DNA of 64,000 bases from Granulicella arctica. Its GTDB lineage: Bacteria; Acidobacteriota; Terriglobia; Terriglobales; Acidobacteriaceae. Below, piece by piece: positions 1 to 64,000 of this stretch (its first letter is position 1; each line of letters starts with the position of its first letter). A program made the position numbers and the translations under genes. The stretch lies in contig NZ_JAGTUT010000001.1 in assembly GCF_025685605.1 (NCBI RefSeq), positions 3,286,001 through 3,350,000 of the forward strand. The letters are read 5' to 3'. The notes below the pieces were generated by a model. It was given only the letters and a program-made list of their open reading frames with translations, ran no database searches and had not been told where the DNA came from.

Positions 1-295
1 GCTTGATGCGAAATGGCAGGTGGGGATTTGCAATGAAATGGCGACCGAACGCGACTGCATCCGCGATGCCACTTTCAACAGCTATCTCTGCAGTGTCCGG
101 CTCAAAACCGCCAGCCGCTACGATCTTGCCCTTGAAGACCTTTCTTAACTGCTCTGTCGCGACAGGTGCCTGGCCGTCATTGATCGTAGTGTTTCCCTTC
201 ACACGCGGCTCCACGATATGGAGATACGCGAGGCCGAAGCTATTCAGATGGTCGGCGACATAGGTAAAGAGCGGGGAAGGCACTCCATGACCTTT
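1..295 (-). pseudogene. 5'-truncated Old Yellow Enzyme (NADH:flavin oxidoreductase) remnant
   Basis: Reading the minus strand from about 295 to the window edge gives about 98 codons that match the C-terminal half of alkene reductases of the Old Yellow Enzyme (FMN TIM-barrel) family. Recognisable segments are FGLAYLHIVEPR, the phosphate-binding stretch IVAAGGF and the GRHFIANPHLPFR segment. An in-frame TGA lies at 296-298. The roughly 240 residues expected upstream are absent, because the neighbouring TonB receptor starts at 521 on the other strand. I therefore call it a remnant. A short peptide could still start at an internal GTG. The 3' end lies outside the window and was not seen. Confidence 0.7.
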
Positions 296-407
296 TCAGG
301 GCTGACGGAGGTTCGCAGTCGAAGGTGCCTTCTCATCCTTTAGGTTGAACACTGAACCCACCTTCAGTAAAGACTCTGTGAATTACAGAGCTACTGCAAA
401 AAGGGGA

Positions 408-437
408 TTGACATTGCCATCCATACTCCACTACAAG
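408..437 (+). promoter_or_regulatory. Putative sigma70-type promoter of the TonB receptor gene
   Basis: A perfect -35 hexamer TTGACA at 408-413 is followed after 18 bases by TACAAG at 432-437. This lies about 85 bases upstream of the receptor start codon at 521. It was found by eye only; no transcription start is known. Confidence 0.4.
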
Positions 438-520
438 TGGGCGTTCCGAAAAAGCAAGTTTAGTTGTCGGCAACGATAAGAAGATCGCTCACTGAGCATT
501 GTTCCACTTGGAGGCTACAC

Positions 521-3500
521 ATGCGATTTAGATATTTGTTGCTCCCCAGTATTGTCCTGGGGAGTGTGATTGGACTATTTCCTGCAAGTCTATCTGCGCA
601 GTCGGACAGTTCTTCGCTTTCAGGAGCGGTTTCTGATAAATCGGGAGCGTTACTGCCGAACGCAAAGATCACGATACGAAACAATGCCACTGGCGCTGAA
701 CAAGTTATTACCACCAATGAGAGCGGTAACTTCACGGTCCCAAGTGTGCAAACTGGTATTTACACTGTTCGCGTTGAGGCGAATGGCTTCCAGTCAGCGT
801 TGTTAAACGATGTGCACGTTGATCCGAGTATTGGTAAGCGCGTCGATTTTAGCTTGAAAGTCGGAGAGTCATCGTCGACGGTGACTGTCGAAGCTAACGC
901 GAATACAGTGCAGACGGAAAGCGCATCGGTGGGGCAGCTCGTCACTCAAGAGCAGGTGAAGAGCATTCAACTCAACGGACGCAACCCCCTCTATCTATCG
1001 CAACTTGAACCTGGCGTCGTGCGTAATGCCTCAATGGCCTCGTTCGCTTTCGGCCTGGACAACGGAGTCAACATTGGCGGTGCCCGGAGCCAGGAGAGCC
1101 TGATCACTATCGATGGTGCCCCGGCCGTTCGCACACGATCCAATGGAACCAGTGTCGGTGTAGCAGACGTAGATTCCACCTCCCAAGTACAGATCCTGAC
1201 AAACAGCTACCAGGCAGAGTACGGACGCACCTCCGGCGGCCAGGTTCGTATCGTGCCGAGAAGCGGTACCAGTACCTTTCATGGATCGGCCTACGAGTAC
1301 TTTCGCAATACAGTTCTCAACGCAAACACCTGGCAGCGCAAGCTTCCAACGAATGCAGCTAATATTCGGAATAAACCACCAGGCTTCCGTTTCAATCAGT
1401 ATGGATGGAATCTTAACGGACCAGTCTTCATCCCCGGTCATTTTAACCAGGACAGAAGAAAGCTCTTCTTTCTAGCTGGGCAGGAGTACCTGAAGTACAA
1501 CAATGATGACACCGTATTTCGCAGAGTTCCGACAGAACTGATGCGCGTTGGAAATTTCAGCGAGCTACTGGCTCCAAATATCTTCTACGGCGGGACAAGT
1601 CAAATCGTAAACCCCACAACGGGAGCAGCATACGCCGGTAATGTTATCCCTGCGTCTGACCTAAGCGCCAACGGACTTGCACTGCTTCGAGCTTTTCCCG
1701 ATCCGAACGCAGCGGGTTCGAACTACAACTGGGTAGATGCAGCAACAGAGCAACAGACTCAACGCAAAGATTCGCTGGTTATCGACTTCGTTCCCTTTGA
1801 GGCACATCGGATACGATTCTCAGTGCTGAACTACAACTACCACGACTACACCCCGCACTACGGCAACTTTAATCGCAATCCACGCATATTCATTCGCCCA
1901 AATCAAATTGGTGTTTTGCACTATGAGTGGACTGTGTCGCCGTCCCTGATTAACGAGTTTGTTGCGTCTGCTGCTGCAGACCACGTCACGATCAACATCG
2001 ACACCTCCAGCGGCCTCTACGACCGAACAAAGTACGGGATCAACTATCCCTACCTCTATTCCGCCGCAACCAAGACAATACCAAACAAGATTCCTACGAT
2101 TAGCCTTCCGAACTTCGATCTTCTTGACGGCGGCCCCTACCCATCGCACTCCGGCGGTATCGTTTACAACGCTGCCGATAACGTCACAAAGGTATTCGGC
2201 AACCACACCTTCAAGGCCGGCTTCAATTTTGAGTACGCGGGCGAGAATAACTTTGACCAGATCACGGTCTCGAACACTCCTGGTTCAACCAACAATCAAA
2301 ATGGGAAGTTCACCTTTACAGATAGCCGCACCGGCGGCACGACTACGAAGATCGGTGTTGCGAACGCAGCTGAAGGCCTTTTCGATAGCTACGGAGAGAT
2401 CGGTCAGCGTTCGTACACGCTCTATCGCAGTACTATGTACGAGGGCTTTCTCCAGGATCAATGGCGCGCCACACCTAAGCTTGTTATCGAAGCGGGTCTC
2501 CGATACAGCTTCTTCAATCCCTACTACGCAAAGTGGGGTAACCAGTCAGTCTTCGATCCGTCAGCTTACAATCCTGCGAATGCCGTCACTGTTAATCCTG
2601 TCACTGACGTAGTGACAGGTGGCGATCGTTATAACGGAGTTGTCATCCCGGGCAGCGGATTTCCATCGAGTGCAGCAGGACACGTCGATCCCACCATCCT
2701 CGCCGGCTTCCAAAATCTGTTTCGTGGATTCAGCAATGCTTACTCTCCAACCGTCAAGAGTGACATTCAGCCTCGTGTTGGGTTCACCTACCAGGTGACG
2801 CCCTCTATGGTTGTTCGTGCTGGTGGCGGACGGTATGTGCAGCGGCTCGGCATTACCGATAACGTCTTCACAGGTGGCAACGCGCCGTTCCAACCCTCAT
2901 CCACCGTCAGCCTTGGACAGGCAAACAGCCCCGGCGGTGTAGGAGCGAACAATTTCCCATTCAACTACTCTTCGCAGGCCTTCAACTATCCGAGTCCTGA
3001 GGCATACAACTGGAATCTTACAATTGAACAAGAGCTTCCGGCCCTTGGAGTCTTCTCGATGTCCTATGCGGGACGCCGCGGCCTCCACCTGGAAGGGCTC
3101 ATCAATCTAAACCAACTGCCGCTTGGCACCACGCTACAGACTGCGAACAAGGGTGTCGCAACCGACGCCCTGCGGCAGTATAAGGGCTTCTCGAATATCA
3201 ACCAGGCGACCAATGGTGGCTCGTCGATGTACAACGCGCTGCAACTCAACCTGCGGCGCCGTCTGAGCAAGGGTCTGCTCTTCGGCGTTGCTTATACCTG
3301 GTCGAACAGCACTGACTTCGGATCGTCGAACGGCACGCAACTTCCTAATGCCTTCGACAAGTCGACTTACTATGGTCGGAGTGATTTCAACATCCGCCAT
3401 GTCTTTGTTTCGAACTTCGTCTACAACATCGATCAGTTCAACCACTCCAGCCACCTGATCAATCGCGCAACTCTTGGCAACTGGCAGTTCTCCGGCACGC

Positions 3501-3955
3501 TACAGGCGCAGACTGGTCCTCCTCTGAATGTGTCTCTCGGTAATGACTTTGCAGGTGTCGGCACTGGCTCGGGGACGCAGTTGTATCGGCATACCGCTCC
3601 AGTCGTCACGAGTAAAGCGTTTGCAGGCCAGACTAGTACGGCTACCTGGTTCAATACGTCCGTCTTCGCAGCCCCTCTTCCTGGAACATTCGCGCCGCGT
3701 GGATCTCGCAATCAGATCGACGGGCCGGGCTTTCAGAACTACAGCTTCGCCCTTAACAAGACATTTCATCCGTTCGAACGGCTGCAGAATCACACGGTTG
3801 TGTTTCGTGGAGAAGGCTTCAACGTCCTCAATCATCCAACAGCGGACAATCCGGATACCAATCCAACCTCCGGAACATTCGGTCAGAGCAAGACCAAGGG
3901 TGGTACTTACGGCGCTGACCGTCAGTTCCAGTTCAGTCTTCGTTATGCGTTCTAA
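521..3955 (+). CDS. Oar-like TonB-dependent receptor with carboxypeptidase-regulatory-like N-terminal domain
   Basis: This is a large outer-membrane receptor of 1144 residues of the type abundant in Acidobacteriota. The chosen ATG follows a GGAGG and begins a Sec signal (MRFRYLLLPSIVLGSVIGLF ending SAQ); an in-frame ATG 57 bases upstream has no ribosome-binding site. Residues about 30-110 form a carboxypeptidase-regulatory-like beta domain. A plug region follows (LNGRNPLYLSQLEPGV, IDGAPAVRTRSNG), then a long barrel rich in aromatic strands. The last strand ends FSLRYAF with a terminal phenylalanine, as outer-membrane barrels do. A strong terminator follows. It stands alone with its own promoter. 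Substrate cannot be read from sequence; nearby glycan genes suggest a saccharide or glycopeptide. Confidence 0.9.
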   Translation: MRFRYLLLPSIVLGSVIGLFPASLSAQSDSSSLSGAVSDKSGALLPNAKITIRNNATGAEQVITTNESGNFTVPSVQTGIYTVRVEANGFQSALLNDVHVDPSIGKRVDFSLKVGESSSTVTVEANANTVQTESASVGQLVTQEQVKSIQLNGRNPLYLSQLEPGVVRNASMASFAFGLDNGVNIGGARSQESLITIDGAPAVRTRSNGTSVGVADVDSTSQVQILTNSYQAEYGRTSGGQVRIVPRSGTSTFHGSAYEYFRNTVLNANTWQRKLPTNAANIRNKPPGFRFNQYGWNLNGPVFIPGHFNQDRRKLFFLAGQEYLKYNNDDTVFRRVPTELMRVGNFSELLAPNIFYGGTSQIVNPTTGAAYAGNVIPASDLSANGLALLRAFPDPNAAGSNYNWVDAATEQQTQRKDSLVIDFVPFEAHRIRFSVLNYNYHDYTPHYGNFNRNPRIFIRPNQIGVLHYEWTVSPSLINEFVASAAADHVTINIDTSSGLYDRTKYGINYPYLYSAATKTIPNKIPTISLPNFDLLDGGPYPSHSGGIVYNAADNVTKVFGNHTFKAGFNFEYAGENNFDQITVSNTPGSTNNQNGKFTFTDSRTGGTTTKIGVANAAEGLFDSYGEIGQRSYTLYRSTMYEGFLQDQWRATPKLVIEAGLRYSFFNPYYAKWGNQSVFDPSAYNPANAVTVNPVTDVVTGGDRYNGVVIPGSGFPSSAAGHVDPTILAGFQNLFRGFSNAYSPTVKSDIQPRVGFTYQVTPSMVVRAGGGRYVQRLGITDNVFTGGNAPFQPSSTVSLGQANSPGGVGANNFPFNYSSQAFNYPSPEAYNWNLTIEQELPALGVFSMSYAGRRGLHLEGLINLNQLPLGTTLQTANKGVATDALRQYKGFSNINQATNGGSSMYNALQLNLRRRLSKGLLFGVAYTWSNSTDFGSSNGTQLPNAFDKSTYYGRSDFNIRHVFVSNFVYNIDQFNHSSHLINRATLGNWQFSGTLQAQTGPPLNVSLGNDFAGVGTGSGTQLYRHTAPVVTSKAFAGQTSTATWFNTSVFAAPLPGTFAPRGSRNQIDGPGFQNYSFALNKTFHPFERLQNHTVVFRGEGFNVLNHPTADNPDTNPTSGTFGQSKTKGGTYGADRQFQFSLRYAF

Positions 3956-3982
3956 GCGTTAGCTGCTTGTCACTGTCGTACT

Positions 3983-4014
3983 AAAGGCCCCTGCCATGAT
4001 GAGAGGGGCCTTTT
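3983..4014 (+). terminator. Rho-independent terminator after the TonB receptor
   Basis: AAAGGCCCCT (3983-3992) pairs with AGGGGCCTTT (4004-4013) around an 11-base loop, ending in four T. It lies 28 bases past the receptor stop. The rest of the 312-base gap to rpiA (4015-4267) holds no credible ORF or RNA gene apart from the TTGACA/palindrome noted at 4200. Confidence 0.85.
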
Positions 4015-4199
4015 CGGGTCAATGCCAGGAACATAACTATCGGCCCATGTGTCTCAAATGCGCGCCTCAATTGCCTCAAGTAACGCAATTGCTTCCGCCT
4101 GAAAGCCTTCTGCCTGCTCCTGGTTGCAAACGAGAACCCGACGGTCATTCCTGCGCAACCACTATTGGCACCCCGAACTACGCTGATGCCGCAAAATAA

Positions 4200-4211
4200 T
4201 TGACATATGTC
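4200..4211 (+). promoter_or_regulatory. Possible -35 box and small palindrome upstream of rpiA
   Basis: TTGACA at 4200-4205 overlaps the perfect palindrome GACATATGTC at 4202-4211, about 57 bases before the rpiA start. No good -10 hexamer is visible at the expected distance, so this is a tentative promoter/operator. Confidence 0.25.
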
Positions 4212-4267
4212 GAGTCCAACGCTGCTCATGCTCCTTGAGGTCGTCCTTGTCGTTTAGCATGATCTTT

Positions 4268-4945
4268 ATGGCACATGAGATAGCAAAGCTACTTGCGGCA
4301 CGTCGCGCACTCAGCTTTATCGAAGATGGGATGGCCGTCGGCCTGGGTACGGGGTCGACAGCCACCCTCTTCATCAGAGAACTCGGGGAGCGAGTCCGAA
4401 CCGGCCTACATGTTCGCTGCATTGCTTCCTCCAAGGCAAGTGAGGAACTAGCCACTTCGCTTGGGATTACTCTAACGAACTTTGAGGAATGCCCTTACCT
4501 TGATGTAGCGGTAGACGGCGCAGACGAGGTAGCACCTGGCCTGGCTTTGATTAAGGGTGGTGGCGGTGCGCTCCTGCGAGAAAAGATTGTGGCGAGCGCC
4601 GCGAAGAAGTTCATTGTTGTTGCAGATAAGAGCAAAGTTGTTGATCACCTCGGCGGATTTCCGGTGCCAGTCGAAGTAATCCAAATGGCTTGTCCGCTCG
4701 TTATGCGGAGCCTATCTGATCTTGGCTTCGAGGTACTTCCACGTAGGACCTCTGCTGGTGGTTATTACATCACCGACGAAGGCAACTTCATCTTGGATTG
4801 TAAGAACGGGCCAATTGCCGATCCGCGAATGTTGGCCGACAAGATACGTGCCATGGTGGGTGTTGTGGAACATGGCTTATTTCTGGGGATGGCGACAGTC
4901 GCGCTCATCGCCGACGAGGATCAGCTCGTCGAGCGCACGTCGTAG
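4268..4945 (+). CDS. rpiA: Ribose-5-phosphate isomerase A
   Basis: It interconverts ribose-5-phosphate and ribulose-5-phosphate in the non-oxidative pentose phosphate pathway, in the cytosol. The protein of 225 residues has the family's usual length. It shows the substrate loop GLGTGSTA, the active-site signature DGADEV and the phosphate-binding KGGGGALLREKI. The start is uncertain: ATG codons at 4235, 4259 and 4268 are all in frame and none has a strong ribosome-binding site. I chose 4268 because MAHEIAK best matches the family N-terminus. It is a single-gene unit between a TonB receptor and a convergent catabolic operon, so it could supply pentose interconversion for that locus, but this is inference. 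Confidence 0.93.
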   Translation: MAHEIAKLLAARRALSFIEDGMAVGLGTGSTATLFIRELGERVRTGLHVRCIASSKASEELATSLGITLTNFEECPYLDVAVDGADEVAPGLALIKGGGGALLREKIVASAAKKFIVVADKSKVVDHLGGFPVPVEVIQMACPLVMRSLSDLGFEVLPRRTSAGGYYITDEGNFILDCKNGPIADPRMLADKIRAMVGVVEHGLFLGMATVALIADEDQLVERTS

Positions 4946-4958
4946 TCGGTATGAAGCA

Positions 4959-4989
4959 AATGAGCTGCTGGATTATCCAGCAGCTCATT
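4959..4989. terminator. Hairpin between convergent rpiA and amidohydrolase genes
   Basis: AATGAGCTGCTGGA (4959-4972) pairs perfectly over 14 bases with its complement at 4976-4989 around a 3-base loop. It sits 13 bases after rpiA and 29 bases after the minus-strand amidohydrolase stop. It could terminate both, although no long T run follows. Confidence 0.65.
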
Positions 4990-5018
4990 CGATCGCAGAC
5001 CGGAATATCTGTCGAGGG

Positions 5019-6392
5019 TTAGTGGTTCTCAACCGGGGTGGCTGATTTCGGTCGCGGAGCAAAGCTACTCCACCGATATGCTTCTGCGTCATTCGGACCA
5101 GGTTTTGCTGTCCACAGATCAGCGCTCATACCATTCAGATCGTAGACAATCTTGCCGTCCTTGATGGTCAACTCGCAAGAGAGCTTATGCTTTCCATGGA
5201 GTCGCTTGTCGATCATGTCCGTGAACCCGAAGTTGCCTGCCTCCAGGCGAAGCACAGCTATATCTGCAATGGAACCTTCTGACAGGTTGCCTAGTTCGTC
5301 ATGGCGAATCTCATGTGCCGGATGGGAGGTCATCTCGGCTACAACCTCCTTGAGCGGGACGCCTATAGCGAGGATTTTGTCAGCTACGTTAAGTTCATCC
5401 TTCATGCCCGAGTTCATGCTAGTGATGTGAAGATCGGTAGAGATGGAATCAGGGATAAAACCCGCTTTGATCATCGGGACGGCTAGGGACCACTTAAAGC
5501 TTCCGCCTCCTTGGCCAACGTCGAAGTAGATGCCGCGCTTCCGACCTTCGATCATGGCCTTGCTTGGGCCAAGAGTGGTGAGGTCCTGCTCCTGGCGAAT
5601 GCCAGAGTACATGTGGGTGTAGATGTCACCGGGGCGAATCTTCTGAGTCATGAGATCATAGATCGGCCGCGTCGGACGATCTACGCCAAAATCCACCATA
5701 ACTGGAATGTTGGCCTTGGTTCCGGCGATAACTGCCTGCTCCACCGGTGTCCATTCGGGACCTGCGAAGTGCGCCGTTTTGATTCCGACGATGGTCTGAG
5801 GGTATTTGAGAGCCATGGCTGCTGTAGCCTCACCATCCATGTCACTCGTGTTGTTTTCGTAGAGCGCTCCGCGCATACCGGAGCCCACAATATTCAGCAT
5901 CGCGAAGACCCGCGTCTTTGACCGGTCGATAATGCGATCTTTGAAGTCTTCAAAGTTACGCCATCCGGAACAGCCCGCATCGACAACGGTTGTGACGCCG
6001 ACACGAAAGGTGAAGCCGTCCGGCGGGACGCTGTTATCGCCCGCGTAGGAGTTGCGCTCGCCTGTGCCGGCGTAGACGTGGACGTGAATATCAATCAGAC
6101 CAGGCGTGACATAAAGCCCTTTTGCATCAATGGTCTTCAAGGCATCGGTCGAAGGAATATGTGCCGCCACCTTGGCGATCTTCCCATCTTTGATAGCCAC
6201 ATCCATCAGCGCATCGATGTGATTCTTATCATCGAGTACGTGACCACCGCGGAGTACAAGATCGTAAGCCGGTGCTGCAGACTGCGCGAAGAGGCCGCTA
6301 GTTGCGAAGAAAAGAAACGCAGCCGAGCCGACGATAATTCTTCGAATTGATGTGCGAGGCTTGGAACTCCTGACTTCGGACTTCTGGGACAT
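5019..6392 (-). CDS. Exported amidohydrolase/deacetylase-family metallohydrolase
   Basis: The 457-residue protein belongs to the amidohydrolase superfamily, close to the dihydroorotase-like amidohydrolase/deacetylase subgroup (EF_0837/AHA_3915 type) that is often encoded beside SelA-like PLP enzymes. Metal ligands are visible: HVH at residues 103-105, a candidate carboxylated lysine K205 in GIKTAHF, H260 in THMYSG and D320/H322 in STDLH. The N-terminus is a signal peptide (IRRIIVGSAAFLFFATSG ending FAQS), which predicts periplasmic location; most relatives are cytosolic. GGAG precedes the ATG. It is the last gene of the five-gene operon, 45 bases after the fused PLP enzyme. Likely role, by inference: removing an N-acyl or amide group before ammonia elimination. 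The substrate is unknown. Confidence 0.85.
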   Translation of the reverse strand: MSQKSEVRSSKPRTSIRRIIVGSAAFLFFATSGLFAQSAAPAYDLVLRGGHVLDDKNHIDALMDVAIKDGKIAKVAAHIPSTDALKTIDAKGLYVTPGLIDIHVHVYAGTGERNSYAGDNSVPPDGFTFRVGVTTVVDAGCSGWRNFEDFKDRIIDRSKTRVFAMLNIVGSGMRGALYENNTSDMDGEATAAMALKYPQTIVGIKTAHFAGPEWTPVEQAVIAGTKANIPVMVDFGVDRPTRPIYDLMTQKIRPGDIYTHMYSGIRQEQDLTTLGPSKAMIEGRKRGIYFDVGQGGGSFKWSLAVPMIKAGFIPDSISTDLHITSMNSGMKDELNVADKILAIGVPLKEVVAEMTSHPAHEIRHDELGNLSEGSIADIAVLRLEAGNFGFTDMIDKRLHGKHKLSCELTIKDGKIVYDLNGMSADLWTAKPGPNDAEAYRWSSFAPRPKSATPVENH

Positions 6393-6437
6393 GTTTCTCC
6401 AATCGGCTAATTCGTTCTATATGCTGTGCATCATCGT

Positions 6438-8051
6438 TTAGGCGCGCGCAGCCTTCCAAGAAGCTTCGCCGTATTCGCCCAAGTGGACGGTCCCGCTCAT
6501 ACTGTTCCCCTGAACGGTGCCGCGGAAGTTCCAAGGGACGGAGTTCCCGCTGACCGCCATGCTGCTGTGCAGTTCGATCTCATTGGCATGGATCGAACCC
6601 TGAAGGGCTGTCTTGTAGAGCTCGCCCTGCTGCACGCCTGTAAGCGTATTTCCTGTTTGATCAAGAGTGAAGTGTTGCTCGCCCATTCCGCGGGAATATT
6701 GGATCGACACTGCCCATGTGCCTTTCACCGTCGCCGGCGTACCCGCGGGCACGAGCGGATTCTCGTACTTGCCAGGCTTAGTCAACCCTTCGTAGATGGC
6801 ATCGGCGATAATGCGTTCTTCGCCCGGGTCCATCATGTAGGGCATGATCGTGAGGGTGCTAGCCATCTTGTCCGGCCGTGTGCCGGTACCGCCGTCGACA
6901 AGGATGCGCGGGGTTCCGGCATCAAGGCGCGCGAACATCTCCGTGCCCGTAATCTTGAGAACGTTAGCGTCCCAGTGAATGCGGAGACGTGGTGAGCGAT
7001 TAGAAAGATCTTCCGGCTGCAGGTATTCAGTGGTGATCGAGGGAACACTCTTCACGCGGGATTCGATGAACTGTAGCCAGGAGAGCCATTCGCGCTGCTC
7101 GGCAGCATGATCACGCTTGTACCACTGGCGAACGGCGGCCAGCAGCCCCATGATCTCTTCCTTGCTGCATTTGTAGGCGCGTCCGTAGTTATGGTGCGGT
7201 GCAGCTTGAAAGTACGCAGCTCGGCAGAGATCCTTCTGGCCGATGAGCATGCCGGAGGATTGTGGCCCGCGCATACATTTACCGCCTGAGTAGCCAACCA
7301 GTGTTGCGCCGTGCTGGATGTGAATGTTGGGGACGAGCGGCTCTTCGGCTGCGGCGTCAACGAAAACGGGGATGCCCTTCTCCTTGGCGATGGCGCAGAT
7401 ACTTGGAATACTCAGCGGACCACTCTCGGCAAGCGGGCTCGACAAGATGTAGATCATTGCGGTTCGTTCTGAGAGCTTACCGCGAAGCTCCTCAGCTGAA
7501 TCGACCTCGACCACTTCGGCTCCAGTCATGCGAACGCCGAAGTCATAAGGGTTTCGGGAGTGCTTCGGTATGATGACCTGATCGCGACCCTTTATGTAGG
7601 GAAGCGCTTGCGACTTCTCCGGATCGGTTCCAGCAATGCATGCAATCGTGGCGAGAGCGATGGCGGCCTCACAGCCGGTCGTGGCGATGCCCCATTCGGC
7701 ACCGGTAAGCTGGCCAAGTTCTTTGCCGACAGCATCCATTAGCTCGTCAAGGTGGACGAAGTAGAAGGACGCGTCGTACATAGCTTGTTTGACCTGGGGC
7801 AGGGAACGCGAGCCGCTGATGATGGTGAACGTACCGTGGCCGTTCACAATCGGCCGAACGCCAATACTCGTAAAGAGATTGTCGGAACTCGTCCCACTAC
7901 GAGCCGGAAGCTTGTGAGTCGCAGCATCGGCTTGCATGAACGCGTTCGCCGCGAGTGGTGATGCAGCACTCGCAGCTCCCAGGGCAGAGATAATTCCGGA
8001 TTGCTTAAGGACTTCGCGCCGTGACCAGCGTGTCGTGCGAAAGAGAGACAT
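6438..8051 (-). CDS. Tat-exported SelA/DgaE-like PLP enzyme with extra C-terminal beta domain
   Basis: This is a fold-type I PLP enzyme of the SelA-like family, which includes D-glucosaminate-6-phosphate ammonia-lyase (DgaE). It has 537 residues, about 110 more than its paralogue at 8641. The Tat signal is WSRREVLK followed by a hydrophobic stretch. The PLP-binding aspartate is D232 (VFVDAAAE) and the Schiff-base lysine K258 (YSGGKCMRGPQ). Residues about 430-537 form an additional domain with glycine-rich beta repeats (GTWAVSIQYSRGMG, GNTLTGVQQGE, HLGEYGEASWKA) like small lipocalin-type domains on secreted acidobacterial enzymes. Tat export fits a protein folded around its cofactor before transport. 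Predicted reaction, by family: alpha,beta-elimination of ammonia from an amino acid or amino-sugar acid. The substrate is unknown. Confidence 0.82.
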   Translation of the reverse strand: MSLFRTTRWSRREVLKQSGIISALGAASAASPLAANAFMQADAATHKLPARSGTSSDNLFTSIGVRPIVNGHGTFTIISGSRSLPQVKQAMYDASFYFVHLDELMDAVGKELGQLTGAEWGIATTGCEAAIALATIACIAGTDPEKSQALPYIKGRDQVIIPKHSRNPYDFGVRMTGAEVVEVDSAEELRGKLSERTAMIYILSSPLAESGPLSIPSICAIAKEKGIPVFVDAAAEEPLVPNIHIQHGATLVGYSGGKCMRGPQSSGMLIGQKDLCRAAYFQAAPHHNYGRAYKCSKEEIMGLLAAVRQWYKRDHAAEQREWLSWLQFIESRVKSVPSITTEYLQPEDLSNRSPRLRIHWDANVLKITGTEMFARLDAGTPRILVDGGTGTRPDKMASTLTIMPYMMDPGEERIIADAIYEGLTKPGKYENPLVPAGTPATVKGTWAVSIQYSRGMGEQHFTLDQTGNTLTGVQQGELYKTALQGSIHANEIELHSSMAVSGNSVPWNFRGTVQGNSMSGTVHLGEYGEASWKAARA

Positions 8052-8106
8052 GGAGATGATGTTTCCTTTCCTTGAATCATGTTGAAGCTACTGCTGATTG
8101 GTCGAT

Positions 8107-8592
8107 CTAGATGTAAGCGATCAGGTCGATCTCTACGAGTGAGTTGCCAGGGATGCCGCCCGCAGGGGCAATCGTGGTACGGACGGGAGGGATACTGCCC
8201 CAGCGACCACCGTAGACGGTATTCATCTTGGCCCAGTCATTGATGTCGTTCAGATACACGTTCACTTTGAGAACCTTCTCCATCGAAGAGCCAGCTCCGA
8301 CGAGTGTCTTTTCTAATTCATCGAGAACATGCTTGGTATGCTCTTCTACCGTGCCTTTGAAATGCGCTCCCACTCCAGCGAGAAACAGCAGATTGCCAAA
8401 CGAAACAGCGCTTGAAAACAAAGGTGCAGCGCCGGGTGCTACATCCGCGTTTGTCTTTACGGGGTACGACTTCTTCTCAAGTTTTCCGGAGGTTTGTGCT
8501 TCTGCTGCTGTGCCCAGCATCATCCCGCCCGTCGCGACTGCGGCGGCCTTGGCTGCATTCTTGAGTAGCCCTCTTCGTGATTGCTTTTCCAT
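8107..8592 (-). CDS. Tat-exported RidA-family enamine/imine deaminase
   Basis: RidA (YjgF/YER057c/UK114) proteins hydrolyse the reactive enamines and imines released by PLP dehydratases. The RidA domain spans residues about 45-161. It keeps the key arginine R138 (PPVRTTIAP) and the IPGNSLVEID ending. Unusually it starts with a Tat signal (SRRGLLKNAAKAAAVATGG ending AEA), so it should act in the periplasm; ordinary RidA is about 130 residues and cytosolic. AGGAAG precedes the ATG. It lies between two exported PLP enzymes with gaps of 48 and 55 bases, which supports a role in clearing their products. Confidence 0.88.
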   Translation of the reverse strand: MEKQSRRGLLKNAAKAAAVATGGMMLGTAAEAQTSGKLEKKSYPVKTNADVAPGAAPLFSSAVSFGNLLFLAGVGAHFKGTVEEHTKHVLDELEKTLVGAGSSMEKVLKVNVYLNDINDWAKMNTVYGGRWGSIPPVRTTIAPAGGIPGNSLVEIDLIAYI

Positions 8593-8640
8593 GACTAACT
8601 TCCTTTCGGCTTTCGAATCTTCGATAGAACGATGAAGTAC

Positions 8641-9921
8641 TCAGGCCTTGGCTCTCGAGAGAGCGGCGTGGAGGTGACGACCGACGATCTCGGCTTCACC
8701 GGGCTGCAGCATCCACGTGCCTACGACGATAGTGTTCTGGTTGGAATGAGTGCCGAGACGGCCAGTCGATCCCGTTGCGGGATTGAGTTCAATCTGCGGA
8801 CGTTGCGTGCGGAGAAGCTCCTGCACAGCCTGTGGCGTGATGCCAACTACAAGCGGATCATACGTAAGAATGAGGTGGGGAACACGGTTGGCGATCTCGG
8901 GCATAAAGATATCCGTTTGCATCGTTGGGATGTCTTTGACGAATTTGGCGATGATGTCCGCACGGCGCATGTACTCGGCCTGATTAGCCTCGTCGCTCTG
9001 CTCAAGCAGCCAATCGACGGCGGCGACCATGCCAACGATCTGCTCTTTCGCAACCTTCATACCACGACCAACTGCATCGGAGTTGGGGTTGTTGTTGGTG
9101 ACAGCAAGATCTGTAAGGTGTTTCTTGCCGAGCAGGAGACCAGCGTTTTGTGGGCCGCGGATGCCTTTCCCACCTGAAAAGCAGACGAGATCGTAACCCA
9201 TGCCGGTGTACTTCCAGAGGTTCTCAATCGGGGGCATATCAGCAGCGGCATCCATGTGGCAGGGGACATTATGCTGGTGAGCGACATCGAGCCACGTTTG
9301 ACGATCGATCTCGCCATGCTCCGCAGAGTTGAAGAAATTTGTCATGATCGTCTTCGATGTGAATGCGCTTCTATAGTCATCGATTGTAACGACCTCTACG
9401 ATCTTCACGCCACAAAGCAACATGGCGTGATCATACTCATATCGGTGAGCCTTCTGGACGATGACTTCGTTCTTTATCGTGCCTACATTCTCTGGGATTT
9501 GCTCCGGCGTGACTCCGTTTGCGGACATAATACAAGCTGCAGTGGCGAGGGTCAGCGCGGCGGATGCGCCTGATGTGACGACAGCTCCCTCGCAGCGGAG
9601 ACGTTTTGCGAGGTACTCGCCAGAGGCCCGTTGTAAGTCCTTGAGAAAAACGGGATGAAGCGCGGCATGTGCCACAGCACGCTGCACCTGCGGAGGCATG
9701 ACGGCGGCTGTGAGATAGGTGTACGTTCCAGCAGCATTAATGATGGTTTCGATACCAAGCTTTGCGTAGTAGTCATCCGCTGACGGAACTGTCTTCGGCC
9801 CCGCGGAAGCAAAGCTTTCAGCAGCCACAAGAGGAGAGATGGCGATCGATGCGAGCGCTACTTGTGATCCTGTAAGGAACTTGCGTCGAGACAGCTTGCT
9901 TGAATCAGTTCCAGAGACCAT
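8641..9921 (-). CDS. Tat-exported SelA/DgaE-like PLP enzyme
   Basis: The second SelA-like PLP enzyme of the operon has 426 residues. The Tat motif LSRRKFLTG is followed by a hydrophobic core ending near residue 38. D224 (CHMDAAAD) and lysine K252 (FSGGKGIRGPQ) are the predicted cofactor residues, and TSGASAAL near residue 117 is the phosphate-binding turn. It lacks the C-terminal beta domain of its paralogue at 6438. Family knowledge points to ammonia-lyase or related elimination chemistry as in DgaE, not selenocysteine synthesis, because no sel genes or tRNA-Sec are near. Two divergent copies in one operon may act on different stereoisomers or form a heteromer; that is inference. Confidence 0.83.
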   Translation of the reverse strand: MVSGTDSSKLSRRKFLTGSQVALASIAISPLVAAESFASAGPKTVPSADDYYAKLGIETIINAAGTYTYLTAAVMPPQVQRAVAHAALHPVFLKDLQRASGEYLAKRLRCEGAVVTSGASAALTLATAACIMSANGVTPEQIPENVGTIKNEVIVQKAHRYEYDHAMLLCGVKIVEVVTIDDYRSAFTSKTIMTNFFNSAEHGEIDRQTWLDVAHQHNVPCHMDAAADMPPIENLWKYTGMGYDLVCFSGGKGIRGPQNAGLLLGKKHLTDLAVTNNNPNSDAVGRGMKVAKEQIVGMVAAVDWLLEQSDEANQAEYMRRADIIAKFVKDIPTMQTDIFMPEIANRVPHLILTYDPLVVGITPQAVQELLRTQRPQIELNPATGSTGRLGTHSNQNTIVVGTWMLQPGEAEIVGRHLHAALSRAKA

Positions 9922-9968
9922 GACTAACCTCGTGCTGTAGATTCGCGAAGCAATAAGAAGATCATTCG

Positions 9969-10751
9969 CTAGATTCTGCCAAATTGCTTGACCGCTTCAG
10001 TAATCGAATGGAATTTCTCGATGAAGGGGTACATCGAATGTTCGCTGTTGTCGAGTTTCTGCGCCAGAAGGAGGACATCCGCTGCGTGTTCTCGAGGAAC
10101 AACGACAACACCATCTTGATCGGCAACAATAATGTCGTTTGCTGAAACAGCAACGCCATCGCACTGGATCGGAATGTTCACGCCGCCGAAGCGGTAGTGC
10201 CCTACTGATGTGGAGGGCACTGGGCCCGTCGCATAGACAGGAAAGCCGATTCGTTTGAGCTGCGGGAGATCGCGTACTCCGCCATCGATGACTGCACCTG
10301 CGAAGCCGCGCGAGAACATCGCCGTCCCCATCAGGCCCCCCATCCCGGCGATGTCGGCGCCATCCTCCACCTGCATCACATAGACCGACCCTGCACCGCC
10401 CGAGTCGATAGCCTTGAGCATGCCGGTGAGGGCATCAGGATCGTGGTTTTCCTGCTTGATAAGCTTCACCGTCAGCGCCGTCCCGGCAAACTTGGTAGGA
10501 AAGATAGACTGCATGCGATGTGACATGTAGTGCTTCTGATGAAATAGCTGCTCGAGAGCATCGGAGACAGACGCAGCCTCAACATGACGATACGCCTCAA
10601 GCATGGCAGCTGGGTCCGCGTTGTAGTCGGCGGCCGTCTTCTGCGCGTCAGCGTGCAGGATGCGGGGCAATGCGAGCGAAGCCGCACCGAGCAGCACTGC
10701 GGTGATAAAGACTAGAACTCGTCGGTTTGATGGTCGATAGGTAACGTTCAC
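9969..10751 (-). CDS. Exported RraA-like / HMG-aldolase-family protein
   Basis: RraA-like proteins include the class II aldolases for 4-hydroxy-4-methyl-2-oxoglutarate and oxaloacetate decarboxylases. The protein has 260 residues. The catalytic segment IDGGVRD (R160, D161), the ATGPVPSTSVG loop and the DQDGVVVVPRE strand are present, so the metal-dependent 2-oxo acid lyase chemistry looks intact. Unlike most family members it has an N-terminal signal segment (NRRVLVFITAVLLGAASLAL). The start is GTG, chosen because GGAAGG lies 5-6 bases upstream. It is the first gene of the five-gene operon and would cleave or decarboxylate a 2-oxo acid made by the downstream PLP enzymes. That pathway order is inference. 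Confidence 0.83.
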   Translation of the reverse strand: MNVTYRPSNRRVLVFITAVLLGAASLALPRILHADAQKTAADYNADPAAMLEAYRHVEAASVSDALEQLFHQKHYMSHRMQSIFPTKFAGTALTVKLIKQENHDPDALTGMLKAIDSGGAGSVYVMQVEDGADIAGMGGLMGTAMFSRGFAGAVIDGGVRDLPQLKRIGFPVYATGPVPSTSVGHYRFGGVNIPIQCDGVAVSANDIIVADQDGVVVVPREHAADVLLLAQKLDNSEHSMYPFIEKFHSITEAVKQFGRI

Positions 10752-10840
10752 ATGGGCCTTCCGTGCCTGGAGTCATCAAGATGCTACGTGCGGATAAGAT
10801 ACCCCATGCTGAGTGCCGATGCGGTGTCGAAAGAAAGAAA

Positions 10841-10868
10841 CCCTGATGGAACAACCTGTCCATCAGGG
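10841..10868 (-). terminator. Rho-independent terminator of the TonB receptor gene
   Basis: CCATCAGGG (10860-10868) and CCCTGATGG (10841-10849) form a 9-bp stem. Read on the minus strand the hairpin is followed by TTTCTTTCTTT. It lies just past the receptor stop and before the GTG of the RraA-like gene, so receptor and catabolic operon are probably separate or partly coupled transcripts. Confidence 0.8.
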
Positions 10869-10883
10869 GAACAGCAGGTCTGA

Positions 10884-13800
10884 CTAGAAGATAAACTTTC
10901 CAGCAAGTTGAATTGCGCGGGATCCGCTAAGTTCGCCAGGAATCGTCTGCACAGTAGTGACAGTTCCAAAATTTGCAGGGCTCAGTGCGGTGCCGCTTTG
11001 TGATGCTGCGCTGAGCGTTGCGTTCGGATTGCCTGCGCTCGGATGATTGAAGACGTTCTGGGCCTCCGCACGGAACTGAATCTTCATCTGCTCACGGATT
11101 GCAAAGTTTTTGAAGAGCGAAAGGTTGTCATACGAAAAACCAGGTCCATGAAGAGTGTTTCGCGAAGAGTTTCCGTATGCATAGTTATAGGCGACGGTAG
11201 CACCGGCAGCGTTCAAAGTCTGAGGAGCGACCGGGAGCGTGTACGCGCTGATATCGATGCAAGAACCGACGTTGCCGTTGATGTAGGTCTTCACGCTGCA
11301 ATGGGAGCTCGGTGTATGAACGAAGTTCGGACGCTCGGTGCCTTGATCGAGGCCAGCGCTGTTATAGCCCAAAGAGACGTTGAAGGGCATGCCGCTCTGG
11401 AGGTTGACGATATCGTTGAGTTGCCATCCCCCAAGTGCCTCGCGAACGGCAAACGTAGAGTTTGCAAACTTCGGCAATTCGTAGGTGACAACGCCAACAA
11501 AGCGATTCCGAATGTCCCAGTTCGCGTTGCCATAGTCAGCACGGATGTTGTAGGGCTGCGACAAAACGCCGCCGCCGTTCGAGTCCGAGCCAATATCAAG
11601 GTCATGCGACCAGGTATAGCTTGCCTGACCGGAAATCCCGTGAAAGAGCCGCTGGCGGAAGATCGTCGTCAGCCCATTGTAGTGAGCATACGCAATATTA
11701 TCGAGGTCGCGAATGGAACCGAAGAGCTGATTCGGACGGAGCGAATTGAGAGTCGGTTTAGCTGCATACGATGCAACCGTGTTTGCTGAGGGATTGGCGG
11801 GAAGATTGGTGTAATTACTGATGTCGAGGTGCAGGGAATGAGAACCCAAATATTGGAGTTCAAACGCTGCACCCTTCCACAATTCTTGTCCAACGCTGAC
11901 GTTCCATTGATAGCTGCGCTGCGTCTTGTTAGCTGGATCGTATTGAACCGCGCTCTGATAGGTGCCGGGCGTTCCAGCGACCGGAGAAGCACTTCCAGCA
12001 CCCGGTGTTGGATTGGACAGTGACAGCAGATTGGCCGAAGTAGTGCTGTACCCGATAAAAGCACCGAGAGGATAGTTGCTGCTGAGCAGCGTAAAGCTGT
12101 TCAGTTGGTTGGCGTTGTAGTAAAAACCGACGCCGCCACGAAGCACGGTCTTGTCTGTCACGCGATATGCTAGGCCCAATCGCGGACCGAAGTTGTCATG
12201 AGTCGGACTTGCCAACTTGAAGCCGGGTGTGGGGGTGAACGTGTTTGCCGTCAGTGCAGTCGTTGCCGGAATAAGTGCCGTCTCTGCGGGGTTCAATAAG
12301 CGGGCGTATCCATTGAGACTGTACGGAACGGTGGGTAGGTCGTACCGCAGACCGTAGTTGATGGTCAGCTTTTGCGTAGCCTGCCAGTTATCCAGAACGA
12401 AGAAGCCATCGCGCCACTCACCGACAGATCCCTTCACGGTGGCAACAGGCGTCTGGTCACTCGCTGCAAGGCCCAAAGCGAAATCCGCGCGGCTGTCACC
12501 CGTAAGCGTGCCATTGAAGGTGAACAGGCCGAGCGACTCATTGGTGGCCGCGCGTCCGAGCGTCAACTTGCGCAGCTCAAGCCCGGCCATAATGTTGTGC
12601 TTACCCCGCGTGTAGCTGACCTGGTCGTACCCGTCGACGGTGCGGTCATCTTGAAACCAGTTCGTGCCATTGTTCCCGATGTTCATACCGGCTGCGCTGC
12701 TCAGCTGAACGTTCGGAACTCCGAGATTACCGGTCGTGGTATCGAAGTTGAAGCCTGGGATGCCGAGTGACGTGCCAGCGCCTTTGAGATTGTTGACGTA
12801 CCAGTAGTTCAGCGAATCGGTCATCAATGTATTGATTCCGAAATGGAAGTCATTCACGAGCCGCTGTGTGATGACATGCGAGTAGCCGAAAGCCAGGTTG
12901 CGGCTGTTCGCCGGACCATAGCCTCCTGCAACAGGTACCTGATTTCCGTTTGCGTAAGTAAGATTCTGCCAATGATAGCGAGCAAAAACGCGAACTTTTT
13001 CACCAATGTTCTCGTCAATGCGATCGAGTGATTGAGCGATGAACAGTGTATTCGGGAAGTAGACATTGTTAAGGTTGTTGCTGATACCAGCGGCGTTCGG
13101 AAGAGGAATGTAAGCCTCATACTTCTTGGCGATCTGCGCAGCAGAAGTAGACAACTCGTTCGATGGAATCTGGTTGTTCACGTAGGCCGCGCCAGTGTAG
13201 GGATCCTTGAGGCAAATGCCTGAACAAACGCCTGCCGCATTCACAGATCCGAGTGCAGAGAAGTCTCCTGCCTCCTGAGCCGCCGTCATCACGGTCGAGG
13301 TGCCCGCAGTTTGCGCCTTCTGATTGAGCTTCTCGTAAGACCCGAAGAAGAAGGTCTTGTCCTTACCGTTGTAAAGCTTAGGGATATATACCGGACCACC
13401 TAAAGTGAAGCCGTATTGGTTGTAGTTTAGAGGAGCTTTCTTCTGTGTCGGTGAGTCGAGAAAGTTATGGGCATCCAGAGCCGTATTCTTGATGTAGTCA
13501 TACGCAACACCGTGGAAGTCGTTTGTACCGACCTTACTCACCATGTTGATATGGACGCCCAGATAGGCACCGTACTGTGCAGGATAGTTACCACTCTGCA
13601 TCTGCACTTCGGAGATCATGTCGGTGCCCGGACGTGCTGGCGTGACATTGCCGAGGTTGTTCATGATCGAGACGCCATCGAGAGTAAGATCGTTCTGAGT
13701 TTCACGCTGACCCGCACCAATAAAGTCGACCCCAGGAGGATTGCCGCTATAGCTTGTCTTCGAACCAATAGTGACGTTCGAAGCAAGTGCCGCAACCTCC

Positions 13801-14258
13801 AGAGCATTGTGCCCCTGAACCGGCAGGTCTTCGACCTGCTTTGTCTCAAAGGTCTCACCCAGGCGCGCGTCGTCCGTCGAGAGTGGCGGAGTGCTGGCCG
13901 ATACGGTCACCACCTCAGACGCCGATCCTATCTTCAAACTGAAGTCTGTTCTTACGGCAACGTCGATCGAGACCGGCACGCCGACGGTGACTTCTTTCTT
14001 GAAGCCCGTCTTTTCTATGCTGATGTCATAAACACCGCTCTTGATGAAGGAGATGGCGTAGTAGCCGGAGCCATTCGTGGTCGCCGCATACTTTACCTGG
14101 GTTGCCACTTCAGTCGCCGTGACTTGGGCTCCAGCAACGGAGCCTCCACTCGCATCGAAAACTGTCCCGACGAGCGAGGTGTTGTTGGCGATCTGGGCCG
14201 AGGCACCCGTGATACACAGGATGCACAGCAGAAAGAGACGCAGAATAGTTCGGTTCAA
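10884..14258 (-). CDS. Oar-like TonB-dependent receptor of the catabolic locus
   Basis: An outer-membrane receptor of 1124 residues. I place the start at a TTG at 14258, because GGAGG lies 7 bases upstream and the protein then begins with a clean Sec signal (NRTILRLFLLCILCITGASA). An in-frame ATG 39 bases upstream would put a polar stretch before the signal and has no ribosome-binding site. Residues about 25-110 are a carboxypeptidase-regulatory-like domain (SLVGTVFDASGGSVAGAQV). The plug (LPVQGHNALEVAAL, LTLDGVSIMNN) and barrel follow, ending IQLAGKFIF with a terminal phenylalanine. The gap to the upstream regulator (14259-14515) probably holds its promoter; I see no clear operator there. 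It likely imports the substrate of the downstream exported enzymes. Confidence 0.9.
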   Translation of the reverse strand: MNRTILRLFLLCILCITGASAQIANNTSLVGTVFDASGGSVAGAQVTATEVATQVKYAATTNGSGYYAISFIKSGVYDISIEKTGFKKEVTVGVPVSIDVAVRTDFSLKIGSASEVVTVSASTPPLSTDDARLGETFETKQVEDLPVQGHNALEVAALASNVTIGSKTSYSGNPPGVDFIGAGQRETQNDLTLDGVSIMNNLGNVTPARPGTDMISEVQMQSGNYPAQYGAYLGVHINMVSKVGTNDFHGVAYDYIKNTALDAHNFLDSPTQKKAPLNYNQYGFTLGGPVYIPKLYNGKDKTFFFGSYEKLNQKAQTAGTSTVMTAAQEAGDFSALGSVNAAGVCSGICLKDPYTGAAYVNNQIPSNELSTSAAQIAKKYEAYIPLPNAAGISNNLNNVYFPNTLFIAQSLDRIDENIGEKVRVFARYHWQNLTYANGNQVPVAGGYGPANSRNLAFGYSHVITQRLVNDFHFGINTLMTDSLNYWYVNNLKGAGTSLGIPGFNFDTTTGNLGVPNVQLSSAAGMNIGNNGTNWFQDDRTVDGYDQVSYTRGKHNIMAGLELRKLTLGRAATNESLGLFTFNGTLTGDSRADFALGLAASDQTPVATVKGSVGEWRDGFFVLDNWQATQKLTINYGLRYDLPTVPYSLNGYARLLNPAETALIPATTALTANTFTPTPGFKLASPTHDNFGPRLGLAYRVTDKTVLRGGVGFYYNANQLNSFTLLSSNYPLGAFIGYSTTSANLLSLSNPTPGAGSASPVAGTPGTYQSAVQYDPANKTQRSYQWNVSVGQELWKGAAFELQYLGSHSLHLDISNYTNLPANPSANTVASYAAKPTLNSLRPNQLFGSIRDLDNIAYAHYNGLTTIFRQRLFHGISGQASYTWSHDLDIGSDSNGGGVLSQPYNIRADYGNANWDIRNRFVGVVTYELPKFANSTFAVREALGGWQLNDIVNLQSGMPFNVSLGYNSAGLDQGTERPNFVHTPSSHCSVKTYINGNVGSCIDISAYTLPVAPQTLNAAGATVAYNYAYGNSSRNTLHGPGFSYDNLSLFKNFAIREQMKIQFRAEAQNVFNHPSAGNPNATLSAASQSGTALSPANFGTVTTVQTIPGELSGSRAIQLAGKFIF

Positions 14259-14515
14259 GGCACAACCTCCAGAGACGTTCTTGCACAGACTTGACACATG
14301 GCCCCGGCGCAGCCTGATCGTGGGTACAGCATTGCAGATACCAAAGGGCGGACCGCAAATGCAGCGACTCGAATAGCAGACTGAGGATTAATGAAGATTT
14401 GACTATGAGGTCACCTTGCTGTCATCAGGCTGTTGACGTGGCTCCGCCTAGGCCAAATGACCTATTCAGGATCTTGCTAAGTTATGCCTGAACTACGCGA
14501 AGACTGAAATGGAAG

Positions 14516-15139
14516 TTACTCCAGGTGAACAAGACCGCGCTGGAAGGCGTAGATCGTCGCCTGTGTGCGATCGCGAGCGCCCATCTTATCGAGGACCGAA
14601 CTGACATGAATGCGCACGGTCTTCTCAGCGATATGAAGTTCTTCGCCGATCTCACGATTGCTGAGCCCGCGCGTAATACAGGCGAGCACCTCTGTTTCGC
14701 GCGGTGTCAGTTCTATCGCCGGGGTGCGCTCTGCGAGTCGATCAAGAGCATGATGCGGGAGGTAGCGTAAACCTCGATCTACGTTCTGGATAGCATTCAG
14801 GAGTTCTTCGCCGCTTGCATCTTTCGTCAAGTAGGCCATGGCTCCATTCCGAACAGCGCGATAAATGTCCTCGCTCCCTTGGTAGTTGGACAGGATGACA
14901 ATACGAGCAGTCGGAAACTCCTTGCGAATTTGGATGATAACTTCGAAGCCGCTGACACGCGGAAGCCGTAGATCAAGCACGACGACGTCGGGCCGGAGCG
15001 AACGAAACATGACAATTCCAGATTCACCATCACTGGCTTCGCCCACGATCTCGATCTGCGCGTGGCCGGCAAGTACAGAGTGCAGCGCCATGCGCGCGAG
15101 GAAGTGATCTTCGATCAGCAGCACACGAATCTGTTTCAT
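14516..15139 (-). CDS. NarL/FixJ-type response regulator
   Basis: The receiver domain (residues about 4-120) has the acidic pair in LLIEDH, the phospho-acceptor D56 in VVVLDLRLP and the conserved lysine in YLTKDAS. A LuxR-type helix-turn-helix follows (LTPRETEVLACITRGLSNRE). The start is placed at the ATG that overlaps the sensor-kinase stop as ATGA; another ATG 12 bases upstream is possible. This overlap indicates translational coupling with the kinase. Its position directly upstream of the TonB receptor makes that receptor, and perhaps the operon behind it, the most likely target. Confidence 0.93.
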   Translation of the reverse strand: MKQIRVLLIEDHFLARMALHSVLAGHAQIEIVGEASDGESGIVMFRSLRPDVVVLDLRLPRVSGFEVIIQIRKEFPTARIVILSNYQGSEDIYRAVRNGAMAYLTKDASGEELLNAIQNVDRGLRYLPHHALDRLAERTPAIELTPRETEVLACITRGLSNREIGEELHIAEKTVRIHVSSVLDKMGARDRTQATIYAFQRGLVHLE

Positions 15140-18100
15140 ATGCCGATCCATCGTATGACGTTATGCTCTTGTTGCAGCGGCTGTCTCATGGCACTGAAGG
15201 ATACCTTGACAGTGACCTCTGTGCCGGCTTCGGCGGATGTCTGTAGTCTGAATGTCCCGCCGAGCTTGCGGGCTCGTTCCTCCATCACTGGTATGCCAAA
15301 ATGGCCGCTTCGTGAAGGGTTGGGTTCGGAGTCCTGAAATCCTCGCCCATTATCGTGAATGGAAAGGCTCAGTGCGTCCAAGTCATATTTGAGAAGGATG
15401 AAAATGTGCGATGGACTGGCGTGGTGAACCGCATTTGAAACGGCCTCTTGACCAATACAGACGAGGTGGTGAACGCATCCGGGAGCAAGCGGTAGTTCGT
15501 CCCCTTCGACCTTGAAGGTCGTTTCAATGCCTTGTTGGAGTGAGTCGGCTGCAAGCGCCCGCCCGAGTGCCTGCGAAAGGATGTCCGTCACCTCGTCCGT
15601 GCCGCGAAGATCCCAGATGATGCGACGCGCTTCGGCCTGGCAATGCGAGACCATGCTGCGAGCAAGTTCGCAGGACTGAGCGGCAGGAGTCGCACTGGAA
15701 TCGGTATCTCGGAAGAGCTTGGCTGTTGCCTCAAGTTGCCACGAGATCGCGGCGAAGCCTGCCATCAAAGTGTCGTGGCATTCCCGAGCGATACGATTTC
15801 GCTCCTCAACAACGATGCCAAGCCGTCCTTTGAGTAATTCGATTCGATGACGGAGAAGCTGAAGTATGACAAACGCCGCAAGTAAGCAGAGCGTGAGATA
15901 AAAATACCAGGTCTGGTAGAAGAAGGGCCGTTGCCTTACAGCAATCGAAGCAATAGGCGAGGTCCATTCTTCGCCGCTGGCACGTGCTTGCACTTCAAAG
16001 GAGTAGTTTCCCGGCGTAAGACGACGATAGCGCGCAGTATGAGAATGAGTTGTGGTCCATTCACTATCGTAGCCAGTAAGTCGATAACGATATTCTATCC
16101 GGGCCGGATTCGTAAGTTGCTTGGCGTTGAAGAGGAAGAAGGCGTCTGGCTGACCAGCTTCAAGGTCAATACGAAAACTTCCACTCGCAGCGATGTTCTG
16201 CGTGGTGTCAGGATCACTTGAGAGGCTCCATCCTGTGATCGTCGCAACAGGGCTTATGGCACCGAGTTTCTCAGCCGCGTCCGTGGTGTGCACAAAGCCC
16301 TTGGTCGTAGCAAACCAGAGGGTTCCATCCGGCAGAATAGTGGAGGATGGCTGCGAAGGACCGCCGCATTCACTGGAGCGCATGCCGTCGGTCTTGCCGA
16401 GAATCACAGCCGAAAGCTGCGTGCGCTTCTTGTCAACCACTGCGTGAAGTTCTGCAACGGATAGTCGGACAATGCCGCGAAACGTACCCAGCCAGAGATG
16501 GCCGTCTTTGTCTTCGGTGATGGTGTTGACTGCCGCCGTAGGAGCGTTCGAGTCGGCTGAAAGTGCAATAAAGTGATCTTCACGGACTGCAGCGAGACCG
16601 CCGCTCCGGATGCCTGCCCACACGTATCCGCTACTGTCGAGAGCGAGCGACAGAATATGAGGATGATCAAGTCCTTGAATGGCCGTTACAACATCACCGC
16701 GAATACGATAAAGACCGTTTGTTGTGCCGATCACAAGCGATCCATCTTTATCTTGAACCATGCAGGTAATCAGTTGCGACTCAAGAAATAACGCGCGGTG
16801 CTGTGAATCCGGTTCGCCTCGTGGAAAGTAAAAAAGTCCGGTGTAACTGCCTACCCAGAGTCCTCCCCGCTCATCCACGAGAATCGAACTAACAGCATTG
16901 CCGGGTGACTCATTGCCCAACAAATAATGATGGTAGCTACGACCATCGAAACGGTAGATGCCATCGAACCACGTTCCAATCCAAATCTGCTGTTTGCGGT
17001 CTTCGGCGATCGCACGGATGGGTGTGCTCGGGGGCATTCCAGGAGGAGTGACGGAAAGAAGCTTCTCACCGTGCCTGCGGAAAAGACCTTGGCCCCAAGT
17101 GCCGAGCCACAGGTCTCCATGGCTGTCCGTGAATGCTGTCGCAGCATAGGTTGCCTTGAATCCCTCTGGCTCGCCGAAGGGTGCAAGTGCACCTTTGTGC
17201 CACCGGCTGAGGCCGCCCGTGAGCATACCGATCCAGAGGTTCTGCTCATCATCGATGAAGAGGGTACGAATCGAGTCATCTGGCAACCCGTCATGAGAAC
17301 CCCAATGAGAGAGGCCGTCGGCGGCAAGTCGCCAGATACCATCATGGCGAGTCCCAATCCAAAGACTTCCTGCGGCGTCGCCAAGCAGCACGGTGATCGG
17401 ATTACCCACGGTGGCACGCACGACCGGATCGTACTGCAACGCACTACCGCAAGAGACGCACTTATGAGGCACAAGCTCCACAAGACGTGCCATGGTGCCG
17501 ACCCAGATTCGTTTCCTCGCGTCACGATAAACGGCGACGGCAGTCTCATGAACACTCCGGCCTAAGGAGAAGCGCTGAGCAATGCCATCTTGCCAATGGT
17601 AAAGACCCAGGGACGTAACGAAGAACATTCCCCCCCGCCCATCTTCTGCGAACGGAGTGGTGATGTCACCTGAGATCATCCCAGTACCGGCTATCAACTC
17701 GGGACGACCATTCACGATGCGTTCCACACCATTCTGGGTGGCGACCCAGACTACGCCCGCAGCATCGAGGTGAAACATCCGGATTCGTTCACTATGATGA
17801 CCGTACTGCTCGCTCACCTGCACCACGCCGTTGTTGGTAGCGTGAAGCACTCCGCGACCATCCGTGCCGATCCAAAGATCACTGGTGCTGAGTGGGAGAA
17901 CGGCATTCACAGCCTCGTTGTCAACAAGACCTGCGAGATCAATGGGAGCGTTTTTAAAACGCTGACCGTCGAAGGTCGACAGCCCGGAAGAAGTCGCAAG
18001 CAGAAGTAAGCCATCGGCTCTCTGCGTGATCATGCGGACGTAGTTATCGGGAAGCCCGTCCTCGACCTGCCATTCCTGCTTCTGATATTCGGAAAGTCTC

Positions 18101-18258
18101 AGCAATGATGAGGGTTGGGCGTGCGCCGTCCGGCAGAACAAGGGCAGAACAGTCATAAGCAGCCAAAATGCTTTAGAAGACGATGACCTGGAAGGGCACG
18201 CCTGTTCCCAGATGCGGCAGCCGCGCTGCAGTCCGACGGAATGGATTCGCCTGGTCAA
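15136..18258 (-). CDS. Beta-propeller/Y_Y_Y sensor histidine kinase
   Basis: A 1040-residue membrane sensor. After a signal/anchor segment (AFWLLMTVLPLFCR) come two periplasmic seven-blade-type propellers made of repeated DLWIGT, GLWVGS and HLWLGT motifs. A Y_Y_Y domain follows (YRYRLTGYDSEW), then one membrane helix near residues 785-803. The cytoplasmic part has a HisKA_3 domain with H828 (RECHDTLMAG) and an HATPase domain (QEAVSNAVHH, DNGRGF, FGIPVMEERA). The start is a TTG without a good ribosome-binding site and is uncertain. Sensors of this build commonly detect oligosaccharides in the periplasm. A CVSCG pair in the first propeller is unusual. It is coupled to the response regulator by a 4-base overlap. 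Confidence 0.9.
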   Translation of the reverse strand: MTRRIHSVGLQRGCRIWEQACPSRSSSSKAFWLLMTVLPLFCRTAHAQPSSLLRLSEYQKQEWQVEDGLPDNYVRMITQRADGLLLLATSSGLSTFDGQRFKNAPIDLAGLVDNEAVNAVLPLSTSDLWIGTDGRGVLHATNNGVVQVSEQYGHHSERIRMFHLDAAGVVWVATQNGVERIVNGRPELIAGTGMISGDITTPFAEDGRGGMFFVTSLGLYHWQDGIAQRFSLGRSVHETAVAVYRDARKRIWVGTMARLVELVPHKCVSCGSALQYDPVVRATVGNPITVLLGDAAGSLWIGTRHDGIWRLAADGLSHWGSHDGLPDDSIRTLFIDDEQNLWIGMLTGGLSRWHKGALAPFGEPEGFKATYAATAFTDSHGDLWLGTWGQGLFRRHGEKLLSVTPPGMPPSTPIRAIAEDRKQQIWIGTWFDGIYRFDGRSYHHYLLGNESPGNAVSSILVDERGGLWVGSYTGLFYFPRGEPDSQHRALFLESQLITCMVQDKDGSLVIGTTNGLYRIRGDVVTAIQGLDHPHILSLALDSSGYVWAGIRSGGLAAVREDHFIALSADSNAPTAAVNTITEDKDGHLWLGTFRGIVRLSVAELHAVVDKKRTQLSAVILGKTDGMRSSECGGPSQPSSTILPDGTLWFATTKGFVHTTDAAEKLGAISPVATITGWSLSSDPDTTQNIAASGSFRIDLEAGQPDAFFLFNAKQLTNPARIEYRYRLTGYDSEWTTTHSHTARYRRLTPGNYSFEVQARASGEEWTSPIASIAVRQRPFFYQTWYFYLTLCLLAAFVILQLLRHRIELLKGRLGIVVEERNRIARECHDTLMAGFAAISWQLEATAKLFRDTDSSATPAAQSCELARSMVSHCQAEARRIIWDLRGTDEVTDILSQALGRALAADSLQQGIETTFKVEGDELPLAPGCVHHLVCIGQEAVSNAVHHASPSHIFILLKYDLDALSLSIHDNGRGFQDSEPNPSRSGHFGIPVMEERARKLGGTFRLQTSAEAGTEVTVKVSFSAMRQPLQQEHNVIRWIGI

Positions 18259-18330
18259 GGAAGAAGTTGAACCTTAAGGCGAACACAAATTTGTGCGAAC
18301 TGCAAGCGTGCCGGTGGTGAGCCCGCTCGG

Positions 18331-19623
18331 TCAGACGTCGAGCGGGCGCTCCGGGTGGACAGTCATCCAGCAGATACCGCCTACAACAGCGAGGATCGCC
18401 GCGATCGCGAAGGATGTCGTCCAGCCGAATCTCTGCGCGATCCATGGAGTAAGGGACGCAGTGACTGCGCCGCCCACTTGACCTCCCATATTGACGAGGC
18501 TCGAGAACACACCGGAGCTGCGACCAGCAATGTCAACCGACACTGACCAGAAGGAACTCTGCGACAGATAGAGTGCTCCCGCACCACCGGCAAGTATGAC
18601 GCCCGCGAGTTGAGGACTGTGTACCTTCGAGCCAAGCACCAGAAAAATAGCCGTGCAAAAGAGTGCTGCAGAGGCTAGACCACACCGTCCTATCCGTAAT
18701 CCATGGGTGCGCGTCAGTCGATCGCTGAGCGCTCCGCCGACAAGGCAGCAGACGGTCATAGAGAGAAAGGGCAGCATGGCATACCGGGCACTCGACTTGA
18801 GATCAAAGCCACGCACCTGTGCCATATAGAGAAAGAACCAGCTAAAGAAAATCCACGCAACATAGCCGAAGCTGAAGTAGCCAGCCATCAACGCTGGAAG
18901 GTCACGCCGCCGAAAGATAGCCCGCCAGGAGATGACCACCGGCTCAGAGGTTCGAAGCTGCTTCGTCGCGAGATCACCCGTGAGACCCGCCCGGATCTCG
19001 CTCAACTCCAGTGGCCCAACGTCAAAGTGCTCCTCTGGGGTATCCCGGGCGAAATGCCACCAGACGCCCCCGGCGATCACCCCGACGAGCGCGCTGAACC
19101 AGAAAGCCGCTCGCCAGCCATGGTTTGTGATGAGCCAGGTGAGAAGAGGAGGGGTCAGGCCACTTCCCGCCCCAACACCTGCGAAGATGAGACCGTTGAT
19201 GAAACCCCGTTCCTGTACCGGAATCCAGCGCGCAACAAACTGGTTCGCGGCAGGGTAAATGACCGCCTCTCCGGCACCGAGAGCGAAGCGAATCGCAATC
19301 AGCAGCATCACGGCGTGCGAGATGCCGGAGGGGAGCAGTGCTGTGAGAGCCGTGGCTACACCCCACCAGAGAACGCCTAAAGCCAAGACGAGACGGGGGC
19401 CATAACGGGCGGCCAGCCAACCGGCTGGAAGTTGAAATCCGGCATAGCCAATTAGAAACGCACTGAAAATCCATCCGAGCCGCTGGTTCCCTAAGCCATA
19501 CTCCGTACTGATCTGCAGGCCCGCGATAGAAATGTTGGTGCGGTCGAGGAACGCTACACCACTAAGCACAAACAGCCAGAACGCAAGGAAGAACCTGACG
19601 CGGGTACGACGTTCGAAGTACAT
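18331..19623 (-). CDS. MFS transporter of the anion:cation symporter (hexuronate/sugar-acid) family
   Basis: A 12-helix MFS permease of 430 residues, resembling ExuT/GudP-type symporters for sugar acids. The signature FLDRTNISIAG in helix 1, the loop GWLAARYGPR and the symmetric GALSDRLTR loop before helix 8 are visible. The start is set at the ATG at 19623, because GGAGGA precedes it by 7-8 bases; an in-frame ATG 24 bases upstream lacks this. It lies 72 bases upstream of the sensor kinase and in the same orientation. In the context of an oxidase, lactonase and PLP ammonia-lyases, uptake of a sugar acid or 2-oxo-3-deoxy acid is plausible but not shown. Confidence 0.88.
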   Translation of the reverse strand: MYFERRTRVRFFLAFWLFVLSGVAFLDRTNISIAGLQISTEYGLGNQRLGWIFSAFLIGYAGFQLPAGWLAARYGPRLVLALGVLWWGVATALTALLPSGISHAVMLLIAIRFALGAGEAVIYPAANQFVARWIPVQERGFINGLIFAGVGAGSGLTPPLLTWLITNHGWRAAFWFSALVGVIAGGVWWHFARDTPEEHFDVGPLELSEIRAGLTGDLATKQLRTSEPVVISWRAIFRRRDLPALMAGYFSFGYVAWIFFSWFFLYMAQVRGFDLKSSARYAMLPFLSMTVCCLVGGALSDRLTRTHGLRIGRCGLASAALFCTAIFLVLGSKVHSPQLAGVILAGGAGALYLSQSSFWSVSVDIAGRSSGVFSSLVNMGGQVGGAVTASLTPWIAQRFGWTTSFAIAAILAVVGGICWMTVHPERPLDV

Positions 19624-19761
19624 CGGGAACTCCTCCAGCCAGGACATAACCTATGCTGGAGAACTCCAACAGTGAATCTCGGTGAATGTCCGGACGATCT
19701 ATTGAACTACGAAGGAGTGACTTGCCGGTAGGGCGTATGGCCTAGATCACCAGGAGAGATT

Positions 19762-21459
19762 TCACTTTGAGTGGGTAATTGATCGAATCACCGGCTTGTC
19801 CTCCCCGTACAGCGTGAGTAAAGGATGTTTGACGAACGCATGAAACTCATAGGATCCCGGTGCAAGATTACGCACGTCAACCTGAAAAATACCCTTGGCG
19901 GTAAGCTTCCGGGTCTCGGTCGAGATCCAGACTGCGGAGCGGGCATGGGTATCTTCTCCCGTAGTCGCGCGATACTCAAAGCCAACGTCCAGCGCAGGCG
20001 CGTCGCCCGTGTCGAGGAGTTCACCATGCAGGACAATTGAAGCACCGTCCGCACTCTGCGCTGATGTCCCGGTCTTGACGCGAGGTGGCGTGAGCGACGG
20101 GGTAACATCGGTCAGCTTCACAACGACCGCGTTTGGCCATTGGCTGTTGTCCTGGAGCCGTTGCGCCCTCATCACACGAATATGCAGCCCATCTTCCTGC
20201 TGCGTCCACGTACTTTGCGGAATCGTCGTCGGCTTATACTCGACGGTCTTATCATCCTGCCCCAGAACACTGATGGAGCTATCTTTGTTCGCACGAACTG
20301 AGTGAAGAGTGAACTCACGCCATGTGCCTCGTTCCCAGGGAACGGTCGAATCCAGGATTGCGTAGAGCGGCCCTTTGTTCTTCTTCTGCGTAAACCAGAT
20401 GTCACCCTCGTTAGGGATGATCCATGGGCGGACTCCATAGATGGACTCCCCATTGACGAACATCCAAAGACCAATCTCGCGGAGCCGATTCTCCTGCTCT
20501 ATCGCAAGCTGGCCATTGGCCATCGGGCCAACATTGAGGAGAAGGTTTCCACCCTTGGCGCGCGTCTGGAAGAGCAGCCGAATCAGATCGGAGCCCGACT
20601 TATAGCGCTCGTTATCCGGCTGATACTGCCACGCCGTGCCCATGGTGATGCTGGCCTCCCAGGGTCCGGGAAGACTGCCGCTGGGGACCGCAAGCTCTGG
20701 TGTCTCTAGAGCACCGCGAGTGACAATGATATTCGGCTGAAGCTTCCAGGCAAGCTCACGTAGATCGCTGGCTTCCCCGTCAAAAAAGATCAGGTCGACA
20801 GGTCCATAGTGGGTCAGAAGCTCCGTCACCTGTGTCCTGTCATACTGCAACAAACCAGGATTGTTGCTCGGCTCAACCTCGGGTACGTGCCGCTTGATAG
20901 GCTTCCCATGTTGATGCAGCCAGTAGAAGTCGTCGGGCGAGAAGTAGACTCCTGCAGCGATACCCTGGTGACGAAATGCGTCGAACACCTCCGCTGTAAT
21001 ATCTCGATGGAACGGTGTGTTCTCAATACCGAAGGGCGTCGTTTCTGAGTGGAACATGGTAAAACCTGAATGATGTTTTGTGGTGAACATAACGTAGCGA
21101 ACGCCTGCAGTCGCTGCAAGTCGCGCCCACTCATTCGGATCGAAACGGGTTGGATTGAAAGTTCTTGGTAGATCGTTGAAGAAGCGATTCGTGTAATCGT
21201 CGGAAGCCCCGACGAGCGAGTGGCTGATAACCACGCCAAGCTGGCTGTCAACGCTCCAATGCACAAAGAGTCCAAAGCCCTGATCCCGGAACCAGTCAAG
21301 GCGATCCGGTTTGTTTCGCGAGGCAGATTCAAGATCCTGCGCTGTGATCGAGTGACTTGCTAAGGCAAATGGCAGTAGCACCGCCATAATCGCGAATCCC
21401 CGCCCCAACTTCGCAATAGCCCATTTCTTAGAGATCAGGATGATTTTCAACATCGTCAC
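19762..21459 (-). CDS. Secreted GH29 alpha-L-fucosidase
   Basis: GH29 enzymes release alpha-L-fucose from glycans with retention. The catalytic TIM barrel occupies residues about 45-350. The H129-H130 pair in TTKHHSGF and the predicted nucleophile D227 in DLIFFDGEAS are present. A C-terminal beta-sandwich region follows (residues about 370-565). The N-terminus carries a Sec signal with a long n-region (FAIMAVLLPFALASHSITAQ). The start is a GTG with a weak upstream AAGGG; an ATG two codons later is also possible. It is part of the minus-strand locus, 138 bases upstream of the transporter, and would trim fucosylated material before uptake. Confidence 0.92.
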   Translation of the reverse strand: MTMLKIILISKKWAIAKLGRGFAIMAVLLPFALASHSITAQDLESASRNKPDRLDWFRDQGFGLFVHWSVDSQLGVVISHSLVGASDDYTNRFFNDLPRTFNPTRFDPNEWARLAATAGVRYVMFTTKHHSGFTMFHSETTPFGIENTPFHRDITAEVFDAFRHQGIAAGVYFSPDDFYWLHQHGKPIKRHVPEVEPSNNPGLLQYDRTQVTELLTHYGPVDLIFFDGEASDLRELAWKLQPNIIVTRGALETPELAVPSGSLPGPWEASITMGTAWQYQPDNERYKSGSDLIRLLFQTRAKGGNLLLNVGPMANGQLAIEQENRLREIGLWMFVNGESIYGVRPWIIPNEGDIWFTQKKNKGPLYAILDSTVPWERGTWREFTLHSVRANKDSSISVLGQDDKTVEYKPTTIPQSTWTQQEDGLHIRVMRAQRLQDNSQWPNAVVVKLTDVTPSLTPPRVKTGTSAQSADGASIVLHGELLDTGDAPALDVGFEYRATTGEDTHARSAVWISTETRKLTAKGIFQVDVRNLAPGSYEFHAFVKHPLLTLYGEDKPVIRSITHSK

Positions 21460-21519
21460 AAGTCGGCCCTTTGTGAGAACTATAGCAAGCGGTTCTGATA
21501 GCGACCGCGGCTACATAGC

Positions 21520-22578
21520 TCAGTCAGCCTTAAAGCTGTAGCGGATCTGCCAGGTCTGTGTCTTACCCGGAGCAACGTTGATGTGAATATAGGCTTCAGG
21601 GCAGATCGTCTTTGGTGTGGACCAGAAGTAAAACTTCGCAAGCGGAGACTGTGAAGTTTGTTCGATACCTAAACGAGTTGCCTTGTCTTCCAGGGCGATG
21701 CGGTATTCTCCACGCTTCCCTGTGTACCCGGTCAAGTAGCCTTGCGGACTGTCGCCGCGTTCAGGTGTCGTGTTGAAGGTAATACTTTTACCGCTTACAG
21801 TGGCGGCCTTCGAAAACGCTTTGTCGGGTGTCACCGGAAAGCCCAGAGTTACGGTCATGCCCGCCCCGGTAGGTTGGTTATCGAGCATAAAGAAGTCGTG
21901 ATCATAGACATCGGTAATGATAGCCTTCGAGCCAAGGTTTGTAAGCGTGTGCTCCAACGTCAAGACGGCGCCATGTTTATCTAGTTTCACTGTCTTCTCG
22001 TAGCGATAGCTGTAACCAAAATCTGTCGTGATCAGTTGCGTAAATTTCATCGATCTTTTAGAGCGTAGCGAACTGCGAGTGCCCGTATCGACGATCGGAT
22101 ACGCTGTGCCAAAGCTATATGGAGCGGTGCTGGTTCTACGTAGAACACCAACACCAATCTTGAGAAAAATCCCACCAACGGCGGAATCGTCGTAGCCCAG
22201 TTCACTGTTCGCTGTGCGAAACTCCTCCGCTGGCCCGGTGATGGAGTCGTTCAGCAAAGGATCATAGTGCGGGAACCATTCTCCAAAGTATCGGTGGCCC
22301 TTCAACGAAACACAGCCAATTACGCCCGCCCAGTCGAATCGAGAGGAGCGGTAGTAGCCATTCACAGGGTCAGGCAGGAAGAGCACCGCATCGAGTTTGC
22401 CGTTTGAGAGAAATGCTCTTGGATGATCGGCATGGGGCAGATCAGCGCACGCATCGCTCGTTGCGGCAGATGTCACGCCGCCTTGCCCAGATGCTGTCGC
22501 TGAGGCGAAAACAGCAATCAGCAAAATGAGTACAAGATCAAAGGTGCACAATCGCGATAGCCGTTGGCGCAGGGACAA
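21520..22578 (-). CDS. Secreted galactose-mutarotase-like protein of unknown function
   Basis: A 352-residue protein with a signal segment (FDLVLILLIAVFASATASGQ). The body looks like the beta-sandwich fold of the galactose mutarotase-like superfamily (GYYRSSRFDWAGVI, GHRYFGEWFPHYDPL, EHTLTNLGSKAI). I recognise related uncharacterised proteins but no defined enzyme. The start is a TTG with GAGG 7 bases upstream. It overlaps the end of the lactonase-like gene by 41 bases, so the two are probably translated together. In this locus it may bind or epimerise a sugar or aldonic acid; that is inference. Confidence 0.7.
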   Translation of the reverse strand: MSLRQRLSRLCTFDLVLILLIAVFASATASGQGGVTSAATSDACADLPHADHPRAFLSNGKLDAVLFLPDPVNGYYRSSRFDWAGVIGCVSLKGHRYFGEWFPHYDPLLNDSITGPAEEFRTANSELGYDDSAVGGIFLKIGVGVLRRTSTAPYSFGTAYPIVDTGTRSSLRSKRSMKFTQLITTDFGYSYRYEKTVKLDKHGAVLTLEHTLTNLGSKAIITDVYDHDFFMLDNQPTGAGMTVTLGFPVTPDKAFSKAATVSGKSITFNTTPERGDSPQGYLTGYTGKRGEYRIALEDKATRLGIEQTSQSPLAKFYFWSTPKTICPEAYIHINVAPGKTQTWQIRYSFKAD

Positions 22579-23365
22579 GACTTACCTCAGAAAACTTTGC
22601 AGGTTGAGCATGGTTGATGCCGACGTGAGTCGTCCCATTCACATCAGACGGAGAAGGCTGATATGACGGGACAGATAAGAAGGTGCTGCAATCGCCTTCA
22701 AGTGACAGCGCTCCTTGAGGGGTGACGCGATACGAGAGGATGCGCTCACGGAACGCATCTGTGAACTCTAAAACTTCTTCGCTCTTGAATTTCAGTTCGG
22801 GCTGTATCAAGTTATCAAGGTCCTTGTTCAGAGCCTTGGCGTTGAGTGATCTTGTCACGGCGGTAAGTCTGCCTATAAATCCGTCGGCGCGGATCGGAAG
22901 CAGATTGCAACCTCCGCTGGCAGCACTTGCAAGCCACCGCCCGCTCGGGGAAACCGCGAGATGAGTCGGAAGCGTTGAAAATAGTGCCAGAGCTTGCTGA
23001 TTAAGCCGCGTCAGTTGGCCGGTCTGCCTTTCAATGGCGAATGCTTCCACAGATCCCGTTGGGCGATGGGCGAACGAATCGACACCGTTCGCTGCATAAA
23101 GAAAACGCTGATCTGGTGACAGGACAAGCGAAGTAGGTGACAAAGAGGGAACTGTTTGCACATGCTCCCAGGAGCCATTCTCACTAACAGAAAATACCTT
23201 GATTACATGCGTCGCCGAAGCCACGATTGCAAACTGTCGAATTGATGCCGATGCCAGATACGGCTGGAATGCTCCAAGTGATAAGGGTGCGAGTGTTCCC
23301 AGCGCAGAGATCGAGCCGAGAGCTTTCACAAATGTTCTGCGCGTCGCTTTCAAGCTCGATGCCAT
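22538..23365 (-). CDS. Tat-exported lactonase-like beta-propeller, shorter than usual
   Basis: This resembles the 6-phosphogluconolactonase-like propeller family (COG2706). It has blade motifs SLVLSPDQRFLYAANG, HLAVSPSGRWLASA and LLPIRADGFIGRL, and the DAFRERILSYRV segment. The Tat signal is ATRRTFVKALGSISALG. The start is the ATG after AAGGTG; an in-frame ATG 57 bases upstream would overlap the preceding gene. With 275 residues it is about 70-100 short of typical members and seems to lack the last blades, so activity is uncertain. It lies 34 bases downstream of the FAD oxidase, and an oxidase-lactonase pair is a sensible functional unit. Confidence 0.75.
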   Translation of the reverse strand: MASSLKATRRTFVKALGSISALGTLAPLSLGAFQPYLASASIRQFAIVASATHVIKVFSVSENGSWEHVQTVPSLSPTSLVLSPDQRFLYAANGVDSFAHRPTGSVEAFAIERQTGQLTRLNQQALALFSTLPTHLAVSPSGRWLASAASGGCNLLPIRADGFIGRLTAVTRSLNAKALNKDLDNLIQPELKFKSEEVLEFTDAFRERILSYRVTPQGALSLEGDCSTFLSVPSYQPSPSDVNGTTHVGINHAQPAKFSEVSLVPAPTAIAIVHL

Positions 23366-23399
23366 AGGATTCACCTTATTGAAGAAGCAGATTAAAGCG

Positions 23400-24953
23400 T
23401 CAAATGCGGACGGACATTGCATGATGAAAGACGTTATGAGGATCGTGCTTTCTCTTTACGCCTTGCAGAAATGGATAAAGGTCACCGGTGCCGTAGAAGA
23501 GTTGTGGCCAGTAGCTATGCTCCAGCATGTCCGCATCCGGATAGTTCATGTAACAACCTTCGTAGTGATCGTTCGGGTATGGAGTGCCAGCATGACTCTT
23601 ATCCGCAACATCAGTTGAGTACGCCGCTGTGTACGTATCCCGCATTCCTTTTAGGCGCCCTTCATCGTCGCTCACATCCTGCCAATAGCTCATATATTGC
23701 AGCTTCATGATGGAAGAACGTTGCGAAATAGCCGTATCCTTTGCGCGTTCAGGATCGTTGGTGGCGCCTCCGTAAGAATCGACTGCGATTACCAGGCCTT
23801 GTGAGGACTCGCTCGACAACATCTTGTAAAACGCGAGCGCCTCGCCTTCCGTAAACGACTTCTTCATGTAAGCGGATTTGTATTTCGCGCGCGAGCCCCC
23901 ACCGATGCCGCTACCATTGCCGCTGCTTGCGGCCTCAATCCACGTGCTCTTCGTCATCACGTGCTCGCCGTAACAGACGGAGTCGCCGATCATGGGTCGC
24001 TGAAGATTGCGAGAGGAGCCGGCGCGACGAAGGTCATGCGCGTTGTAGTCCGGCGGAGCTTCCGCAATCGGCTTGCACCTCTGAAAGCGATCCAAAAAGT
24101 CCGTAAGAACCGAGAGATCGTTGACCGTTCCATCTGGATTGGTGAAATATGCATTGATACCGAAGCGTCCGGAAGATTTGTTATTCAGGTTCAGCACGCC
24201 GAACAGCCCCCACGTGTCCTTCACACGGTCATGCTCTTCCCAGTACTTCCCATAGGTCGTCAGGATTTCGACAAACCTGTCGGGTGTCATGCTGGCCCAG
24301 TCAAAGGAGATGCTTGCCTGCATCAACTCTTCGGGCGCAGGCGGCAACTCATCAAATGAGAAGCTGGTGATCAGGCCAAAGTTCGATCCCTGACCGCCGC
24401 GGAGCGCACGAAACAGATCGGCATCATGCTTCTTGTCGACCCTCAGCGGATTGACCTTGCCGTGCGCATCGACTGTAAGAATGTCTATCGAAGAAAGCCA
24501 ATCGCAGGTAATCCCTCGCAACCGCGCCAGCAGACCATAACCTCCCCCGCTCACATGGCCGCCAGCCGTCACCGTGAAGCACGTCCCTCCGGGCAAGACC
24601 ACGTTGGCCCGCTTATAGAGATCCTGATAAATATTTCCCAGCATGGCTCCCGGCTGGATATGGAAGGGGCCTGAACCCTCTGGCCTGGAGGTGATTGCGT
24701 TTAAAAGACTGACATCGAGTATGGCGCCGTTAGGATTGTTGACAACAAAGTCTTCGTAGCAATGGCCAGAAGAGCGAACCGTCGGACGCAGACCCGCATC
24801 AAGGACTTTCTGGAGCGCAACAGCTGCATCTTCAGGAGTCACACAGTATTCGACCCGTCCCGCCGCATCAGCGTCGGCTGAGGGAAACCGCTGATTGCGG
24901 CCGCGGTGGGCCACTCGGAAGCGGGGGTCCTGTCGATCGACAATCGTTGCCAT
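23400..24953 (-). CDS. BBE-type FAD-linked carbohydrate oxidase
   Basis: A 517-residue flavoprotein of the berberine-bridge-enzyme/glucooligosaccharide-oxidase group. The PCMH FAD domain spans residues about 25-210. H64 in SSGHCYEDF and C125 in GGTCFTVTAGGH align with the two residues that bind FAD bicovalently in this family. The BBE domain is at the C-terminus (YMNYPDADM, VKRKHDPHNVFHHAM). Members oxidise sugars or oligosaccharides at C1 to lactones with oxygen. No signal peptide is visible and AAGGGAG directly precedes the ATG, so the protein appears cytosolic although its neighbours are exported. It starts the divergent minus-strand gene series; the lactonase-like gene follows. Confidence 0.87.
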   Translation of the reverse strand: MATIVDRQDPRFRVAHRGRNQRFPSADADAAGRVEYCVTPEDAAVALQKVLDAGLRPTVRSSGHCYEDFVVNNPNGAILDVSLLNAITSRPEGSGPFHIQPGAMLGNIYQDLYKRANVVLPGGTCFTVTAGGHVSGGGYGLLARLRGITCDWLSSIDILTVDAHGKVNPLRVDKKHDADLFRALRGGQGSNFGLITSFSFDELPPAPEELMQASISFDWASMTPDRFVEILTTYGKYWEEHDRVKDTWGLFGVLNLNNKSSGRFGINAYFTNPDGTVNDLSVLTDFLDRFQRCKPIAEAPPDYNAHDLRRAGSSRNLQRPMIGDSVCYGEHVMTKSTWIEAASSGNGSGIGGGSRAKYKSAYMKKSFTEGEALAFYKMLSSESSQGLVIAVDSYGGATNDPERAKDTAISQRSSIMKLQYMSYWQDVSDDEGRLKGMRDTYTAAYSTDVADKSHAGTPYPNDHYEGCYMNYPDADMLEHSYWPQLFYGTGDLYPFLQGVKRKHDPHNVFHHAMSVRI

Positions 24954-25308
24954 GTCACTCCCTTCGGCAGTCTAAGTAAGCGTGCAGTTAAGATTGCAGG
25001 GCTGCAACCGAGCAGAGCTAGGCGCGAAAGCGACTTCAAGTTACGGCCGCTTTTTCGCTGAACATTTGTACCAATATGCACCCGATAATAGCAGCCGGCA
25101 TGGATTAACAAAGCGGAGTACCGATCGTCCGGTTTCAATCCCGATCACAATGCTTCGGCATTGTCACACGATCGATAGCGTTCCTGAAATCCGCGGCTTT
25201 CAAATACACAGGAAAGGTCACCCCACCCGCAACTTGCGGACGTAGTGCGTGAGCCAGACAAGTCACTTACGGGTTCGATACCTTACAATGGGTCGGATGT
25301 GAGGGTCC
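24954..25308. promoter_or_regulatory. Divergent intergenic region with hairpin/operator-like palindrome
   Basis: This 355-base gap separates the FAD oxidase (minus) from the NCS1 permease (plus) and must hold both promoters. A perfect 7-bp stem ACAATGC/GCATTGT with a TTCG loop lies at 25147-25164 and is flanked by GATC sequences. It could be an operator or an RNA hairpin. No ORF or RNA gene was recognised here. Confidence 0.4.
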
Positions 25309-26637
25309 ATGGCACGCACCGTACCGCAATATGTCGAATGCTCTATCCCCGTTCCTCAAGCCAGCCGTACTCCCTGGTATAAGAGCACCTTTCCCACCTA
25401 CGCGGGCATCTTCCTCTGGGTCGGTTTTTACCTCAAGCTCGCAGAACCAACCATCAGCAACGCGAGCCTGACCGTCTGCCTTCTCGCCCTCCTGGTTGCC
25501 GGCCTCCTCTGCTTCGGCCTCTACTATTACGTCCCCGCCATGCTCGGCATGAAGACAGGCCAGCCCCTCTATGTCGTCGGCACGTCAACCTTCGGCACCA
25601 CCGGTGGCTACCTCATCCCCGGCCTGCTCATGGGACTTCTGCAGGTCGGCTGGGTCGCCGTCGTCTCCTCCGTCTCCGCCAACTTCATCATGAAGGGCCT
25701 CAACCAGACCTCCAGGGGACTCTTCATCCTCATCGTCGTCCTCTGGGTCTACAGCCTGGGCTGGGTCGCCATCCGTGGCATCCACTACGTAGGCCAGGCC
25801 GCCAAGTTTCTCAACTGGATTCCCCTGATCATGATCCTCATCGTCCTCTGGGCCAATCGCAGCGGCATCGCGCAATACCAGCCCGCCCACCACGATTCTG
25901 TGACCGGCTTCCTCAACGTACTCGCCATCGTCATCGGCTACTTCGCCACCGCCGGAGCGGCAGGCGCAGACTTCGGCATGAACAATGCCAACCGAAAAGA
26001 CGTCGTCCTCGGCGGCCTCTTCGGCATCGTCCTCGGAGTCCTTCTAGCCGGCGGCCTCTCCATTCTCTCCGTAGCCGGATACCTCGGCCGCGGCATCGGC
26101 GTACCCAGCTACGAATACAGCTCTGCCATCTCGAGCGTCGGTGGCCTTGCGCCCGTCATGTTCTTCCTCTTCGCAGCCGCCTCGCTGGTCCCAACCTGCT
26201 TCTCGTCCTTCATCGCCGCAAACAGCTTCAGCACTATGCTGCCCAAGATCCCGCGCAGCGTCTCGACCTTTGCCGCTCTCACCGTCAGCGCTCTCATGGC
26301 AGTCACCGGTATAGCGGACAATCTGGTCGGCTTCTTCGGTATCGTCGGAGCATCCTTCGGCCCCATCTGCGGTGCCATGGTCGCCGACTACCTGCTCGCC
26401 GGACGTCGCTGGTCCGGTCCGAGACTCGGCGTCAACTGGGCTGGTTGCATCGCCTGGGCCATCGGGTTCCTCGTCGGCATCCCGGAACACATCCCCGGCC
26501 TGCCCGCCGCCTTCGTCAAAGCGGATAACCCGTCCGGTCTCTACTCCTTCATCGTCGGCTTCCTCGTTTATCTGGTCCTCGCGAAATCAGGCCTGCGCCC
26601 TCCCGTAGTCGCTCCAAAGGCACTTGCAAGCGCCTAG
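25309..26637 (+). CDS. NCS1-family purine/cytosine permease-like transporter
   Basis: An inner-membrane transporter of 442 residues with about 12 hydrophobic helices. The N-terminal pattern TYAGIFLWVGFYLKL, the TFGTTGGYLIPGLL stretch in helices 2-3 and GAAGADFGMNN in the middle match the nucleobase:cation symporter-1 family (CodB-like). GAGGG precedes the ATG. The specific substrate is unclear; NCS1 members carry cytosine, purines, allantoin, hydantoins or thiamine. Its stop overlaps the stop of the convergent oxidoreductase gene within a CTAG tetranucleotide. Confidence 0.88.
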   Translation: MARTVPQYVECSIPVPQASRTPWYKSTFPTYAGIFLWVGFYLKLAEPTISNASLTVCLLALLVAGLLCFGLYYYVPAMLGMKTGQPLYVVGTSTFGTTGGYLIPGLLMGLLQVGWVAVVSSVSANFIMKGLNQTSRGLFILIVVLWVYSLGWVAIRGIHYVGQAAKFLNWIPLIMILIVLWANRSGIAQYQPAHHDSVTGFLNVLAIVIGYFATAGAAGADFGMNNANRKDVVLGGLFGIVLGVLLAGGLSILSVAGYLGRGIGVPSYEYSSAISSVGGLAPVMFFLFAAASLVPTCFSSFIAANSFSTMLPKIPRSVSTFAALTVSALMAVTGIADNLVGFFGIVGASFGPICGAMVADYLLAGRRWSGPRLGVNWAGCIAWAIGFLVGIPEHIPGLPAAFVKADNPSGLYSFIVGFLVYLVLAKSGLRPPVVAPKALASA

Positions 26638-27746
26638 TCCAGTGGAAGCAGCTCGCCGGGGCGCTCGCTGGATCGATAGAGCGCCTCGACGAGCGCCATC
26701 GTCTCAAAAGCATCCTCAAAGTTCGAGGGCAGGGTCGGCACACTGCCCTCGGCGAACGCCTGTAGCGCACCCATCGTTCCCATAAAAGCGTCAGGAAAGT
26801 TATTCCCGCTCACCGGCAGCGAGCGCCAGTGCGGCGAATCGATGTCTCGCTGGGCATACTCAAGCGTGTCCGGCTTGCCTTTCGGATAGTCGAGGTTCAG
26901 CCCCATCGTGATGCGCGCCGCACCCTTCGTGCCCTCCCACTGCACGAAGCTGTGCTGATGCTCCGGCCCAAAGTTGTGATGATGGTTCGTCGCTACAAAA
27001 ACTCGCTTGGCATCGCCATAATCAAGGATCGCAACCGTCTTGGTCGCCGCAAGGCTCCCAGAGTGAGGGTTCTTCACCGTCTTTGCATAGACACTCAGAG
27101 GATTCCCAAGCCACGAGCGGATCAGGTCGAAGTAATGGATGCTGTGATACAAGATCTCCAGGCGCGGTGCCTTCGCGAGAAAGTCCCACAGGTGCCACGG
27201 CGTATAGGTACTGGTCTGGATCTCAAGATCGTGAATCTCCCCTAGCAAACCCCGCTTGGCAAGCTCCGCTGCCGCCAGGTTGTTTGGCGAATAGCGCAGC
27301 GAGAAGTTCACCGCTGCAACGAAGTTTCTCTCTCTGCAGATCTCGCGCAGCAGGCGAGCCTCCGCAAGCGTCTCCCCCATCGGCTTCTGCATCAACACCA
27401 CAGCTCCCTCTGGAAGCTGAGGCAGGATCAGCGGAAGCTGGGACGCAGGCACCGCGACATCGAAGACAACATCTGCCGGAGCAAACCGGACCGCCTCAGG
27501 GATCGAGTCAAAGGTACTTGCAATGCCGCGCTCAGCTCCAAGCTCCGCCGCCTTACCTGGCGTGCCATCCATCAATCCAATCACCGGAAAACCGGCTTTT
27601 TCGTACGCCGGTAGATGTGCTGCGCGAACAATGCCGCCAGCGCCTATAACGAGGATGGGCCGGACAGTCTTAGGTCGTGGCGGCGTCGCGGCCTGTGTAG
27701 CCGAGAGCAACTCTGCATCTTCAATCTCATCCTGCAAACTAGCCAT
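26634..27746 (-). CDS. Gfo/Idh/MocA-family NAD(P)-dependent oxidoreductase
   Basis: A 370-residue protein with an N-terminal Rossmann fold (VIGAGGIVRAAHLPAY from about residue 33) and the family lysine in MQKPMGE near residue 120. The C-terminal alpha/beta domain has EILYHSIHYFDLIRSW, with the histidine expected near the active site. Such enzymes oxidise or reduce sugars, inositols or related polyols. An N-terminal extension of about 28 residues precedes the nucleotide-binding domain. The gene stands alone on the minus strand with convergent overlapping stops to the permease, so no operon partner indicates its substrate. Confidence 0.88.
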   Translation of the reverse strand: MASLQDEIEDAELLSATQAATPPRPKTVRPILVIGAGGIVRAAHLPAYEKAGFPVIGLMDGTPGKAAELGAERGIASTFDSIPEAVRFAPADVVFDVAVPASQLPLILPQLPEGAVVLMQKPMGETLAEARLLREICRERNFVAAVNFSLRYSPNNLAAAELAKRGLLGEIHDLEIQTSTYTPWHLWDFLAKAPRLEILYHSIHYFDLIRSWLGNPLSVYAKTVKNPHSGSLAATKTVAILDYGDAKRVFVATNHHHNFGPEHQHSFVQWEGTKGAARITMGLNLDYPKGKPDTLEYAQRDIDSPHWRSLPVSGNNFPDAFMGTMGALQAFAEGSVPTLPSNFEDAFETMALVEALYRSSERPGELLPLD

Positions 27747-27905
27747 CGTTCGATCTCCTGCTGCCGTGCGTTTGATCTACAGTACAGGTTTTCCCGCCCA
27801 CAGGAATCCTCCTTGCCATCCTCTCCGAGACTTCTGCTGCGAGGCCCTGCGATAGACTAAAGCCGTTCCCTTCACCCTCGATTCGAGTTCGCCCGGAGCC
27901 ACTCT

Positions 27906-29576
27906 TTGACCAAAGTTCGCATGGCCGCAGTCCTTGCTCTTTCATTGTCTTCAGCACTCTGCAACTCGCGGCATCTGTTTGCCCAGGCAATTCCGGCCTC
28001 CGTCAAGACCGCTGAAGCCTCGATCGATCCAGAGAAGATTCGCGCCCACGTGAAGTTCCTATCCGACGATCTCCTCGAAGGACGTGGCCCAGGGCTGCGC
28101 GGCAGCGAAATCGCAGCAAAATACATCGCCACCCAACTCGCACTCGATGGGTTGAAGCCAGCAGGCGACAACGGCACCTTTCTCCAGCAGATCAACTTCG
28201 TCGGCATGAACGCAATCCCGGCAAAGACAACCGTCGCACTGCTCCCGAAGTCAGGAAGCCCAATCAACCTTCGCTACGCTGATGACTACACCATCAGCAA
28301 TCGAACCCTCACCCCATCCGTCGATATCGACGCACCCGTCGTCTTCGTCGGCTATGGCGTCACCGCACCGGAGTTCCAGTGGAACGACTTTGCGGGCGTC
28401 GACGTAAAAGGCAAGGTCATCCTCTGCATCGTCGGAGACCCACCATCGACCGACCCGAAGTTCTTTGGCGGCGATGCGCTCACCTATTACGGTCGATGGA
28501 CCTACAAGTTTGAGCAGGCCGCGCGCATGGGAGCTCTCGGCGCACTCATCATTCATCGAACTGACCTCGCGAGCTACGGCTGGGATGTCGTCAAGAACTC
28601 CAACACCAGCGAGAAGACCTATCTGCGCGACGACAAAAACCCGCAGTTGCAGGCCGCAAGCTGGATTCAACTCGACGTAGCCAGCAAGCTCTTCGCATCT
28701 GCCGGACTCGACGTCAACACGGAGATAATCGCCGCAGGCAAGCGCGGCTTCAAAGCCGTCGAACTGCCCGTCCACTTCAAGACCCACATCGAAAGCACCG
28801 TTCGCCCGTTTCAGTCAGCGAACGTCGTCGCCATCCTCCCCGGGGCAAACGCCGGTGGTAAAGATCAGGCTGTGATGTACACCGCCCACTACGACCACCT
28901 CGGCCTCGTGCAGGGCATGGCAGGCGATAACATCTACAACGGCGCAGCCGACAACGCCACCGGGTGCGGCATGCTACTCGAGATGGCGCGAGCATGGGCG
29001 CAGTCCGGCATCAAGCCGCCTCACTCCATCATCTTCTCCGCAGTCACAGCCGAAGAGCAGGGTCTGCTCGGCTCGGAGTACCTCGGCCAGCACCCGCCCA
29101 TTCCGGCAGCGCAGATCGCCCTCGACATCAACTACGACATGATCCTGCCGATCGGCGTTCCCCTCGAAACCAACGTCAACGGAGCCCAGCGAACCACCTT
29201 CTTCGCGGCAGTCGAAGAGACTGCCAAACGCTTCAAGCTCGCCATCGTGCCTGACCCTAGACCCTCCGCGGGCAGCTACTATCGCTCCGACCACTTCAGC
29301 CTCTCCCGCGTCGGCATTCCAGCCTTTTCGATCGAAACCGGCGACCTCTACGAAGGCCACGACGCAGCATGGGGCAAAAAGCAGCATGCCGACTTCACCG
29401 CTCACGACTACCACAACTTCACCGACAACTACCACGACGACTGGGACTTCCAGGGCAACGCCAAACTAGACCGCTTCGGTATGGACCTCGGCTGGCAGGC
29501 CCTCTCCGCCCCAACAAGCGTTCAGTGGAAGGCCGGAGATGAGTTCGAGGCAGCCCGCCAGTCCGCTTCAAAGTAG
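27906..29576 (+). CDS. Secreted M28-family metallopeptidase
   Basis: A zinc aminopeptidase-like protein of 556 residues with a signal peptide (MAAVLALSLSSAL). The order is an N-terminal helix/beta part, a PA-type inserted domain (residues about 130-260) and the M28 catalytic domain. Metal-site motifs are visible: TAHYDHLG, GAADNATGCGM, TAEEQGLLGSEYLG and SDHFSLSRVGIPAF. The start is placed at a TTG with GGAG about 9 bases upstream; an ATG five codons later is possible. A paralogue with the same layout lies at 57518. It would act on peptides in the periplasm or outside the cell. Confidence 0.88.
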   Translation: MTKVRMAAVLALSLSSALCNSRHLFAQAIPASVKTAEASIDPEKIRAHVKFLSDDLLEGRGPGLRGSEIAAKYIATQLALDGLKPAGDNGTFLQQINFVGMNAIPAKTTVALLPKSGSPINLRYADDYTISNRTLTPSVDIDAPVVFVGYGVTAPEFQWNDFAGVDVKGKVILCIVGDPPSTDPKFFGGDALTYYGRWTYKFEQAARMGALGALIIHRTDLASYGWDVVKNSNTSEKTYLRDDKNPQLQAASWIQLDVASKLFASAGLDVNTEIIAAGKRGFKAVELPVHFKTHIESTVRPFQSANVVAILPGANAGGKDQAVMYTAHYDHLGLVQGMAGDNIYNGAADNATGCGMLLEMARAWAQSGIKPPHSIIFSAVTAEEQGLLGSEYLGQHPPIPAAQIALDINYDMILPIGVPLETNVNGAQRTTFFAAVEETAKRFKLAIVPDPRPSAGSYYRSDHFSLSRVGIPAFSIETGDLYEGHDAAWGKKQHADFTAHDYHNFTDNYHDDWDFQGNAKLDRFGMDLGWQALSAPTSVQWKAGDEFEAARQSASK

Positions 29577-29788
29577 AAGTCTGCCCGGAATGGGTGTTAA
29601 CCAGAAAATCAACAGCTCTCAATGTTTGAGGACTGCACAGGAAACGATAACTTGAGTGTTATCTAGACTTTAGCCGGCCTCAGGACACTTTTCGGACTTG
29701 TTTGGACTTAAGTCGTTTGAAATCATAGACTTTGGACCAGATCGGAAAAAATGTAAGAGGCATTCCAGCGCCGATAGACGCTTGACGC

Positions 29789-30940
29789 TCACTTCGTTGC
29801 GAGTCGGGACACTTCAGAGCCTGCCAAAAGAAAAGCTCCTGTTCCAAATACGTAGCTGGCACCCTGCGTATAAGCGCCCGGTGCTGCGCCGACGGGCTGG
29901 ATGCTGCCGAGGCGGCCATCAGCATAGATGTGGCTCACAAGGCCAGCCCATCCTTGCTGCACGATCGGCGTGAACTTCTTCGCGTCGAGCAGGTGGTGAT
30001 TGACTCCGTAAGCCATGGCGTAGACGAAGAAGGCAGACCCCGAGACCTCGGCATACGGATAGTCGTCGGCATCGAGCAGACCTGGCCGCCACAGGCCGTC
30101 CGCTCCCTGCAGCTTTGCGACCGAATCGGCCATCTCGCGAAGTCGGTCTATGTAGAAGGCTCGATGCGGATCGTTCGCGGGCAGGGTCTCGAGCATGCGT
30201 GCGATGCCGCCCATCACCCAGCCGTTTCCGCGAGACCAGAAGACCTTGCGGCCATTCTTCTCTCGCTTGTTGAAGTAGCTGTTGTCGCGGTAGAAGAGGT
30301 GTTCCTGTGGGTCCCATAGTAGGTCTGAGGTGATCTTCCATTCGCGATGCATGTACTCGAGGTAGCGCGGATCGTTGCTCGTCTTCGCAAGATCGGACCA
30401 GACGGGCGGAGCCATAAACAGGGCGTCGCACCACCACCAGATGGGATGAGCGGGATCGTCGGGAACCTTCATGACCTCGTCGAACTGGCTGCGCAGCGGC
30501 TGGATGCGTTGAGAGTCCGGCTTCTCCCGATAAAGCCACAGATAGGATTGACCGATCGCCTGATCGTCGGCGTGCAGCTTTCGCGGACCGAGCGTCCAGT
30601 GGTAGTGCTCTGCGACTTTGGCGACGGCGTCGCGATACTTAGGGTCGTGCAGGGTGTCTGAAGCAGCCAGCAGGCCGACGTACAGGGTAGCGAAGGTCCA
30701 ATCCTGACTGGGCGAACCGGCGATGCGAGCGGTCTGCCAGTCGGCTACTTTGCGCATCCCTGCATAAACAGCGGCAGGTCGAACGGAGCCGGAGAGGTCC
30801 GTTGCGAGTGGGCCGGGATCGGCTGGCGCATCGCCTACCGAGGCTTTGCTCTCATTCGCTGTCATCTGGCAGAATGTCGTTGAAGATGAGGCGGTAAGCA
30901 GCGCCGCGCTGAGGATGGTTTGCATCACGATCCGGTTCAT
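29789..30940 (-). CDS. Secreted GH88/GH105-type unsaturated glycuronyl hydrolase
   Basis: An (alpha/alpha)6-barrel hydrolase of 383 residues like unsaturated rhamnogalacturonyl hydrolases, which use the aspartate in ADDQAIGQSYLWLY. Other family segments are WWWCDALFMAPPVW, FWSRGNGWVMGG and YAEVSGSAFFVYAMAYG. The start is taken at the ATG after AGGGAAG, which begins a signal peptide (MQTILSAALLTASSSTTFC); an ORF extension of 34 codons upstream would run through the strong hairpin at 30989. It would remove the terminal unsaturated uronic acid from pectin-lyase products in the periplasm. It lies downstream of ilvC on the same strand but behind a hairpin, so it is probably a separate unit. The 212 bases from 29577 to 29788 hold only a small inverted repeat (GATAAC/GTTATC, 29646-29663). 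Confidence 0.88.
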   Translation of the reverse strand: MNRIVMQTILSAALLTASSSTTFCQMTANESKASVGDAPADPGPLATDLSGSVRPAAVYAGMRKVADWQTARIAGSPSQDWTFATLYVGLLAASDTLHDPKYRDAVAKVAEHYHWTLGPRKLHADDQAIGQSYLWLYREKPDSQRIQPLRSQFDEVMKVPDDPAHPIWWWCDALFMAPPVWSDLAKTSNDPRYLEYMHREWKITSDLLWDPQEHLFYRDNSYFNKREKNGRKVFWSRGNGWVMGGIARMLETLPANDPHRAFYIDRLREMADSVAKLQGADGLWRPGLLDADDYPYAEVSGSAFFVYAMAYGVNHHLLDAKKFTPIVQQGWAGLVSHIYADGRLGSIQPVGAAPGAYTQGASYVFGTGAFLLAGSEVSRLATK

Positions 30941-30988
30941 TCGTCTTCCCTCTATCGGGTACAAGTTGGCGCGGGCTGCTGGTAGAAC

Positions 30989-31024
30989 GAGGAAACCCAC
31001 GTTCGTTGGAACGTGGGTTTCCTC
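30989..31024. terminator. Perfect 16-bp hairpin between ilvC and the GH105-type gene
   Basis: The 16-base arm starting GAGGAAACCC (30989-31004) is perfectly repeated in inverse at 31009-31024 with a 4-base loop. It lies 28 bases past the ilvC stop. No uninterrupted T run follows on the minus strand. It probably ends the ilv transcript and separates it from the glycoside hydrolase. Confidence 0.7.
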
Positions 31025-31051
31025 GGTGATGGGTGGAGACAAAGGCGGTGG

Positions 31052-32086
<1,035 letters not shown>

Positions 32087-32107
32087 CTATCCTTTTCGCT
32101 TGCTGTA

Positions 32108-32134
32108 GGGGTACCCCCCCGAGGGTGGGGTACC
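32108..32134. repeat. GGTACC inverted repeat upstream of ilvC
   Basis: GGTACCCC (32110-32117) is repeated in inverse as GGGGTACC (32127-32134) with a 9-base GC-rich loop, 31 bases upstream of the ilvC start. It could fold in the ilvC leader RNA. Function is unknown. Confidence 0.5.
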
Positions 32135-32174
32135 TTAAGTGGTTTTGAATGTGCGACTTGCAAAATTGTAAGCT

Positions 32175-32230
32175 GCCAAAGTCTTCATTCTAAAAGGGTT
32201 GCGCCAAAGTATTCATTCCATGCGGGTTAG
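32175..32230. repeat. Tandem 28-base direct repeat, two units
   Basis: Unit 1 (32175-32202) and unit 2 (32203-32230) share GCCAAAGTnTTCATTC followed by a GGGTT block. They lie in the 279-base gap between ilvN and ilvC. No ORF crosses them. They may be a repeat-family insertion or paired protein-binding sites. Confidence 0.6.
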
Positions 32231-32356
32231 CGAATGGCCAACCAAATGCGCTCGTGCTTTATCTCTCCTCTTAATTGTACGTTGGCAGGAGCAGGCCGGC
32301 TGTCTGGAGCAGAGGCTTAGCGCCGATCCTGGGCGTATGGCAGCGATTCAGACAAG

Positions 32357-32980
32357 TTAATCCTGCTCCTCTTCTTCGTGAACCTCTTCGAACTCGTTGG
32401 GAAGGATCTCGTCGGGTTCGGGCTTATCGGGGAAGGCTGGATGGGTGAGGTCGCGGGTGGAGGTTGGTGTGCCGAGGGCTTTGAGGACGCGGCTGGTGTG
32501 ATGACCGCGGCGCATGGCCATGCGACCGGTGCGGGAGACTTCGAGGATTTCGTACTCGGACTCTTTCAGGACCTGGATGAGGCCTTCGATCTTGCTGGCG
32601 GCTCCGGTCATCTCGAGCATGACGGACTCGGGGGCGAGGTCGACGACGCGGGCGCGGAAGACGGTCGCCAGTTCGAAGATCTGCGAGCGGGTCTTGGGTC
32701 CGGCGGCTACCTTGATGAGGCAGAGTTCGCGGATGACGGCCTCGCTGCGGCCTACTTCGTCTACGTCCACGGTGATTTCGAGCTTGTAGAGTGAGGCGCG
32801 GATACGGTGGGCGGCGGTCTCGGGGGCCTCGCAGACGATGGTCATACGGGAGGTGTCGGGGCGTTCGGACTCGCCCACAGTCAACGACACGATGTTGATG
32901 TTCAATCGGCGGAAGAGTGAGGCTACGCGGGTGAGGACGCCGGGTTTATCGGATACGAGGGCTACGAAGGTGTGGAGCAT
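32357..32980 (-). CDS. ilvN: Acetolactate synthase small (regulatory) subunit
   Basis: The regulatory subunit binds valine and stimulates the catalytic subunit. An ACT domain fills residues 1-75 (LVSDKPGVLTRVASLFRRLN), followed by the C-terminal ALS_ss domain. With 207 residues it is longer than typical 160-175-residue forms, because of a tail from about residue 170 that ends in a run of acidic residues (EEVHEEEEQD). AAAGG lies 5 bases before the ATG. It starts 9 bases after the stop of an unknown gene that separates it from ilvB. Confidence 0.95.
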   Translation of the reverse strand: MLHTFVALVSDKPGVLTRVASLFRRLNINIVSLTVGESERPDTSRMTIVCEAPETAAHRIRASLYKLEITVDVDEVGRSEAVIRELCLIKVAAGPKTRSQIFELATVFRARVVDLAPESVMLEMTGAASKIEGLIQVLKESEYEILEVSRTGRMAMRRGHHTSRVLKALGTPTSTRDLTHPAFPDKPEPDEILPNEFEEVHEEEEQD

Positions 32981-32989
32981 TACGGCCTT

Positions 32990-33733
32990 TCAGTACGATG
33001 TCGGGGGCGCGTCGGAGTGGGGCAGGTTCGTGGCTGGTGGCTTGGGAAATGTGGGGATGTAGTTCTTTGGGATTTCAAAGAGGAGAAGCTCGCCGGGCTT
33101 GGGCGGCAAGGTGATGCCGCTGCAGATGTTGCTGGTGGTGATGCCGGTGCTAAGGATGGTGGCGATGGAGTAGTCGGTGTAGAGCTCGGCGCGGGGGCGG
33201 CAGTCGCCATACATATTGGCGAGGATGCGAACGGTCTGGGCGTGGGCCGGGTCGATGATGATGAGGCCGTTCTTGTCGGTGGCCATGGCTACGGAGCCGA
33301 TCTGGTCGGCGTGGAAGGCTACGTTGAGGCGCTCGTCGGTGATGGGTTTGTTGGTTTTTGCGTTGAAGATGCGGATGTGGAGTTGCTGGGCGTTGGCGGT
33401 AGTGATCAGGTTGACTGCAAGCAACAGCAAAACCAACGTGCCAACCCTTTTACGGAAGGCAGAGTAAGTGGCAAGCACTAAGCAGGAAAAGATTGCCATA
33501 TCTGACAATCCTGCAAGACCAATAAAAACCACTGGATGGTCGGAGTTGATACCGGTAGCAAAAAAGATCGCTGCGATCAGGACCCCAGGAAGTAGAAGCA
33601 ATCCGCAATTATCCAAATGCGGGATTGTTGCTAGACCAACAAGGGCAAGCGTGATCACCGTTCCACCAGCCATGCCAACCAAAAGGGCTTTCGTGTCGAT
33701 TTTCTTCCACATCGCAAAGGTGGTCGCCATCAT
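32990..33733 (-). CDS. Unknown membrane protein inserted between ilvB and ilvN
   Basis: A 247-residue protein of unknown function. Residues about 14-110 contain four hydrophobic segments (ALLVGMAGGTVITLALVGLA, LLLLPGVLIAAIFFATG and two more). A predicted extracytoplasmic region follows (residues 115-247), in which LHIRIFNAKTNKPITDERL looks like a carboxypeptidase-regulatory-like beta domain with a proline-rich end. Its ATG overlaps the ilvB stop by one base (TAATG), and ilvN starts 9 bases after its end, so it is co-translated with both acetolactate synthase subunits. I know no acetolactate synthase component of this type. It may be a passenger gene. Confidence 0.75.
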   Translation of the reverse strand: MMATTFAMWKKIDTKALLVGMAGGTVITLALVGLATIPHLDNCGLLLLPGVLIAAIFFATGINSDHPVVFIGLAGLSDMAIFSCLVLATYSAFRKRVGTLVLLLLAVNLITTANAQQLHIRIFNAKTNKPITDERLNVAFHADQIGSVAMATDKNGLIIIDPAHAQTVRILANMYGDCRPRAELYTDYSIATILSTGITTSNICSGITLPPKPGELLLFEIPKNYIPTFPKPPATNLPHSDAPPTSY

Positions 33734-35478
33734 TACTCATCCTCGGCTGTCTCTAACAATGGGTTGGTTTGGGGGCGGCGGACCATTTCGTGGAGGGCGG
33801 CACCGGGGGCGATCATGGGGTAGACGCCGTCTTCTTTTTCTACCTGGAAGTTGATGAGGAAGGGTTTGCCGGAGGTGCGGGCTTTTGTGACTGTGGGGGT
33901 TACATCCTTGCGTTGGGAGACGTGGGCTCCGGCGATGCCGTGGGCGGCGGCGAGGAGGACGAAGTCGGGCGAGAGGATGGGGGAGGCGGCGTAGTTCTTG
34001 TCGTAGAAGGCCTCCTGCCACTGGCGGACCATGCCGAGGAAGCCGTTGTTAATGACGGCGATGTTGATGGCGAGGCCCTCCTGCTGGATGGTGGAGAGCT
34101 CGCAGGCAGTCATCTGAAAGCCGCCGTCGCCGGCGATGACCCAGACGTCCTTTTCGGGGCAGGCGGACTTGGCTCCGATGGCTGCGGGGAGGGCAAAGCC
34201 CATGGTGCCGAGGCCGCCGGAGGTGATGAGGGAGCGGGGGGCGTCGTGCTTGTAATACTGGGCCTCCCACATCTGGTGCTGGCCTACGTCGGTGACGATG
34301 ACGGTCTGGGCGAGGCGACCGGCGGCGAGGGCTTCGCGCCAGATGTCATTGATGACGTGGGCGGCGTAGAGGTGGCCGTTGTCGGGGAGATTCATAATGT
34401 CGCGGACGGCGGCGGTGCCCTTGAGGGCGTTGACTTCGGCGATCCAGGAGGCGTCGTCGTTGGCGGGTAGGGCAGGGAGGAGCTTGTCGAGGGTGTGGGC
34501 CAGGTCACCTATTAAGGCTACGTCGACCTTGACGTTCTTGTTGATCTCGCTGGGGTCGATGTCGATGTGGATCTTTTTGGCGTTGGGAGCGTAGTGGGCG
34601 AGGTTGCCGGTGACGCGGTCGTCGAAGCGCATGCCGAAGGCGAGGAGGAGGTCGGCCTGCTGGATGGCGTGGTTGACCCAGGACTCGCCGTGCATGCCCA
34701 TCATGCCGAGTGAGAGGGCGTGGTAGGTGGGAAAGGCTCCGAGGCCGAGGAGGGTGCTGGCGACGGGGATCTGGCGGCGTTCGGCGAAGGCGATGACCTG
34801 GTCGCGGGCACCGGACTCGACGATGCCGTGGCCGGCGAGGATGACGGGACGCTTGGACTTGAGAATGAGCTCGATGGCCTGCTCGAAAGAGTTGGTCTCG
34901 GCGCGGAGCATGGGGTGGGGACGGTAGGCGGCGGGGGCGGCAGCTTCGAAGTCGAAGGGGGCGGTGGCCTGCTGGGCGTCCTTTGTTATATCTACCAAGA
35001 CTGGGCCTGGACGCCCGGAGCGGGCTACGCGGAAGGCCTCGCGGACGGTAGGGGCGATGTCCTCGGCGCGGGTGACGAGGTAGTTGTGCTTGGTGATGGG
35101 CAGGGTGATGCCGGTGATGTCGACCTCCTGAAAGGCGTCGGAGCCAAGGACTTTGGAGGAGACCTGGCCGGTGATCGCGACGACGGGGATGGAGTCGAGC
35201 ATGGCGGTGGCGATGCCGGTGACGAGGTTGGTGGCACCGGGGCCGGAGGTGGCCATGCAGACGCCGACCTTGCCGGAGGCGCGGGCGTAGCCGTCGGCCA
35301 TGTGGGAGGCGCCCTGCTCGTGGCGGACGAGGACATGGTGGATTGGGAACTTGCGGAGGGCGTCGTAGATGGGGAGGATGGCGCCGCCGGGGTAGCCGAA
35401 GATGGTGGTGACGCCCTCGCCTACGAGGGTGGCCCAGAGGATTTCGGCTCCGGTGAGTTGCGGGTTGTTTGGGGTCAT
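33733..35478 (-). CDS. ilvB: Acetolactate synthase large (catalytic) subunit
   Basis: A ThDP- and FAD-dependent enzyme that condenses pyruvate with pyruvate or 2-oxobutyrate. The 581 residues cover all three domains. The catalytic glutamate is E54 (VRHEQGASHMADGYAR), and the ThDP/Mg motif GDGGFQM through INNGFLG lies near residues 450-485. GGAGG is 7 bases before the ATG. It lies 68 bases downstream of ilvD and is coupled to the unknown membrane protein gene by a one-base overlap. Confidence 0.97.
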   Translation of the reverse strand: MTPNNPQLTGAEILWATLVGEGVTTIFGYPGGAILPIYDALRKFPIHHVLVRHEQGASHMADGYARASGKVGVCMATSGPGATNLVTGIATAMLDSIPVVAITGQVSSKVLGSDAFQEVDITGITLPITKHNYLVTRAEDIAPTVREAFRVARSGRPGPVLVDITKDAQQATAPFDFEAAAPAAYRPHPMLRAETNSFEQAIELILKSKRPVILAGHGIVESGARDQVIAFAERRQIPVASTLLGLGAFPTYHALSLGMMGMHGESWVNHAIQQADLLLAFGMRFDDRVTGNLAHYAPNAKKIHIDIDPSEINKNVKVDVALIGDLAHTLDKLLPALPANDDASWIAEVNALKGTAAVRDIMNLPDNGHLYAAHVINDIWREALAAGRLAQTVIVTDVGQHQMWEAQYYKHDAPRSLITSGGLGTMGFALPAAIGAKSACPEKDVWVIAGDGGFQMTACELSTIQQEGLAINIAVINNGFLGMVRQWQEAFYDKNYAASPILSPDFVLLAAAHGIAGAHVSQRKDVTPTVTKARTSGKPFLINFQVEKEDGVYPMIAPGAALHEMVRRPQTNPLLETAEDE

Positions 35479-35546
35479 TGGGTGCCTCCGGTGTTCATCA
35501 ATGCGCTAGAACGTTCTTTCGCTTATTTGAGGTGTTTGGTTACGGA

Positions 35547-37256
35547 CTAGGTGGTCACGGCTCCGAGGCTAGCGGACGTGACGGAGTTGGCATACTTGGC
35601 GAAGACGCCTCGTTTGTAGCGGGCGGCTGGGGCTTTCCATACTCCTAGCCGGGCGGCGATCTCTTCGTCGGAGACGTTTAGGGTTAGGGTGCGGGCGGGG
35701 ATGTCGAAGGTGATGGTGTCGCCTTCGTGGACGGCGGCGATGGGGCCGCCCAGCTGGGCTTCGGGGGCTACGTGGCCGGCCATGAGGCCGCGGGTTGCTC
35801 CGGAGAAGCGGCCGTCGGTGAGCAGGGCTACGGAGTCGGAGAGTTCGGGGATGCCCTTGATGGCGGCGGTGACGGCGAGCATCTCGCGCATGCCGGGTCC
35901 GCCGCGTGGGCCTTCGTAGCGGATGACGCAGACGTCGCCGGGGTTGATCTGGCCTGCTTCGACGGCGGCGTGGCAGAGGTCTTCTGAGTCGAAGACACGG
36001 GCGGTGCCGGTGTGGAGCAGACGCTCGTGGCCGGCGACCTTGATGACGGCTCCCTCGGGGGCGAGATTGCCCTTCATGATGACGAGTCCGCCGGTTGCTT
36101 TGAGGGGGTTGTCCCACTGGCGGATGACGGGCTGGTTGGGGGTTTCTACGGCGAGTGCGGCCTCTTCGGCGAGGGTCTTGCCGGAGACGGTGATGCAGTC
36201 GGCTTTGAGGAGACCCTTTTCGATGAGGCGCTGGGCTAGGACGCGGGAGCCGCCTGCCGCCTGATAGTCGCTGGCGACATACTTGCCGCCGGGGGAGAGG
36301 TCGCAGATGAAGGGGGTGCGCTCGCTGATCTGGTCGAAGAGGTCCATCTCGGAGCCGCCGGGGTTGAGCTGAATGCCGAGTTCGCTGGCGATGGCGATTA
36401 GGTGGAGGACGGCGTTGGTGCTGCCGCCTGAGGCGCAGACGGCGGTGATGGCGTTCTCGATGGCCTCGCGTGTGAGGATCTTCGAAGGGCGGACGTCGTT
36501 GCGGCAGAGGTTCATGATCATGGCACCGGCTGCGCGTGAGGCTGCGGCCTTCTCAGCGGACATGGCGGGGACGCCGGTGAGATTGAAGGGGGAGATGCCG
36601 AGGAACTCGCCAGCCATCGCCATGGTGTTGGCGGTGAACTGGCCGCCGCAGGCTCCGGGGCCGGGGCAGGCGGCGGCTTCGAGAGCTTCGAGCTGGTCGT
36701 CGTTGATCTTGCCGGCGGCGTGGGAGCCCATGCCTTCGAAGACGTTGAGGATGGTGATGTCTTTGTGGGTGCCGTCGGGTTGGAGCAGGCGACCGGGGGC
36801 GATGGAGCCGCCGTAGAGCATGATGCCGGGGATGTCGAGGCGGGCCATGGCCATGATGGTGCCGGGCATGTTTTTGTCGCAGCCGGCGATGCAGACGATG
36901 CCGTCGAAGAGGTTGCCGCGGGCTACGAGTTCGATGGAGTCCGCGATGACTTCGCGGGAGATGAGGGAGGCCTTCATGCCTTCGGTGCCCATGGTGATGC
37001 CGTCGGAGATGGTGACGGTGTTGAACTCCATTGGGGTGCCTCCGGCGTCGCGGATGCCTTGCTTGACGGCTGCGGCTACGTCGCGGAGATGGAAGTTGCA
37101 GGGGCCGATCTCGGTCCAGGTGTTGGCTACACCGATGATGGGCTTGTGGAGGTCTTCTTTAGAGAAGCCTACGCCGCGCAGGTAGGAGCGGGCGGCGGCG
37201 CGGTTGGGGCCTTCGGTGAGGGGGATGCTGTATTTCTTCGGATTGATCTCGGACAT
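35547..37256 (-). CDS. ilvD: Dihydroxy-acid dehydratase
   Basis: It dehydrates dihydroxy acids to 2-oxo acids, the penultimate step of valine/isoleucine synthesis. The 569-residue protein shows the Fe-S cysteines in IGPCNFHL, AGCDKNMPG and GPGACGGQFTANTM, and the C-terminal signature TDGRFSGATRG. The start is the ATG at 37256 after AGAGGA; an upstream in-frame ATG lacks a site. Its leader contains one arm of an inverted repeat (37281-37311). Confidence 0.97.
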   Translation of the reverse strand: MSEINPKKYSIPLTEGPNRAAARSYLRGVGFSKEDLHKPIIGVANTWTEIGPCNFHLRDVAAAVKQGIRDAGGTPMEFNTVTISDGITMGTEGMKASLISREVIADSIELVARGNLFDGIVCIAGCDKNMPGTIMAMARLDIPGIMLYGGSIAPGRLLQPDGTHKDITILNVFEGMGSHAAGKINDDQLEALEAAACPGPGACGGQFTANTMAMAGEFLGISPFNLTGVPAMSAEKAAASRAAGAMIMNLCRNDVRPSKILTREAIENAITAVCASGGSTNAVLHLIAIASELGIQLNPGGSEMDLFDQISERTPFICDLSPGGKYVASDYQAAGGSRVLAQRLIEKGLLKADCITVSGKTLAEEAALAVETPNQPVIRQWDNPLKATGGLVIMKGNLAPEGAVIKVAGHERLLHTGTARVFDSEDLCHAAVEAGQINPGDVCVIRYEGPRGGPGMREMLAVTAAIKGIPELSDSVALLTDGRFSGATRGLMAGHVAPEAQLGGPIAAVHEGDTITFDIPARTLTLNVSDEEIAARLGVWKAPAARYKRGVFAKYANSVTSASLGAVTT

Positions 37257-37280
37257 TTGTTCCTCTTCGGGCTGAAGGCC

Positions 37281-37449
37281 TAACACGGATCAGTGCGGAT
37301 GACACCGATTTGCTTGCAATCTATAACCAAGGACTAAAGCTGACCGCGGAGTTCGCGGATGAACACGGATTTCAGAACAATTACCAGTAGATGCTGGTAC
37401 GGATCAGTGCTCGTTTTTAAATCGGTGGTATCCGTTTAGATCGGTGTTA
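37281..37449. repeat. Composite inverted repeat between leuD and ilvD
   Basis: The left arm at 37281-37311 begins TAACACGGATCAGTGCGGAT. The right arm at 37419-37449 is an imperfect inverse ending GATCGGTGTTA. Between them are partial copies (ACACGGATTTC near 37365, ACGGATCAGTGC near 37398). The end of the right arm supplies the TAA stop codon of leuD. Related elements lie at 38104-38182 and 41685-41708. Confidence 0.75.
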
Positions 37450-38082
37450 AGTAGTTACGGGTCGTGGGGCTAGCCAGAACTCTTGATTGTGGTTGGATTC
37501 AAAGGTGTCCAGTTCGGATTCGTGGCGGAGGGTGAGGCCTATGTCGTCCAGCCCGTTGAGGAGGCAGTATTTGCGGAAGGGGTCGATATCGAAATGGGCA
37601 GAGAAGCCTTCGTCATCGGTGATGGTCTGGGCTTCGAGGTTGATGGTGATGGTGTGGTTCGGATTGGCGGTGCTGCGGGCGGAGAGCAGGTTGACGTTGT
37701 CTTCGGAGAGGCGGACGAGGACCATGCCGTTTTTGCCGGCGTTCGAGAAGAAGATATCGGCGAAGCTTGGCGCGATGACGACGAGGAAGCCGAAGTCGGT
37801 GAGGGCCCATGCGGCGTGCTCGCGGGAGCTGCCACAGCCGAAGTTCTTACCGGCGATGAGGATCTTCGCTCCGGCATAAGCGGGGTTGTTGAGGACGAAG
37901 GATTGGTTGGGCTCGCCGGTGTGCTCGCCCTCCTGGATACGCCGCCAGTCGAAGAAAAGAAACTCGCCGTAGCCGGTGCGCTCGATGCGTTTGAGGAACT
38001 GCTTCGGGATGATCTGATCGGTATCGATATTGGAGATATCGATGGGTGCGGCGTGTGATGTGAGGACGTTGATGGGCTGCAT
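37447..38082 (-). CDS. leuD: 3-isopropylmalate dehydratase small subunit
   Basis: The swivelling domain of isopropylmalate isomerase, partner of LeuC. The 211 residues have the usual length, with DQIIPKQFL near residue 23 and the conserved NFGCGSSREHAAWAL near residue 80. AGGAG lies 5 bases before the ATG. Its stop codon falls inside the end of the downstream inverted repeat, so the last residues may have been altered by repeat insertion. Confidence 0.96.
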   Translation of the reverse strand: MQPINVLTSHAAPIDISNIDTDQIIPKQFLKRIERTGYGEFLFFDWRRIQEGEHTGEPNQSFVLNNPAYAGAKILIAGKNFGCGSSREHAAWALTDFGFLVVIAPSFADIFFSNAGKNGMVLVRLSEDNVNLLSARSTANPNHTITINLEAQTITDDEGFSAHFDIDPFRKYCLLNGLDDIGLTLRHESELDTFESNHNQEFWLAPRPVTT

Positions 38083-38103
38083 GTAACTCCTAAGAACAAA
38101 TGC

Positions 38104-38179
38104 TTAACACGGAAGGTGCGGATAGAAGCTGGATCAGGACGGATCTGGTTTCTATCGGTGTCATCCGCTTTGATCGGTG

Positions 38180-38182
<3 letters not shown>
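38104..38182. repeat. Inverted repeat between leuC and leuD
   Basis: The left arm begins TTAACACGGAAGGTGCGGAT (38104-38123). The right arm ends TCATCCGCTTTGATCGGTG followed by TTA at 38180-38182, an imperfect inverse. It belongs to the same family as the element at 37281. Again the repeat end provides the stop codon, here the TAA of leuC. Confidence 0.72.
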
Positions 38183-39603
<1,421 letters not shown>

Positions 39604-39607
<4 letters not shown>

Positions 39608-40329
39608 GGCTGGGCTTCCTTCTTTGCGAGAGCTTTGGGGACCTTGACGCCGACGGTGGCGATGGGGAGTTCGTGAGGTGCGCCGTCGGGGTCGACAAGG
39701 ATGGCGTGGGTGAGGTTCTGAACGATGCCGGAGCCGGCGAGCGGCTGGGCAGACCAGCGGGCGATGCTTGCGATGAGGGCTGGCGGGATGCGGTCGGGGC
39801 TGCCCGGCTCCGGGTTCAGGGCGCGATTTGGGAAGATCCAGAGGGTGTACTCGGCTTCGGGCTGGGCGGTGGTTTTGCTGTCGCGAATCCAATCGATGGC
39901 GGCGAACGCGAGGAGTGGTTCGCGGGCGTTGAGATCGACCCAGAGGAGACCACGCGAGGGGCAGAAGTGGACGACGCAGCCGGAGATGGAGAGGTAGCGA
40001 TTATCGTCGGCGATGACCTTGTCGGGTACGGAGAGGTGGTCGAGCGCGGTGTCGGCGAGGGGGCGATACTTGCCGTTGACGGGATTGCCCCAGAAGGTCT
40101 GGGTTGCGGTGAGGTACTGAGCGAGCATGGGGCGGAAGCGGCCATCCTGCACGAGATCGTTTTCGCGACCCTCTTTGTCGGTGTCTGAGGGACCGTACTG
40201 CCAGAGCCACTCGAGGTCGGACTTGTGGACCTTTGCTGGCTTGTCTTTCGCGCCGGGGAGGTGGAACTGGGCGTGGGCGGTCGCTGCGGTGAGTAGGATT
40301 GCGGCGGCGAGTTGGAGGGTGCGGCGCAT
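39604..40329 (-). CDS. Unknown secreted protein encoded inside the leu operon
   Basis: A 241-residue protein with a clear Sec signal ([17 protein letters not shown]). The mature part contains [34 protein letters not shown] (two close cysteines) and a basic end. I recognise no known domain. It lies 10 bases after the small membrane gene and overlaps the leuC start by four bases (ATGA), so it is translated together with leucine enzymes although it should be exported. A role in leucine synthesis is therefore unlikely; it may be a co-regulated passenger. Confidence 0.75.
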
Positions 40330-40339
40330 GGTGTCTTGT

Positions 40340-40531
40340 TCAGCTCCGGGTGGTGCTTTGCTTCTTTGCTACGGCCATCATGATGAGGTTGGCGATGACG
40401 AGAATGAAGACTCCGCTGAGAGCGACGATGAGGAGCGGCTTGCCTCGGAGATACTGAATGATGAGGCCGGTGAGGATGGCCAGATTCATCAGGACAGCCT
40501 TGGTGTGCATCGTCATCGGTTCAGTTTGCAT
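40340..40531 (-). CDS. Small two-helix membrane protein in the leu operon
   Basis: A 63-residue protein with two hydrophobic segments (VLMNLAILTGLIIQYL and LLIVALSGVFILVIANLIMM) and a short basic end. GGAAG lies 6 bases before the ATG at 40531, which follows the leuB stop by 13 bases. No family is recognised. A longer reading frame upstream overlaps leuB and is not supported. Confidence 0.65.
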   Translation of the reverse strand: MQTEPMTMHTKAVLMNLAILTGLIIQYLRGKPLLIVALSGVFILVIANLIMMAVAKKQSTTRS

Positions 40532-40544
40532 GATGCTTCCGCTC

Positions 40545-41645
40545 CTAGACGGCGTGCATGGATTGACGCTTGTCGATGGATTCGGTGAGGGCCTGGTGAA
40601 CGAGTTTGCCCATCTGCTGGGTGGTGACGGTCTGGGCGGAGCCTCGGGCGATATCGGCGGTGCGGTAGCCAGCATCAAGGACCTTGTGGACGGCGTTCTC
40701 TACGGCTTTGGCGTCAGCTTCCAGACGAGCGGAGTGGCGTAGGACCATGGCGGCGGTGAGGATCGCGCCGAGGGGGTTGGCCTTACCGGTTCCGGCGATG
40801 TCCGGGGCTGAACCGTGTACGGGCTCGTAGAGGTTGACGGTGCCGCCGAGGGTGGCGGAGGGCAGCATGCCGAGGGAGCCGGTGATGACGCCAGCCTCGT
40901 CCGAGAGGATGTCGCCGAAGAGATTCTCCGTGAGGACGACGTCGAAGTTGCGGGGGATATTCATCAGGTGCATGGCCATGGAGTCGACGAGCTGATGCTC
41001 GAGGGTAACTTCCGGGTAGTCCTTAGCGACTTCGGTGACGGTGGCGCGCCAGAGTTGGGAGACCTCGAGAACGTTGGCCTTGTCGACGCTGGTGACCTTC
41101 TTGCTGCGCTTCGCGGCGAGTTCGAAGGCGACGCGGGCGACGCGGACGACCTCAGCCTTGGTGTAGCGCATGGTGTTGATGGCTTCGTCTGACTCCTTGT
41201 TCCACCAGCGGGGCTCGCCGAAGTAGAGGCCACCGAGGAGTTCGCGCACAAAGAGGATGTCGACACCTTCGGTGACCTCCGGGCGGAGGGGCGAGCTGCC
41301 GCTGAGGGCCTTATAAGCGATGGATGGCCGGAGGTTGGCGTAGCCGCCGAGAGCCTGGCGGATCTGGAGAAGACCGGCCTCGGGGCGCTTGTCGGGGGAG
41401 AGCGCGTTGAACTTGTTGTCGCCGACTGCTCCGAGGAGGGCGGCGTCACAGGTTAGGGTAGCGTCGAGGGTCTCGAGGGGAAGGGGCGAACCGGTCTCGG
41501 TAATGGCGATGCCGCCGATGAGGAGCGGAACAAAGGTGAAGTCGTGACCGCCTAGTTCGGCTACGGCCTTGAGGATGCCGATGGCTTCATGGGTGACTTC
41601 TGGACCGATGCCGTCTCCGGCGAGGACTGCAATCTTCAGATTCAT
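40545..41645 (-). CDS. leuB: 3-isopropylmalate dehydrogenase
   Basis: It oxidatively decarboxylates 3-isopropylmalate. The 366 residues show AGDGIGPEV at the N-terminus, GAVGDNKFN, the substrate-binding arginines in LRPSIAYKAL, and the metal/NAD region ENLFGDILSDEAG and EPVHGSAPDIAGTGKANP. AGGAAG precedes the ATG. A copy of the intergenic repeat (41685-41708) lies between it and leuA. Confidence 0.97.
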   Translation of the reverse strand: MNLKIAVLAGDGIGPEVTHEAIGILKAVAELGGHDFTFVPLLIGGIAITETGSPLPLETLDATLTCDAALLGAVGDNKFNALSPDKRPEAGLLQIRQALGGYANLRPSIAYKALSGSSPLRPEVTEGVDILFVRELLGGLYFGEPRWWNKESDEAINTMRYTKAEVVRVARVAFELAAKRSKKVTSVDKANVLEVSQLWRATVTEVAKDYPEVTLEHQLVDSMAMHLMNIPRNFDVVLTENLFGDILSDEAGVITGSLGMLPSATLGGTVNLYEPVHGSAPDIAGTGKANPLGAILTAAMVLRHSARLEADAKAVENAVHKVLDAGYRTADIARGSAQTVTTQQMGKLVHQALTESIDKRQSMHAV

Positions 41646-41684
41646 ACGCTTCCTTTTAACTTTGTGGCTACTTTGGCGAACTAC

Positions 41685-41708
41685 TTAACACGGATCAGTG
41701 CGGATGAA
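41685..41708. repeat. Single repeat arm between leuA and leuB
   Basis: This element carries TTAACACGGATCAGTGCGGA, nearly identical to the left arm at 37281. No second arm is visible in this 107-base gap, so it may be a solo half-element. Confidence 0.7.
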
Positions 41709-41752
41709 CGAATTTAAGAACGGGCAACTGCACATGCTGGTTAGGGCAACGG

Positions 41753-42928
41753 CTATGCGGTTGTGGCTACCGATTTGTCGGGCTGGAGCAGGCCTATGAG
41801 GTCCTGATCGTAGATGGATTTCTTGCGGTCGGTGAGGTCGGTGAAGCGATGGTAGACCTCGTCGAGTTGGGCGCGAGTGAGGGGGTGGCCCAGTTCGGCG
41901 AGGCGCTGCTCGAGGACGCGGCGGCCACTGTGTTTGCCGAGGACCAGATTGGTGCTGGGGACGCCTACCGAGGCAGGGGTCATGATTTCGTAAGTGAGGG
42001 GGTTGGCGAGCATGCCGTGCTGGTGGATGCCGGACTCGTGGGCGAAGGCGTTGGCGCCGACGACGGCTTTGTTCGGGGAGCAGCCGAAGCTGATGCATTC
42101 GGAGAGCATCTGGCTGGTGGGGAAGAGCTGGTTCATGACGATGTTGCTGTTGTATGGGAACTTATCGCGGCGGACCATCAGGGCTGCGGCAATCTCTTCA
42201 AGGGCGGCATTGCCTGCGCGCTCGCCGATGCCGTTGATGGTGCACTCGACCTGGCGGGCTCCGCCTTCGATGCCTGCGAGGGAGTTGGCTACGGCCATGC
42301 CGAGGTCGTTGTGGCAATGGGTGGAGAGGATGACGTTCTCCATGCCGGGAACGCGGGTATGGATGGTGCGGAAGAGGGCAGTGTACTCGGCGGGGGTGGT
42401 GTAGCCGACGGTGTCGGGCAGATTGATGGTGGTAGCGCCTGCCTGGACGGCGATGGTGACGATTTCGGTGAGGAAGTCGATGTCGGAGCGGGTGGCGTCC
42501 TCAGCGGAGAACTCGATGTCATCGGCATAGGAGCGGGCCAAGCGGACGGACTCGGCTGCCTGGACTAGGGCTTCGGCGCGGGTGATGCGGAGCTTGGCCT
42601 CGAGGTGGAGGTCGGAGGTGGCGATGAAGACGTGGATGCGAGACTTCTCAGCGGGCTCGATGGAGCGTGCGGCTGCTTCAATGTCCTCGCGCTTGCAGCG
42701 GGCGAGGGAGGTGATGCGTGGGCCGCGGACGTCTCGGGCGATCTGGCGGATGGACTCGGCGTCACCGAGGGAGGCGATGGCGAATCCGGCTTCGAGGATG
42801 TCGACGCCGAGCGCGGCGAGTTGGTGAGCCATGCGAAGCTTTTCGGCGGGATGCATGGTGCAGCCGGGGGATTGTTCGCCGTCGCGGAGGGTGGTGTCGA
42901 AGAAGACGATCTGATCTTGGTTGGCCAT
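41753..42928 (-). CDS. leuA: 2-isopropylmalate synthase lacking the C-terminal regulatory domain
   Basis: It condenses acetyl-CoA with 2-oxoisovalerate. The catalytic TIM barrel is complete: FFDTTLRDGEQSPG, STHCHNDLGMAVANSLAG and HESGIHQHGMLANP. The protein ends near residue 391, shortly after the linker (YHRFTDLTDRKKSIYDQDL). Classical LeuA of about 500 residues continues with a leucine-binding dimer domain, which is missing here; only 107 bases separate it from leuB. The start is the ATG at 42928 with GAGG upstream; a 30-codon extension has no site. It is the first gene of the cluster and divergent from a LysR regulator. Confidence 0.94.
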   Translation of the reverse strand: MANQDQIVFFDTTLRDGEQSPGCTMHPAEKLRMAHQLAALGVDILEAGFAIASLGDAESIRQIARDVRGPRITSLARCKREDIEAAARSIEPAEKSRIHVFIATSDLHLEAKLRITRAEALVQAAESVRLARSYADDIEFSAEDATRSDIDFLTEIVTIAVQAGATTINLPDTVGYTTPAEYTALFRTIHTRVPGMENVILSTHCHNDLGMAVANSLAGIEGGARQVECTINGIGERAGNAALEEIAAALMVRRDKFPYNSNIVMNQLFPTSQMLSECISFGCSPNKAVVGANAFAHESGIHQHGMLANPLTYEIMTPASVGVPSTNLVLGKHSGRRVLEQRLAELGHPLTRAQLDEVYHRFTDLTDRKKSIYDQDLIGLLQPDKSVATTA

Positions 42929-42960
42929 GTTTTCTGCAGCCTCTTTATGCTGGGACAAGC

Positions 42961-42993
42961 ATAACGCAGGCTTATGATGATATGCAGGCTTAT
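42961..42993. promoter_or_regulatory. Possible LysR-type binding sites upstream of leuA
   Basis: ATAA-N7-TTAT at 42961-42975 fits the T-N11-A pattern of LysR boxes. The GCAGGCTTAT part is repeated at 42984-42993, 18 bases on. It lies 33-65 bases upstream of the leuA start in the 248-base gap to the divergent lysR gene. The remaining gap shows nothing else recognisable. Confidence 0.45.
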
Positions 42994-43176
42994 TAGAATT
43001 TGTAATCAGAACATTCACGGAGCGATGGGCGCGGCCAGGAACGAATGCGGGGCCCGTCGCTTCGCTCAGGATGGCAATGTGGAACAGGCACCGACGTGAA
43101 CGAGCAATGCAATCGTGTCGGATTGCTTTTCGCTTTTCGGTCGAAGAAATGAGTTTTCCTACTTGAGGAGGTTTTC

Positions 43177-44100
43177 TTGGATTTGTTTCAGTTGGAGACG
43201 TTTCTGGCGGTGGCCGAGGAGAGGAGTTTCTCGAGGGCTGCGGCGCGATTGCATCGGACCCAGCCTGCGGTGAGCCAGGCTATTTCAAAGCTTGAGGGGG
43301 AACTGGGCGAGGTGCTATTTGAGCGCTCGTCGCGGGACGGCACGCTTACGGATGCGGGTGAGGTGCTGCGGGAGTATGCGCAGAAGCTGCTCAACTTGCG
43401 GACCGAGGCCACAGGCGCGTTGGGAGAGTTGCGGGAGCTTCATCGGGGACGGTTGAATCTTGCGGCGAATGAGTACACCTGCCTGTACCTGCTGCCGCTG
43501 CTGGATGAGTTTCGGAGGCAAAATCCGAGGATCAAGGTGTCGGTGCAGCGCGCGCTGGCGAGCCGTATTCCGGATGAGGTGCTGATGCATTCGGTTGATC
43601 TTGGCGTGCTTTCGTTTCGGCCGGAGGATCCGCAGGTGAGGTCGGTCGTCGTGTTTCGGGATGACTTGGCGTTTGTGGTCAATCCGCAACACGCCCTGGC
43701 GAAGGCGGGGGAGGTGTCGATTCGGCAGCTGGGCACGCAAAACTTTATTGCGCACAACATTGCTTCTCCACAACGGCAGAAGGTGATTCAAATCTTCAAC
43801 CGACATAAGACTCCGCTGCGGATGGGAGTGGAGCTGCCGTCGCTTGAAGCGATCAAGCGCTTTGTCGAGATGGGGAACGGGGTGGCTCTGGTTCCTGGGC
43901 TGACGCTGCAGCGGGAGTTGGAGCAGGGGACCCTGGTGAAGGTAAAGATTCGCGAATTGCAGATTGAACGGAAGCTGCGGCTGGTGTACCGGAAGCAGGC
44001 GAGTTTGTCCCACGCAGCCCTCGCCTTTCTCAAGGTGGTGGAGGCATATGCGGAGGCCCATGGCGATCCCTACTGCTTTCAGACGGAGCGTTCTGCCTGA
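43177..44100 (+). CDS. LysR-family transcriptional regulator, divergent from leuA
   Basis: A 307-residue regulator with an N-terminal winged helix (FLAVAEERSFSRAAARLHRT, QPAVSQAISKLEGELG) and a periplasmic-binding-protein-like effector domain. The start is a TTG supported by GAGGAGG about 7 bases upstream. Divergent position next to leuA suggests control of the leu/ilv genes, as with LeuO- or IlvY-type regulators, but no effector can be deduced. The box at 42961 is its most likely target. Confidence 0.93.
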   Translation: MDLFQLETFLAVAEERSFSRAAARLHRTQPAVSQAISKLEGELGEVLFERSSRDGTLTDAGEVLREYAQKLLNLRTEATGALGELRELHRGRLNLAANEYTCLYLLPLLDEFRRQNPRIKVSVQRALASRIPDEVLMHSVDLGVLSFRPEDPQVRSVVVFRDDLAFVVNPQHALAKAGEVSIRQLGTQNFIAHNIASPQRQKVIQIFNRHKTPLRMGVELPSLEAIKRFVEMGNGVALVPGLTLQRELEQGTLVKVKIRELQIERKLRLVYRKQASLSHAALAFLKVVEAYAEAHGDPYCFQTERSA

Positions 44101-44203
44101 ATCTTGCGAGATTGCGGAACATTTGGGCTGGAGTTGCGTCTGTATGAGGAGATGACCGCTCGGTGAGTCTGTCGGGCAGCATGAAACGCGATGAGGTAGG
44201 ACT

Positions 44204-44680
44204 ATGAGACTGATTGGCACAAATGGAATGCGGGTAGCAATGTTGGCGATATGTACGCTGACGGTAAGTGCGATTCCTGCGATGGCGCAGGATAATGGTG
44301 CACCTCCGCCACCTCCGGCGGGCGACCAGGGACCAGGCGGCGGCGGACATCGTGATCCGGCGCGCATGGAAGAACGTCAGCTCGAAATGATGACCAAGCA
44401 TCTGAATCTGACGCCCGACCAGGTGACCCAGGTGAAGGCCATCGACGATGCACAACGGTCGCAGATGATGGCAATGCGCGGCGATACCTCGATGTCTCGC
44501 GACGATAAACACAGCAAGATGATGGCGATGCGACAGGATCGCGAAGCAAAGATCCGGGCTGTGCTGACGGATGATCAGAAGCCCAAGTTCGACGCGATGC
44601 TGGCGAAAGAGCATGAGCGAATGGAGAACCGCCAGGGCGGCCAAGGTGGACCCCCGCCTCCGCCTCCAGCAGCCCAGTAA
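44204..44680 (+). CDS. Periplasmic LTxxQ-motif (Spy/CpxP-like) protein
   Basis: A 158-residue protein with a signal peptide (VAMLAICTLTVSAIPAMAQ), a proline/glycine-rich linker and a charged helical region with two LTxxQ-type motifs (LNLTPDQVTQVKAI and AVLTDDQKPKFDAM). The end is again proline-rich (PPPPPPAAQ). The family includes stress-induced periplasmic chaperones and metal sensors. Methionines are frequent (MMAMRG, MMAMRQ). Single-gene unit with a terminator behind it. Confidence 0.85.
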   Translation: MRLIGTNGMRVAMLAICTLTVSAIPAMAQDNGAPPPPPAGDQGPGGGGHRDPARMEERQLEMMTKHLNLTPDQVTQVKAIDDAQRSQMMAMRGDTSMSRDDKHSKMMAMRQDREAKIRAVLTDDQKPKFDAMLAKEHERMENRQGGQGGPPPPPPAAQ

Positions 44681-44700
44681 GGGTTTCAAGTAGTTGAAGG

Positions 44701-44735
44701 AGATGCCGGGGGAATCTGACCTCCGGCATCTTCTT
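44701..44735 (+). terminator. Terminator after the LTxxQ protein gene
   Basis: AGATGCCGG pairs with CCGGCATCT (44701-44731) and is followed by TCTTGT. It lies 20 bases past the stop codon. Confidence 0.7.
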
Positions 44736-44872
44736 GTCCCATACGCTTCGCGAGGACGCGGGTACGGGTACAATGGAACGTAGTGACGGTGCCCGTCGTG
44801 GGGTTTGCACGCAAGTGCATCCCAACGAAGTTCGAATTGGAATCGCGCAAACGTTAAGGGGTTCGACGAAGA

Positions 44873-45475
44873 ATGAAGAAGACGATGTTGTTGTGCGCAC
44901 TGGCGCTATCCGCCGTGACCGCTTTTGGACAGGAAAGCCGCCAGGATGTAAGTTTCAGTGCTGTTGGATTGGTTTCTCCGAATGTGACCGGAAATGCCGT
45001 TCATATGTCGACGACCCATACACTTGGTTTTCTCGGTAGCTACCGCTACCTCTTGACGCCTCGCAGTGGCTTGGAACTGAACTATGGCTTCCTCCAAAAC
45101 GACAATAAATATGTCACCAGCTTCATTCCGAATGGGAGAATCCATACGCGCCAGCAGGAGATTACCGGCGCCTACGTTTACAACCTGACCTTCAAGAAGA
45201 TCAATCCGTTCGCTGAAGTCGGTGTCGGCGCTTTGATCTTTACGCCGATCAAGGATTTCAGCACCAACAATCTTGATGCCAAGCAGAATACGAATATCGG
45301 TGGCCTTTTCGGTGCTGGTGTAGCGTACGAAATCAGCCCCAGCTTCGACATCCGCGCAGAGTATCGCGGCTTCATCGCAAAGGCGCCTGACTTCAGCACG
45401 GCGAACGCAGTCTTCAAGACGAATCGCTATGAAGTAATCTCCACTCCTGCAATTGGTGTTGCATACCATTTCTAG
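44873..45475 (+). CDS. Small outer-membrane beta-barrel protein
   Basis: A 200-residue protein with signal peptide MLLCALALSAVTAFGQ and alternating beta strands (LGFLGSYRYLL, GLELNYGFLQ, NPFAEVGVGALIFTP, PSFDIRAEYRGF). It ends VAYHF with a terminal phenylalanine, the usual Omp end signature. It resembles OmpW/OmpA-barrel-like 8-stranded proteins; no specific function can be named. The convergent gene at 45538 encodes a similar barrel with the same AYHF ending. Confidence 0.85.
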   Translation: MKKTMLLCALALSAVTAFGQESRQDVSFSAVGLVSPNVTGNAVHMSTTHTLGFLGSYRYLLTPRSGLELNYGFLQNDNKYVTSFIPNGRIHTRQQEITGAYVYNLTFKKINPFAEVGVGALIFTPIKDFSTNNLDAKQNTNIGGLFGAGVAYEISPSFDIRAEYRGFIAKAPDFSTANAVFKTNRYEVISTPAIGVAYHF

Positions 45476-45490
45476 GTTTTAGATACCAAC

Positions 45491-45519
45491 AAAAACTCCG
45501 GCATCTCGCCGGAGTTTTT
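45491..45519. terminator. Bidirectional terminator between two beta-barrel genes
   Basis: AAAAACTCCGG (45491-45501) and CCGGAGTTTTT (45509-45519) form a stem with a 7-base loop and A/T tails on both sides. It can serve both convergent genes. Confidence 0.88.
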
Positions 45520-45537
45520 GTTTAAGCGATACGAATC

Positions 45538-46080
45538 TTAGAAGTGGTACGCGAAGCCGGCTGACAGAGATGTGGGGGTGAGGCTGTCGTTTGCAGCAGA
45601 GGTGCCACTCTTGGAGAAGCCGCTCCAGCGTTGGTATTCATAGCCGATTCGCCCGTTCATGTGACGAAGAACCCGGATGTCAACACCTACGCCCAGAGCA
45701 CCCATGTTGTAGGCCAAGTTCGCTGAGTTGTAAGGATAGTTCAGAACACCTCGTCCAATCGCCACCTTGCCGTACGGCTGATAGCGGCCGTAGTGACGGG
45801 AGTATCGGGCGCCTATCTCATAGGTGCGCTCGTATACATTAGTGTTCGGGTCTCCATCCGAGATGAAGTTATAGCTTGCTTCCGCACCAATACCTTTGTG
45901 AAAATCGAAGTCAGCGTAGATGCCATACCCATTGAAACGGCTGCGCGCATAGTCTGAATTGGCATTTGTGAAGGTGACACCGACCTGTGCGTCACCGAGC
46001 CGGCTTGCGGTCGCTCGAGCTTGAGCGACACAGGGTAAGGTGCTGAAAAGCAGACCCATGGTTACAAGCATTTTCAACAT
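45538..46080 (-). CDS. Small outer-membrane beta-barrel protein
   Basis: A 180-residue protein with signal peptide MLKMLVTMGLLFSTLPCVAQ. Strands such as NGYGIYADFDFHKG, GAEASYNFIS, PYGKVAIGRGVL and GRIGYEYQRWSGF alternate as in an 8-stranded barrel, ending AGFAYHF. The start is the ATG after AGGA at 46080; the longer frame upstream has no signal peptide. It resembles the convergent neighbour in size and ending, but the two differ clearly in sequence. The 226 bases between it and the M48-like gene hold its promoter region only. Confidence 0.85.
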   Translation of the reverse strand: MLKMLVTMGLLFSTLPCVAQARATASRLGDAQVGVTFTNANSDYARSRFNGYGIYADFDFHKGIGAEASYNFISDGDPNTNVYERTYEIGARYSRHYGRYQPYGKVAIGRGVLNYPYNSANLAYNMGALGVGVDIRVLRHMNGRIGYEYQRWSGFSKSGTSAANDSLTPTSLSAGFAYHF

Positions 46081-46306
46081 GTGCGTCCTGAGAGAATTAG
46101 AACAAGAGTGTGTCGTTCCATCGTGCGAAGTATCTCCCGGCCTTACAGTCGATATCGGACGTTTGCAAGCTGGCATGAATTTGTCCTTCGAAACCACATC
46201 TACTAATTTGATGCGGGATTTCGCCTCGGCGTGTTACTTAAGCCGTATGTCTTATGTACGACAAAACGCCCAGTTTGGACTTGACACACTCTATACCTCT
46301 AATGTC

Positions 46307-48184
46307 CTACTGAGGAGGCAACGACTGACCCGTAGGTTGAGCAGCGGCAGGAGTAGCCGTATCGGCCGGGGTAGATGCGGCAGGCACGGTAGCGTCGCCG
46401 GGGTTAGTTGCTGCAGCACCTGCCGCCGCAGGTGCCGGTGCTGCTCCGGGATCGACGGGAACTTTATAGTAGGACAGCTTGATGTAGACAGGTTCCACTT
46501 CAAACGGCATCTTGTCTGCAGCCATCAACAGAGGCTCGAATGCGGCGTGCATGGTGATGACCTGGTCAGTCCAAGGATCGTAACGCAGAAAGCTTGAGAG
46601 TGGTACGGCGGCCTGCTGTTTCAGGTTCGCCTGATCTAGTTTGCCACCCTTCCCTACGAGACCCTGGAGCCAGAAGGAGTGCTCTTTGTCATCCTTCATC
46701 AGGCCGTCGCCGATCATAGGCTCGGTGAGAGCGTGGAGCGGCTTTGCACGCTGCTGCAGCTGCTGTAGATAGAGACCAAAGTATTGCTGGCCGTCGACGA
46801 GTTCCTTTGCACTCAGAAGTTCGATAGCCTTCTTGGCTGCGGCAGTGTTGTCTGCATCGGTATGATGCATTGGGATCTTGCTGAAGACTGACGTAGAAGG
46901 GAAGAGGAGGCTGTCGCTGAAGGCGTACTTTGTATCGAGCCGGTGGCCGAGAACGACGTGGCCAAGCTGGAAAGCCAGAACAGCGTTCAGGTTACCCATC
47001 TGCTGCGCTCCATCCTGCGTAACGATGGCTGTCGTGTCGATCAGGCTCTTTGAGAGAACGATCGTGTTGCCGATTGCCATCGATTCAAGCGGCTCTGTTA
47101 GCAGTGTGCGCACACGGATCGGGCGGGATAGCTGGATGCCGTTATAGATGAGAATGTTGTTGGCGAGGTCGGCAAGAGTTTTGTCAAAGTCGCTCGGAGC
47201 AGCCAAGAGGCCAGCCTGGAAGAGACGCTCGACGACGTTGTCTTCGGCTTCCTTCACCCACTCACGCTGAGCGCCGAGCGGGCTGACATCCTGTGCATCG
47301 TTGCTGACATCCGTTGCGCCTACAACGTCGAGTGAGGTGTTTTCCGCGTCCTTGTTCGGGACCTTCAAGACGTAGCCCCAAATGTGATTAATTGCCTTAA
47401 ACTTGAGGGTCTTTGTGGCGCTGCGGGGGTCGCTCTCTTCCACGTAGAACGCAGTGGGAAGCCAGAGGTCGGGTTGCACGTTGGTGCGCCAGCTATCGAA
47501 GTGGTAGTACTCGCTGATGGTCTGCTCGCTACCGGCAAAGTCACCGTTGAAGCGAACGACGTTCCCGTTATTACGCTCGATCCAGATGCGACCGAAGAAA
47601 CGGCCTACACTGCGCTTGCCCGAGATCGGAGTTACATCAAAGACTGAAGTGGGAACACTACCCAGAAACTCATTTCTTACGAAGCCGAAGGCATAGTGTT
47701 GACGATCGAATCCGTTGGAGTCCATCAGAATCATCTGCACAAAGCCGGACTCATGGAAATTAAGTCGCAGGACGGACGATAGACCGGTGAGGAAGGAACT
47801 GCTCTGTTTGAAGAGGCCTTTTTTCTGACCGCCTCCCGACTTGTAGGTGTCATCATCAATGACCTTGTCGAAATCAACGCGCCCAAGAAAGTGCTGGTCC
47901 GACTCTGGAACCTGTATCAGGGCCTTGTCCGGCCGCATGTTCTGGATATAGGTTTCGACGAGTGGCGTGCGCTCTTTGAGAGCCTTGATGACATCCTTTT
48001 CACGCACAATGGACTTATCTATAAGCTCATTCTGGGCCGCGGTCAGCTTCCGTGAGGACATGACGTCCTTGTTCTTATCCTTCTTCTTGCCGAAGACCGG
48101 GACGGCGCCTGCCATGGCGGGAAGAGTGCTTGCGGCCACGAAGGCCATCAGCAGGGCAACGGAAGTCTTATTGCGAAAGGTCAT
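46307..48184 (-). CDS. Secreted M48-peptidase-like protein with degenerate zinc motif
   Basis: A 625-residue protein with a signal peptide (VALLMAFVAASTLPAMAGA). The middle part resembles an outer-membrane-lipoprotein-like beta fold (FGRIWIERNNGNVVRF). From about residue 345 it resembles M48 zinc peptidases. The place where HExxH is expected reads AVLAFQLGHVVLGH, so the first histidine and the glutamate are replaced by F405 and Q406, while H409 survives. Hydrolytic activity is therefore doubtful. The C-terminal 50 residues are low-complexity Ala/Pro/Thr. Start at 48184 after AGGAG. It lies 87 bases behind the TonB-family gene and may be co-transcribed with it. Confidence 0.78.
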   Translation of the reverse strand: MTFRNKTSVALLMAFVAASTLPAMAGAVPVFGKKKDKNKDVMSSRKLTAAQNELIDKSIVREKDVIKALKERTPLVETYIQNMRPDKALIQVPESDQHFLGRVDFDKVIDDDTYKSGGGQKKGLFKQSSSFLTGLSSVLRLNFHESGFVQMILMDSNGFDRQHYAFGFVRNEFLGSVPTSVFDVTPISGKRSVGRFFGRIWIERNNGNVVRFNGDFAGSEQTISEYYHFDSWRTNVQPDLWLPTAFYVEESDPRSATKTLKFKAINHIWGYVLKVPNKDAENTSLDVVGATDVSNDAQDVSPLGAQREWVKEAEDNVVERLFQAGLLAAPSDFDKTLADLANNILIYNGIQLSRPIRVRTLLTEPLESMAIGNTIVLSKSLIDTTAIVTQDGAQQMGNLNAVLAFQLGHVVLGHRLDTKYAFSDSLLFPSTSVFSKIPMHHTDADNTAAAKKAIELLSAKELVDGQQYFGLYLQQLQQRAKPLHALTEPMIGDGLMKDDKEHSFWLQGLVGKGGKLDQANLKQQAAVPLSSFLRYDPWTDQVITMHAAFEPLLMAADKMPFEVEPVYIKLSYYKVPVDPGAAPAPAAAGAAATNPGDATVPAASTPADTATPAAAQPTGQSLPPQ

Positions 48185-48271
48185 GTCTTTACGGCTCCTG
48201 GTAGTACCCATGTATGAGGCAACGATGGCTATGCTGATTCGATTCTAGACGATGCAGGCAGCGACGACAGG

Positions 48272-49357
48272 TCAGCTGGCGAGCTGAAAGGCGACGTTGA
48301 CGACGCCCTCCCAGTCAATTGGATGTCCTGAAGCGTCCAGTGCGGGTTGAAAGCGCGTTCCACGGACGGCGCTTTCTGCAGCCTGATCGAGGCCGTGACC
48401 GAGTCCGCTGGACACGCCAAGAACCTCAACCGATCCGGCAGATGAGACACGCAGCCTTACCGATACCGTACCTTCCAGGTGCATCGCGCGAGCCTCTGCC
48501 GTGTACTCCGGACGAGGCTTGAAGACGACCTTCGGGCCAGTTCGAACAACCGCAGACGCGACAGACATGGACTTCGGAGCGGTCGGAGTGGCCGCTACGC
48601 CCAGATTAACCGGGCCAGCAACCCGCCCTGTCGCGTTGTTTGAGCCCGTGCCACCGGGCACCCCGAGTTTCACGCCGGCAACTGCGTGAGTTCCATTGCC
48701 TGAAAGGGAGGTGCCGCCAGGGCTACCGGATCCGAGGCTGACCTTCGTCGCCGGGGGGCCTCCACCGTTATTTGATGCTGGCATCCCGGCGAGACCGCGC
48801 TGGCCGAGATTGATAGCACTGGTCGCTGGACGATCAGAAGGGGCGATGGGATTGTCAGGTCTGCCGAGCGCAACGGCTGACGGGTGGGGAGAGTTGTTCA
48901 CGACGGAAGCGGCCTGAGGGCGAGCTAAGTTGACAATGGCCGGTGCAGCCGGTGCGATTACCTGCTTCGGAGGCGCAGGCGCAATCTTCGGAGCTGGCGT
49001 GGGCATCTTCACGGCTTGCGGCGTGGGGACCTCAGGAACTTTAACCTCTGGCACCGTAATCTTCGGGGGTACTTCCTTGATCTTAGGAGGAGGCGGAAGC
49101 TTGGGGACGATCCTGGGCTTCATCTCCGGGATTGGTTTGATCATTGTCGGAGCAATGAGTACTGTCAGGCGCGGGCGGCTATCGCTGATCTTCTTCGCGG
49201 CCAAGCCAAGGATGATGGCGACAAGTACGATTAAGATGTTGAGCGTTACAGAGGTGAAGACCGATGCTTTGCTCTGCCGTCCTGCGTCGAGAACGCCGAA
49301 ATGCGCGAATTGCAGACTGGTCGAGGGCGGGAGTTCTGATTGGAGGGGCTTTGCCAT
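48272..49357 (-). CDS. TonB-family energy transducer
   Basis: A 361-residue protein with one membrane anchor near residues 35-54 (VTLNILIVLVAIILGLAA). A long proline-rich periplasmic stretch follows (residues about 75-130, VPPKITVPEVKVPEVPTPQ), then a Gly/Asn-rich linker and a C-terminal TonB domain from about residue 275 (YTAEARAMHLEGTVSVRLRV, TRFQPALDASGHPIDWEG). It probably links proton-motive force to outer-membrane receptors such as the two in this window. ExbB/ExbD genes are not present nearby. Confidence 0.9.
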   Translation of the reverse strand: MAKPLQSELPPSTSLQFAHFGVLDAGRQSKASVFTSVTLNILIVLVAIILGLAAKKISDSRPRLTVLIAPTMIKPIPEMKPRIVPKLPPPPKIKEVPPKITVPEVKVPEVPTPQAVKMPTPAPKIAPAPPKQVIAPAAPAIVNLARPQAASVVNNSPHPSAVALGRPDNPIAPSDRPATSAINLGQRGLAGMPASNNGGGPPATKVSLGSGSPGGTSLSGNGTHAVAGVKLGVPGGTGSNNATGRVAGPVNLGVAATPTAPKSMSVASAVVRTGPKVVFKPRPEYTAEARAMHLEGTVSVRLRVSSAGSVEVLGVSSGLGHGLDQAAESAVRGTRFQPALDASGHPIDWEGVVNVAFQLAS

Positions 49358-49723
49358 ATAAAAGGAGAGTCCTTATAGGTCAGATGCACAAACACCGCGG
49401 ACTGCCGATGCCTTTCAGTATACGTTACTTTAGTCACTCTTCGGTAACTTTATCTGCTGTCAGCGTGAAATGTTCCTGATCACGCCAAAGTCTTCTTGCT
49501 GGCAGATGCTTCCCAATGCGTCTTGAAACTATTTCGTCCACTTACCAGTCTATGCCAGGCGCTTCGCCACTTGGTATTTGAAAGTACGTTCCACAAAGTT
49601 TTCCTGAAATGACAATCCTTTGCTAGTTGGTCGGCCGGCAGCCTCAAACCTGTGCTCGTTCAGCATGACTTGTGTCGCTGTTAGCTTTAACGGTGATGCA
49701 TAAGAAAAGGTTAGGAGGCTTTG
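49358..49723. promoter_or_regulatory. Divergent intergenic region with AAAGTAAC-type boxes
   Basis: This 366-base gap lies between the TonB-family gene (minus) and galE (plus). GTTACTTT (49424-49431) and GTAACTTT (49444-49451) lie 20 bases apart, close to a TATACT-like -10 element on the minus strand at about 49418. The same octamer occurs upstream of small-protein genes at 51096, 51128 and 59306. No ORF or RNA gene was found in the rest. Confidence 0.4.
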
Positions 49724-50692
49724 ATGAAGATTTTGATAACGGGCGGCGCGGGGTATATAGGCGGTACTGTTTCACGGATTCTGAGAGACAGTGGCAATGA
49801 CGTGACCGTATACGACAACTTTTGCCACAGCCAGCGTTCTGCCGTGGCTGAAGGGGTCCGTCTTATTGAGGGAGATGTCGCAGATCGCGAACTTCTTGAG
49901 ACGACGCTTCGAGAGGGGCAGTTTGATGGGGTGATGCATTTTGCGGCCTTGATCGAAGCTGGCGAGAGCATGAAGCGGCCCGAACTCTACTTTCGGGCAA
50001 ATACGGCCGCAACTCTTACATTGCTCGAAGCGATGCAGGCAACTGGCCACCAACGCTTGGTTTTTAGCTCAACAGCAGCTTGCTATGGCGAGCCGGAGAG
50101 TTCCCCGATTCGAGAAGATGCTCGTTTACTTCCGACGAATCCTTATGGTGAGAGCAAGCTCCTAGTGGAGCAGATGCTTAAGTGGATGAACGAAATCCAT
50201 GGATTCCGCTATGCCAGCCTGCGCTATTTCAACGTCGCGGGCGCGATCGAGGATTATGGAGAGGCACACGAGCCCGAGTCACATCTGATCCCACTGATCC
50301 TTGATGTGGCCCTCGGGAAGAGGAAGAACATCAAGATCTTTGGCCGGGACTATCCTACGGCGGATGGCACCTGCATCCGGGACTATATCCATGTGCGGGA
50401 TCTTGCGAACGCTCACCTGCTTGCCCTGAAGTCGCTTGAGGAGAAAAGCCGCGTTGTCTACAACATCGGCAATGGCCAAGGTTTCAGCGTACTGCAGGTG
50501 ATTGACTCTGTTCGCCGGGTGACCGGTAGAACAATAGCGGTCGAGGAGTGCCCAAGGCGTGATGGAGATCCGGCAGTGCTTGTAGCCAGTTCGGAAAAGA
50601 TCAAGCAGGAACTTGGCTGGGTTCCTCAATTCGGAGAGCTGGATGACATCATCTCGAGCGCCTGGGAGTGGCACCAGAAGCGTTACGCCTGA
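49724..50692 (+). CDS. galE: UDP-glucose 4-epimerase
   Basis: A short-chain-dehydrogenase-type sugar nucleotide epimerase of 322 residues. The NAD-binding GGAGYIGG begins at residue 7. The catalytic serine region is VFSSTAACYG, and the tyrosine/lysine pair is in NPYGESKLL. The C-terminal KIKQELGWVPQF segment is typical. The ATG at 49724 is chosen over the TTG at 49721 because AGGAGG then has a 5-base spacing. It makes UDP-galactose for cell-surface polysaccharides or feeds galactose catabolism. Single gene. Confidence 0.94.
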   Translation: MKILITGGAGYIGGTVSRILRDSGNDVTVYDNFCHSQRSAVAEGVRLIEGDVADRELLETTLREGQFDGVMHFAALIEAGESMKRPELYFRANTAATLTLLEAMQATGHQRLVFSSTAACYGEPESSPIREDARLLPTNPYGESKLLVEQMLKWMNEIHGFRYASLRYFNVAGAIEDYGEAHEPESHLIPLILDVALGKRKNIKIFGRDYPTADGTCIRDYIHVRDLANAHLLALKSLEEKSRVVYNIGNGQGFSVLQVIDSVRRVTGRTIAVEECPRRDGDPAVLVASSEKIKQELGWVPQFGELDDIISSAWEWHQKRYA

Positions 50693-50785
50693 TCGGCCGT
50701 CCAGCTACGTAGAGGCTGTGGTGCTGCTCTGTGTAGCTGGATACAAACTCTAGAATGACCGGGAGCAGCTCGAAACTATGCGCGG

Positions 50786-50968
50786 CTACTGCTTGGGAAG
50801 CTTGTGGAGTTCCTGCTGATAGTTTGCGGGCTGCGGATTCAGTTGAGAATCTTTGACTGCTGCCCTGTAGCCACCCCGGTAGATCGAATACATAACTGCC
50901 AGTGCGCACCCCACGCCGAACGAGAACCCCAAAAAGAAACCGATCAGCGTAGGCCAGTAGAAGTTCAC
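50786..50968 (-). CDS. Small single-helix membrane protein
   Basis: The frame encodes about 60 residues from a GTG at 50968, with one long hydrophobic segment (TLIGFFLGFSFGVGCALAVM) and a polar C-terminus. An ATG at 51073 gives a longer form of 95 residues with a basic N-terminus. Which start is used is unclear; the GTG has only a weak GAAG upstream. No family is recognised. Confidence 0.45.
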   Translation of the reverse strand: MNFYWPTLIGFFLGFSFGVGCALAVMYSIYRGGYRAAVKDSQLNPQPANYQQELHKLPKQ

Positions 50969-51290
50969 GATTGCTTCAAGTCTACGCGCGACACATCGAA
51001 GCAAGAGTGAACAGCCACGCGGGATATGTTGCGGCTGTTTCCTTGGAGCCTTCTTAGTGTGCTCAATTCCCATTTATTTTCGCTACTACTCCCCAAAAGT
51101 AACCCATAAAATAAATGCATTGCACATAAAGTAACCAAAATTAGCAACGCCCCTATGGCTGGAACTGATCTTATTGATCTCTTTAGTAACTAAGGCAAAA
51201 ATTGCCGATTTAGGATGATAACTTCAGCTTCAGCACGACAAATGTTCCATTGCAGTTACAATCTCGGCGGTGCAAAGAAAGGTTTCAAAC
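50969..51290. other. Intergenic region upstream of small ORF A
   Basis: A 322-base AT-richer stretch without a supported gene. AAAGTAAC occurs at 51096-51103 and 51128-51135, and AGTAAC at 51185-51190. A segment around 51195-51212 (AAAAATTGCCGATT) resembles the one 85-90 bases before small ORF B, suggesting a shared promoter or regulatory element. Confidence 0.5.
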
Positions 51291-51392
51291 ATGTTCAATT
51301 TCGGCGGCGTTGTATCATCCGTTCTCACGGCTCTCCCCTACCACCTCAGCTTCACCATTGCAGGCATTTCTCTTTTCACCATCTACTGGTAG
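51291..51392 (+). CDS. Small ORF A: 33-residue hydrophobic peptide
   Basis: The ATG follows AAAGG by 8 bases, and the 33 codons end in TAG. The peptide begins MFNFGGVV and ends YHLSFTIAGISLFTIYW, so most of it could be one membrane helix. A paralogue of the same length lies 582 bases downstream (51975). Shared residues are GGV near the start, YHLS, GI and the terminal LFTIYW. Each copy has its own ribosome-binding site and its own terminator. I know no named family; a small membrane peptide is likely, and a toxin or transporter-associated peptide are possibilities only. Confidence 0.65.
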   Translation: MFNFGGVVSSVLTALPYHLSFTIAGISLFTIYW

Positions 51393-51401
51393 TCTTTTTC
51401 T

Positions 51402-51470
51402 TCCCGAGATCTCGGGAGCTTAGTAAGCATAGGGCGGCTGCGTTTCATCGAAAGATGACGCAGTTTTTCT
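51402..51470 (+). terminator. Palindrome and rho-independent terminator after small ORF A
   Basis: The perfect palindrome TCCCGAGATCTCGGGA lies at 51402-51417. A second hairpin, CTGCGT-N4... closing with ACGCAG (51438-51463), has a GAAA loop and is followed by TTTTTCT. The second is a textbook terminator. Confidence 0.8.
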
Positions 51471-51974
51471 TATTTTTGCGAGAGTTTATCCGCCGAAAGC
51501 TATGTTGTCCAAGTAAACGATCAACTCGTCGCAGCCACTTGGGATTCACAAGTAGGCTGAGTAGTTAAAAGGTTGAATCCCAGCACTTCACACAATCACA
51601 TACCAGATCTTACGGGCTTCATATGATCCTGAACCTCTAAGGAGCCTACGCCCGCAGGTTCCGCGGCAGAGCATGTTCTGAACTTGTTAATTGCGATTCG
51701 TTAGCTGGTTAATTATTGCTTTCGTAACTACCGGTTCTCAAGAAGCTTTCAGTGCGATCTGATCTCACGGATGAGTGGCGGCGACCGAAAGAGAAACGGC
51801 GCAATCTGGCATTAGTTCTTTTAGTAATATTCGTAAGTTATTACGGTAAAAGAGCGTAATTTTCTTAGGTAATGCGGACGAAAATGCCGATTATGCGGTG
51901 CTATTGTTGTCCTCAGCAACAGACTCTAGGTAATATTTTCCACCTTCGCATGAAGGTAGAAGAAAGGATCTACC
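51471..51974. other. Intergenic region between small ORFs A and B
   Basis: About 500 bases without a supported gene. It contains AT-rich blocks with repeated GTAA/TTAC words (51800-51880) near the presumed promoter of ORF B. AAAATGCCGATT near 51890 matches the segment upstream of ORF A. A tRNA was looked for and not found. Confidence 0.5.
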
Positions 51975-52076
51975 ATGGTTGAGGCAGGCGGCGTAATCCC
52001 TTCTCTTTTGTCAATTTTTCATTATCATCTCAGCATCACAATGTTTGGTATCGCACTCTTTACGATTTACTGGTAG
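51975..52076 (+). CDS. Small ORF B: 33-residue paralogue of small ORF A
   Basis: AGAAAGGA precedes the ATG by about 7 bases, and 33 codons end in TAG. The peptide begins MVEAGGVIP and ends YHLSITMFGIALFTIYW, matching ORF A at about half of all positions, including the last six residues. The third-position differences with conserved protein sequence argue that both are translated. A terminator follows within 20 bases. Function unknown. Confidence 0.65.
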   Translation: MVEAGGVIPSLLSIFHYHLSITMFGIALFTIYW

Positions 52077-52095
52077 CAGCTGATTCTGACTTATG

Positions 52096-52136
52096 ATGAC
52101 TGCCTTCGACTTATGTCGGCGCAGTCATTCTTTTTT
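52096..52136 (+). terminator. Rho-independent terminator after small ORF B
   Basis: ATGACTGC (52096-52103) pairs with GCAGTCAT (52121-52128), with an inner CGAC/GTCG stem, and is followed by six T (52131-52136). Confidence 0.85.
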
Positions 52137-52146
52137 AACTAACAGA

Positions 52147-52181
52147 AAGTGCCGCCGATTTGAGAATTGGTGGCGGCACTT
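52147..52181 (-). terminator. Hairpin downstream of a minus-strand small membrane gene
   Basis: AAGTGCCGCC (52147-52156) pairs with GGCGGCACTT (52172-52181). Read on the minus strand it follows the 44-residue ORF at 52232 and is succeeded by TCTGTT, a weak T tract. Confidence 0.6.
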
Positions 52182-52231
52182 GATGAATTTTGAGCAGTGA
52201 GGAGTGTGGATCGTGGCTGGCTTCTACTTCG

Positions 52232-52366
52232 TCATTTCGCGGGCCACGATTCATGAGTTGCGCGCGGTGGAACGGTGTCGAGTGAGGCGCGCACGTAGAG
52301 TCCGATGACACAAGGCGCAACGACTAATCCAAGAACCGTCAAAGCGATAAGGACGACGGTCATCAT
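52232..52366 (-). CDS. Small 44-residue membrane protein
   Basis: An ATG preceded by AGAGGAAAG opens a 44-codon frame beginning MMTVVLIALTVLGLVVAP, one hydrophobic helix, followed by a short polar tail. It lies 127 bases behind the probable transporter small subunit and has a hairpin after it. No family is recognised. Confidence 0.5.
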   Translation of the reverse strand: MMTVVLIALTVLGLVVAPCVIGLYVRASLDTVPPRATHESWPAK

Positions 52367-52493
52367 GGCTTTCCTCTAAGCGGCTGCTTTGTAAGTTCAG
52401 CACGCATGTCCGGTGACTTGCTTGGACGACGCAATCAAATCACAAACTAGAAGAAAATGATAGTAGCCAAGAGTACAAAGCGGGTGGGCGAGG

Positions 52494-52670
52494 CTACTTT
52501 GCAGTGCTTGAACTTACTGGTGCCGTTACCACTGCAGGCTTGGCGAAGATCTTTAACGCGTTTTGAATTGTGTAGTTGAGCCCCCAAGCCGTCGGCAATA
52601 CGACGACCGCCCACGCAGCGGCGATTAGGATGGGCGAAGATTTCTTTGCTGCGGCTATATTTGTCATCAT
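52494..52670 (-). CDS. Probable small subunit of an OFA-type MFS transporter
   Basis: A 58-residue protein with one helix: AAAWAVVVLPTAWGL followed by NYTIQNALKIF. This resembles the short single-helix proteins often encoded directly after OFA-family MFS transporters and annotated as MFS transporter small subunits (pattern AW-PLAWG-T-ALKLF). AGGAG is 5-6 bases before the first ATG. It starts 18 bases after the stop of the OFA transporter gene, so co-translation is likely. The assignment is from memory of the pattern. Confidence 0.7.
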   Translation of the reverse strand: MMTNIAAAKKSSPILIAAAWAVVVLPTAWGLNYTIQNALKIFAKPAVVTAPVSSSTAK

Positions 52671-52688
52671 GCTGCTCCTGAAGTGAAG

Positions 52689-54065
52689 TTAGTGTGCCGG
52701 ACCATCCGGGACGACGATGTTCTTGTCTGTGAGCCAATACTTCTCAGCAACGGGCCGAACAAGCAGATTGGCAAGGAAGCCGATCAGCATCAATGTCGCC
52801 ATGATATGCAGGATCAGAGGGTACGCCTGCTCCTTGGGAAGCTTGTTGACGATGTAATGATCAAGAATGCCGTTGACGATAAGCGGGCCGATGATGCCTG
52901 CAGCAGACCAGGCGGTGAGAAGGCGTCCATGGATTGCGGAGACGTTATAGCCGCCGAAGAGATCTTTTAAGTAAGCAGGAATCGTGGCGAAGCCGCCTCC
53001 GTACATGCTGATGAGGACTGCTGCGGTCAAAACGAAGAGACTGATCGAGTTGAGATGATCTAGGCGGGTGAGGGGCAGAAAGAAATAGAGTAAGGCGCCG
53101 AGGGTGAAGAAGACGAAGTAGGTACCCTTGCGACCGATGAAGTCCGAGAGCGAAGCCCAAACGAAGCGGCCCACCATATTGAAGATGCTCAGGATGCCAA
53201 CGAAGCCGACTGCAGCGACGGCTGTAATGTGACCCTTGAAGAGATCCTGAATCATCGGTGCAGCTTGTTCGAGGATCCCGATCCCTGCCGTCACGTTAGT
53301 GAAGAGGATGATCCAGAGCAGACAGAACTGTGGAGTTCGCCACGCCTGCGTAACGGCTACGTTGTGGCTTGAAATGAGCGCGGAATGCTTTTCAGAGGGA
53401 ACCCAACCCTCGGGCTTCCAGTCCTTCTCGGGGATGCGGATGGTGAAGACGCCGAACATCATGAAGATGAAGTAGAGCGTTCCCATAACGACAAGGGTGT
53501 AGGGAATTGCAGGCTGACCTGCGGCTTTGAAGTGCGCCATCAGTTGGTTGGCCAGTGGACCGCCGATCATGGCTCCGCCGCCAAAGCCCATGATGGCGAG
53601 GCCGGTGGCCAAGCCTGGACGGTCTGGAAACCACTTGATCAGCGTTGAGACGGGCGAGATATAGCCGAGTCCAAGGCCGATGCCTCCGACGACTCCATAT
53701 CCGAGATAGATAAGCGCAAGGGAATGGATGCTGGCACCAAAGGAGGCAATATAAAAGCCTGCTCCGAAACAAATAGCTGCGTAGAACATGGCACGCCGCG
53801 GACCGACACGCTCGAGCCACGCTCCAAAGATTGCGGCTGAAATCCCAAGAAACGCGATGGCGATCGAGAAGATAAAGCCGACCTGCTCCAAACTCCACGC
53901 GGCTCCGTTGGGTCCATGTAGGGCTAGCAGCGGATTCTTGAATACGGAAAAAGAGTAGACCTGGCCAATCGAGAGGTGGATCGCGAGAGCGGCGGGGGGA
54001 ACGAGCCAGCGGCTGTAACCAGGTTTGGCTACGGAGCGATCACGATCAAGGAAGGAAAGAAACAT
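52689..54065 (-). CDS. OFA-family MFS transporter
   Basis: A 458-residue 12-helix transporter of the oxalate/formate antiporter family. Family features are LAIHLSIGQVYSFSVFKNPL in helix 1, GIGLGLGYISPVSTLIKWFP around helices 4-5 and IPAYLKDLFGGYNVSAIHG in helix 10. AAAGG precedes the ATG. Members carry oxalate, formate or other monocarboxylates such as pyruvate or lactate. It is divergent from acs, so uptake of acetate or a related carboxylate is a reasonable guess. The shared 306-base promoter region (54066-54371) shows no recognisable operator. Confidence 0.88.
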   Translation of the reverse strand: MFLSFLDRDRSVAKPGYSRWLVPPAALAIHLSIGQVYSFSVFKNPLLALHGPNGAAWSLEQVGFIFSIAIAFLGISAAIFGAWLERVGPRRAMFYAAICFGAGFYIASFGASIHSLALIYLGYGVVGGIGLGLGYISPVSTLIKWFPDRPGLATGLAIMGFGGGAMIGGPLANQLMAHFKAAGQPAIPYTLVVMGTLYFIFMMFGVFTIRIPEKDWKPEGWVPSEKHSALISSHNVAVTQAWRTPQFCLLWIILFTNVTAGIGILEQAAPMIQDLFKGHITAVAAVGFVGILSIFNMVGRFVWASLSDFIGRKGTYFVFFTLGALLYFFLPLTRLDHLNSISLFVLTAAVLISMYGGGFATIPAYLKDLFGGYNVSAIHGRLLTAWSAAGIIGPLIVNGILDHYIVNKLPKEQAYPLILHIMATLMLIGFLANLLVRPVAEKYWLTDKNIVVPDGPAH

Positions 54066-54371
54066 GGGTGAACCTTTCTAAAGCAGAGGCTGACGGCTGC
54101 GGATCTGTCGTCTCTGTCTGTGCCGTATCTAGAAATGACACGGAGACCGCATCCTACGCGCATTTCAGCACGGATGGGCTCTGATCGTTGGATGCAGAAG
54201 CGGGAGAGTCTGGTTTGGCCAGTTGAGCGCGGCATTTCAGGAGAAGACGTTTTTGAGTGGGATGTCAAAACGGCTGCAGAGTCGGGCTTCTTTGACGTGC
54301 TTTGAGGCCGACTGTTAGAACCATTGCGGGACGCCTTTTTCTTTATGAGGTGATCCCCGGAATGAGGACGA

Positions 54372-56348
54372 ATGTCAGCTTTGACAGGGAACGAGAGTGT
54401 AGGGACGAATATGAACTCGCTGCTGCGCGAAAACCGGGTGTTTGCGCCCTCGGTCGAGTTTGCAGCGAAAGCGCATGTGAAGAGCGCGGGTGAGTATGAG
54501 TCGCTCTATCGGCGAAGTGTCGATGAGCCTGAGGCCTTCTGGGCTGAGGCTGCCCTAGAGTTGGAGTGGTTTGCTCCATGGATGAAGGTGCAGGAAGGCG
54601 AAATCTCGGAATCAAAGTGGTTTGTGGGTGGGAAGCTGAATCTCTCGCACAACTGTGTCGACCGACATGCGCTTGGTGCTTCCAAGGATAAGGTAGCGCT
54701 GCTGTGGGAGGGCGAACCGGGTGAAGTTCGCAAGCTGACGTACGGGGAACTGCATCAGCAGGTGCAGCGATTTGCGAATGTTCTAAAGGGGCTTGGGATA
54801 CAGAAAGGTGATCGGGTCGCTATCTACATGGGGATGTGTCCCGAGTTGGCGATCGCTTTACTTGCATGTGCTCGAATCGGGGCGGTGCACTCGGTGGTCT
54901 TTGGCGGATTCGCGGCTCATGCCATTGCGGATCGGGTGAACGACTCGGCCTGTGTCGCTGTCGTGACCCAGGACATCAGCTATCGTCGCGGCGGCGAGGT
55001 GAAGCTGAAGGCGATTGTCGATGAGGCGCTAGTCAAGTGTCCGACGGTGAAGAATGTTGTTGTGTTCCAACGCGCGCCGACGGCTACCGTAAATATGCAG
55101 GCAGATCGCGATGTCTGGTGGCATGAGGTGATGGGATCGGCTGAGGCCGAGTGTGCTGCTGAGTGGATGGATGCGGAGGATCCGCTTTACATTCTCTACA
55201 CCTCAGGCACCACGGGTAAGCCAAAGGGCCTGGTGCACACAACGGGCGGCTATTCGGTTGGGACCTATCTTACGAGCAAGTATGTGTTTGATCTGCGCGC
55301 GGACGATGTGTATTGGTGCACTGCAGATATTGGTTGGGTGACTGGACACAGCTACGTCGTCTACGGGCCGCTGCAGAATGGCGTCACCGTGATGATGTAT
55401 GAGGGTGCGCCGAACTGGCCGGAGCCGGACCGCTTCTGGAAGATTATGGACACACACCAAGTGTCGGTGTTTTATACGGCACCGACGGCGATCCGAGCCT
55501 TCACGAAGTGGGGAAAGCAGTGGGTAGACAAATACTCGTTGGCATCACTTCGGCTGCTCGGTACGGTCGGTGAACCAATTAACCCGGAGTCGTGGATGTG
55601 GTTTCATCGGGAGATCGGCAAGGAGCGCTGCCCGATCGTTGACACCTACTGGCAGACGGAGACGGGCGCGATCATGATCGCGCCGCTGCCCGGAGCGGTG
55701 CCGGCGAAGCCCGGATCAGCGACAAAGCCGTTTTTCGGAGTTGTGCCTGAGGTTGTTACAAAAGAGGGTATGCCGGTTCCGGATGGGCAGGGAGGGTTGC
55801 TGGTGATTCGAAAGCCCTGGCCTTCGATGGCGCGTACGATCTACGGTGATCATGCGAGGTACAAGGAGGCTTACTTCAGTGAGGTCCCCGGCAGCTACTT
55901 TACGGGTGACGGCGCACGGAAGGATGAAGACGGCTACTTCTGGTTGATGGGTCGCGTGGACGATGTGATCAACGTAAGCGGGCATCGGCTGGGAACGATG
56001 GAGATCGAATCGGCGCTGGTTGCCCATGCAAAGGTTGCGGAGGCGGCGGTTGTCGGGCGTTCAGATGAGATGAAGGGGCAGGCTATTGCCGCGTTTGTGA
56101 CGCTTGAAGGCGGGCACGAGGCGAGCGAGGAGTTGAAGCAGGAGTTGCGGCAGTGGGTTGCGAAGGAGATTGGCGCCCTGGCGCGTCCGGATGACCTGCG
56201 ATTTACAGAGAGTCTGCCGAAGACTCGCTCGGGCAAGATCATGCGAAGGCTGCTACGTGAGCTTGCGGAGACGGGCGAGGTGAAGGGCGATACGACGACG
56301 CTGGAGGACTTTGGGGTGATTGCGAAGCTGCGGGAGAACGAGGAGTAG
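54372..56348 (+). CDS. acs: Acetyl-CoA synthetase (AMP-forming)
   Basis: It activates acetate to acetyl-CoA through acetyl-AMP. The 658 residues include the P-loop [15 protein letters not shown], the acetate-pocket tryptophan in DTYWQTETG, the hinge aspartate in [18 protein letters not shown] and the C-terminal lysine in [12 protein letters not shown], which is the residue acetylated for regulation in this family. GAGGACGA precedes the ATG. A GNAT acetyltransferase gene converges directly behind it, but that protein does not look like the Pat-type enzyme that modifies Acs. Confidence 0.96.
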
Positions 56349-56350
56349 GG

Positions 56351-56869
56351 CTAAAGCAGGCTGTCCCAGGAGCGCCAGCCAAAGGCCAGGTCCGGTAGGG
56401 TGACTCCTCCGAATTCTGTGAGCTTGTGGGCGACCTGCACGCCGCCCAGACGCTGGTAGAAGGCAATGAAGGGATTGTCGGCGAGGGCCCAGACGATCAT
56501 GCTCTTGAATCCTTGATCGCGGAGGTTGGCCGCGATCCTCTGGCAGAGAGCTCGTCCCGCCCCTTTTCTTTGTTGCCGAGGTAAAAGGTAAATCACGTAG
56601 AGTTCCGCGTCGAAGTCATCGAGAGCTTCGCGGATCACTCCTCCGCTGGCGAAGCCGAAGACGCCTGACTCGTCCTCTGCTACGAGGATCAGCGGACCAT
56701 TCTCGGCAAGTTGGGCGGACCACATCGCTGTTTGCGTTTCTATGTTGAGCGAAGCCAGGTATTCAGCGGGAACGATGCCGCCATAGGTGCTCCGCCAACT
56801 CTCGACCTGCACACGGGCGATCGCGGATGCCTCATACGGGACGGCTTGTCGGATCATCAATGACATCAC
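56351..56869 (-). CDS. GNAT-family N-acetyltransferase
   Basis: A single GNAT domain of about 172 residues. The acetyl-CoA-binding segment is LPRQQRKGAGRALCQRI, preceded by the ELYVIYLL strand and followed by IAFYQRLGG. The substrate is unknown. Possible starts are a GTG at 56869 directly after the stop of the preceding gene, or ATG codons at 56866 and 56857. It follows the NTF2-like gene without a gap and converges on acs. Confidence 0.88.
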   Translation of the reverse strand: MMSLMIRQAVPYEASAIARVQVESWRSTYGGIVPAEYLASLNIETQTAMWSAQLAENGPLILVAEDESGVFGFASGGVIREALDDFDAELYVIYLLPRQQRKGAGRALCQRIAANLRDQGFKSMIVWALADNPFIAFYQRLGGVQVAHKLTEFGGVTLPDLAFGWRSWDSLL

Positions 56870-57439
56870 CTATGGTGTTGGCATTGTGCAGCAGGCACCG
56901 GCGGGTGGAGCGTCGTTCGCGCTACCATCCATGGATACCTTCCACTTGCCGTTCTCGATCTTCTTCCAGACCGTGAGGTAGCGACCAGAGGTCTCAATAG
57001 GTTCACCATTCTTGTCCTTGGAGTGGCCGACATAGCGGCCCCAGGTGAATCCCATATCGTTCGAGGGACCCATCTGTGCGCCTTCCATCGTCCAGCTTAG
57101 TTGGTACTGCTTCGGGTCCCATTTTGCCTGGGCGGTGACGGCACTATAGCCGAGGACCGCGGCTTTTCCGTTGTTCAGGATGACACCATCGAGAGCCATC
57201 CAGTCGGCAAAGGCCTTGCCGCCGCGTGTCTCGACATCCTTCGAAAAGCGCTGATCGAGGTCGAGGAGCAGGAGGACGCCTGGGGAAAGCGTCGGCTGAT
57301 TGAGCGGATTTGTGATGATCTGACGTTGCGGAGCAAGGGGGTCAAGCGGCGCGGTGCGGGGTCCGCCTGGGATGGTGCCAATCTGGCCAGCTACCGGAAG
57401 CGTGATGAGGGTACAGAATAATGCAGCAAGGCGAGTCAT
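56870..57439 (-). CDS. Secreted NTF2-like (DUF4440-type) protein
   Basis: A 189-residue protein with a signal peptide (LAALFCTLITLPVAGQ). The region from about residue 55 resembles the DUF4440/SnoaL-like fold (LLDLDQRFSKDVETRGGKAF, GRYLTVWKKIENGKWKVSMD). The start is the ATG at 57439, which begins the signal peptide; an upstream ATG is less likely. The C-terminus has an adjacent cysteine pair (AGACCTMP). No enzyme activity can be named. It is adjacent to the GNAT gene and probably co-transcribed. Confidence 0.75.
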   Translation of the reverse strand: MTRLAALFCTLITLPVAGQIGTIPGGPRTAPLDPLAPQRQIITNPLNQPTLSPGVLLLLDLDQRFSKDVETRGGKAFADWMALDGVILNNGKAAVLGYSAVTAQAKWDPKQYQLSWTMEGAQMGPSNDMGFTWGRYVGHSKDKNGEPIETSGRYLTVWKKIENGKWKVSMDGSANDAPPAGACCTMPTP

Positions 57440-57517
57440 ACCGAAATGGTAGCAGCGCGGGGCGGATGCCTCCACCCCTCTGGATTCGTGACGTATGACA
57501 GAACGGTAGCTACGTTG

Positions 57518-59116
57518 TCATTTCGTAGCGTAGCGCCGGAAGAAGCTGGCCTCGGCCCATGAAGGACGGGGCGGATCGTCTGCCACGCTTTCAGCGAGCT
57601 TGACCATGAACTCGTCAAAGTGAGCGGCTGAGTTGAGGTCGACGGGCTGGGAGAGATTATCGGCAGGCGAGTGATAGCGATTCGTCCGCCAGTCCTTCTC
57701 CATCTGCTGCTCGGGCGACCCGAGTGCGAACCCGACCTTAATGGCAAGTGCTGGTATGCCGGCCCGGACGAAGCTGTACTGATCGGTGCGGACGAAGGAG
57801 TTGCGATCAGGGTAGGGGTCAGTTGTGACTTCGTAGCCAAGGTTCTTTGCGACCGCGCGTGCATTGGTGCCGAGAGAGCTTTCGTTGACACCCTGGATCA
57901 TGACATAGTGCATGGGGTAGAGCGGGAGGAACATGTCCATGTTGAGATCGGCGGCGATTGATGCCTTCGCGACGCTTGGGTGCTCGGCGTAGAAGTGGGA
58001 GCCGAGAAGACCTTTCTCCTCTGCGGTGAAGATGACGAAGAGAATGCTCCGCTTGGGTTTGAAGCCCGAACTCGTGATGGCATGCGCTATCTCCATGACG
58101 GAGGCTACGCCCGAAGCATCGTCCATGGCTCCGTGGTAGATTTTGTCGCCGTTGATGGGAGCGCCTATGCCGATGTGATCTAGATGAGCCGAGACGAGGA
58201 CGTACTGATCTTTGAGAGCTGGATCGGAGCCCTCAAGCTTGCCGATAATGTTGGGAGACACCGCCTTTTCGTTCTGCGTAACGACTTTTGCTCTGAGGGA
58301 TAGGGCGAGCGGGAAGCGTGGAAGCGGCTTACCGTCATTGCCGAGTGCGAGAATTTCGGCAAAGGTGTGGCCCGAGCCGGCAAACAGTTTTTCGGCCTGA
58401 GCGGGATTGAAGGTCGCCGTGACGATTGGGCCGGGTGTCTGCATGTCCGCATCGGCCAGACGCATGCGATCCTGTGTGGAAAGTAGGATCTGGCGCTCCC
58501 AGGGGATGTCCATGCCGCGGGGGATGGGGATGGTGATGGCGGCGATAGCTCCTGCTGCTGCTGCCGCTTTGCTGAATTCAGCGGCGCGTGCGTGCGACTT
58601 GAGAGCGGCGGGTACGTCAGCAGGACCGCCGTTCAGCAGCACGATGACTTTGCCCTTGAGATCCATGCTCGCGAAGTCGTCATAGTGAACATCGGGCATG
58701 TGGAGGCCGTATCCGATGAAGACCATCGGAGCATCCACAATTGCTGGTTCCTTCAGACGGGAGCCGAGCAGAATGTCGGGGCCGATGGCGAGGTCCTGGG
58801 CTGCGCTCTTGCTGACCAGCGAAGCACTTGATTGTGCAGCAAGGACGCGGGTGACATCGAAGTTGACAGGCTGCAGAAAACCTTCGGTACCCGCGGGTTG
58901 CAGGCCGTACTGCTTGAAGTGATCGACGACGAAGGCTGCGCCTTTGTTGTAGCCATCGCTACCAGTCTGACGACCCTGGAGTTCATCACCGGCTAGATAC
59001 TCAATGTGAGACCACCAGAGCTTGCCGGCAGCGGTATAGTCCGTTTGGCTGGCTGACTGGGCAAAGACGGGTGCGACAGTCATAACGACAAGTGCGGTGC
59101 GTATCAAACTGCGCAT
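57518..59116 (-). CDS. Secreted M28-family metallopeptidase, second paralogue
   Basis: A 532-residue protein with signal peptide MRSLIRTALVVMTVAPVFAQ. As in the gene at 27906, an inserted PA-like domain precedes the catalytic part. Metal motifs are SAHLDHIGIG, GAMDDASGVASVMEIA, FTAEEKGLLGSHFY and RTDQYSFVRAGIPAL. The start is the ATG at 59116 with AAGGA about 9 bases upstream; the frame continues 58 codons upstream without a signal sequence. Probably an aminopeptidase for extracytoplasmic peptides. Confidence 0.88.
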   Translation of the reverse strand: MRSLIRTALVVMTVAPVFAQSASQTDYTAAGKLWWSHIEYLAGDELQGRQTGSDGYNKGAAFVVDHFKQYGLQPAGTEGFLQPVNFDVTRVLAAQSSASLVSKSAAQDLAIGPDILLGSRLKEPAIVDAPMVFIGYGLHMPDVHYDDFASMDLKGKVIVLLNGGPADVPAALKSHARAAEFSKAAAAAGAIAAITIPIPRGMDIPWERQILLSTQDRMRLADADMQTPGPIVTATFNPAQAEKLFAGSGHTFAEILALGNDGKPLPRFPLALSLRAKVVTQNEKAVSPNIIGKLEGSDPALKDQYVLVSAHLDHIGIGAPINGDKIYHGAMDDASGVASVMEIAHAITSSGFKPKRSILFVIFTAEEKGLLGSHFYAEHPSVAKASIAADLNMDMFLPLYPMHYVMIQGVNESSLGTNARAVAKNLGYEVTTDPYPDRNSFVRTDQYSFVRAGIPALAIKVGFALGSPEQQMEKDWRTNRYHSPADNLSQPVDLNSAAHFDEFMVKLAESVADDPPRPSWAEASFFRRYATK

Positions 59117-59299
59117 CGTTGAAGGTCCTTTGGAGAGATTCGGGATAGCGGCAGTGTATCGCGGAAACTCTCGCCGTGTAGGCGCGTTGAACAGCGGCTT
59201 GTGTAGTCGAAAGTCGATTCGGGATTGCTGATAGACGAAAGCTGTAAATGCACAAAGATTTAACTGTACCGGCCGCAAGTGATGTGCCATTCTGTACGA

Positions 59300-59313
59300 G
59301 TTACCAAAGTAAC
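59300..59313. promoter_or_regulatory. GTTAC-N4-GTAAC palindrome upstream of a small membrane gene
   Basis: A perfect inverted repeat GTTAC-CAAA-GTAAC in the 306-base gap between the M28 gene and the small gene at 59423. Its right half reads AAAGTAAC, the word also found upstream of the TonB-family gene and small ORF A. It may be a transcription-factor site. Nothing else was recognised in 59117-59422. Confidence 0.4.
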
Positions 59314-59422
59314 AATCCTTGCCCCGCCCTTAATGTACTGCCCACGCTCCTATGCTGTCGTTGCTGGAGTGCATCTACAGCATCGGCTAACCTGCCTACC
59401 TCCTGAGCACTTGGAGAACATC

Positions 59423-59605
59423 ATGTCCGATACGATCCTTGCTCTTGTTCTCACCATAACGACGCTGATACTCATGCTGATATGGGTACCTATGCTTCAA
59501 ACAGTCGAGGTATTGGCTCGACGATATCCCGTCGACGGAACGGCTGAGATGCCGAACCTGGTTGAAGAAGATTCCGGTCCGCAGTTTACCGGCGACGTCG
59601 CGTAG
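59423..59605 (+). CDS. Small membrane protein, about 60 residues
   Basis: GGAG precedes the ATG by 7-8 bases. Residues 5-25 form one hydrophobic helix (ILALVLTITTLILMLIWVPM), followed by a polar, acidic tail. An ATG further upstream gives a longer frame without a ribosome-binding site. No family is recognised. A strong terminator follows at 59636. Confidence 0.6.
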   Translation: MSDTILALVLTITTLILMLIWVPMLQTVEVLARRYPVDGTAEMPNLVEEDSGPQFTGDVA

Positions 59606-59635
59606 CGAACCCGTCCCTCCCCCGAACGGCCCACG

Positions 59636-59660
59636 AAGCGCATCCAGTCTGGATGCGCTT
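59636..59660. terminator. Bidirectional terminator before fumarase
   Basis: AAGCGCATCC (59636-59645) and GGATGCGCTT (59651-59660) form a perfect 10-bp stem with a 5-base loop. It lies between the convergent small gene and fumarase gene. Confidence 0.8.
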
Positions 59661-59681
59661 TATGGCGTAGGTGACGCAAAC

Positions 59682-61220
59682 TTACTGCAGGATGGGAACT
59701 CCGCCCAGATCGCCATGGGCAATTCTGGCGGCCCACTCGGCGGGACCTGTCTGGTGAACGGAGGTGCCCTTTGTGTCCACGGCAACCGTGACCGGCATGT
59801 CGACGACATCAAACTCGTAGATTGCTTCCATGCCGAGATCTTCGAACGCGAGTACCTTTGCGCTCTTGATGGCTTTTGATACGAGATAGGCAGCGCCTCC
59901 GATCGCGATGAGGTAGACGGCTTCGAAGTCTCGTATAGCGTCGATGGCAATTGGGCCACGTTCGGCTTTACCGATCATGCCAAGCAAGCCGGTAGCCTGA
60001 AGCATCTGGCGAGTGAATTTGTCCATTCGCGTGGCCGTGGTGGGCCCGGCGGGCCCGACAGCCTCGTCTCGAACCGCCTCAACGGGGCCGACGTAGTAGA
60101 TGAAGCGACCTCTGAAGTCGACGGGAAGTTCCTCGCCACGGGAGAGCATGTCGGTCATGCGCTTGTGGGCGGCATCGCGCCCGGTGAGGAGCTTCCCGGA
60201 CAGCAGAACGACCTCGCCGGGCTTCCACGTCTTCACATCGTTGTGCGTAAGGGTGTCGAGGTTCACGCGACGTGCGGAGTGGGTGTCTATCTCAAGTTTC
60301 GGCCAGGCATCGAGTGAGGGAGGTGCGACCATGACTGCGCCTGATCCATCGAGCTTGAAGTGGAGGTGGCGGGTGGCAGCGCAGTTGGGGATCATGGCGA
60401 CGGGCAGATTGGCCGCATGTGTAGGAAAATCCATGATCTTGACATCAAGCACCGTGGTAAGGCCGCCAAGGCCCTGTGCCCCGATGCCTAGCTGATTCAC
60501 CTTGGTGTATAGCTCAATGCGAAGCTCTTCAATCTTCGAGGACGGACCACGGGCGATAAGCTCCTGCATGTCGATGGGGTCCATAAGCGACTCTTTCGCC
60601 ATGACCATCGCTTTTTCTGCGGTGCCCCCGATGCCGATGCCGAGCATGCCGGGCGGACACCAGCCGGCGCCCATTCCGGGCACAGTCTTGAGCACCCACT
60701 CTACTACTGAATCGGATGGATTCAACATGGCGAAACGACTCTTTGCCTCGGAGCCGCCTCCCTTTGCCGCCACGGTGACGTCCACGTCTCCACCGGCTAC
60801 AAGCGAGATGACCACCATTGCGGGGGTGTTGTCACCGGTGTTTTTTCGAGTGAAGGCTGGATCACGAAGAATGCTGGGGCGGAGGGTGTTGTCAGAGTCT
60901 TTCCAGGCGCGGCGGACACCCTCGTCGACCATCTCCTGCATGGTGAGCATTCCCTTACTGCTGGCCTCCCATCGGGTCTCCATGCCGACCTTGACGAAGG
61001 CTGTGACGATACCGGTGTCCTGGCAGATGGGCCGATGGCCCTCGGCACACATGCGAGAGTTGATGAGGATCTGGGCCATCGCATCTTTTGCGGCGTGGCT
61101 CTGCTCCATATCGTATGCACGCGCAAGATTAGTAATGTAGTCGACCGGATGGTAGAAGCTGATGTATTGCAGCGCGTCAGCTACGCTCTGGATGAAATCG
61201 TCCTGCTTGATAGTGGCCAT
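59682..61220 (-). CDS. Fumarate hydratase, class I (Fe-S)
   Basis: It hydrates fumarate to malate in the TCA cycle. The 512-residue single-chain form joins the alpha and beta domains, as in FumA/FumB. The three [4Fe-4S] cysteines are C66 (RPICQDTG), C188 (GAGWCPPGM) and C280 (IPNCAATRHL). KGGGSEAKSRFAML and GPTTATRMDKF are the typical substrate-binding stretches of the two domains. It is a single-gene unit. Confidence 0.95.
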   Translation of the reverse strand: MATIKQDDFIQSVADALQYISFYHPVDYITNLARAYDMEQSHAAKDAMAQILINSRMCAEGHRPICQDTGIVTAFVKVGMETRWEASSKGMLTMQEMVDEGVRRAWKDSDNTLRPSILRDPAFTRKNTGDNTPAMVVISLVAGGDVDVTVAAKGGGSEAKSRFAMLNPSDSVVEWVLKTVPGMGAGWCPPGMLGIGIGGTAEKAMVMAKESLMDPIDMQELIARGPSSKIEELRIELYTKVNQLGIGAQGLGGLTTVLDVKIMDFPTHAANLPVAMIPNCAATRHLHFKLDGSGAVMVAPPSLDAWPKLEIDTHSARRVNLDTLTHNDVKTWKPGEVVLLSGKLLTGRDAAHKRMTDMLSRGEELPVDFRGRFIYYVGPVEAVRDEAVGPAGPTTATRMDKFTRQMLQATGLLGMIGKAERGPIAIDAIRDFEAVYLIAIGGAAYLVSKAIKSAKVLAFEDLGMEAIYEFDVVDMPVTVAVDTKGTSVHQTGPAEWAARIAHGDLGGVPILQ

Positions 61221-61328
61221 GATCGTCGCGTCCCCAGCACCATTTTAGGCTGGGTGGCGGGTGCCGTCATCTCGGCGGAAGCCTAGGTTTGAGGGCACCC
61301 TGCCGTTGCAAATGAGCCTATTAGACTT

Positions 61329-62039
61329 CTAGTGTATGCGTCCGAAGCGGTAGACAACACCGATGTTGCCGCCGAGGCTGTTCTGGATCGTGCCGCCGAA
61401 GTTGGTGCCGACGTAGGCCGGGCTGACGCGAACGGCGAGGTTTGGGAAGAGGTTGTAATCGAAGTTTGCGCCGACGCTGAAGGCTGCGCGGGCGTTCGAG
61501 GAAGGCCAGAGACCGAGGTCCGTGTCGAGAATGCCCTTAGAACTGCCACCGAACTTACCCAATGCCGATCCGCCAAGGGCATACAGGCTGATGGCTGACT
61601 TCTGCTTCGCATAGACACGGTAGGTCGGTCCACCCATAAACGTGTACTCCGAGATTTGCGGATTAGGCAGGTCGAAGATCGTATTGCCGATCTTGGCATT
61701 GCCGTACGCACCACGGATATCGCCAGTGATTCCGAGCTTGGGATTCAGGAAGTAGGTACCGTTCATGAAGAAGGTGACTTCATTGTTCCTCTGCAGGAAG
61801 GGGCCTGAGCGCCAGCGCATATAGCCGCCACCGCCTGCTACCTCCCAGCGATGGCTGTAGGTGTCTTCGATTGTGCGCTGGATACGAGCCTTGCGATTCG
61901 CGCTCGATTCGCGTCGTGGTCTGCGTGTCTGTGCCTGCGCTGAACCCGCGCTCATAGCTGCTGCTGTGAATACAAACAATGCTGCTGCGACCAGCTTGCG
62001 CTTCGAAATCTTCTTCAACGTCACGTTCCAGACAGCCAT
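61329..62039 (-). CDS. Outer-membrane beta-barrel protein
   Basis: A 236-residue protein. The start is taken at 62039, where MAVWNVTLKKISKRKL leads into a signal peptide (VAAALFVFTAAAMSAGSAQA); the frame is open another 68 codons upstream without such a signal. The mature part begins with an Arg-rich stretch and continues with barrel-like strands (GGGGYMRWRSGPF, FFMNGTYFLNPKLG, ISLYALGGSALGKFG, LAVRVSPAYVGTNFGG), ending VVYRFGRIH. It resembles OmpA-like barrels without a peptidoglycan-binding domain. Confidence 0.8.
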   Translation of the reverse strand: MAVWNVTLKKISKRKLVAAALFVFTAAAMSAGSAQAQTRRPRRESSANRKARIQRTIEDTYSHRWEVAGGGGYMRWRSGPFLQRNNEVTFFMNGTYFLNPKLGITGDIRGAYGNAKIGNTIFDLPNPQISEYTFMGGPTYRVYAKQKSAISLYALGGSALGKFGGSSKGILDTDLGLWPSSNARAAFSVGANFDYNLFPNLAVRVSPAYVGTNFGGTIQNSLGGNIGVVYRFGRIH

Positions 62040-62193
62040 CAACGATTTCCCCTGCACAGACCTTAATTTGTTACTGTGTGATCTCGACACTACATGGGTG
62101 GCTTGAAATTCTCGGCCACTCTGCGTCCATCCTCTTATTAGAACATTGCTGCCCTCTTCGTGGGTGGTACTTACCGAAGGAGTCCCTGGTCTC

Positions 62194-62757
62194 ATGGCGA
62201 AAAGCACCCGCAGCAAAGCGTCAAACGGCGCCGGGTTTGGCAAAGTTTTGCTTGGTTTTGTGTTTGGCGTGCTGGCGGTAGCAGCGGCTGGTTTCGCTTA
62301 CCTGCACTTCGGCTCCCTGCCGGTGGCGACGTCCGACAAACCTTTTCTCATGGAAAAAAACATTGTGCGGGTTCCTTTGGGCGCGCGAATTGATCATGAG
62401 AAGAAGACTCCTCCGTTCGGCACGAGTGAAGATGTGTTCGAGGCCGGCGCTCACATTTATCGCAGCGAATGCGCGAGCTGCCACGGAACACCTGGCCACG
62501 ATGTTGCCTTCGCGAAGTACATGTATCCTTCCGCACCTCAGCTTTGGAAAAAGCATGGGAAGCAGGGAATTGTCGGGGTCAGTGATGATGAGCCGGGCGA
62601 GACCCACTGGAAGGTAGCCAACGGGATCCGGTTGACCGGAATGCCCGCCTACAGTCATGTCCTGTCGGAGACGCAGATGTGGCAGGTAAGTCTTTTACTG
62701 GCGAACGCCGACAAAGAATTGCCCGGACCTGTGGTACAGATCCTGACCGCTCCGTAG
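62194..62757 (+). CDS. Membrane-anchored monohaem cytochrome c
   Basis: A 187-residue protein with an N-terminal anchor (VLLGFVFGVLAVAAAGFAYL). The haem c site is C93-x-x-C96-H97 (ECASCHGTPGH), with a likely distal methionine in RLTGMPAYSH. This is a periplasmic electron carrier of the class I cytochrome c (cytochrome CBB3-like) type. The start is the ATG at 62194 with GGAG about 12 bases upstream. Its stop codon lies in the loop of a stable hairpin. Confidence 0.88.
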   Translation: MAKSTRSKASNGAGFGKVLLGFVFGVLAVAAAGFAYLHFGSLPVATSDKPFLMEKNIVRVPLGARIDHEKKTPPFGTSEDVFEAGAHIYRSECASCHGTPGHDVAFAKYMYPSAPQLWKKHGKQGIVGVSDDEPGETHWKVANGIRLTGMPAYSHVLSETQMWQVSLLLANADKELPGPVVQILTAP

Positions 62758-62774
62758 CTCTGAGGAGCGGTCAG
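62743..62774. terminator. Hairpin overlapping the cytochrome c stop codon
   Basis: CTGACCGCTCC (62743-62753) pairs perfectly with GGAGCGGTCAG (62764-62774). The TAG stop lies in the 10-base loop. There is no T run, so termination is likely but not certain. Confidence 0.55.
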
Positions 62775-62815
62775 ATCAGATGATGCGACCTTCGGTCACC
62801 TAGCTATGCAGCAAT

Positions 62816-64000
62816 TTAGAAGGTGTAGCCAACGCCCGTCGTGAACTGGAAGCTGTTCTTCTGATACCCAGTTGGCGGGTCATTGATAAAGCTATCCGAC
62901 GCACCAACATTGACTGTCAAACGGTGGAAGGTTGGCAGCGCTAGGTTGATTGCTCCAGTTGCGGAATAGGCATTTGAATTATTCCAAGCTGGCAGTATGC
63001 TGCCCGTCTCCGTGAGAAGCAGCTTTTTGGGAAGCGTGCGTCGATACGTTTCCGCAAAGGTCGAGCCAATCAGGTTCTGACTGACCGTACCTGAAGCTGG
63101 TAGAAACTCCTGCATCTCGTAGTGAACGTCAAATTTCAGGTCGAGTTGCTGCTTCGGATTTTGAAGGGGCGTCCAGCCGAATCCGCCGCCATACACCTGT
63201 TGAAGATTCAAACCCTGGGCGAAGCTGTGATCGAAGCTGGTATCGCCCAAGGCGTAGAAACGCGGACTGAAGTAGCGGTCATACTCAAAGTCTGCGTGGA
63301 AGATACTCGTTTTCGCGACACTGTTCGGGGTGGCCGGAGATGTCTGCGGGATTACGGGCTGCGTAAGCTTTCCGTACGCCTCGCTGAGATTGAAGATCTG
63401 CCGGTCGTGCGGAGGCAGGTAAGAAACCATGGGCGCAACCCGCACCAGGTTGAGGCCGAGGTTGAAGGTCGTGCCAAAGTTGGTGGCCTGGACATCGGTG
63501 GCACCCGCGCTGGCAGCACCCTTCCATCCGCGCAGCAAACTTTGACTGCGAAGCTGCTTCTCGAAGGTGGCTTGATCGATGACCAGAGCCAGATCCTTCT
63601 CGGGAATGGAGGAACTGACGCCTGACGGTGGAGTCACCGACAGAGCGCTATCGACGTATTCGACCTTGCCCGGGATAACGAGTTGCTGCACGTCCTTTCG
63701 GGTAAGCGGAACGTCCTTCTTGAGAACTGCAAAGTTTCCATGGGTGTGCATCTCCTTGACGTTGTCGAGAGAGACAGTGATCTCACCGGCCATGTCGCTC
63801 TTGAAGACAACACTGTTGCCGCTGCCGCTCTCGAACTTGCCGGTCAACTGGTCGCCGTTCTTGAAGATCAGGACATCCGGATCGGGCTTTGCGGGCGCTG
63901 TTTGCGCGCTGATGGAGATTACAACCAATGACAACAGGCTCGCGGTCATCAGAAAGTGCAGCGATATCTTCAGAAGTTGGTTCCTCTGTAAAAAGTCCAT
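62816..64000 (-). CDS. DUF481-like outer-membrane protein
   Basis: A 394-residue protein with a signal segment (FLMTASLLSLVVISISAQ). Residues about 40-110 form a beta domain with the pattern DVLIFKNGDQLTGKFESG, followed by a barrel-like C-terminal part (FHADFEYDRYFSPRFYALGD, GVGYTF at the end). This layout matches the DUF481 (YdiY-like) family of putative salt-induced outer-membrane proteins. The ATG is the last codon of the window, so an upstream start cannot be excluded and the promoter is not seen. Confidence 0.85.
   Translation of the reverse strand: MDFLQRNQLLKISLHFLMTASLLSLVVISISAQTAPAKPDPDVLIFKNGDQLTGKFESGSGNSVVFKSDMAGEITVSLDNVKEMHTHGNFAVLKKDVPLTRKDVQQLVIPGKVEYVDSALSVTPPSGVSSSIPEKDLALVIDQATFEKQLRSQSLLRGWKGAASAGATDVQATNFGTTFNLGLNLVRVAPMVSYLPPHDRQIFNLSEAYGKLTQPVIPQTSPATPNSVAKTSIFHADFEYDRYFSPRFYALGDTSFDHSFAQGLNLQQVYGGGFGWTPLQNPKQQLDLKFDVHYEMQEFLPASGTVSQNLIGSTFAETYRRTLPKKLLLTETGSILPAWNNSNAYSATGAINLALPTFHRLTVNVGASDSFINDPPTGYQKNSFQFTTGVGYTF

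What the first reader, a model, noticed from the sequence alone, without database searches (positions are those of the whole stretch)
5019..10751. An apparently complete PLP-based degradation route moved outside the cytoplasm
Five adjacent genes encode RraA-like, two SelA/DgaE-like PLP enzymes, RidA and an amidohydrolase, and every one has an export signal (Tat for the three PLP/RidA proteins). Seen directly: signals, catalytic lysines, RidA arginine, metal ligands and 43-55-base spacing. Known: DgaE eliminates ammonia from D-glucosaminate-6-phosphate, RidA hydrolyses the resulting enamine/imine, and RraA-type proteins cleave or decarboxylate 2-oxo acids. Inference: deacylation, ammonia elimination, imine hydrolysis and aldol cleavage run in the periplasm on an unphosphorylated substrate. 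I know of no characterised periplasmic system of this composition.
Basis: partly seen in the sequence, partly recalled or inferred. Interest (0 to 1): 0.85.

Follow-up and report, generated by a model that had tools for sequence, protein, structure and literature searches.

The report
Exported oxidative breakdown of amino sugars
A soil acidobacterium appears to take apart N-acetylated amino sugars outside its cytoplasm with a set of exported enzymes, two of them vitamin-B6-dependent, a job for which the known route runs inside the cell; the pathway is read from genes and has not been tested in the laboratory.

Summary
The five genes are real and their export signals genuine: the twin-arginine motif recurs in both PLP enzymes and RidA in related genomes, including other families of Acidobacteriota, where exported PLPB keeps company with RidA and/or the deacylase in 12 of 17 loci. 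Of 150 family genomes 16 have the oxidase, 15 PLPB and 13 both, often as neighbours; a lactonase usually follows the oxidase, mostly with a Tat signal. This points to a phosphorylation-free route from N-acetylhexosamine through lactone, N-acetylhexosaminate, hexosaminate and enamine/imine to 2-keto-3-deoxyhexonate. Both PLP enzymes lack the His-162/His-163 pair of DgaE, whose H163A mutant releases the enamine; that would explain an exported RidA. Not shown: any activity, the aldol step, the site of the oxidase (no signal of its own), or elimination rather than Cap15-like oxidative decarboxylation. The chemistry parallels the cytoplasmic ong pathway; compartment and enzyme set are new as far as searched.

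The parts
9969..10751 (-). Exported RraA-like protein (260 aa, GTG start), proposed aldolase on the 2-oxo acid; Sec-type signal or anchor
   Evidence: PF03737 129 bits; hydrophobic N-terminus kept in relatives; Arg-Asp pair invariant in 9 of 9
8641..9921 (-). PLPA: exported SelA/DgaE-like PLP enzyme (426 aa), Tat motif SRRKFL
   Evidence: TIGR01437 149.5 bits, below cut-off; Tat motif in 13 of 13 close relatives; AlphaFold model pLDDT 86.6, nearest folds Cap15 and DGL
8107..8592 (-). Exported RidA (161 aa), Tat motif SRRGLL
   Evidence: PF01042 73 bits; 12 of 12 Tat motifs; Arg invariant in 8 of 8
6438..8051 (-). PLPB: exported SelA/DgaE-like PLP enzyme (537 aa), Tat motif SRREVL, with a C-terminal eight-stranded beta-barrel domain
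   Evidence: TIGR01437 144.4 bits, below cut-off; model pLDDT 81.7; VIA Z 31.9 to Cap15, 30.6 to DGL
5019..6392 (-). Exported deacetylase-type amidohydrolase (457 aa), Sec-type signal
   Evidence: PRK09237 403 bits, above cut-off 371; PDB relatives 2ogj, 8wzy, 8je0, 2ics
10884..14297 (-). TonB-dependent receptor, outer-membrane uptake
   Evidence: PF25183 672 bits; related receptor in 6 of 13 core loci
14516..15151 (-). LuxR-type response regulator
   Evidence: PF00072, PF00196; in 7 of 13 core loci by clustering, 9 of 13 by direct comparison
15136..18258 (-). Reg_prop/Y_Y_Y sensor histidine kinase
   Evidence: PF07494, PF07495, PF07730; in 9 of 13 core loci by clustering, 11 of 13 by direct comparison
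18331..19647 (-). MFS carrier of the organic-anion type, proposed importer of the product
   Evidence: PF07690 208 bits; best NCBIfam TIGR00893 D-galactonate transporter, 210 bits, below cut-off 395; in 11 of 13 core loci
21520..22578 (-). Exported protein of unknown family next to the oxidase/lactonase pair (role not established)
   Evidence: No Pfam match at 0.001, none that fits at 10; relatives above 300 bits in 10 of 80 oxidase loci
22538..23365 (-). PF10282-type lactonase with Tat motif TRRTFV (start taken at the second Met of the ORF 22538-23422); shortened copy
   Evidence: PF10282 47.7 bits; covers residues 1-267 of a 421-aa relative; coupled to the oxidase gene in relatives
23400..24953 (-). 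Relative of N-acetyl-D-hexosamine oxidase (517 aa), no signal peptide
   Evidence: 593 bits over residues 4-516 to PDB 7zzk; Cys125 invariant and His64 in at least 90% of 11 (their role as flavin links is recalled)

Best explanation
An exported, phosphorylation-free catabolic module for N-acetylhexosamines (GlcNAc/GalNAc) of an Edaphobacter-like acidobacterium. The TonB receptor brings the sugar or an oligomer into the periplasm. The flavin oxidase oxidises C1 to the lactone, and the lactonase (or spontaneous hydrolysis) opens it to the N-acetylhexosaminate. The exported amidohydrolase removes acetate. PLPA and/or PLPB eliminate the 3-hydroxyl from the 2-amino-3-hydroxy acid; lacking the His pair of DgaE they release the enamine/imine, which exported RidA hydrolyses to ammonia and 2-keto-3-deoxyhexonate. 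That acid is cleaved by the RraA-like protein to pyruvate and glyceraldehyde, or taken up whole; the organic-anion MFS carrier imports the product. Shown by sequence: families, catalytic residues, export signals, gene order, conservation, co-occurrence. Inferred: every substrate, the order of steps, the aldol step, and the periplasmic location of the oxidase (perhaps carried out by the Tat signal of its translationally coupled lactonase).
For: Export signals conserved in close relatives and in other Acidobacteriota families (17 of 17 PLPB, 9 of 10 RidA printed, by eye). All five genes in 8 of 13 core loci, three of the other five cut by a contig end; kinase, regulator, MFS and receptor recur. 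Oxidase: 593 bits to 7zzk; the characterised enzyme oxidises C1 of GlcNAc/GalNAc and its biological role is called unclear (PMC9299179, passages). Oxidase and PLPB co-occur: 13 both, 2 PLPB only, 3 oxidase only, 132 neither of 150 family genomes (Fisher 3e-14); in the own genus 11, 1, 0 and 9 of 21 (Fisher 3e-5). Same contig in 12 of the 13, within 17 kb in 9 of those 12. Lactonase follows the oxidase in 57 of 80 loci, median 18 bases apart in the 49 where a Tat start could be placed. DgaE His-162/163 absent in 58 of 58, PLP Lys present in 58 of 58; DgaE H163A releases the enamine (PMC9529869, parts 1 and 2 of 3 of the text). The ong pathway does like chemistry in the cytoplasm and its RidA gene is needed for growth on N-acetylglucosaminate (PMC9537276, passages). 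Own genome has no TIGR00502 NagB match.
Against: The oxidase has no signal (3 of 94 with an RR motif against 26 of 27 lactonases), so oxidation may be cytoplasmic, which would not fit exported later steps. Outside the own family PLPB occurs without the oxidase (15 genomes), with RidA and/or the amidohydrolase in 12 of 17 loci and without either in 5. In 21 Burkholderiales loci the oxidase/lactonase pair has none of the five genes nearby. In three genomes with both, oxidase and PLPB are 56 to 576 kb apart. The window's lactonase is short. PLP enzymes score far below the DgaE cut-offs, and Cap15 is as close in fold as DgaE. OngC made ammonia and KDG without the RidA protein in vitro, and the role of that RidA was left open (PMC9537276, passages). 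RraA activity is untested. NagB of the SIS-domain type was not searched.
Confidence: 0.55

Rival explanations
1. The exported core (PLPB, RidA, amidohydrolase) degrades other N-acyl-D-beta-hydroxy amino acids, for example from peptides or cell walls; the HexNAc oxidase is only a frequent neighbour in a sugar-utilisation region.
For: PLPB occurs without the oxidase in other families and in G245 of the own genus; the oxidase/lactonase pair occurs without the core in 21 of 21 Burkholderiales loci. A cog3964 relative is recalled to act weakly on N-acetyl-D-serine (recalled; not found in the library).
Against: Co-occurrence inside family and genus is strong; oxidase directly beside PLPB (L057-L059), RidA (L056) or the amidohydrolase gene (L064, L077).
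Confidence: 0.25
2. PLPA/PLPB are O2- and PLP-dependent monooxygenase-decarboxylases like Cap15, turning the 2-amino acid into a carboxamide with loss of CO2, not ammonia lyases.
For: Cap15 (8t7j) ranks first by fold for both models, DGL close behind; DgaE His-162/163 missing. Cap15 works on glycyluridine (PMC6411801, passages), which is recalled to be a 2-amino-3-hydroxy acid.
Against: An amide product gives no clear use for RidA or RraA; Cap15 and DGL are near-ties in Z (31.9 against 30.6); the NCBIfam model that both match best is the DgaE family.
Confidence: 0.12
3. The signals are mispredicted and the proteins work in the cytoplasm.
For: No localisation data; one start is GTG; the NCBIfam Tat models are not passed.
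Against: Twin-arginine motifs conserved across genera and families against near-zero in neighbouring cytoplasmic or membrane families; TatC present.
Confidence: 0.03

Closest known systems
ong cluster, oxidative chitin catabolism of Pseudoalteromonas prydzensis (PMC9537276)
   Same: Deacetylase and deaminase act on unphosphorylated N-acetylglucosaminate to give 2-keto-3-deoxygluconate; a RidA gene is needed for growth on it (role left open); TonB receptors feed it
   Different: There OngB and OngC are predicted cytoplasmic and annotated as D-aminoacylase and D-amino-acid deaminase, KDG is phosphorylated by KdgK, regulation is by a repressor (OngR); here SelA/DgaE-type PLP enzymes, cog3964-type deacylase and RidA are exported, a HexNAc oxidase is linked, and a sensor kinase lies in the cluster
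[quoted passage not shown] PMC9529869)
   Same: Fold, PLP lysine, about 25% identity, likely beta-elimination of a 2-amino-3-hydroxy acid
   Different: Phosphorylated substrate, keeps His-162/His-163; both lost in PLPA and PLPB, Arg-301 mostly His in PLPA
N-acetyl-D-hexosamine oxidase of Ralstonia solanacearum (7zzk; PMC9299179)
   Same: 593 bits over almost the full length of the window oxidase
   Different: Its paper knew no pathway for it in that organism; here it is tied by neighbourhood and co-occurrence to a catabolic module
Predicted GlcNAc route of chitinotrophic Natrarchaeobius (PMC12343721, passages)
   Same: A DgaE homologue, a glucose dehydrogenase and a RutC-family (RidA-type) gene in chitinase clusters; oxidation to D-glucosaminate proposed
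   Different: Prediction only; deacetylation comes first, a kinase makes the 6-phosphate, export of these enzymes is not mentioned in the passages seen
Cap15, PLP- and O2-dependent monooxygenase-decarboxylase (8t7j)
   Same: Closest solved fold to both PLP enzymes
   Different: Antibiotic biosynthesis (recalled), not known to be exported (recalled), gives an amide
PvdN, periplasmic PLP enzyme (named in PMC6411801)
   Same: Shows that a PLP enzyme can work in the periplasm
   Different: A single pyoverdine-modifying enzyme, not a catabolic pathway
cog3964 amidohydrolases of PDB 2ics and 2ogj (EF_0837 and Atu3266 by recall)
   Same: Closest solved relatives of the window amidohydrolase; the E. 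faecalis gene is recalled to lie beside a DgaE-like gene
   Different: The window protein and its relatives have Sec-type signals; the solved ones are cytoplasmic as far as recalled

Membership tests
[quoted passage not shown]
   149.5/144.4 and 120.9/134.3 bits for PLPA/PLPB
[quoted passage not shown] the paper writes Lys-217) | tested here: met
   Lys in 58 of 58
[quoted passage not shown]
   His at neither column in 58 of 58 (the loop is gapped)
[quoted passage not shown]
   Arg-301 column: His in 21 of 22 PLPA, Arg in 7 of 19 PLPB, else variable; 332 and 346 lie beyond the printed alignment
Cap15-type PLP oxygenase | Oxygen-dependent decarboxylation to an amide | not testable with these tools
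   Fold similarity only
Tat substrates | Twin-arginine motif before a hydrophobic stretch, kept in orthologs | tested here: met
Tat substrates | Score above the NCBIfam Tat model TIGR01409 | tested here: not met
   RidA 15.1 against 16.7; not listed for PLPA or PLPB
RidA | Ribonuc_L-PSP domain with the catalytic Arg | tested here: met
   PF01042 73 bits; Arg in PPVRTT invariant in 8 of 8
RraA/HMG-CHA aldolase family | RraA-like domain with the Arg-Asp pair | tested here: met
   PF03737 129 bits; aligned with 3noj; invariant in 9 of 9. The role of the pair is recalled
RraA/HMG-CHA aldolase family | Aldolase activity on 4-hydroxy-2-oxo acids | not testable with these tools
   All ten NCBIfam matches are below their cut-offs
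cog3964/PRK09237 amidohydrolase | Score above the PRK09237 cut-off | tested here: met
   403 against 371 bits
N-acetyl-D-hexosamine oxidase | Full-length similarity to the characterised enzyme, with the two flavin-linking residues | tested here: met
   593 bits; Cys125 invariant, His64 in at least 90% of 11
N-acetyl-D-hexosamine oxidase | Oxidation of GlcNAc/GalNAc | not testable with these tools
   No assay
ong-type oxidative GlcNAc pathway | GH20, D-aminoacylase OngB, deaminase OngC, RidA and KdgK in one cluster | tested here: inconclusive
   Window genes scanned so far share only RidA and the overall chemistry; OngB, OngC, GH20 and KdgK were not searched for in the genome

The most novel reading that the evidence does not exclude
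A whole catabolic sequence for N-acetylhexosamines (oxidation, lactone opening, deacetylation, PLP-dependent ammonia elimination, enamine/imine hydrolysis, possibly aldol cleavage) runs in the periplasm without kinase, ATP or sugar phosphate. Holo-PLP enzymes and a dedicated RidA are exported folded by Tat, and the signal-less flavin oxidase is exported as a passenger of its Tat-signalled lactonase. It would give a physiological role to N-acetyl-D-hexosamine oxidase.
Probability: 0.4. Interest if true: 0.88.

Novelty: new variant of a known kind. Interest (0 to 1): 0.77.

Why it matters
Intermediary metabolism with PLP enzymes and reactive enamines is taken to belong to the cytoplasm. An exported RidA paired with exported PLP lyases would show that bacteria can move such chemistry, together with its damage control, across the membrane. 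It would suggest a function for an enzyme whose published biological role is unclear (N-acetyl-D-hexosamine oxidase), explain how Acidobacteriota, abundant in soil, may use chitin, glycan or cell-wall amino sugars without the usual kinase and deaminase, and raise a concrete question on Tat passengers (signal-less oxidase beside a Tat lactonase).

Tried and rejected
Filing PLPA/PLPB as DgaE: rejected on score and on the missing His pair. Filing them as Cap15: kept as a rival; fold ranking cannot decide. Calling the module Ong-type: not filed so; kept as the closest chemistry. Looking for the same module around the Burkholderiales oxidase: 0 of 21 loci hold any of the five genes at E up to 1e-6, and seven proteins from three of those loci, one of them the lactonase, gave nothing that links them (the eighth protein of that call is the lactonase of Acidobacteriota locus L057). 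The unknown exported protein at 21520-22578: I wondered about a mutarotase, but neither the window copy nor 10 relatives matched such a family at E up to 10, HMMER's filters permitting. Fold of the PLPB C-terminal domain: only the whole model was searched, and that part was barely tested; no Pfam name (best 0.19). A recalled G-x20-R-D-x2-E/D motif for RraA proteins was dropped, since the aligned part of the solved aldolase 3noj does not fit it either. Literature searches for a periplasmic or HexNAc-oxidase pathway (listings, of which I opened only the papers named in this report) showed no such system in the open-licence library; lists were cut at 8 to 20 rows, and most subscription journals are not held.

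Full report
What is there. The window lies at 3286001-3350000 of contig 1 of a 5.85-Mb genome. By inference it is an Edaphobacter-like acidobacterium: a genome listed as same genus (G466) has a contig of 711,311 bases, the length of an Edaphobacter lichenicola M8US30 record. All five ORFs of the finding are present on the minus strand, in the order RraA-like, PLPA, RidA, PLPB, amidohydrolase, with gaps of 47, 48, 55 and 45 bases. PLPA and PLPB match the DgaE-family model TIGR01437 at 149.5 and 144.4 bits, far under its cut-off of 385.3; the only Pfam cut-off that either passes is PF01053 for PLPB (27.9 against 27). The amidohydrolase passes PRK09237 (403 against 371 bits); its solved relatives are deposited as dihydroorotase, amidase or adenine deaminase. 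PLPB has an extra C-terminal domain of eight strands in the model.

Are the signals real? No predictor was on hand, and the NCBIfam Tat models are at best reached below their cut-offs. The case is conservation. In the 13 loci with the closest PLPA relatives (of the 42 read; window included), the twin-arginine sequence is in every PLPA (13 of 13), RidA (12 of 12) and PLPB (11 of 11) N-terminus printed, and RraA and the amidohydrolase have hydrophobic Sec-type N-termini (read by eye). A few rows are partial: the RraA of L057 is split over two ORFs and the amidohydrolase of L059 is cut by the locus end. In other families of the phylum PLPB relatives of 43-50% identity keep the motif (17 of 17), as do 9 of the 10 RidA neighbours printed (by eye). 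A mechanical count over all loci gave 57 of 65 PLPA, 46 of 57 PLPB, 27 of 30 RidA and 26 of 27 lactonases with RRx[hydrophobic] near the start, against 3 of 94 oxidases, 0 of 39 MFS, 1 of 25 kinases, 1 of 24 regulators, 6 of 82 receptors, 5 of 46 amidohydrolases, 5 of 39 RraA and 219 of 1355 unlabelled ORFs. Starts were chosen by rule, only matches above 100 bits were counted, and the pool holds some genomes twice because two collections overlap. TatC is in the own genome. I take export as settled short of an experiment; for RraA an uncleaved anchor is possible.

The unit is larger than five genes. All five are in 8 of the 13 core loci; of the other five, L055, L057 and L063 reach a contig end, L058 lacks the amidohydrolase and L061 lacks PLPB. 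By clustering, a related MFS carrier recurs in 11, the sensor kinase in 9, the regulator in 7 and a related TonB receptor in 6 (direct comparison finds kinase in 11 and regulator in 9). The carrier's best NCBIfam model is the D-galactonate transporter TIGR00893, below its cut-off. An FAD oxidase and a PF10282 lactonase-type protein recurred in 7 of the 13 each (the window's own pair lies beyond the end of its 20-kb locus and is not in that count). The oxidase matches PDB 7zzk, N-acetyl-D-hexosamine oxidase, with 593 bits over residues 4-516. The paper on that enzyme (PMC9299179, passages) reports C1 oxidation with highest affinity for GlcNAc and GalNAc, says that its biological function is unclear, and notes homologues in Acidobacteriales and Burkholderiales.

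Test of the link. In 150 genomes of the family, strong matches (E below 1e-140) to the oxidase are in 16 and to PLPB in 15; 13 have both, 2 PLPB only, 3 oxidase only, 132 neither (Fisher p 3e-14; genomes are related, so this p is not that of independent trials). In 21 genomes of the own genus (matches at E below 1e-30): 11 both, 1 PLPB only, 0 oxidase only, 9 neither (p 3e-5). Of the 13 with both, 12 have them on one contig, 9 of these within 17 kb and three 56-576 kb apart. In L057, L058 and L059 the oxidase gene directly follows PLPB; in L056 it lies beside RidA, in L064 and L077 beside the amidohydrolase gene. A scan of GTDB genomes with the oxidase alignment kept the best 80 of 395 loci, 21 of them Burkholderiales and 59 taken as Acidobacteriota (split by record title, one of which says only 'bacterium'). 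The lactonase follows in 37 of 59 and 20 of 21; two or more of the five genes lie nearby in 17 of 59 and 0 of 21. Where a Tat start could be placed (49 loci) the oxidase-lactonase distance has a median of 18 bases.

Against this: in 15 genomes of other families PLPB (E below 1e-120) occurs without an oxidase match at 1e-30. In the 17 loci fetched from them, PLPB lies with RidA and the amidohydrolase in 6, with one of the two in 6, and without either in 5, some of these on short contigs. So PLPB, RidA and amidohydrolase look like the older exported core, and the oxidase, PLPA and RraA an extension in the own family; that order is inference.

Mechanism. In a DgaE H163A mutant, which lacks the proton donor, turnover goes on (kcat 20 against 27 per second) but a free enamine is released (PMC9529869, parts 1 and 2 of 3 of the text). 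Aligning DGL with 22 PLPA-type, 19 PLPB-type and 17 distant PLPB sequences, I find the PLP lysine in 58 of 58 and a histidine at neither of the two positions in 58 of 58 (the loop is gapped, so columns are approximate there). Arg-301 of the phosphate cluster is His in 21 of 22 PLPA and variable in PLPB. So the enzymes are not DgaE and are unlikely to need a phosphate, but would be expected to release an enamine, which fits a RidA made for the same compartment. This is inference from a mutant of a relative, not an observation on these enzymes; and OngC, the deaminase of the ong pathway, made ammonia and KDG in vitro without its RidA. The rival is Cap15, first by fold for both models with DGL close behind; Cap15 needs O2 and gives an amide (PMC6411801, passages).

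Pathway proposed: HexNAc to lactone (oxidase), to N-acetylhexosaminate (lactonase, or spontaneously; the window's lactonase is short, covering residues 1-267 of a 421-aa relative), to hexosaminate and acetate (amidohydrolase), to enamine/imine (PLPA/PLPB), to 2-keto-3-deoxyhexonate and ammonia (RidA), to pyruvate and glyceraldehyde (RraA, weakest step) or uptake whole (MFS). The own genome holds a PF01081 KDPG-type aldolase and no TIGR00502 NagB match (the same search rings in 8 of 14 control genomes). My rough weights: export 0.95; deacylation plus elimination with RidA 0.7; HexNAc-derived substrate 0.65; RraA as aldolase here 0.35. PLPA and PLPB can each be missing from a locus: G039 (L061) has PLPA without PLPB, G245 (L191) PLPB without PLPA, and G245 shows no oxidase match either, so they may be alternatives rather than partners.

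Comparison. The closest described pathway, ong of Pseudoalteromonas (PMC9537276, passages), has a deacetylase, a deaminase and a RidA gene needed for growth, acting on unphosphorylated N-acetylglucosaminate; OngB and OngC are predicted cytoplasmic and are other enzymes. A predicted archaeal route (PMC12343721, passages) pairs a DgaE homologue with glucose dehydrogenase and a RutC-family gene in chitinase clusters, through a phosphate. PvdN is called a periplasmic PLP enzyme (PMC6411801, passages), so the compartment alone is not unheard of for PLP. What I found no report of is an exported set of deacylase, SelA/DgaE-type lyases and RidA, or a pathway for N-acetyl-D-hexosamine oxidase (searches; open-licence library only). 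I rate it a new variant of a known kind: known chemistry, new enzymes for it, new compartment.

Noticed in passing
L044, L046, L047, L048: A second exported-type cluster in the family: a PLPA paralog of about 40-43% identity with an RraA-like gene and an MFS gene, in three of the four also a RidA-like gene (the hit in L048 is weak and overlaps RraA), but no PLPB or amidohydrolase match; perhaps the same logic for another sugar acid.
   Followed up: no
window 6441-6776 and one search hits to residues 434-537: The C-terminal beta-barrel domain of PLPB matches short ORFs in a number of family genomes (most open frames about 130-250 aa), so it may be a mobile exported domain; no Pfam name.
   Followed up: partly
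window 21520-22578: Exported protein without a Pfam family that recurs near the oxidase/lactonase pair (relatives above 300 bits in 10 of 80 oxidase loci).
   Followed up: partly
window 23400-24953 and loci L094-L173: Signal-less oxidase gene coupled (median 18 bases in 49 loci) to a Tat-signalled lactonase in both Acidobacteriota and Burkholderiales: candidate for passenger export through Tat.
   Followed up: partly
L093 (G137:C562): One oxidase relative has a Tat-like N-terminus of its own in the same frame (MISRRSFLLS...), a lone clear exception that would fit export of the oxidase.
   Followed up: no
window 22538-23422: Lactonase copy is short; the relative in L094 is also only a 270-aa ORF, while L095 has 421 aa: possible decay in one branch.
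   Followed up: partly
window 19762-21459 and 29789-31042: Alpha-L-fucosidase (PF01120) and GH88-type hydrolase (PF07470) genes lie in the region, hinting at fucosylated or plant glycans as the source.
   Followed up: no
own genome G000: No match to NagB (TIGR00502) in a genome rated 100% complete.
   Followed up: partly
G101:C5:3806841-3808157: Oxidase relative with one in-frame stop, in a locus that also holds PLPB, RidA and amidohydrolase genes (L090).
   Followed up: no
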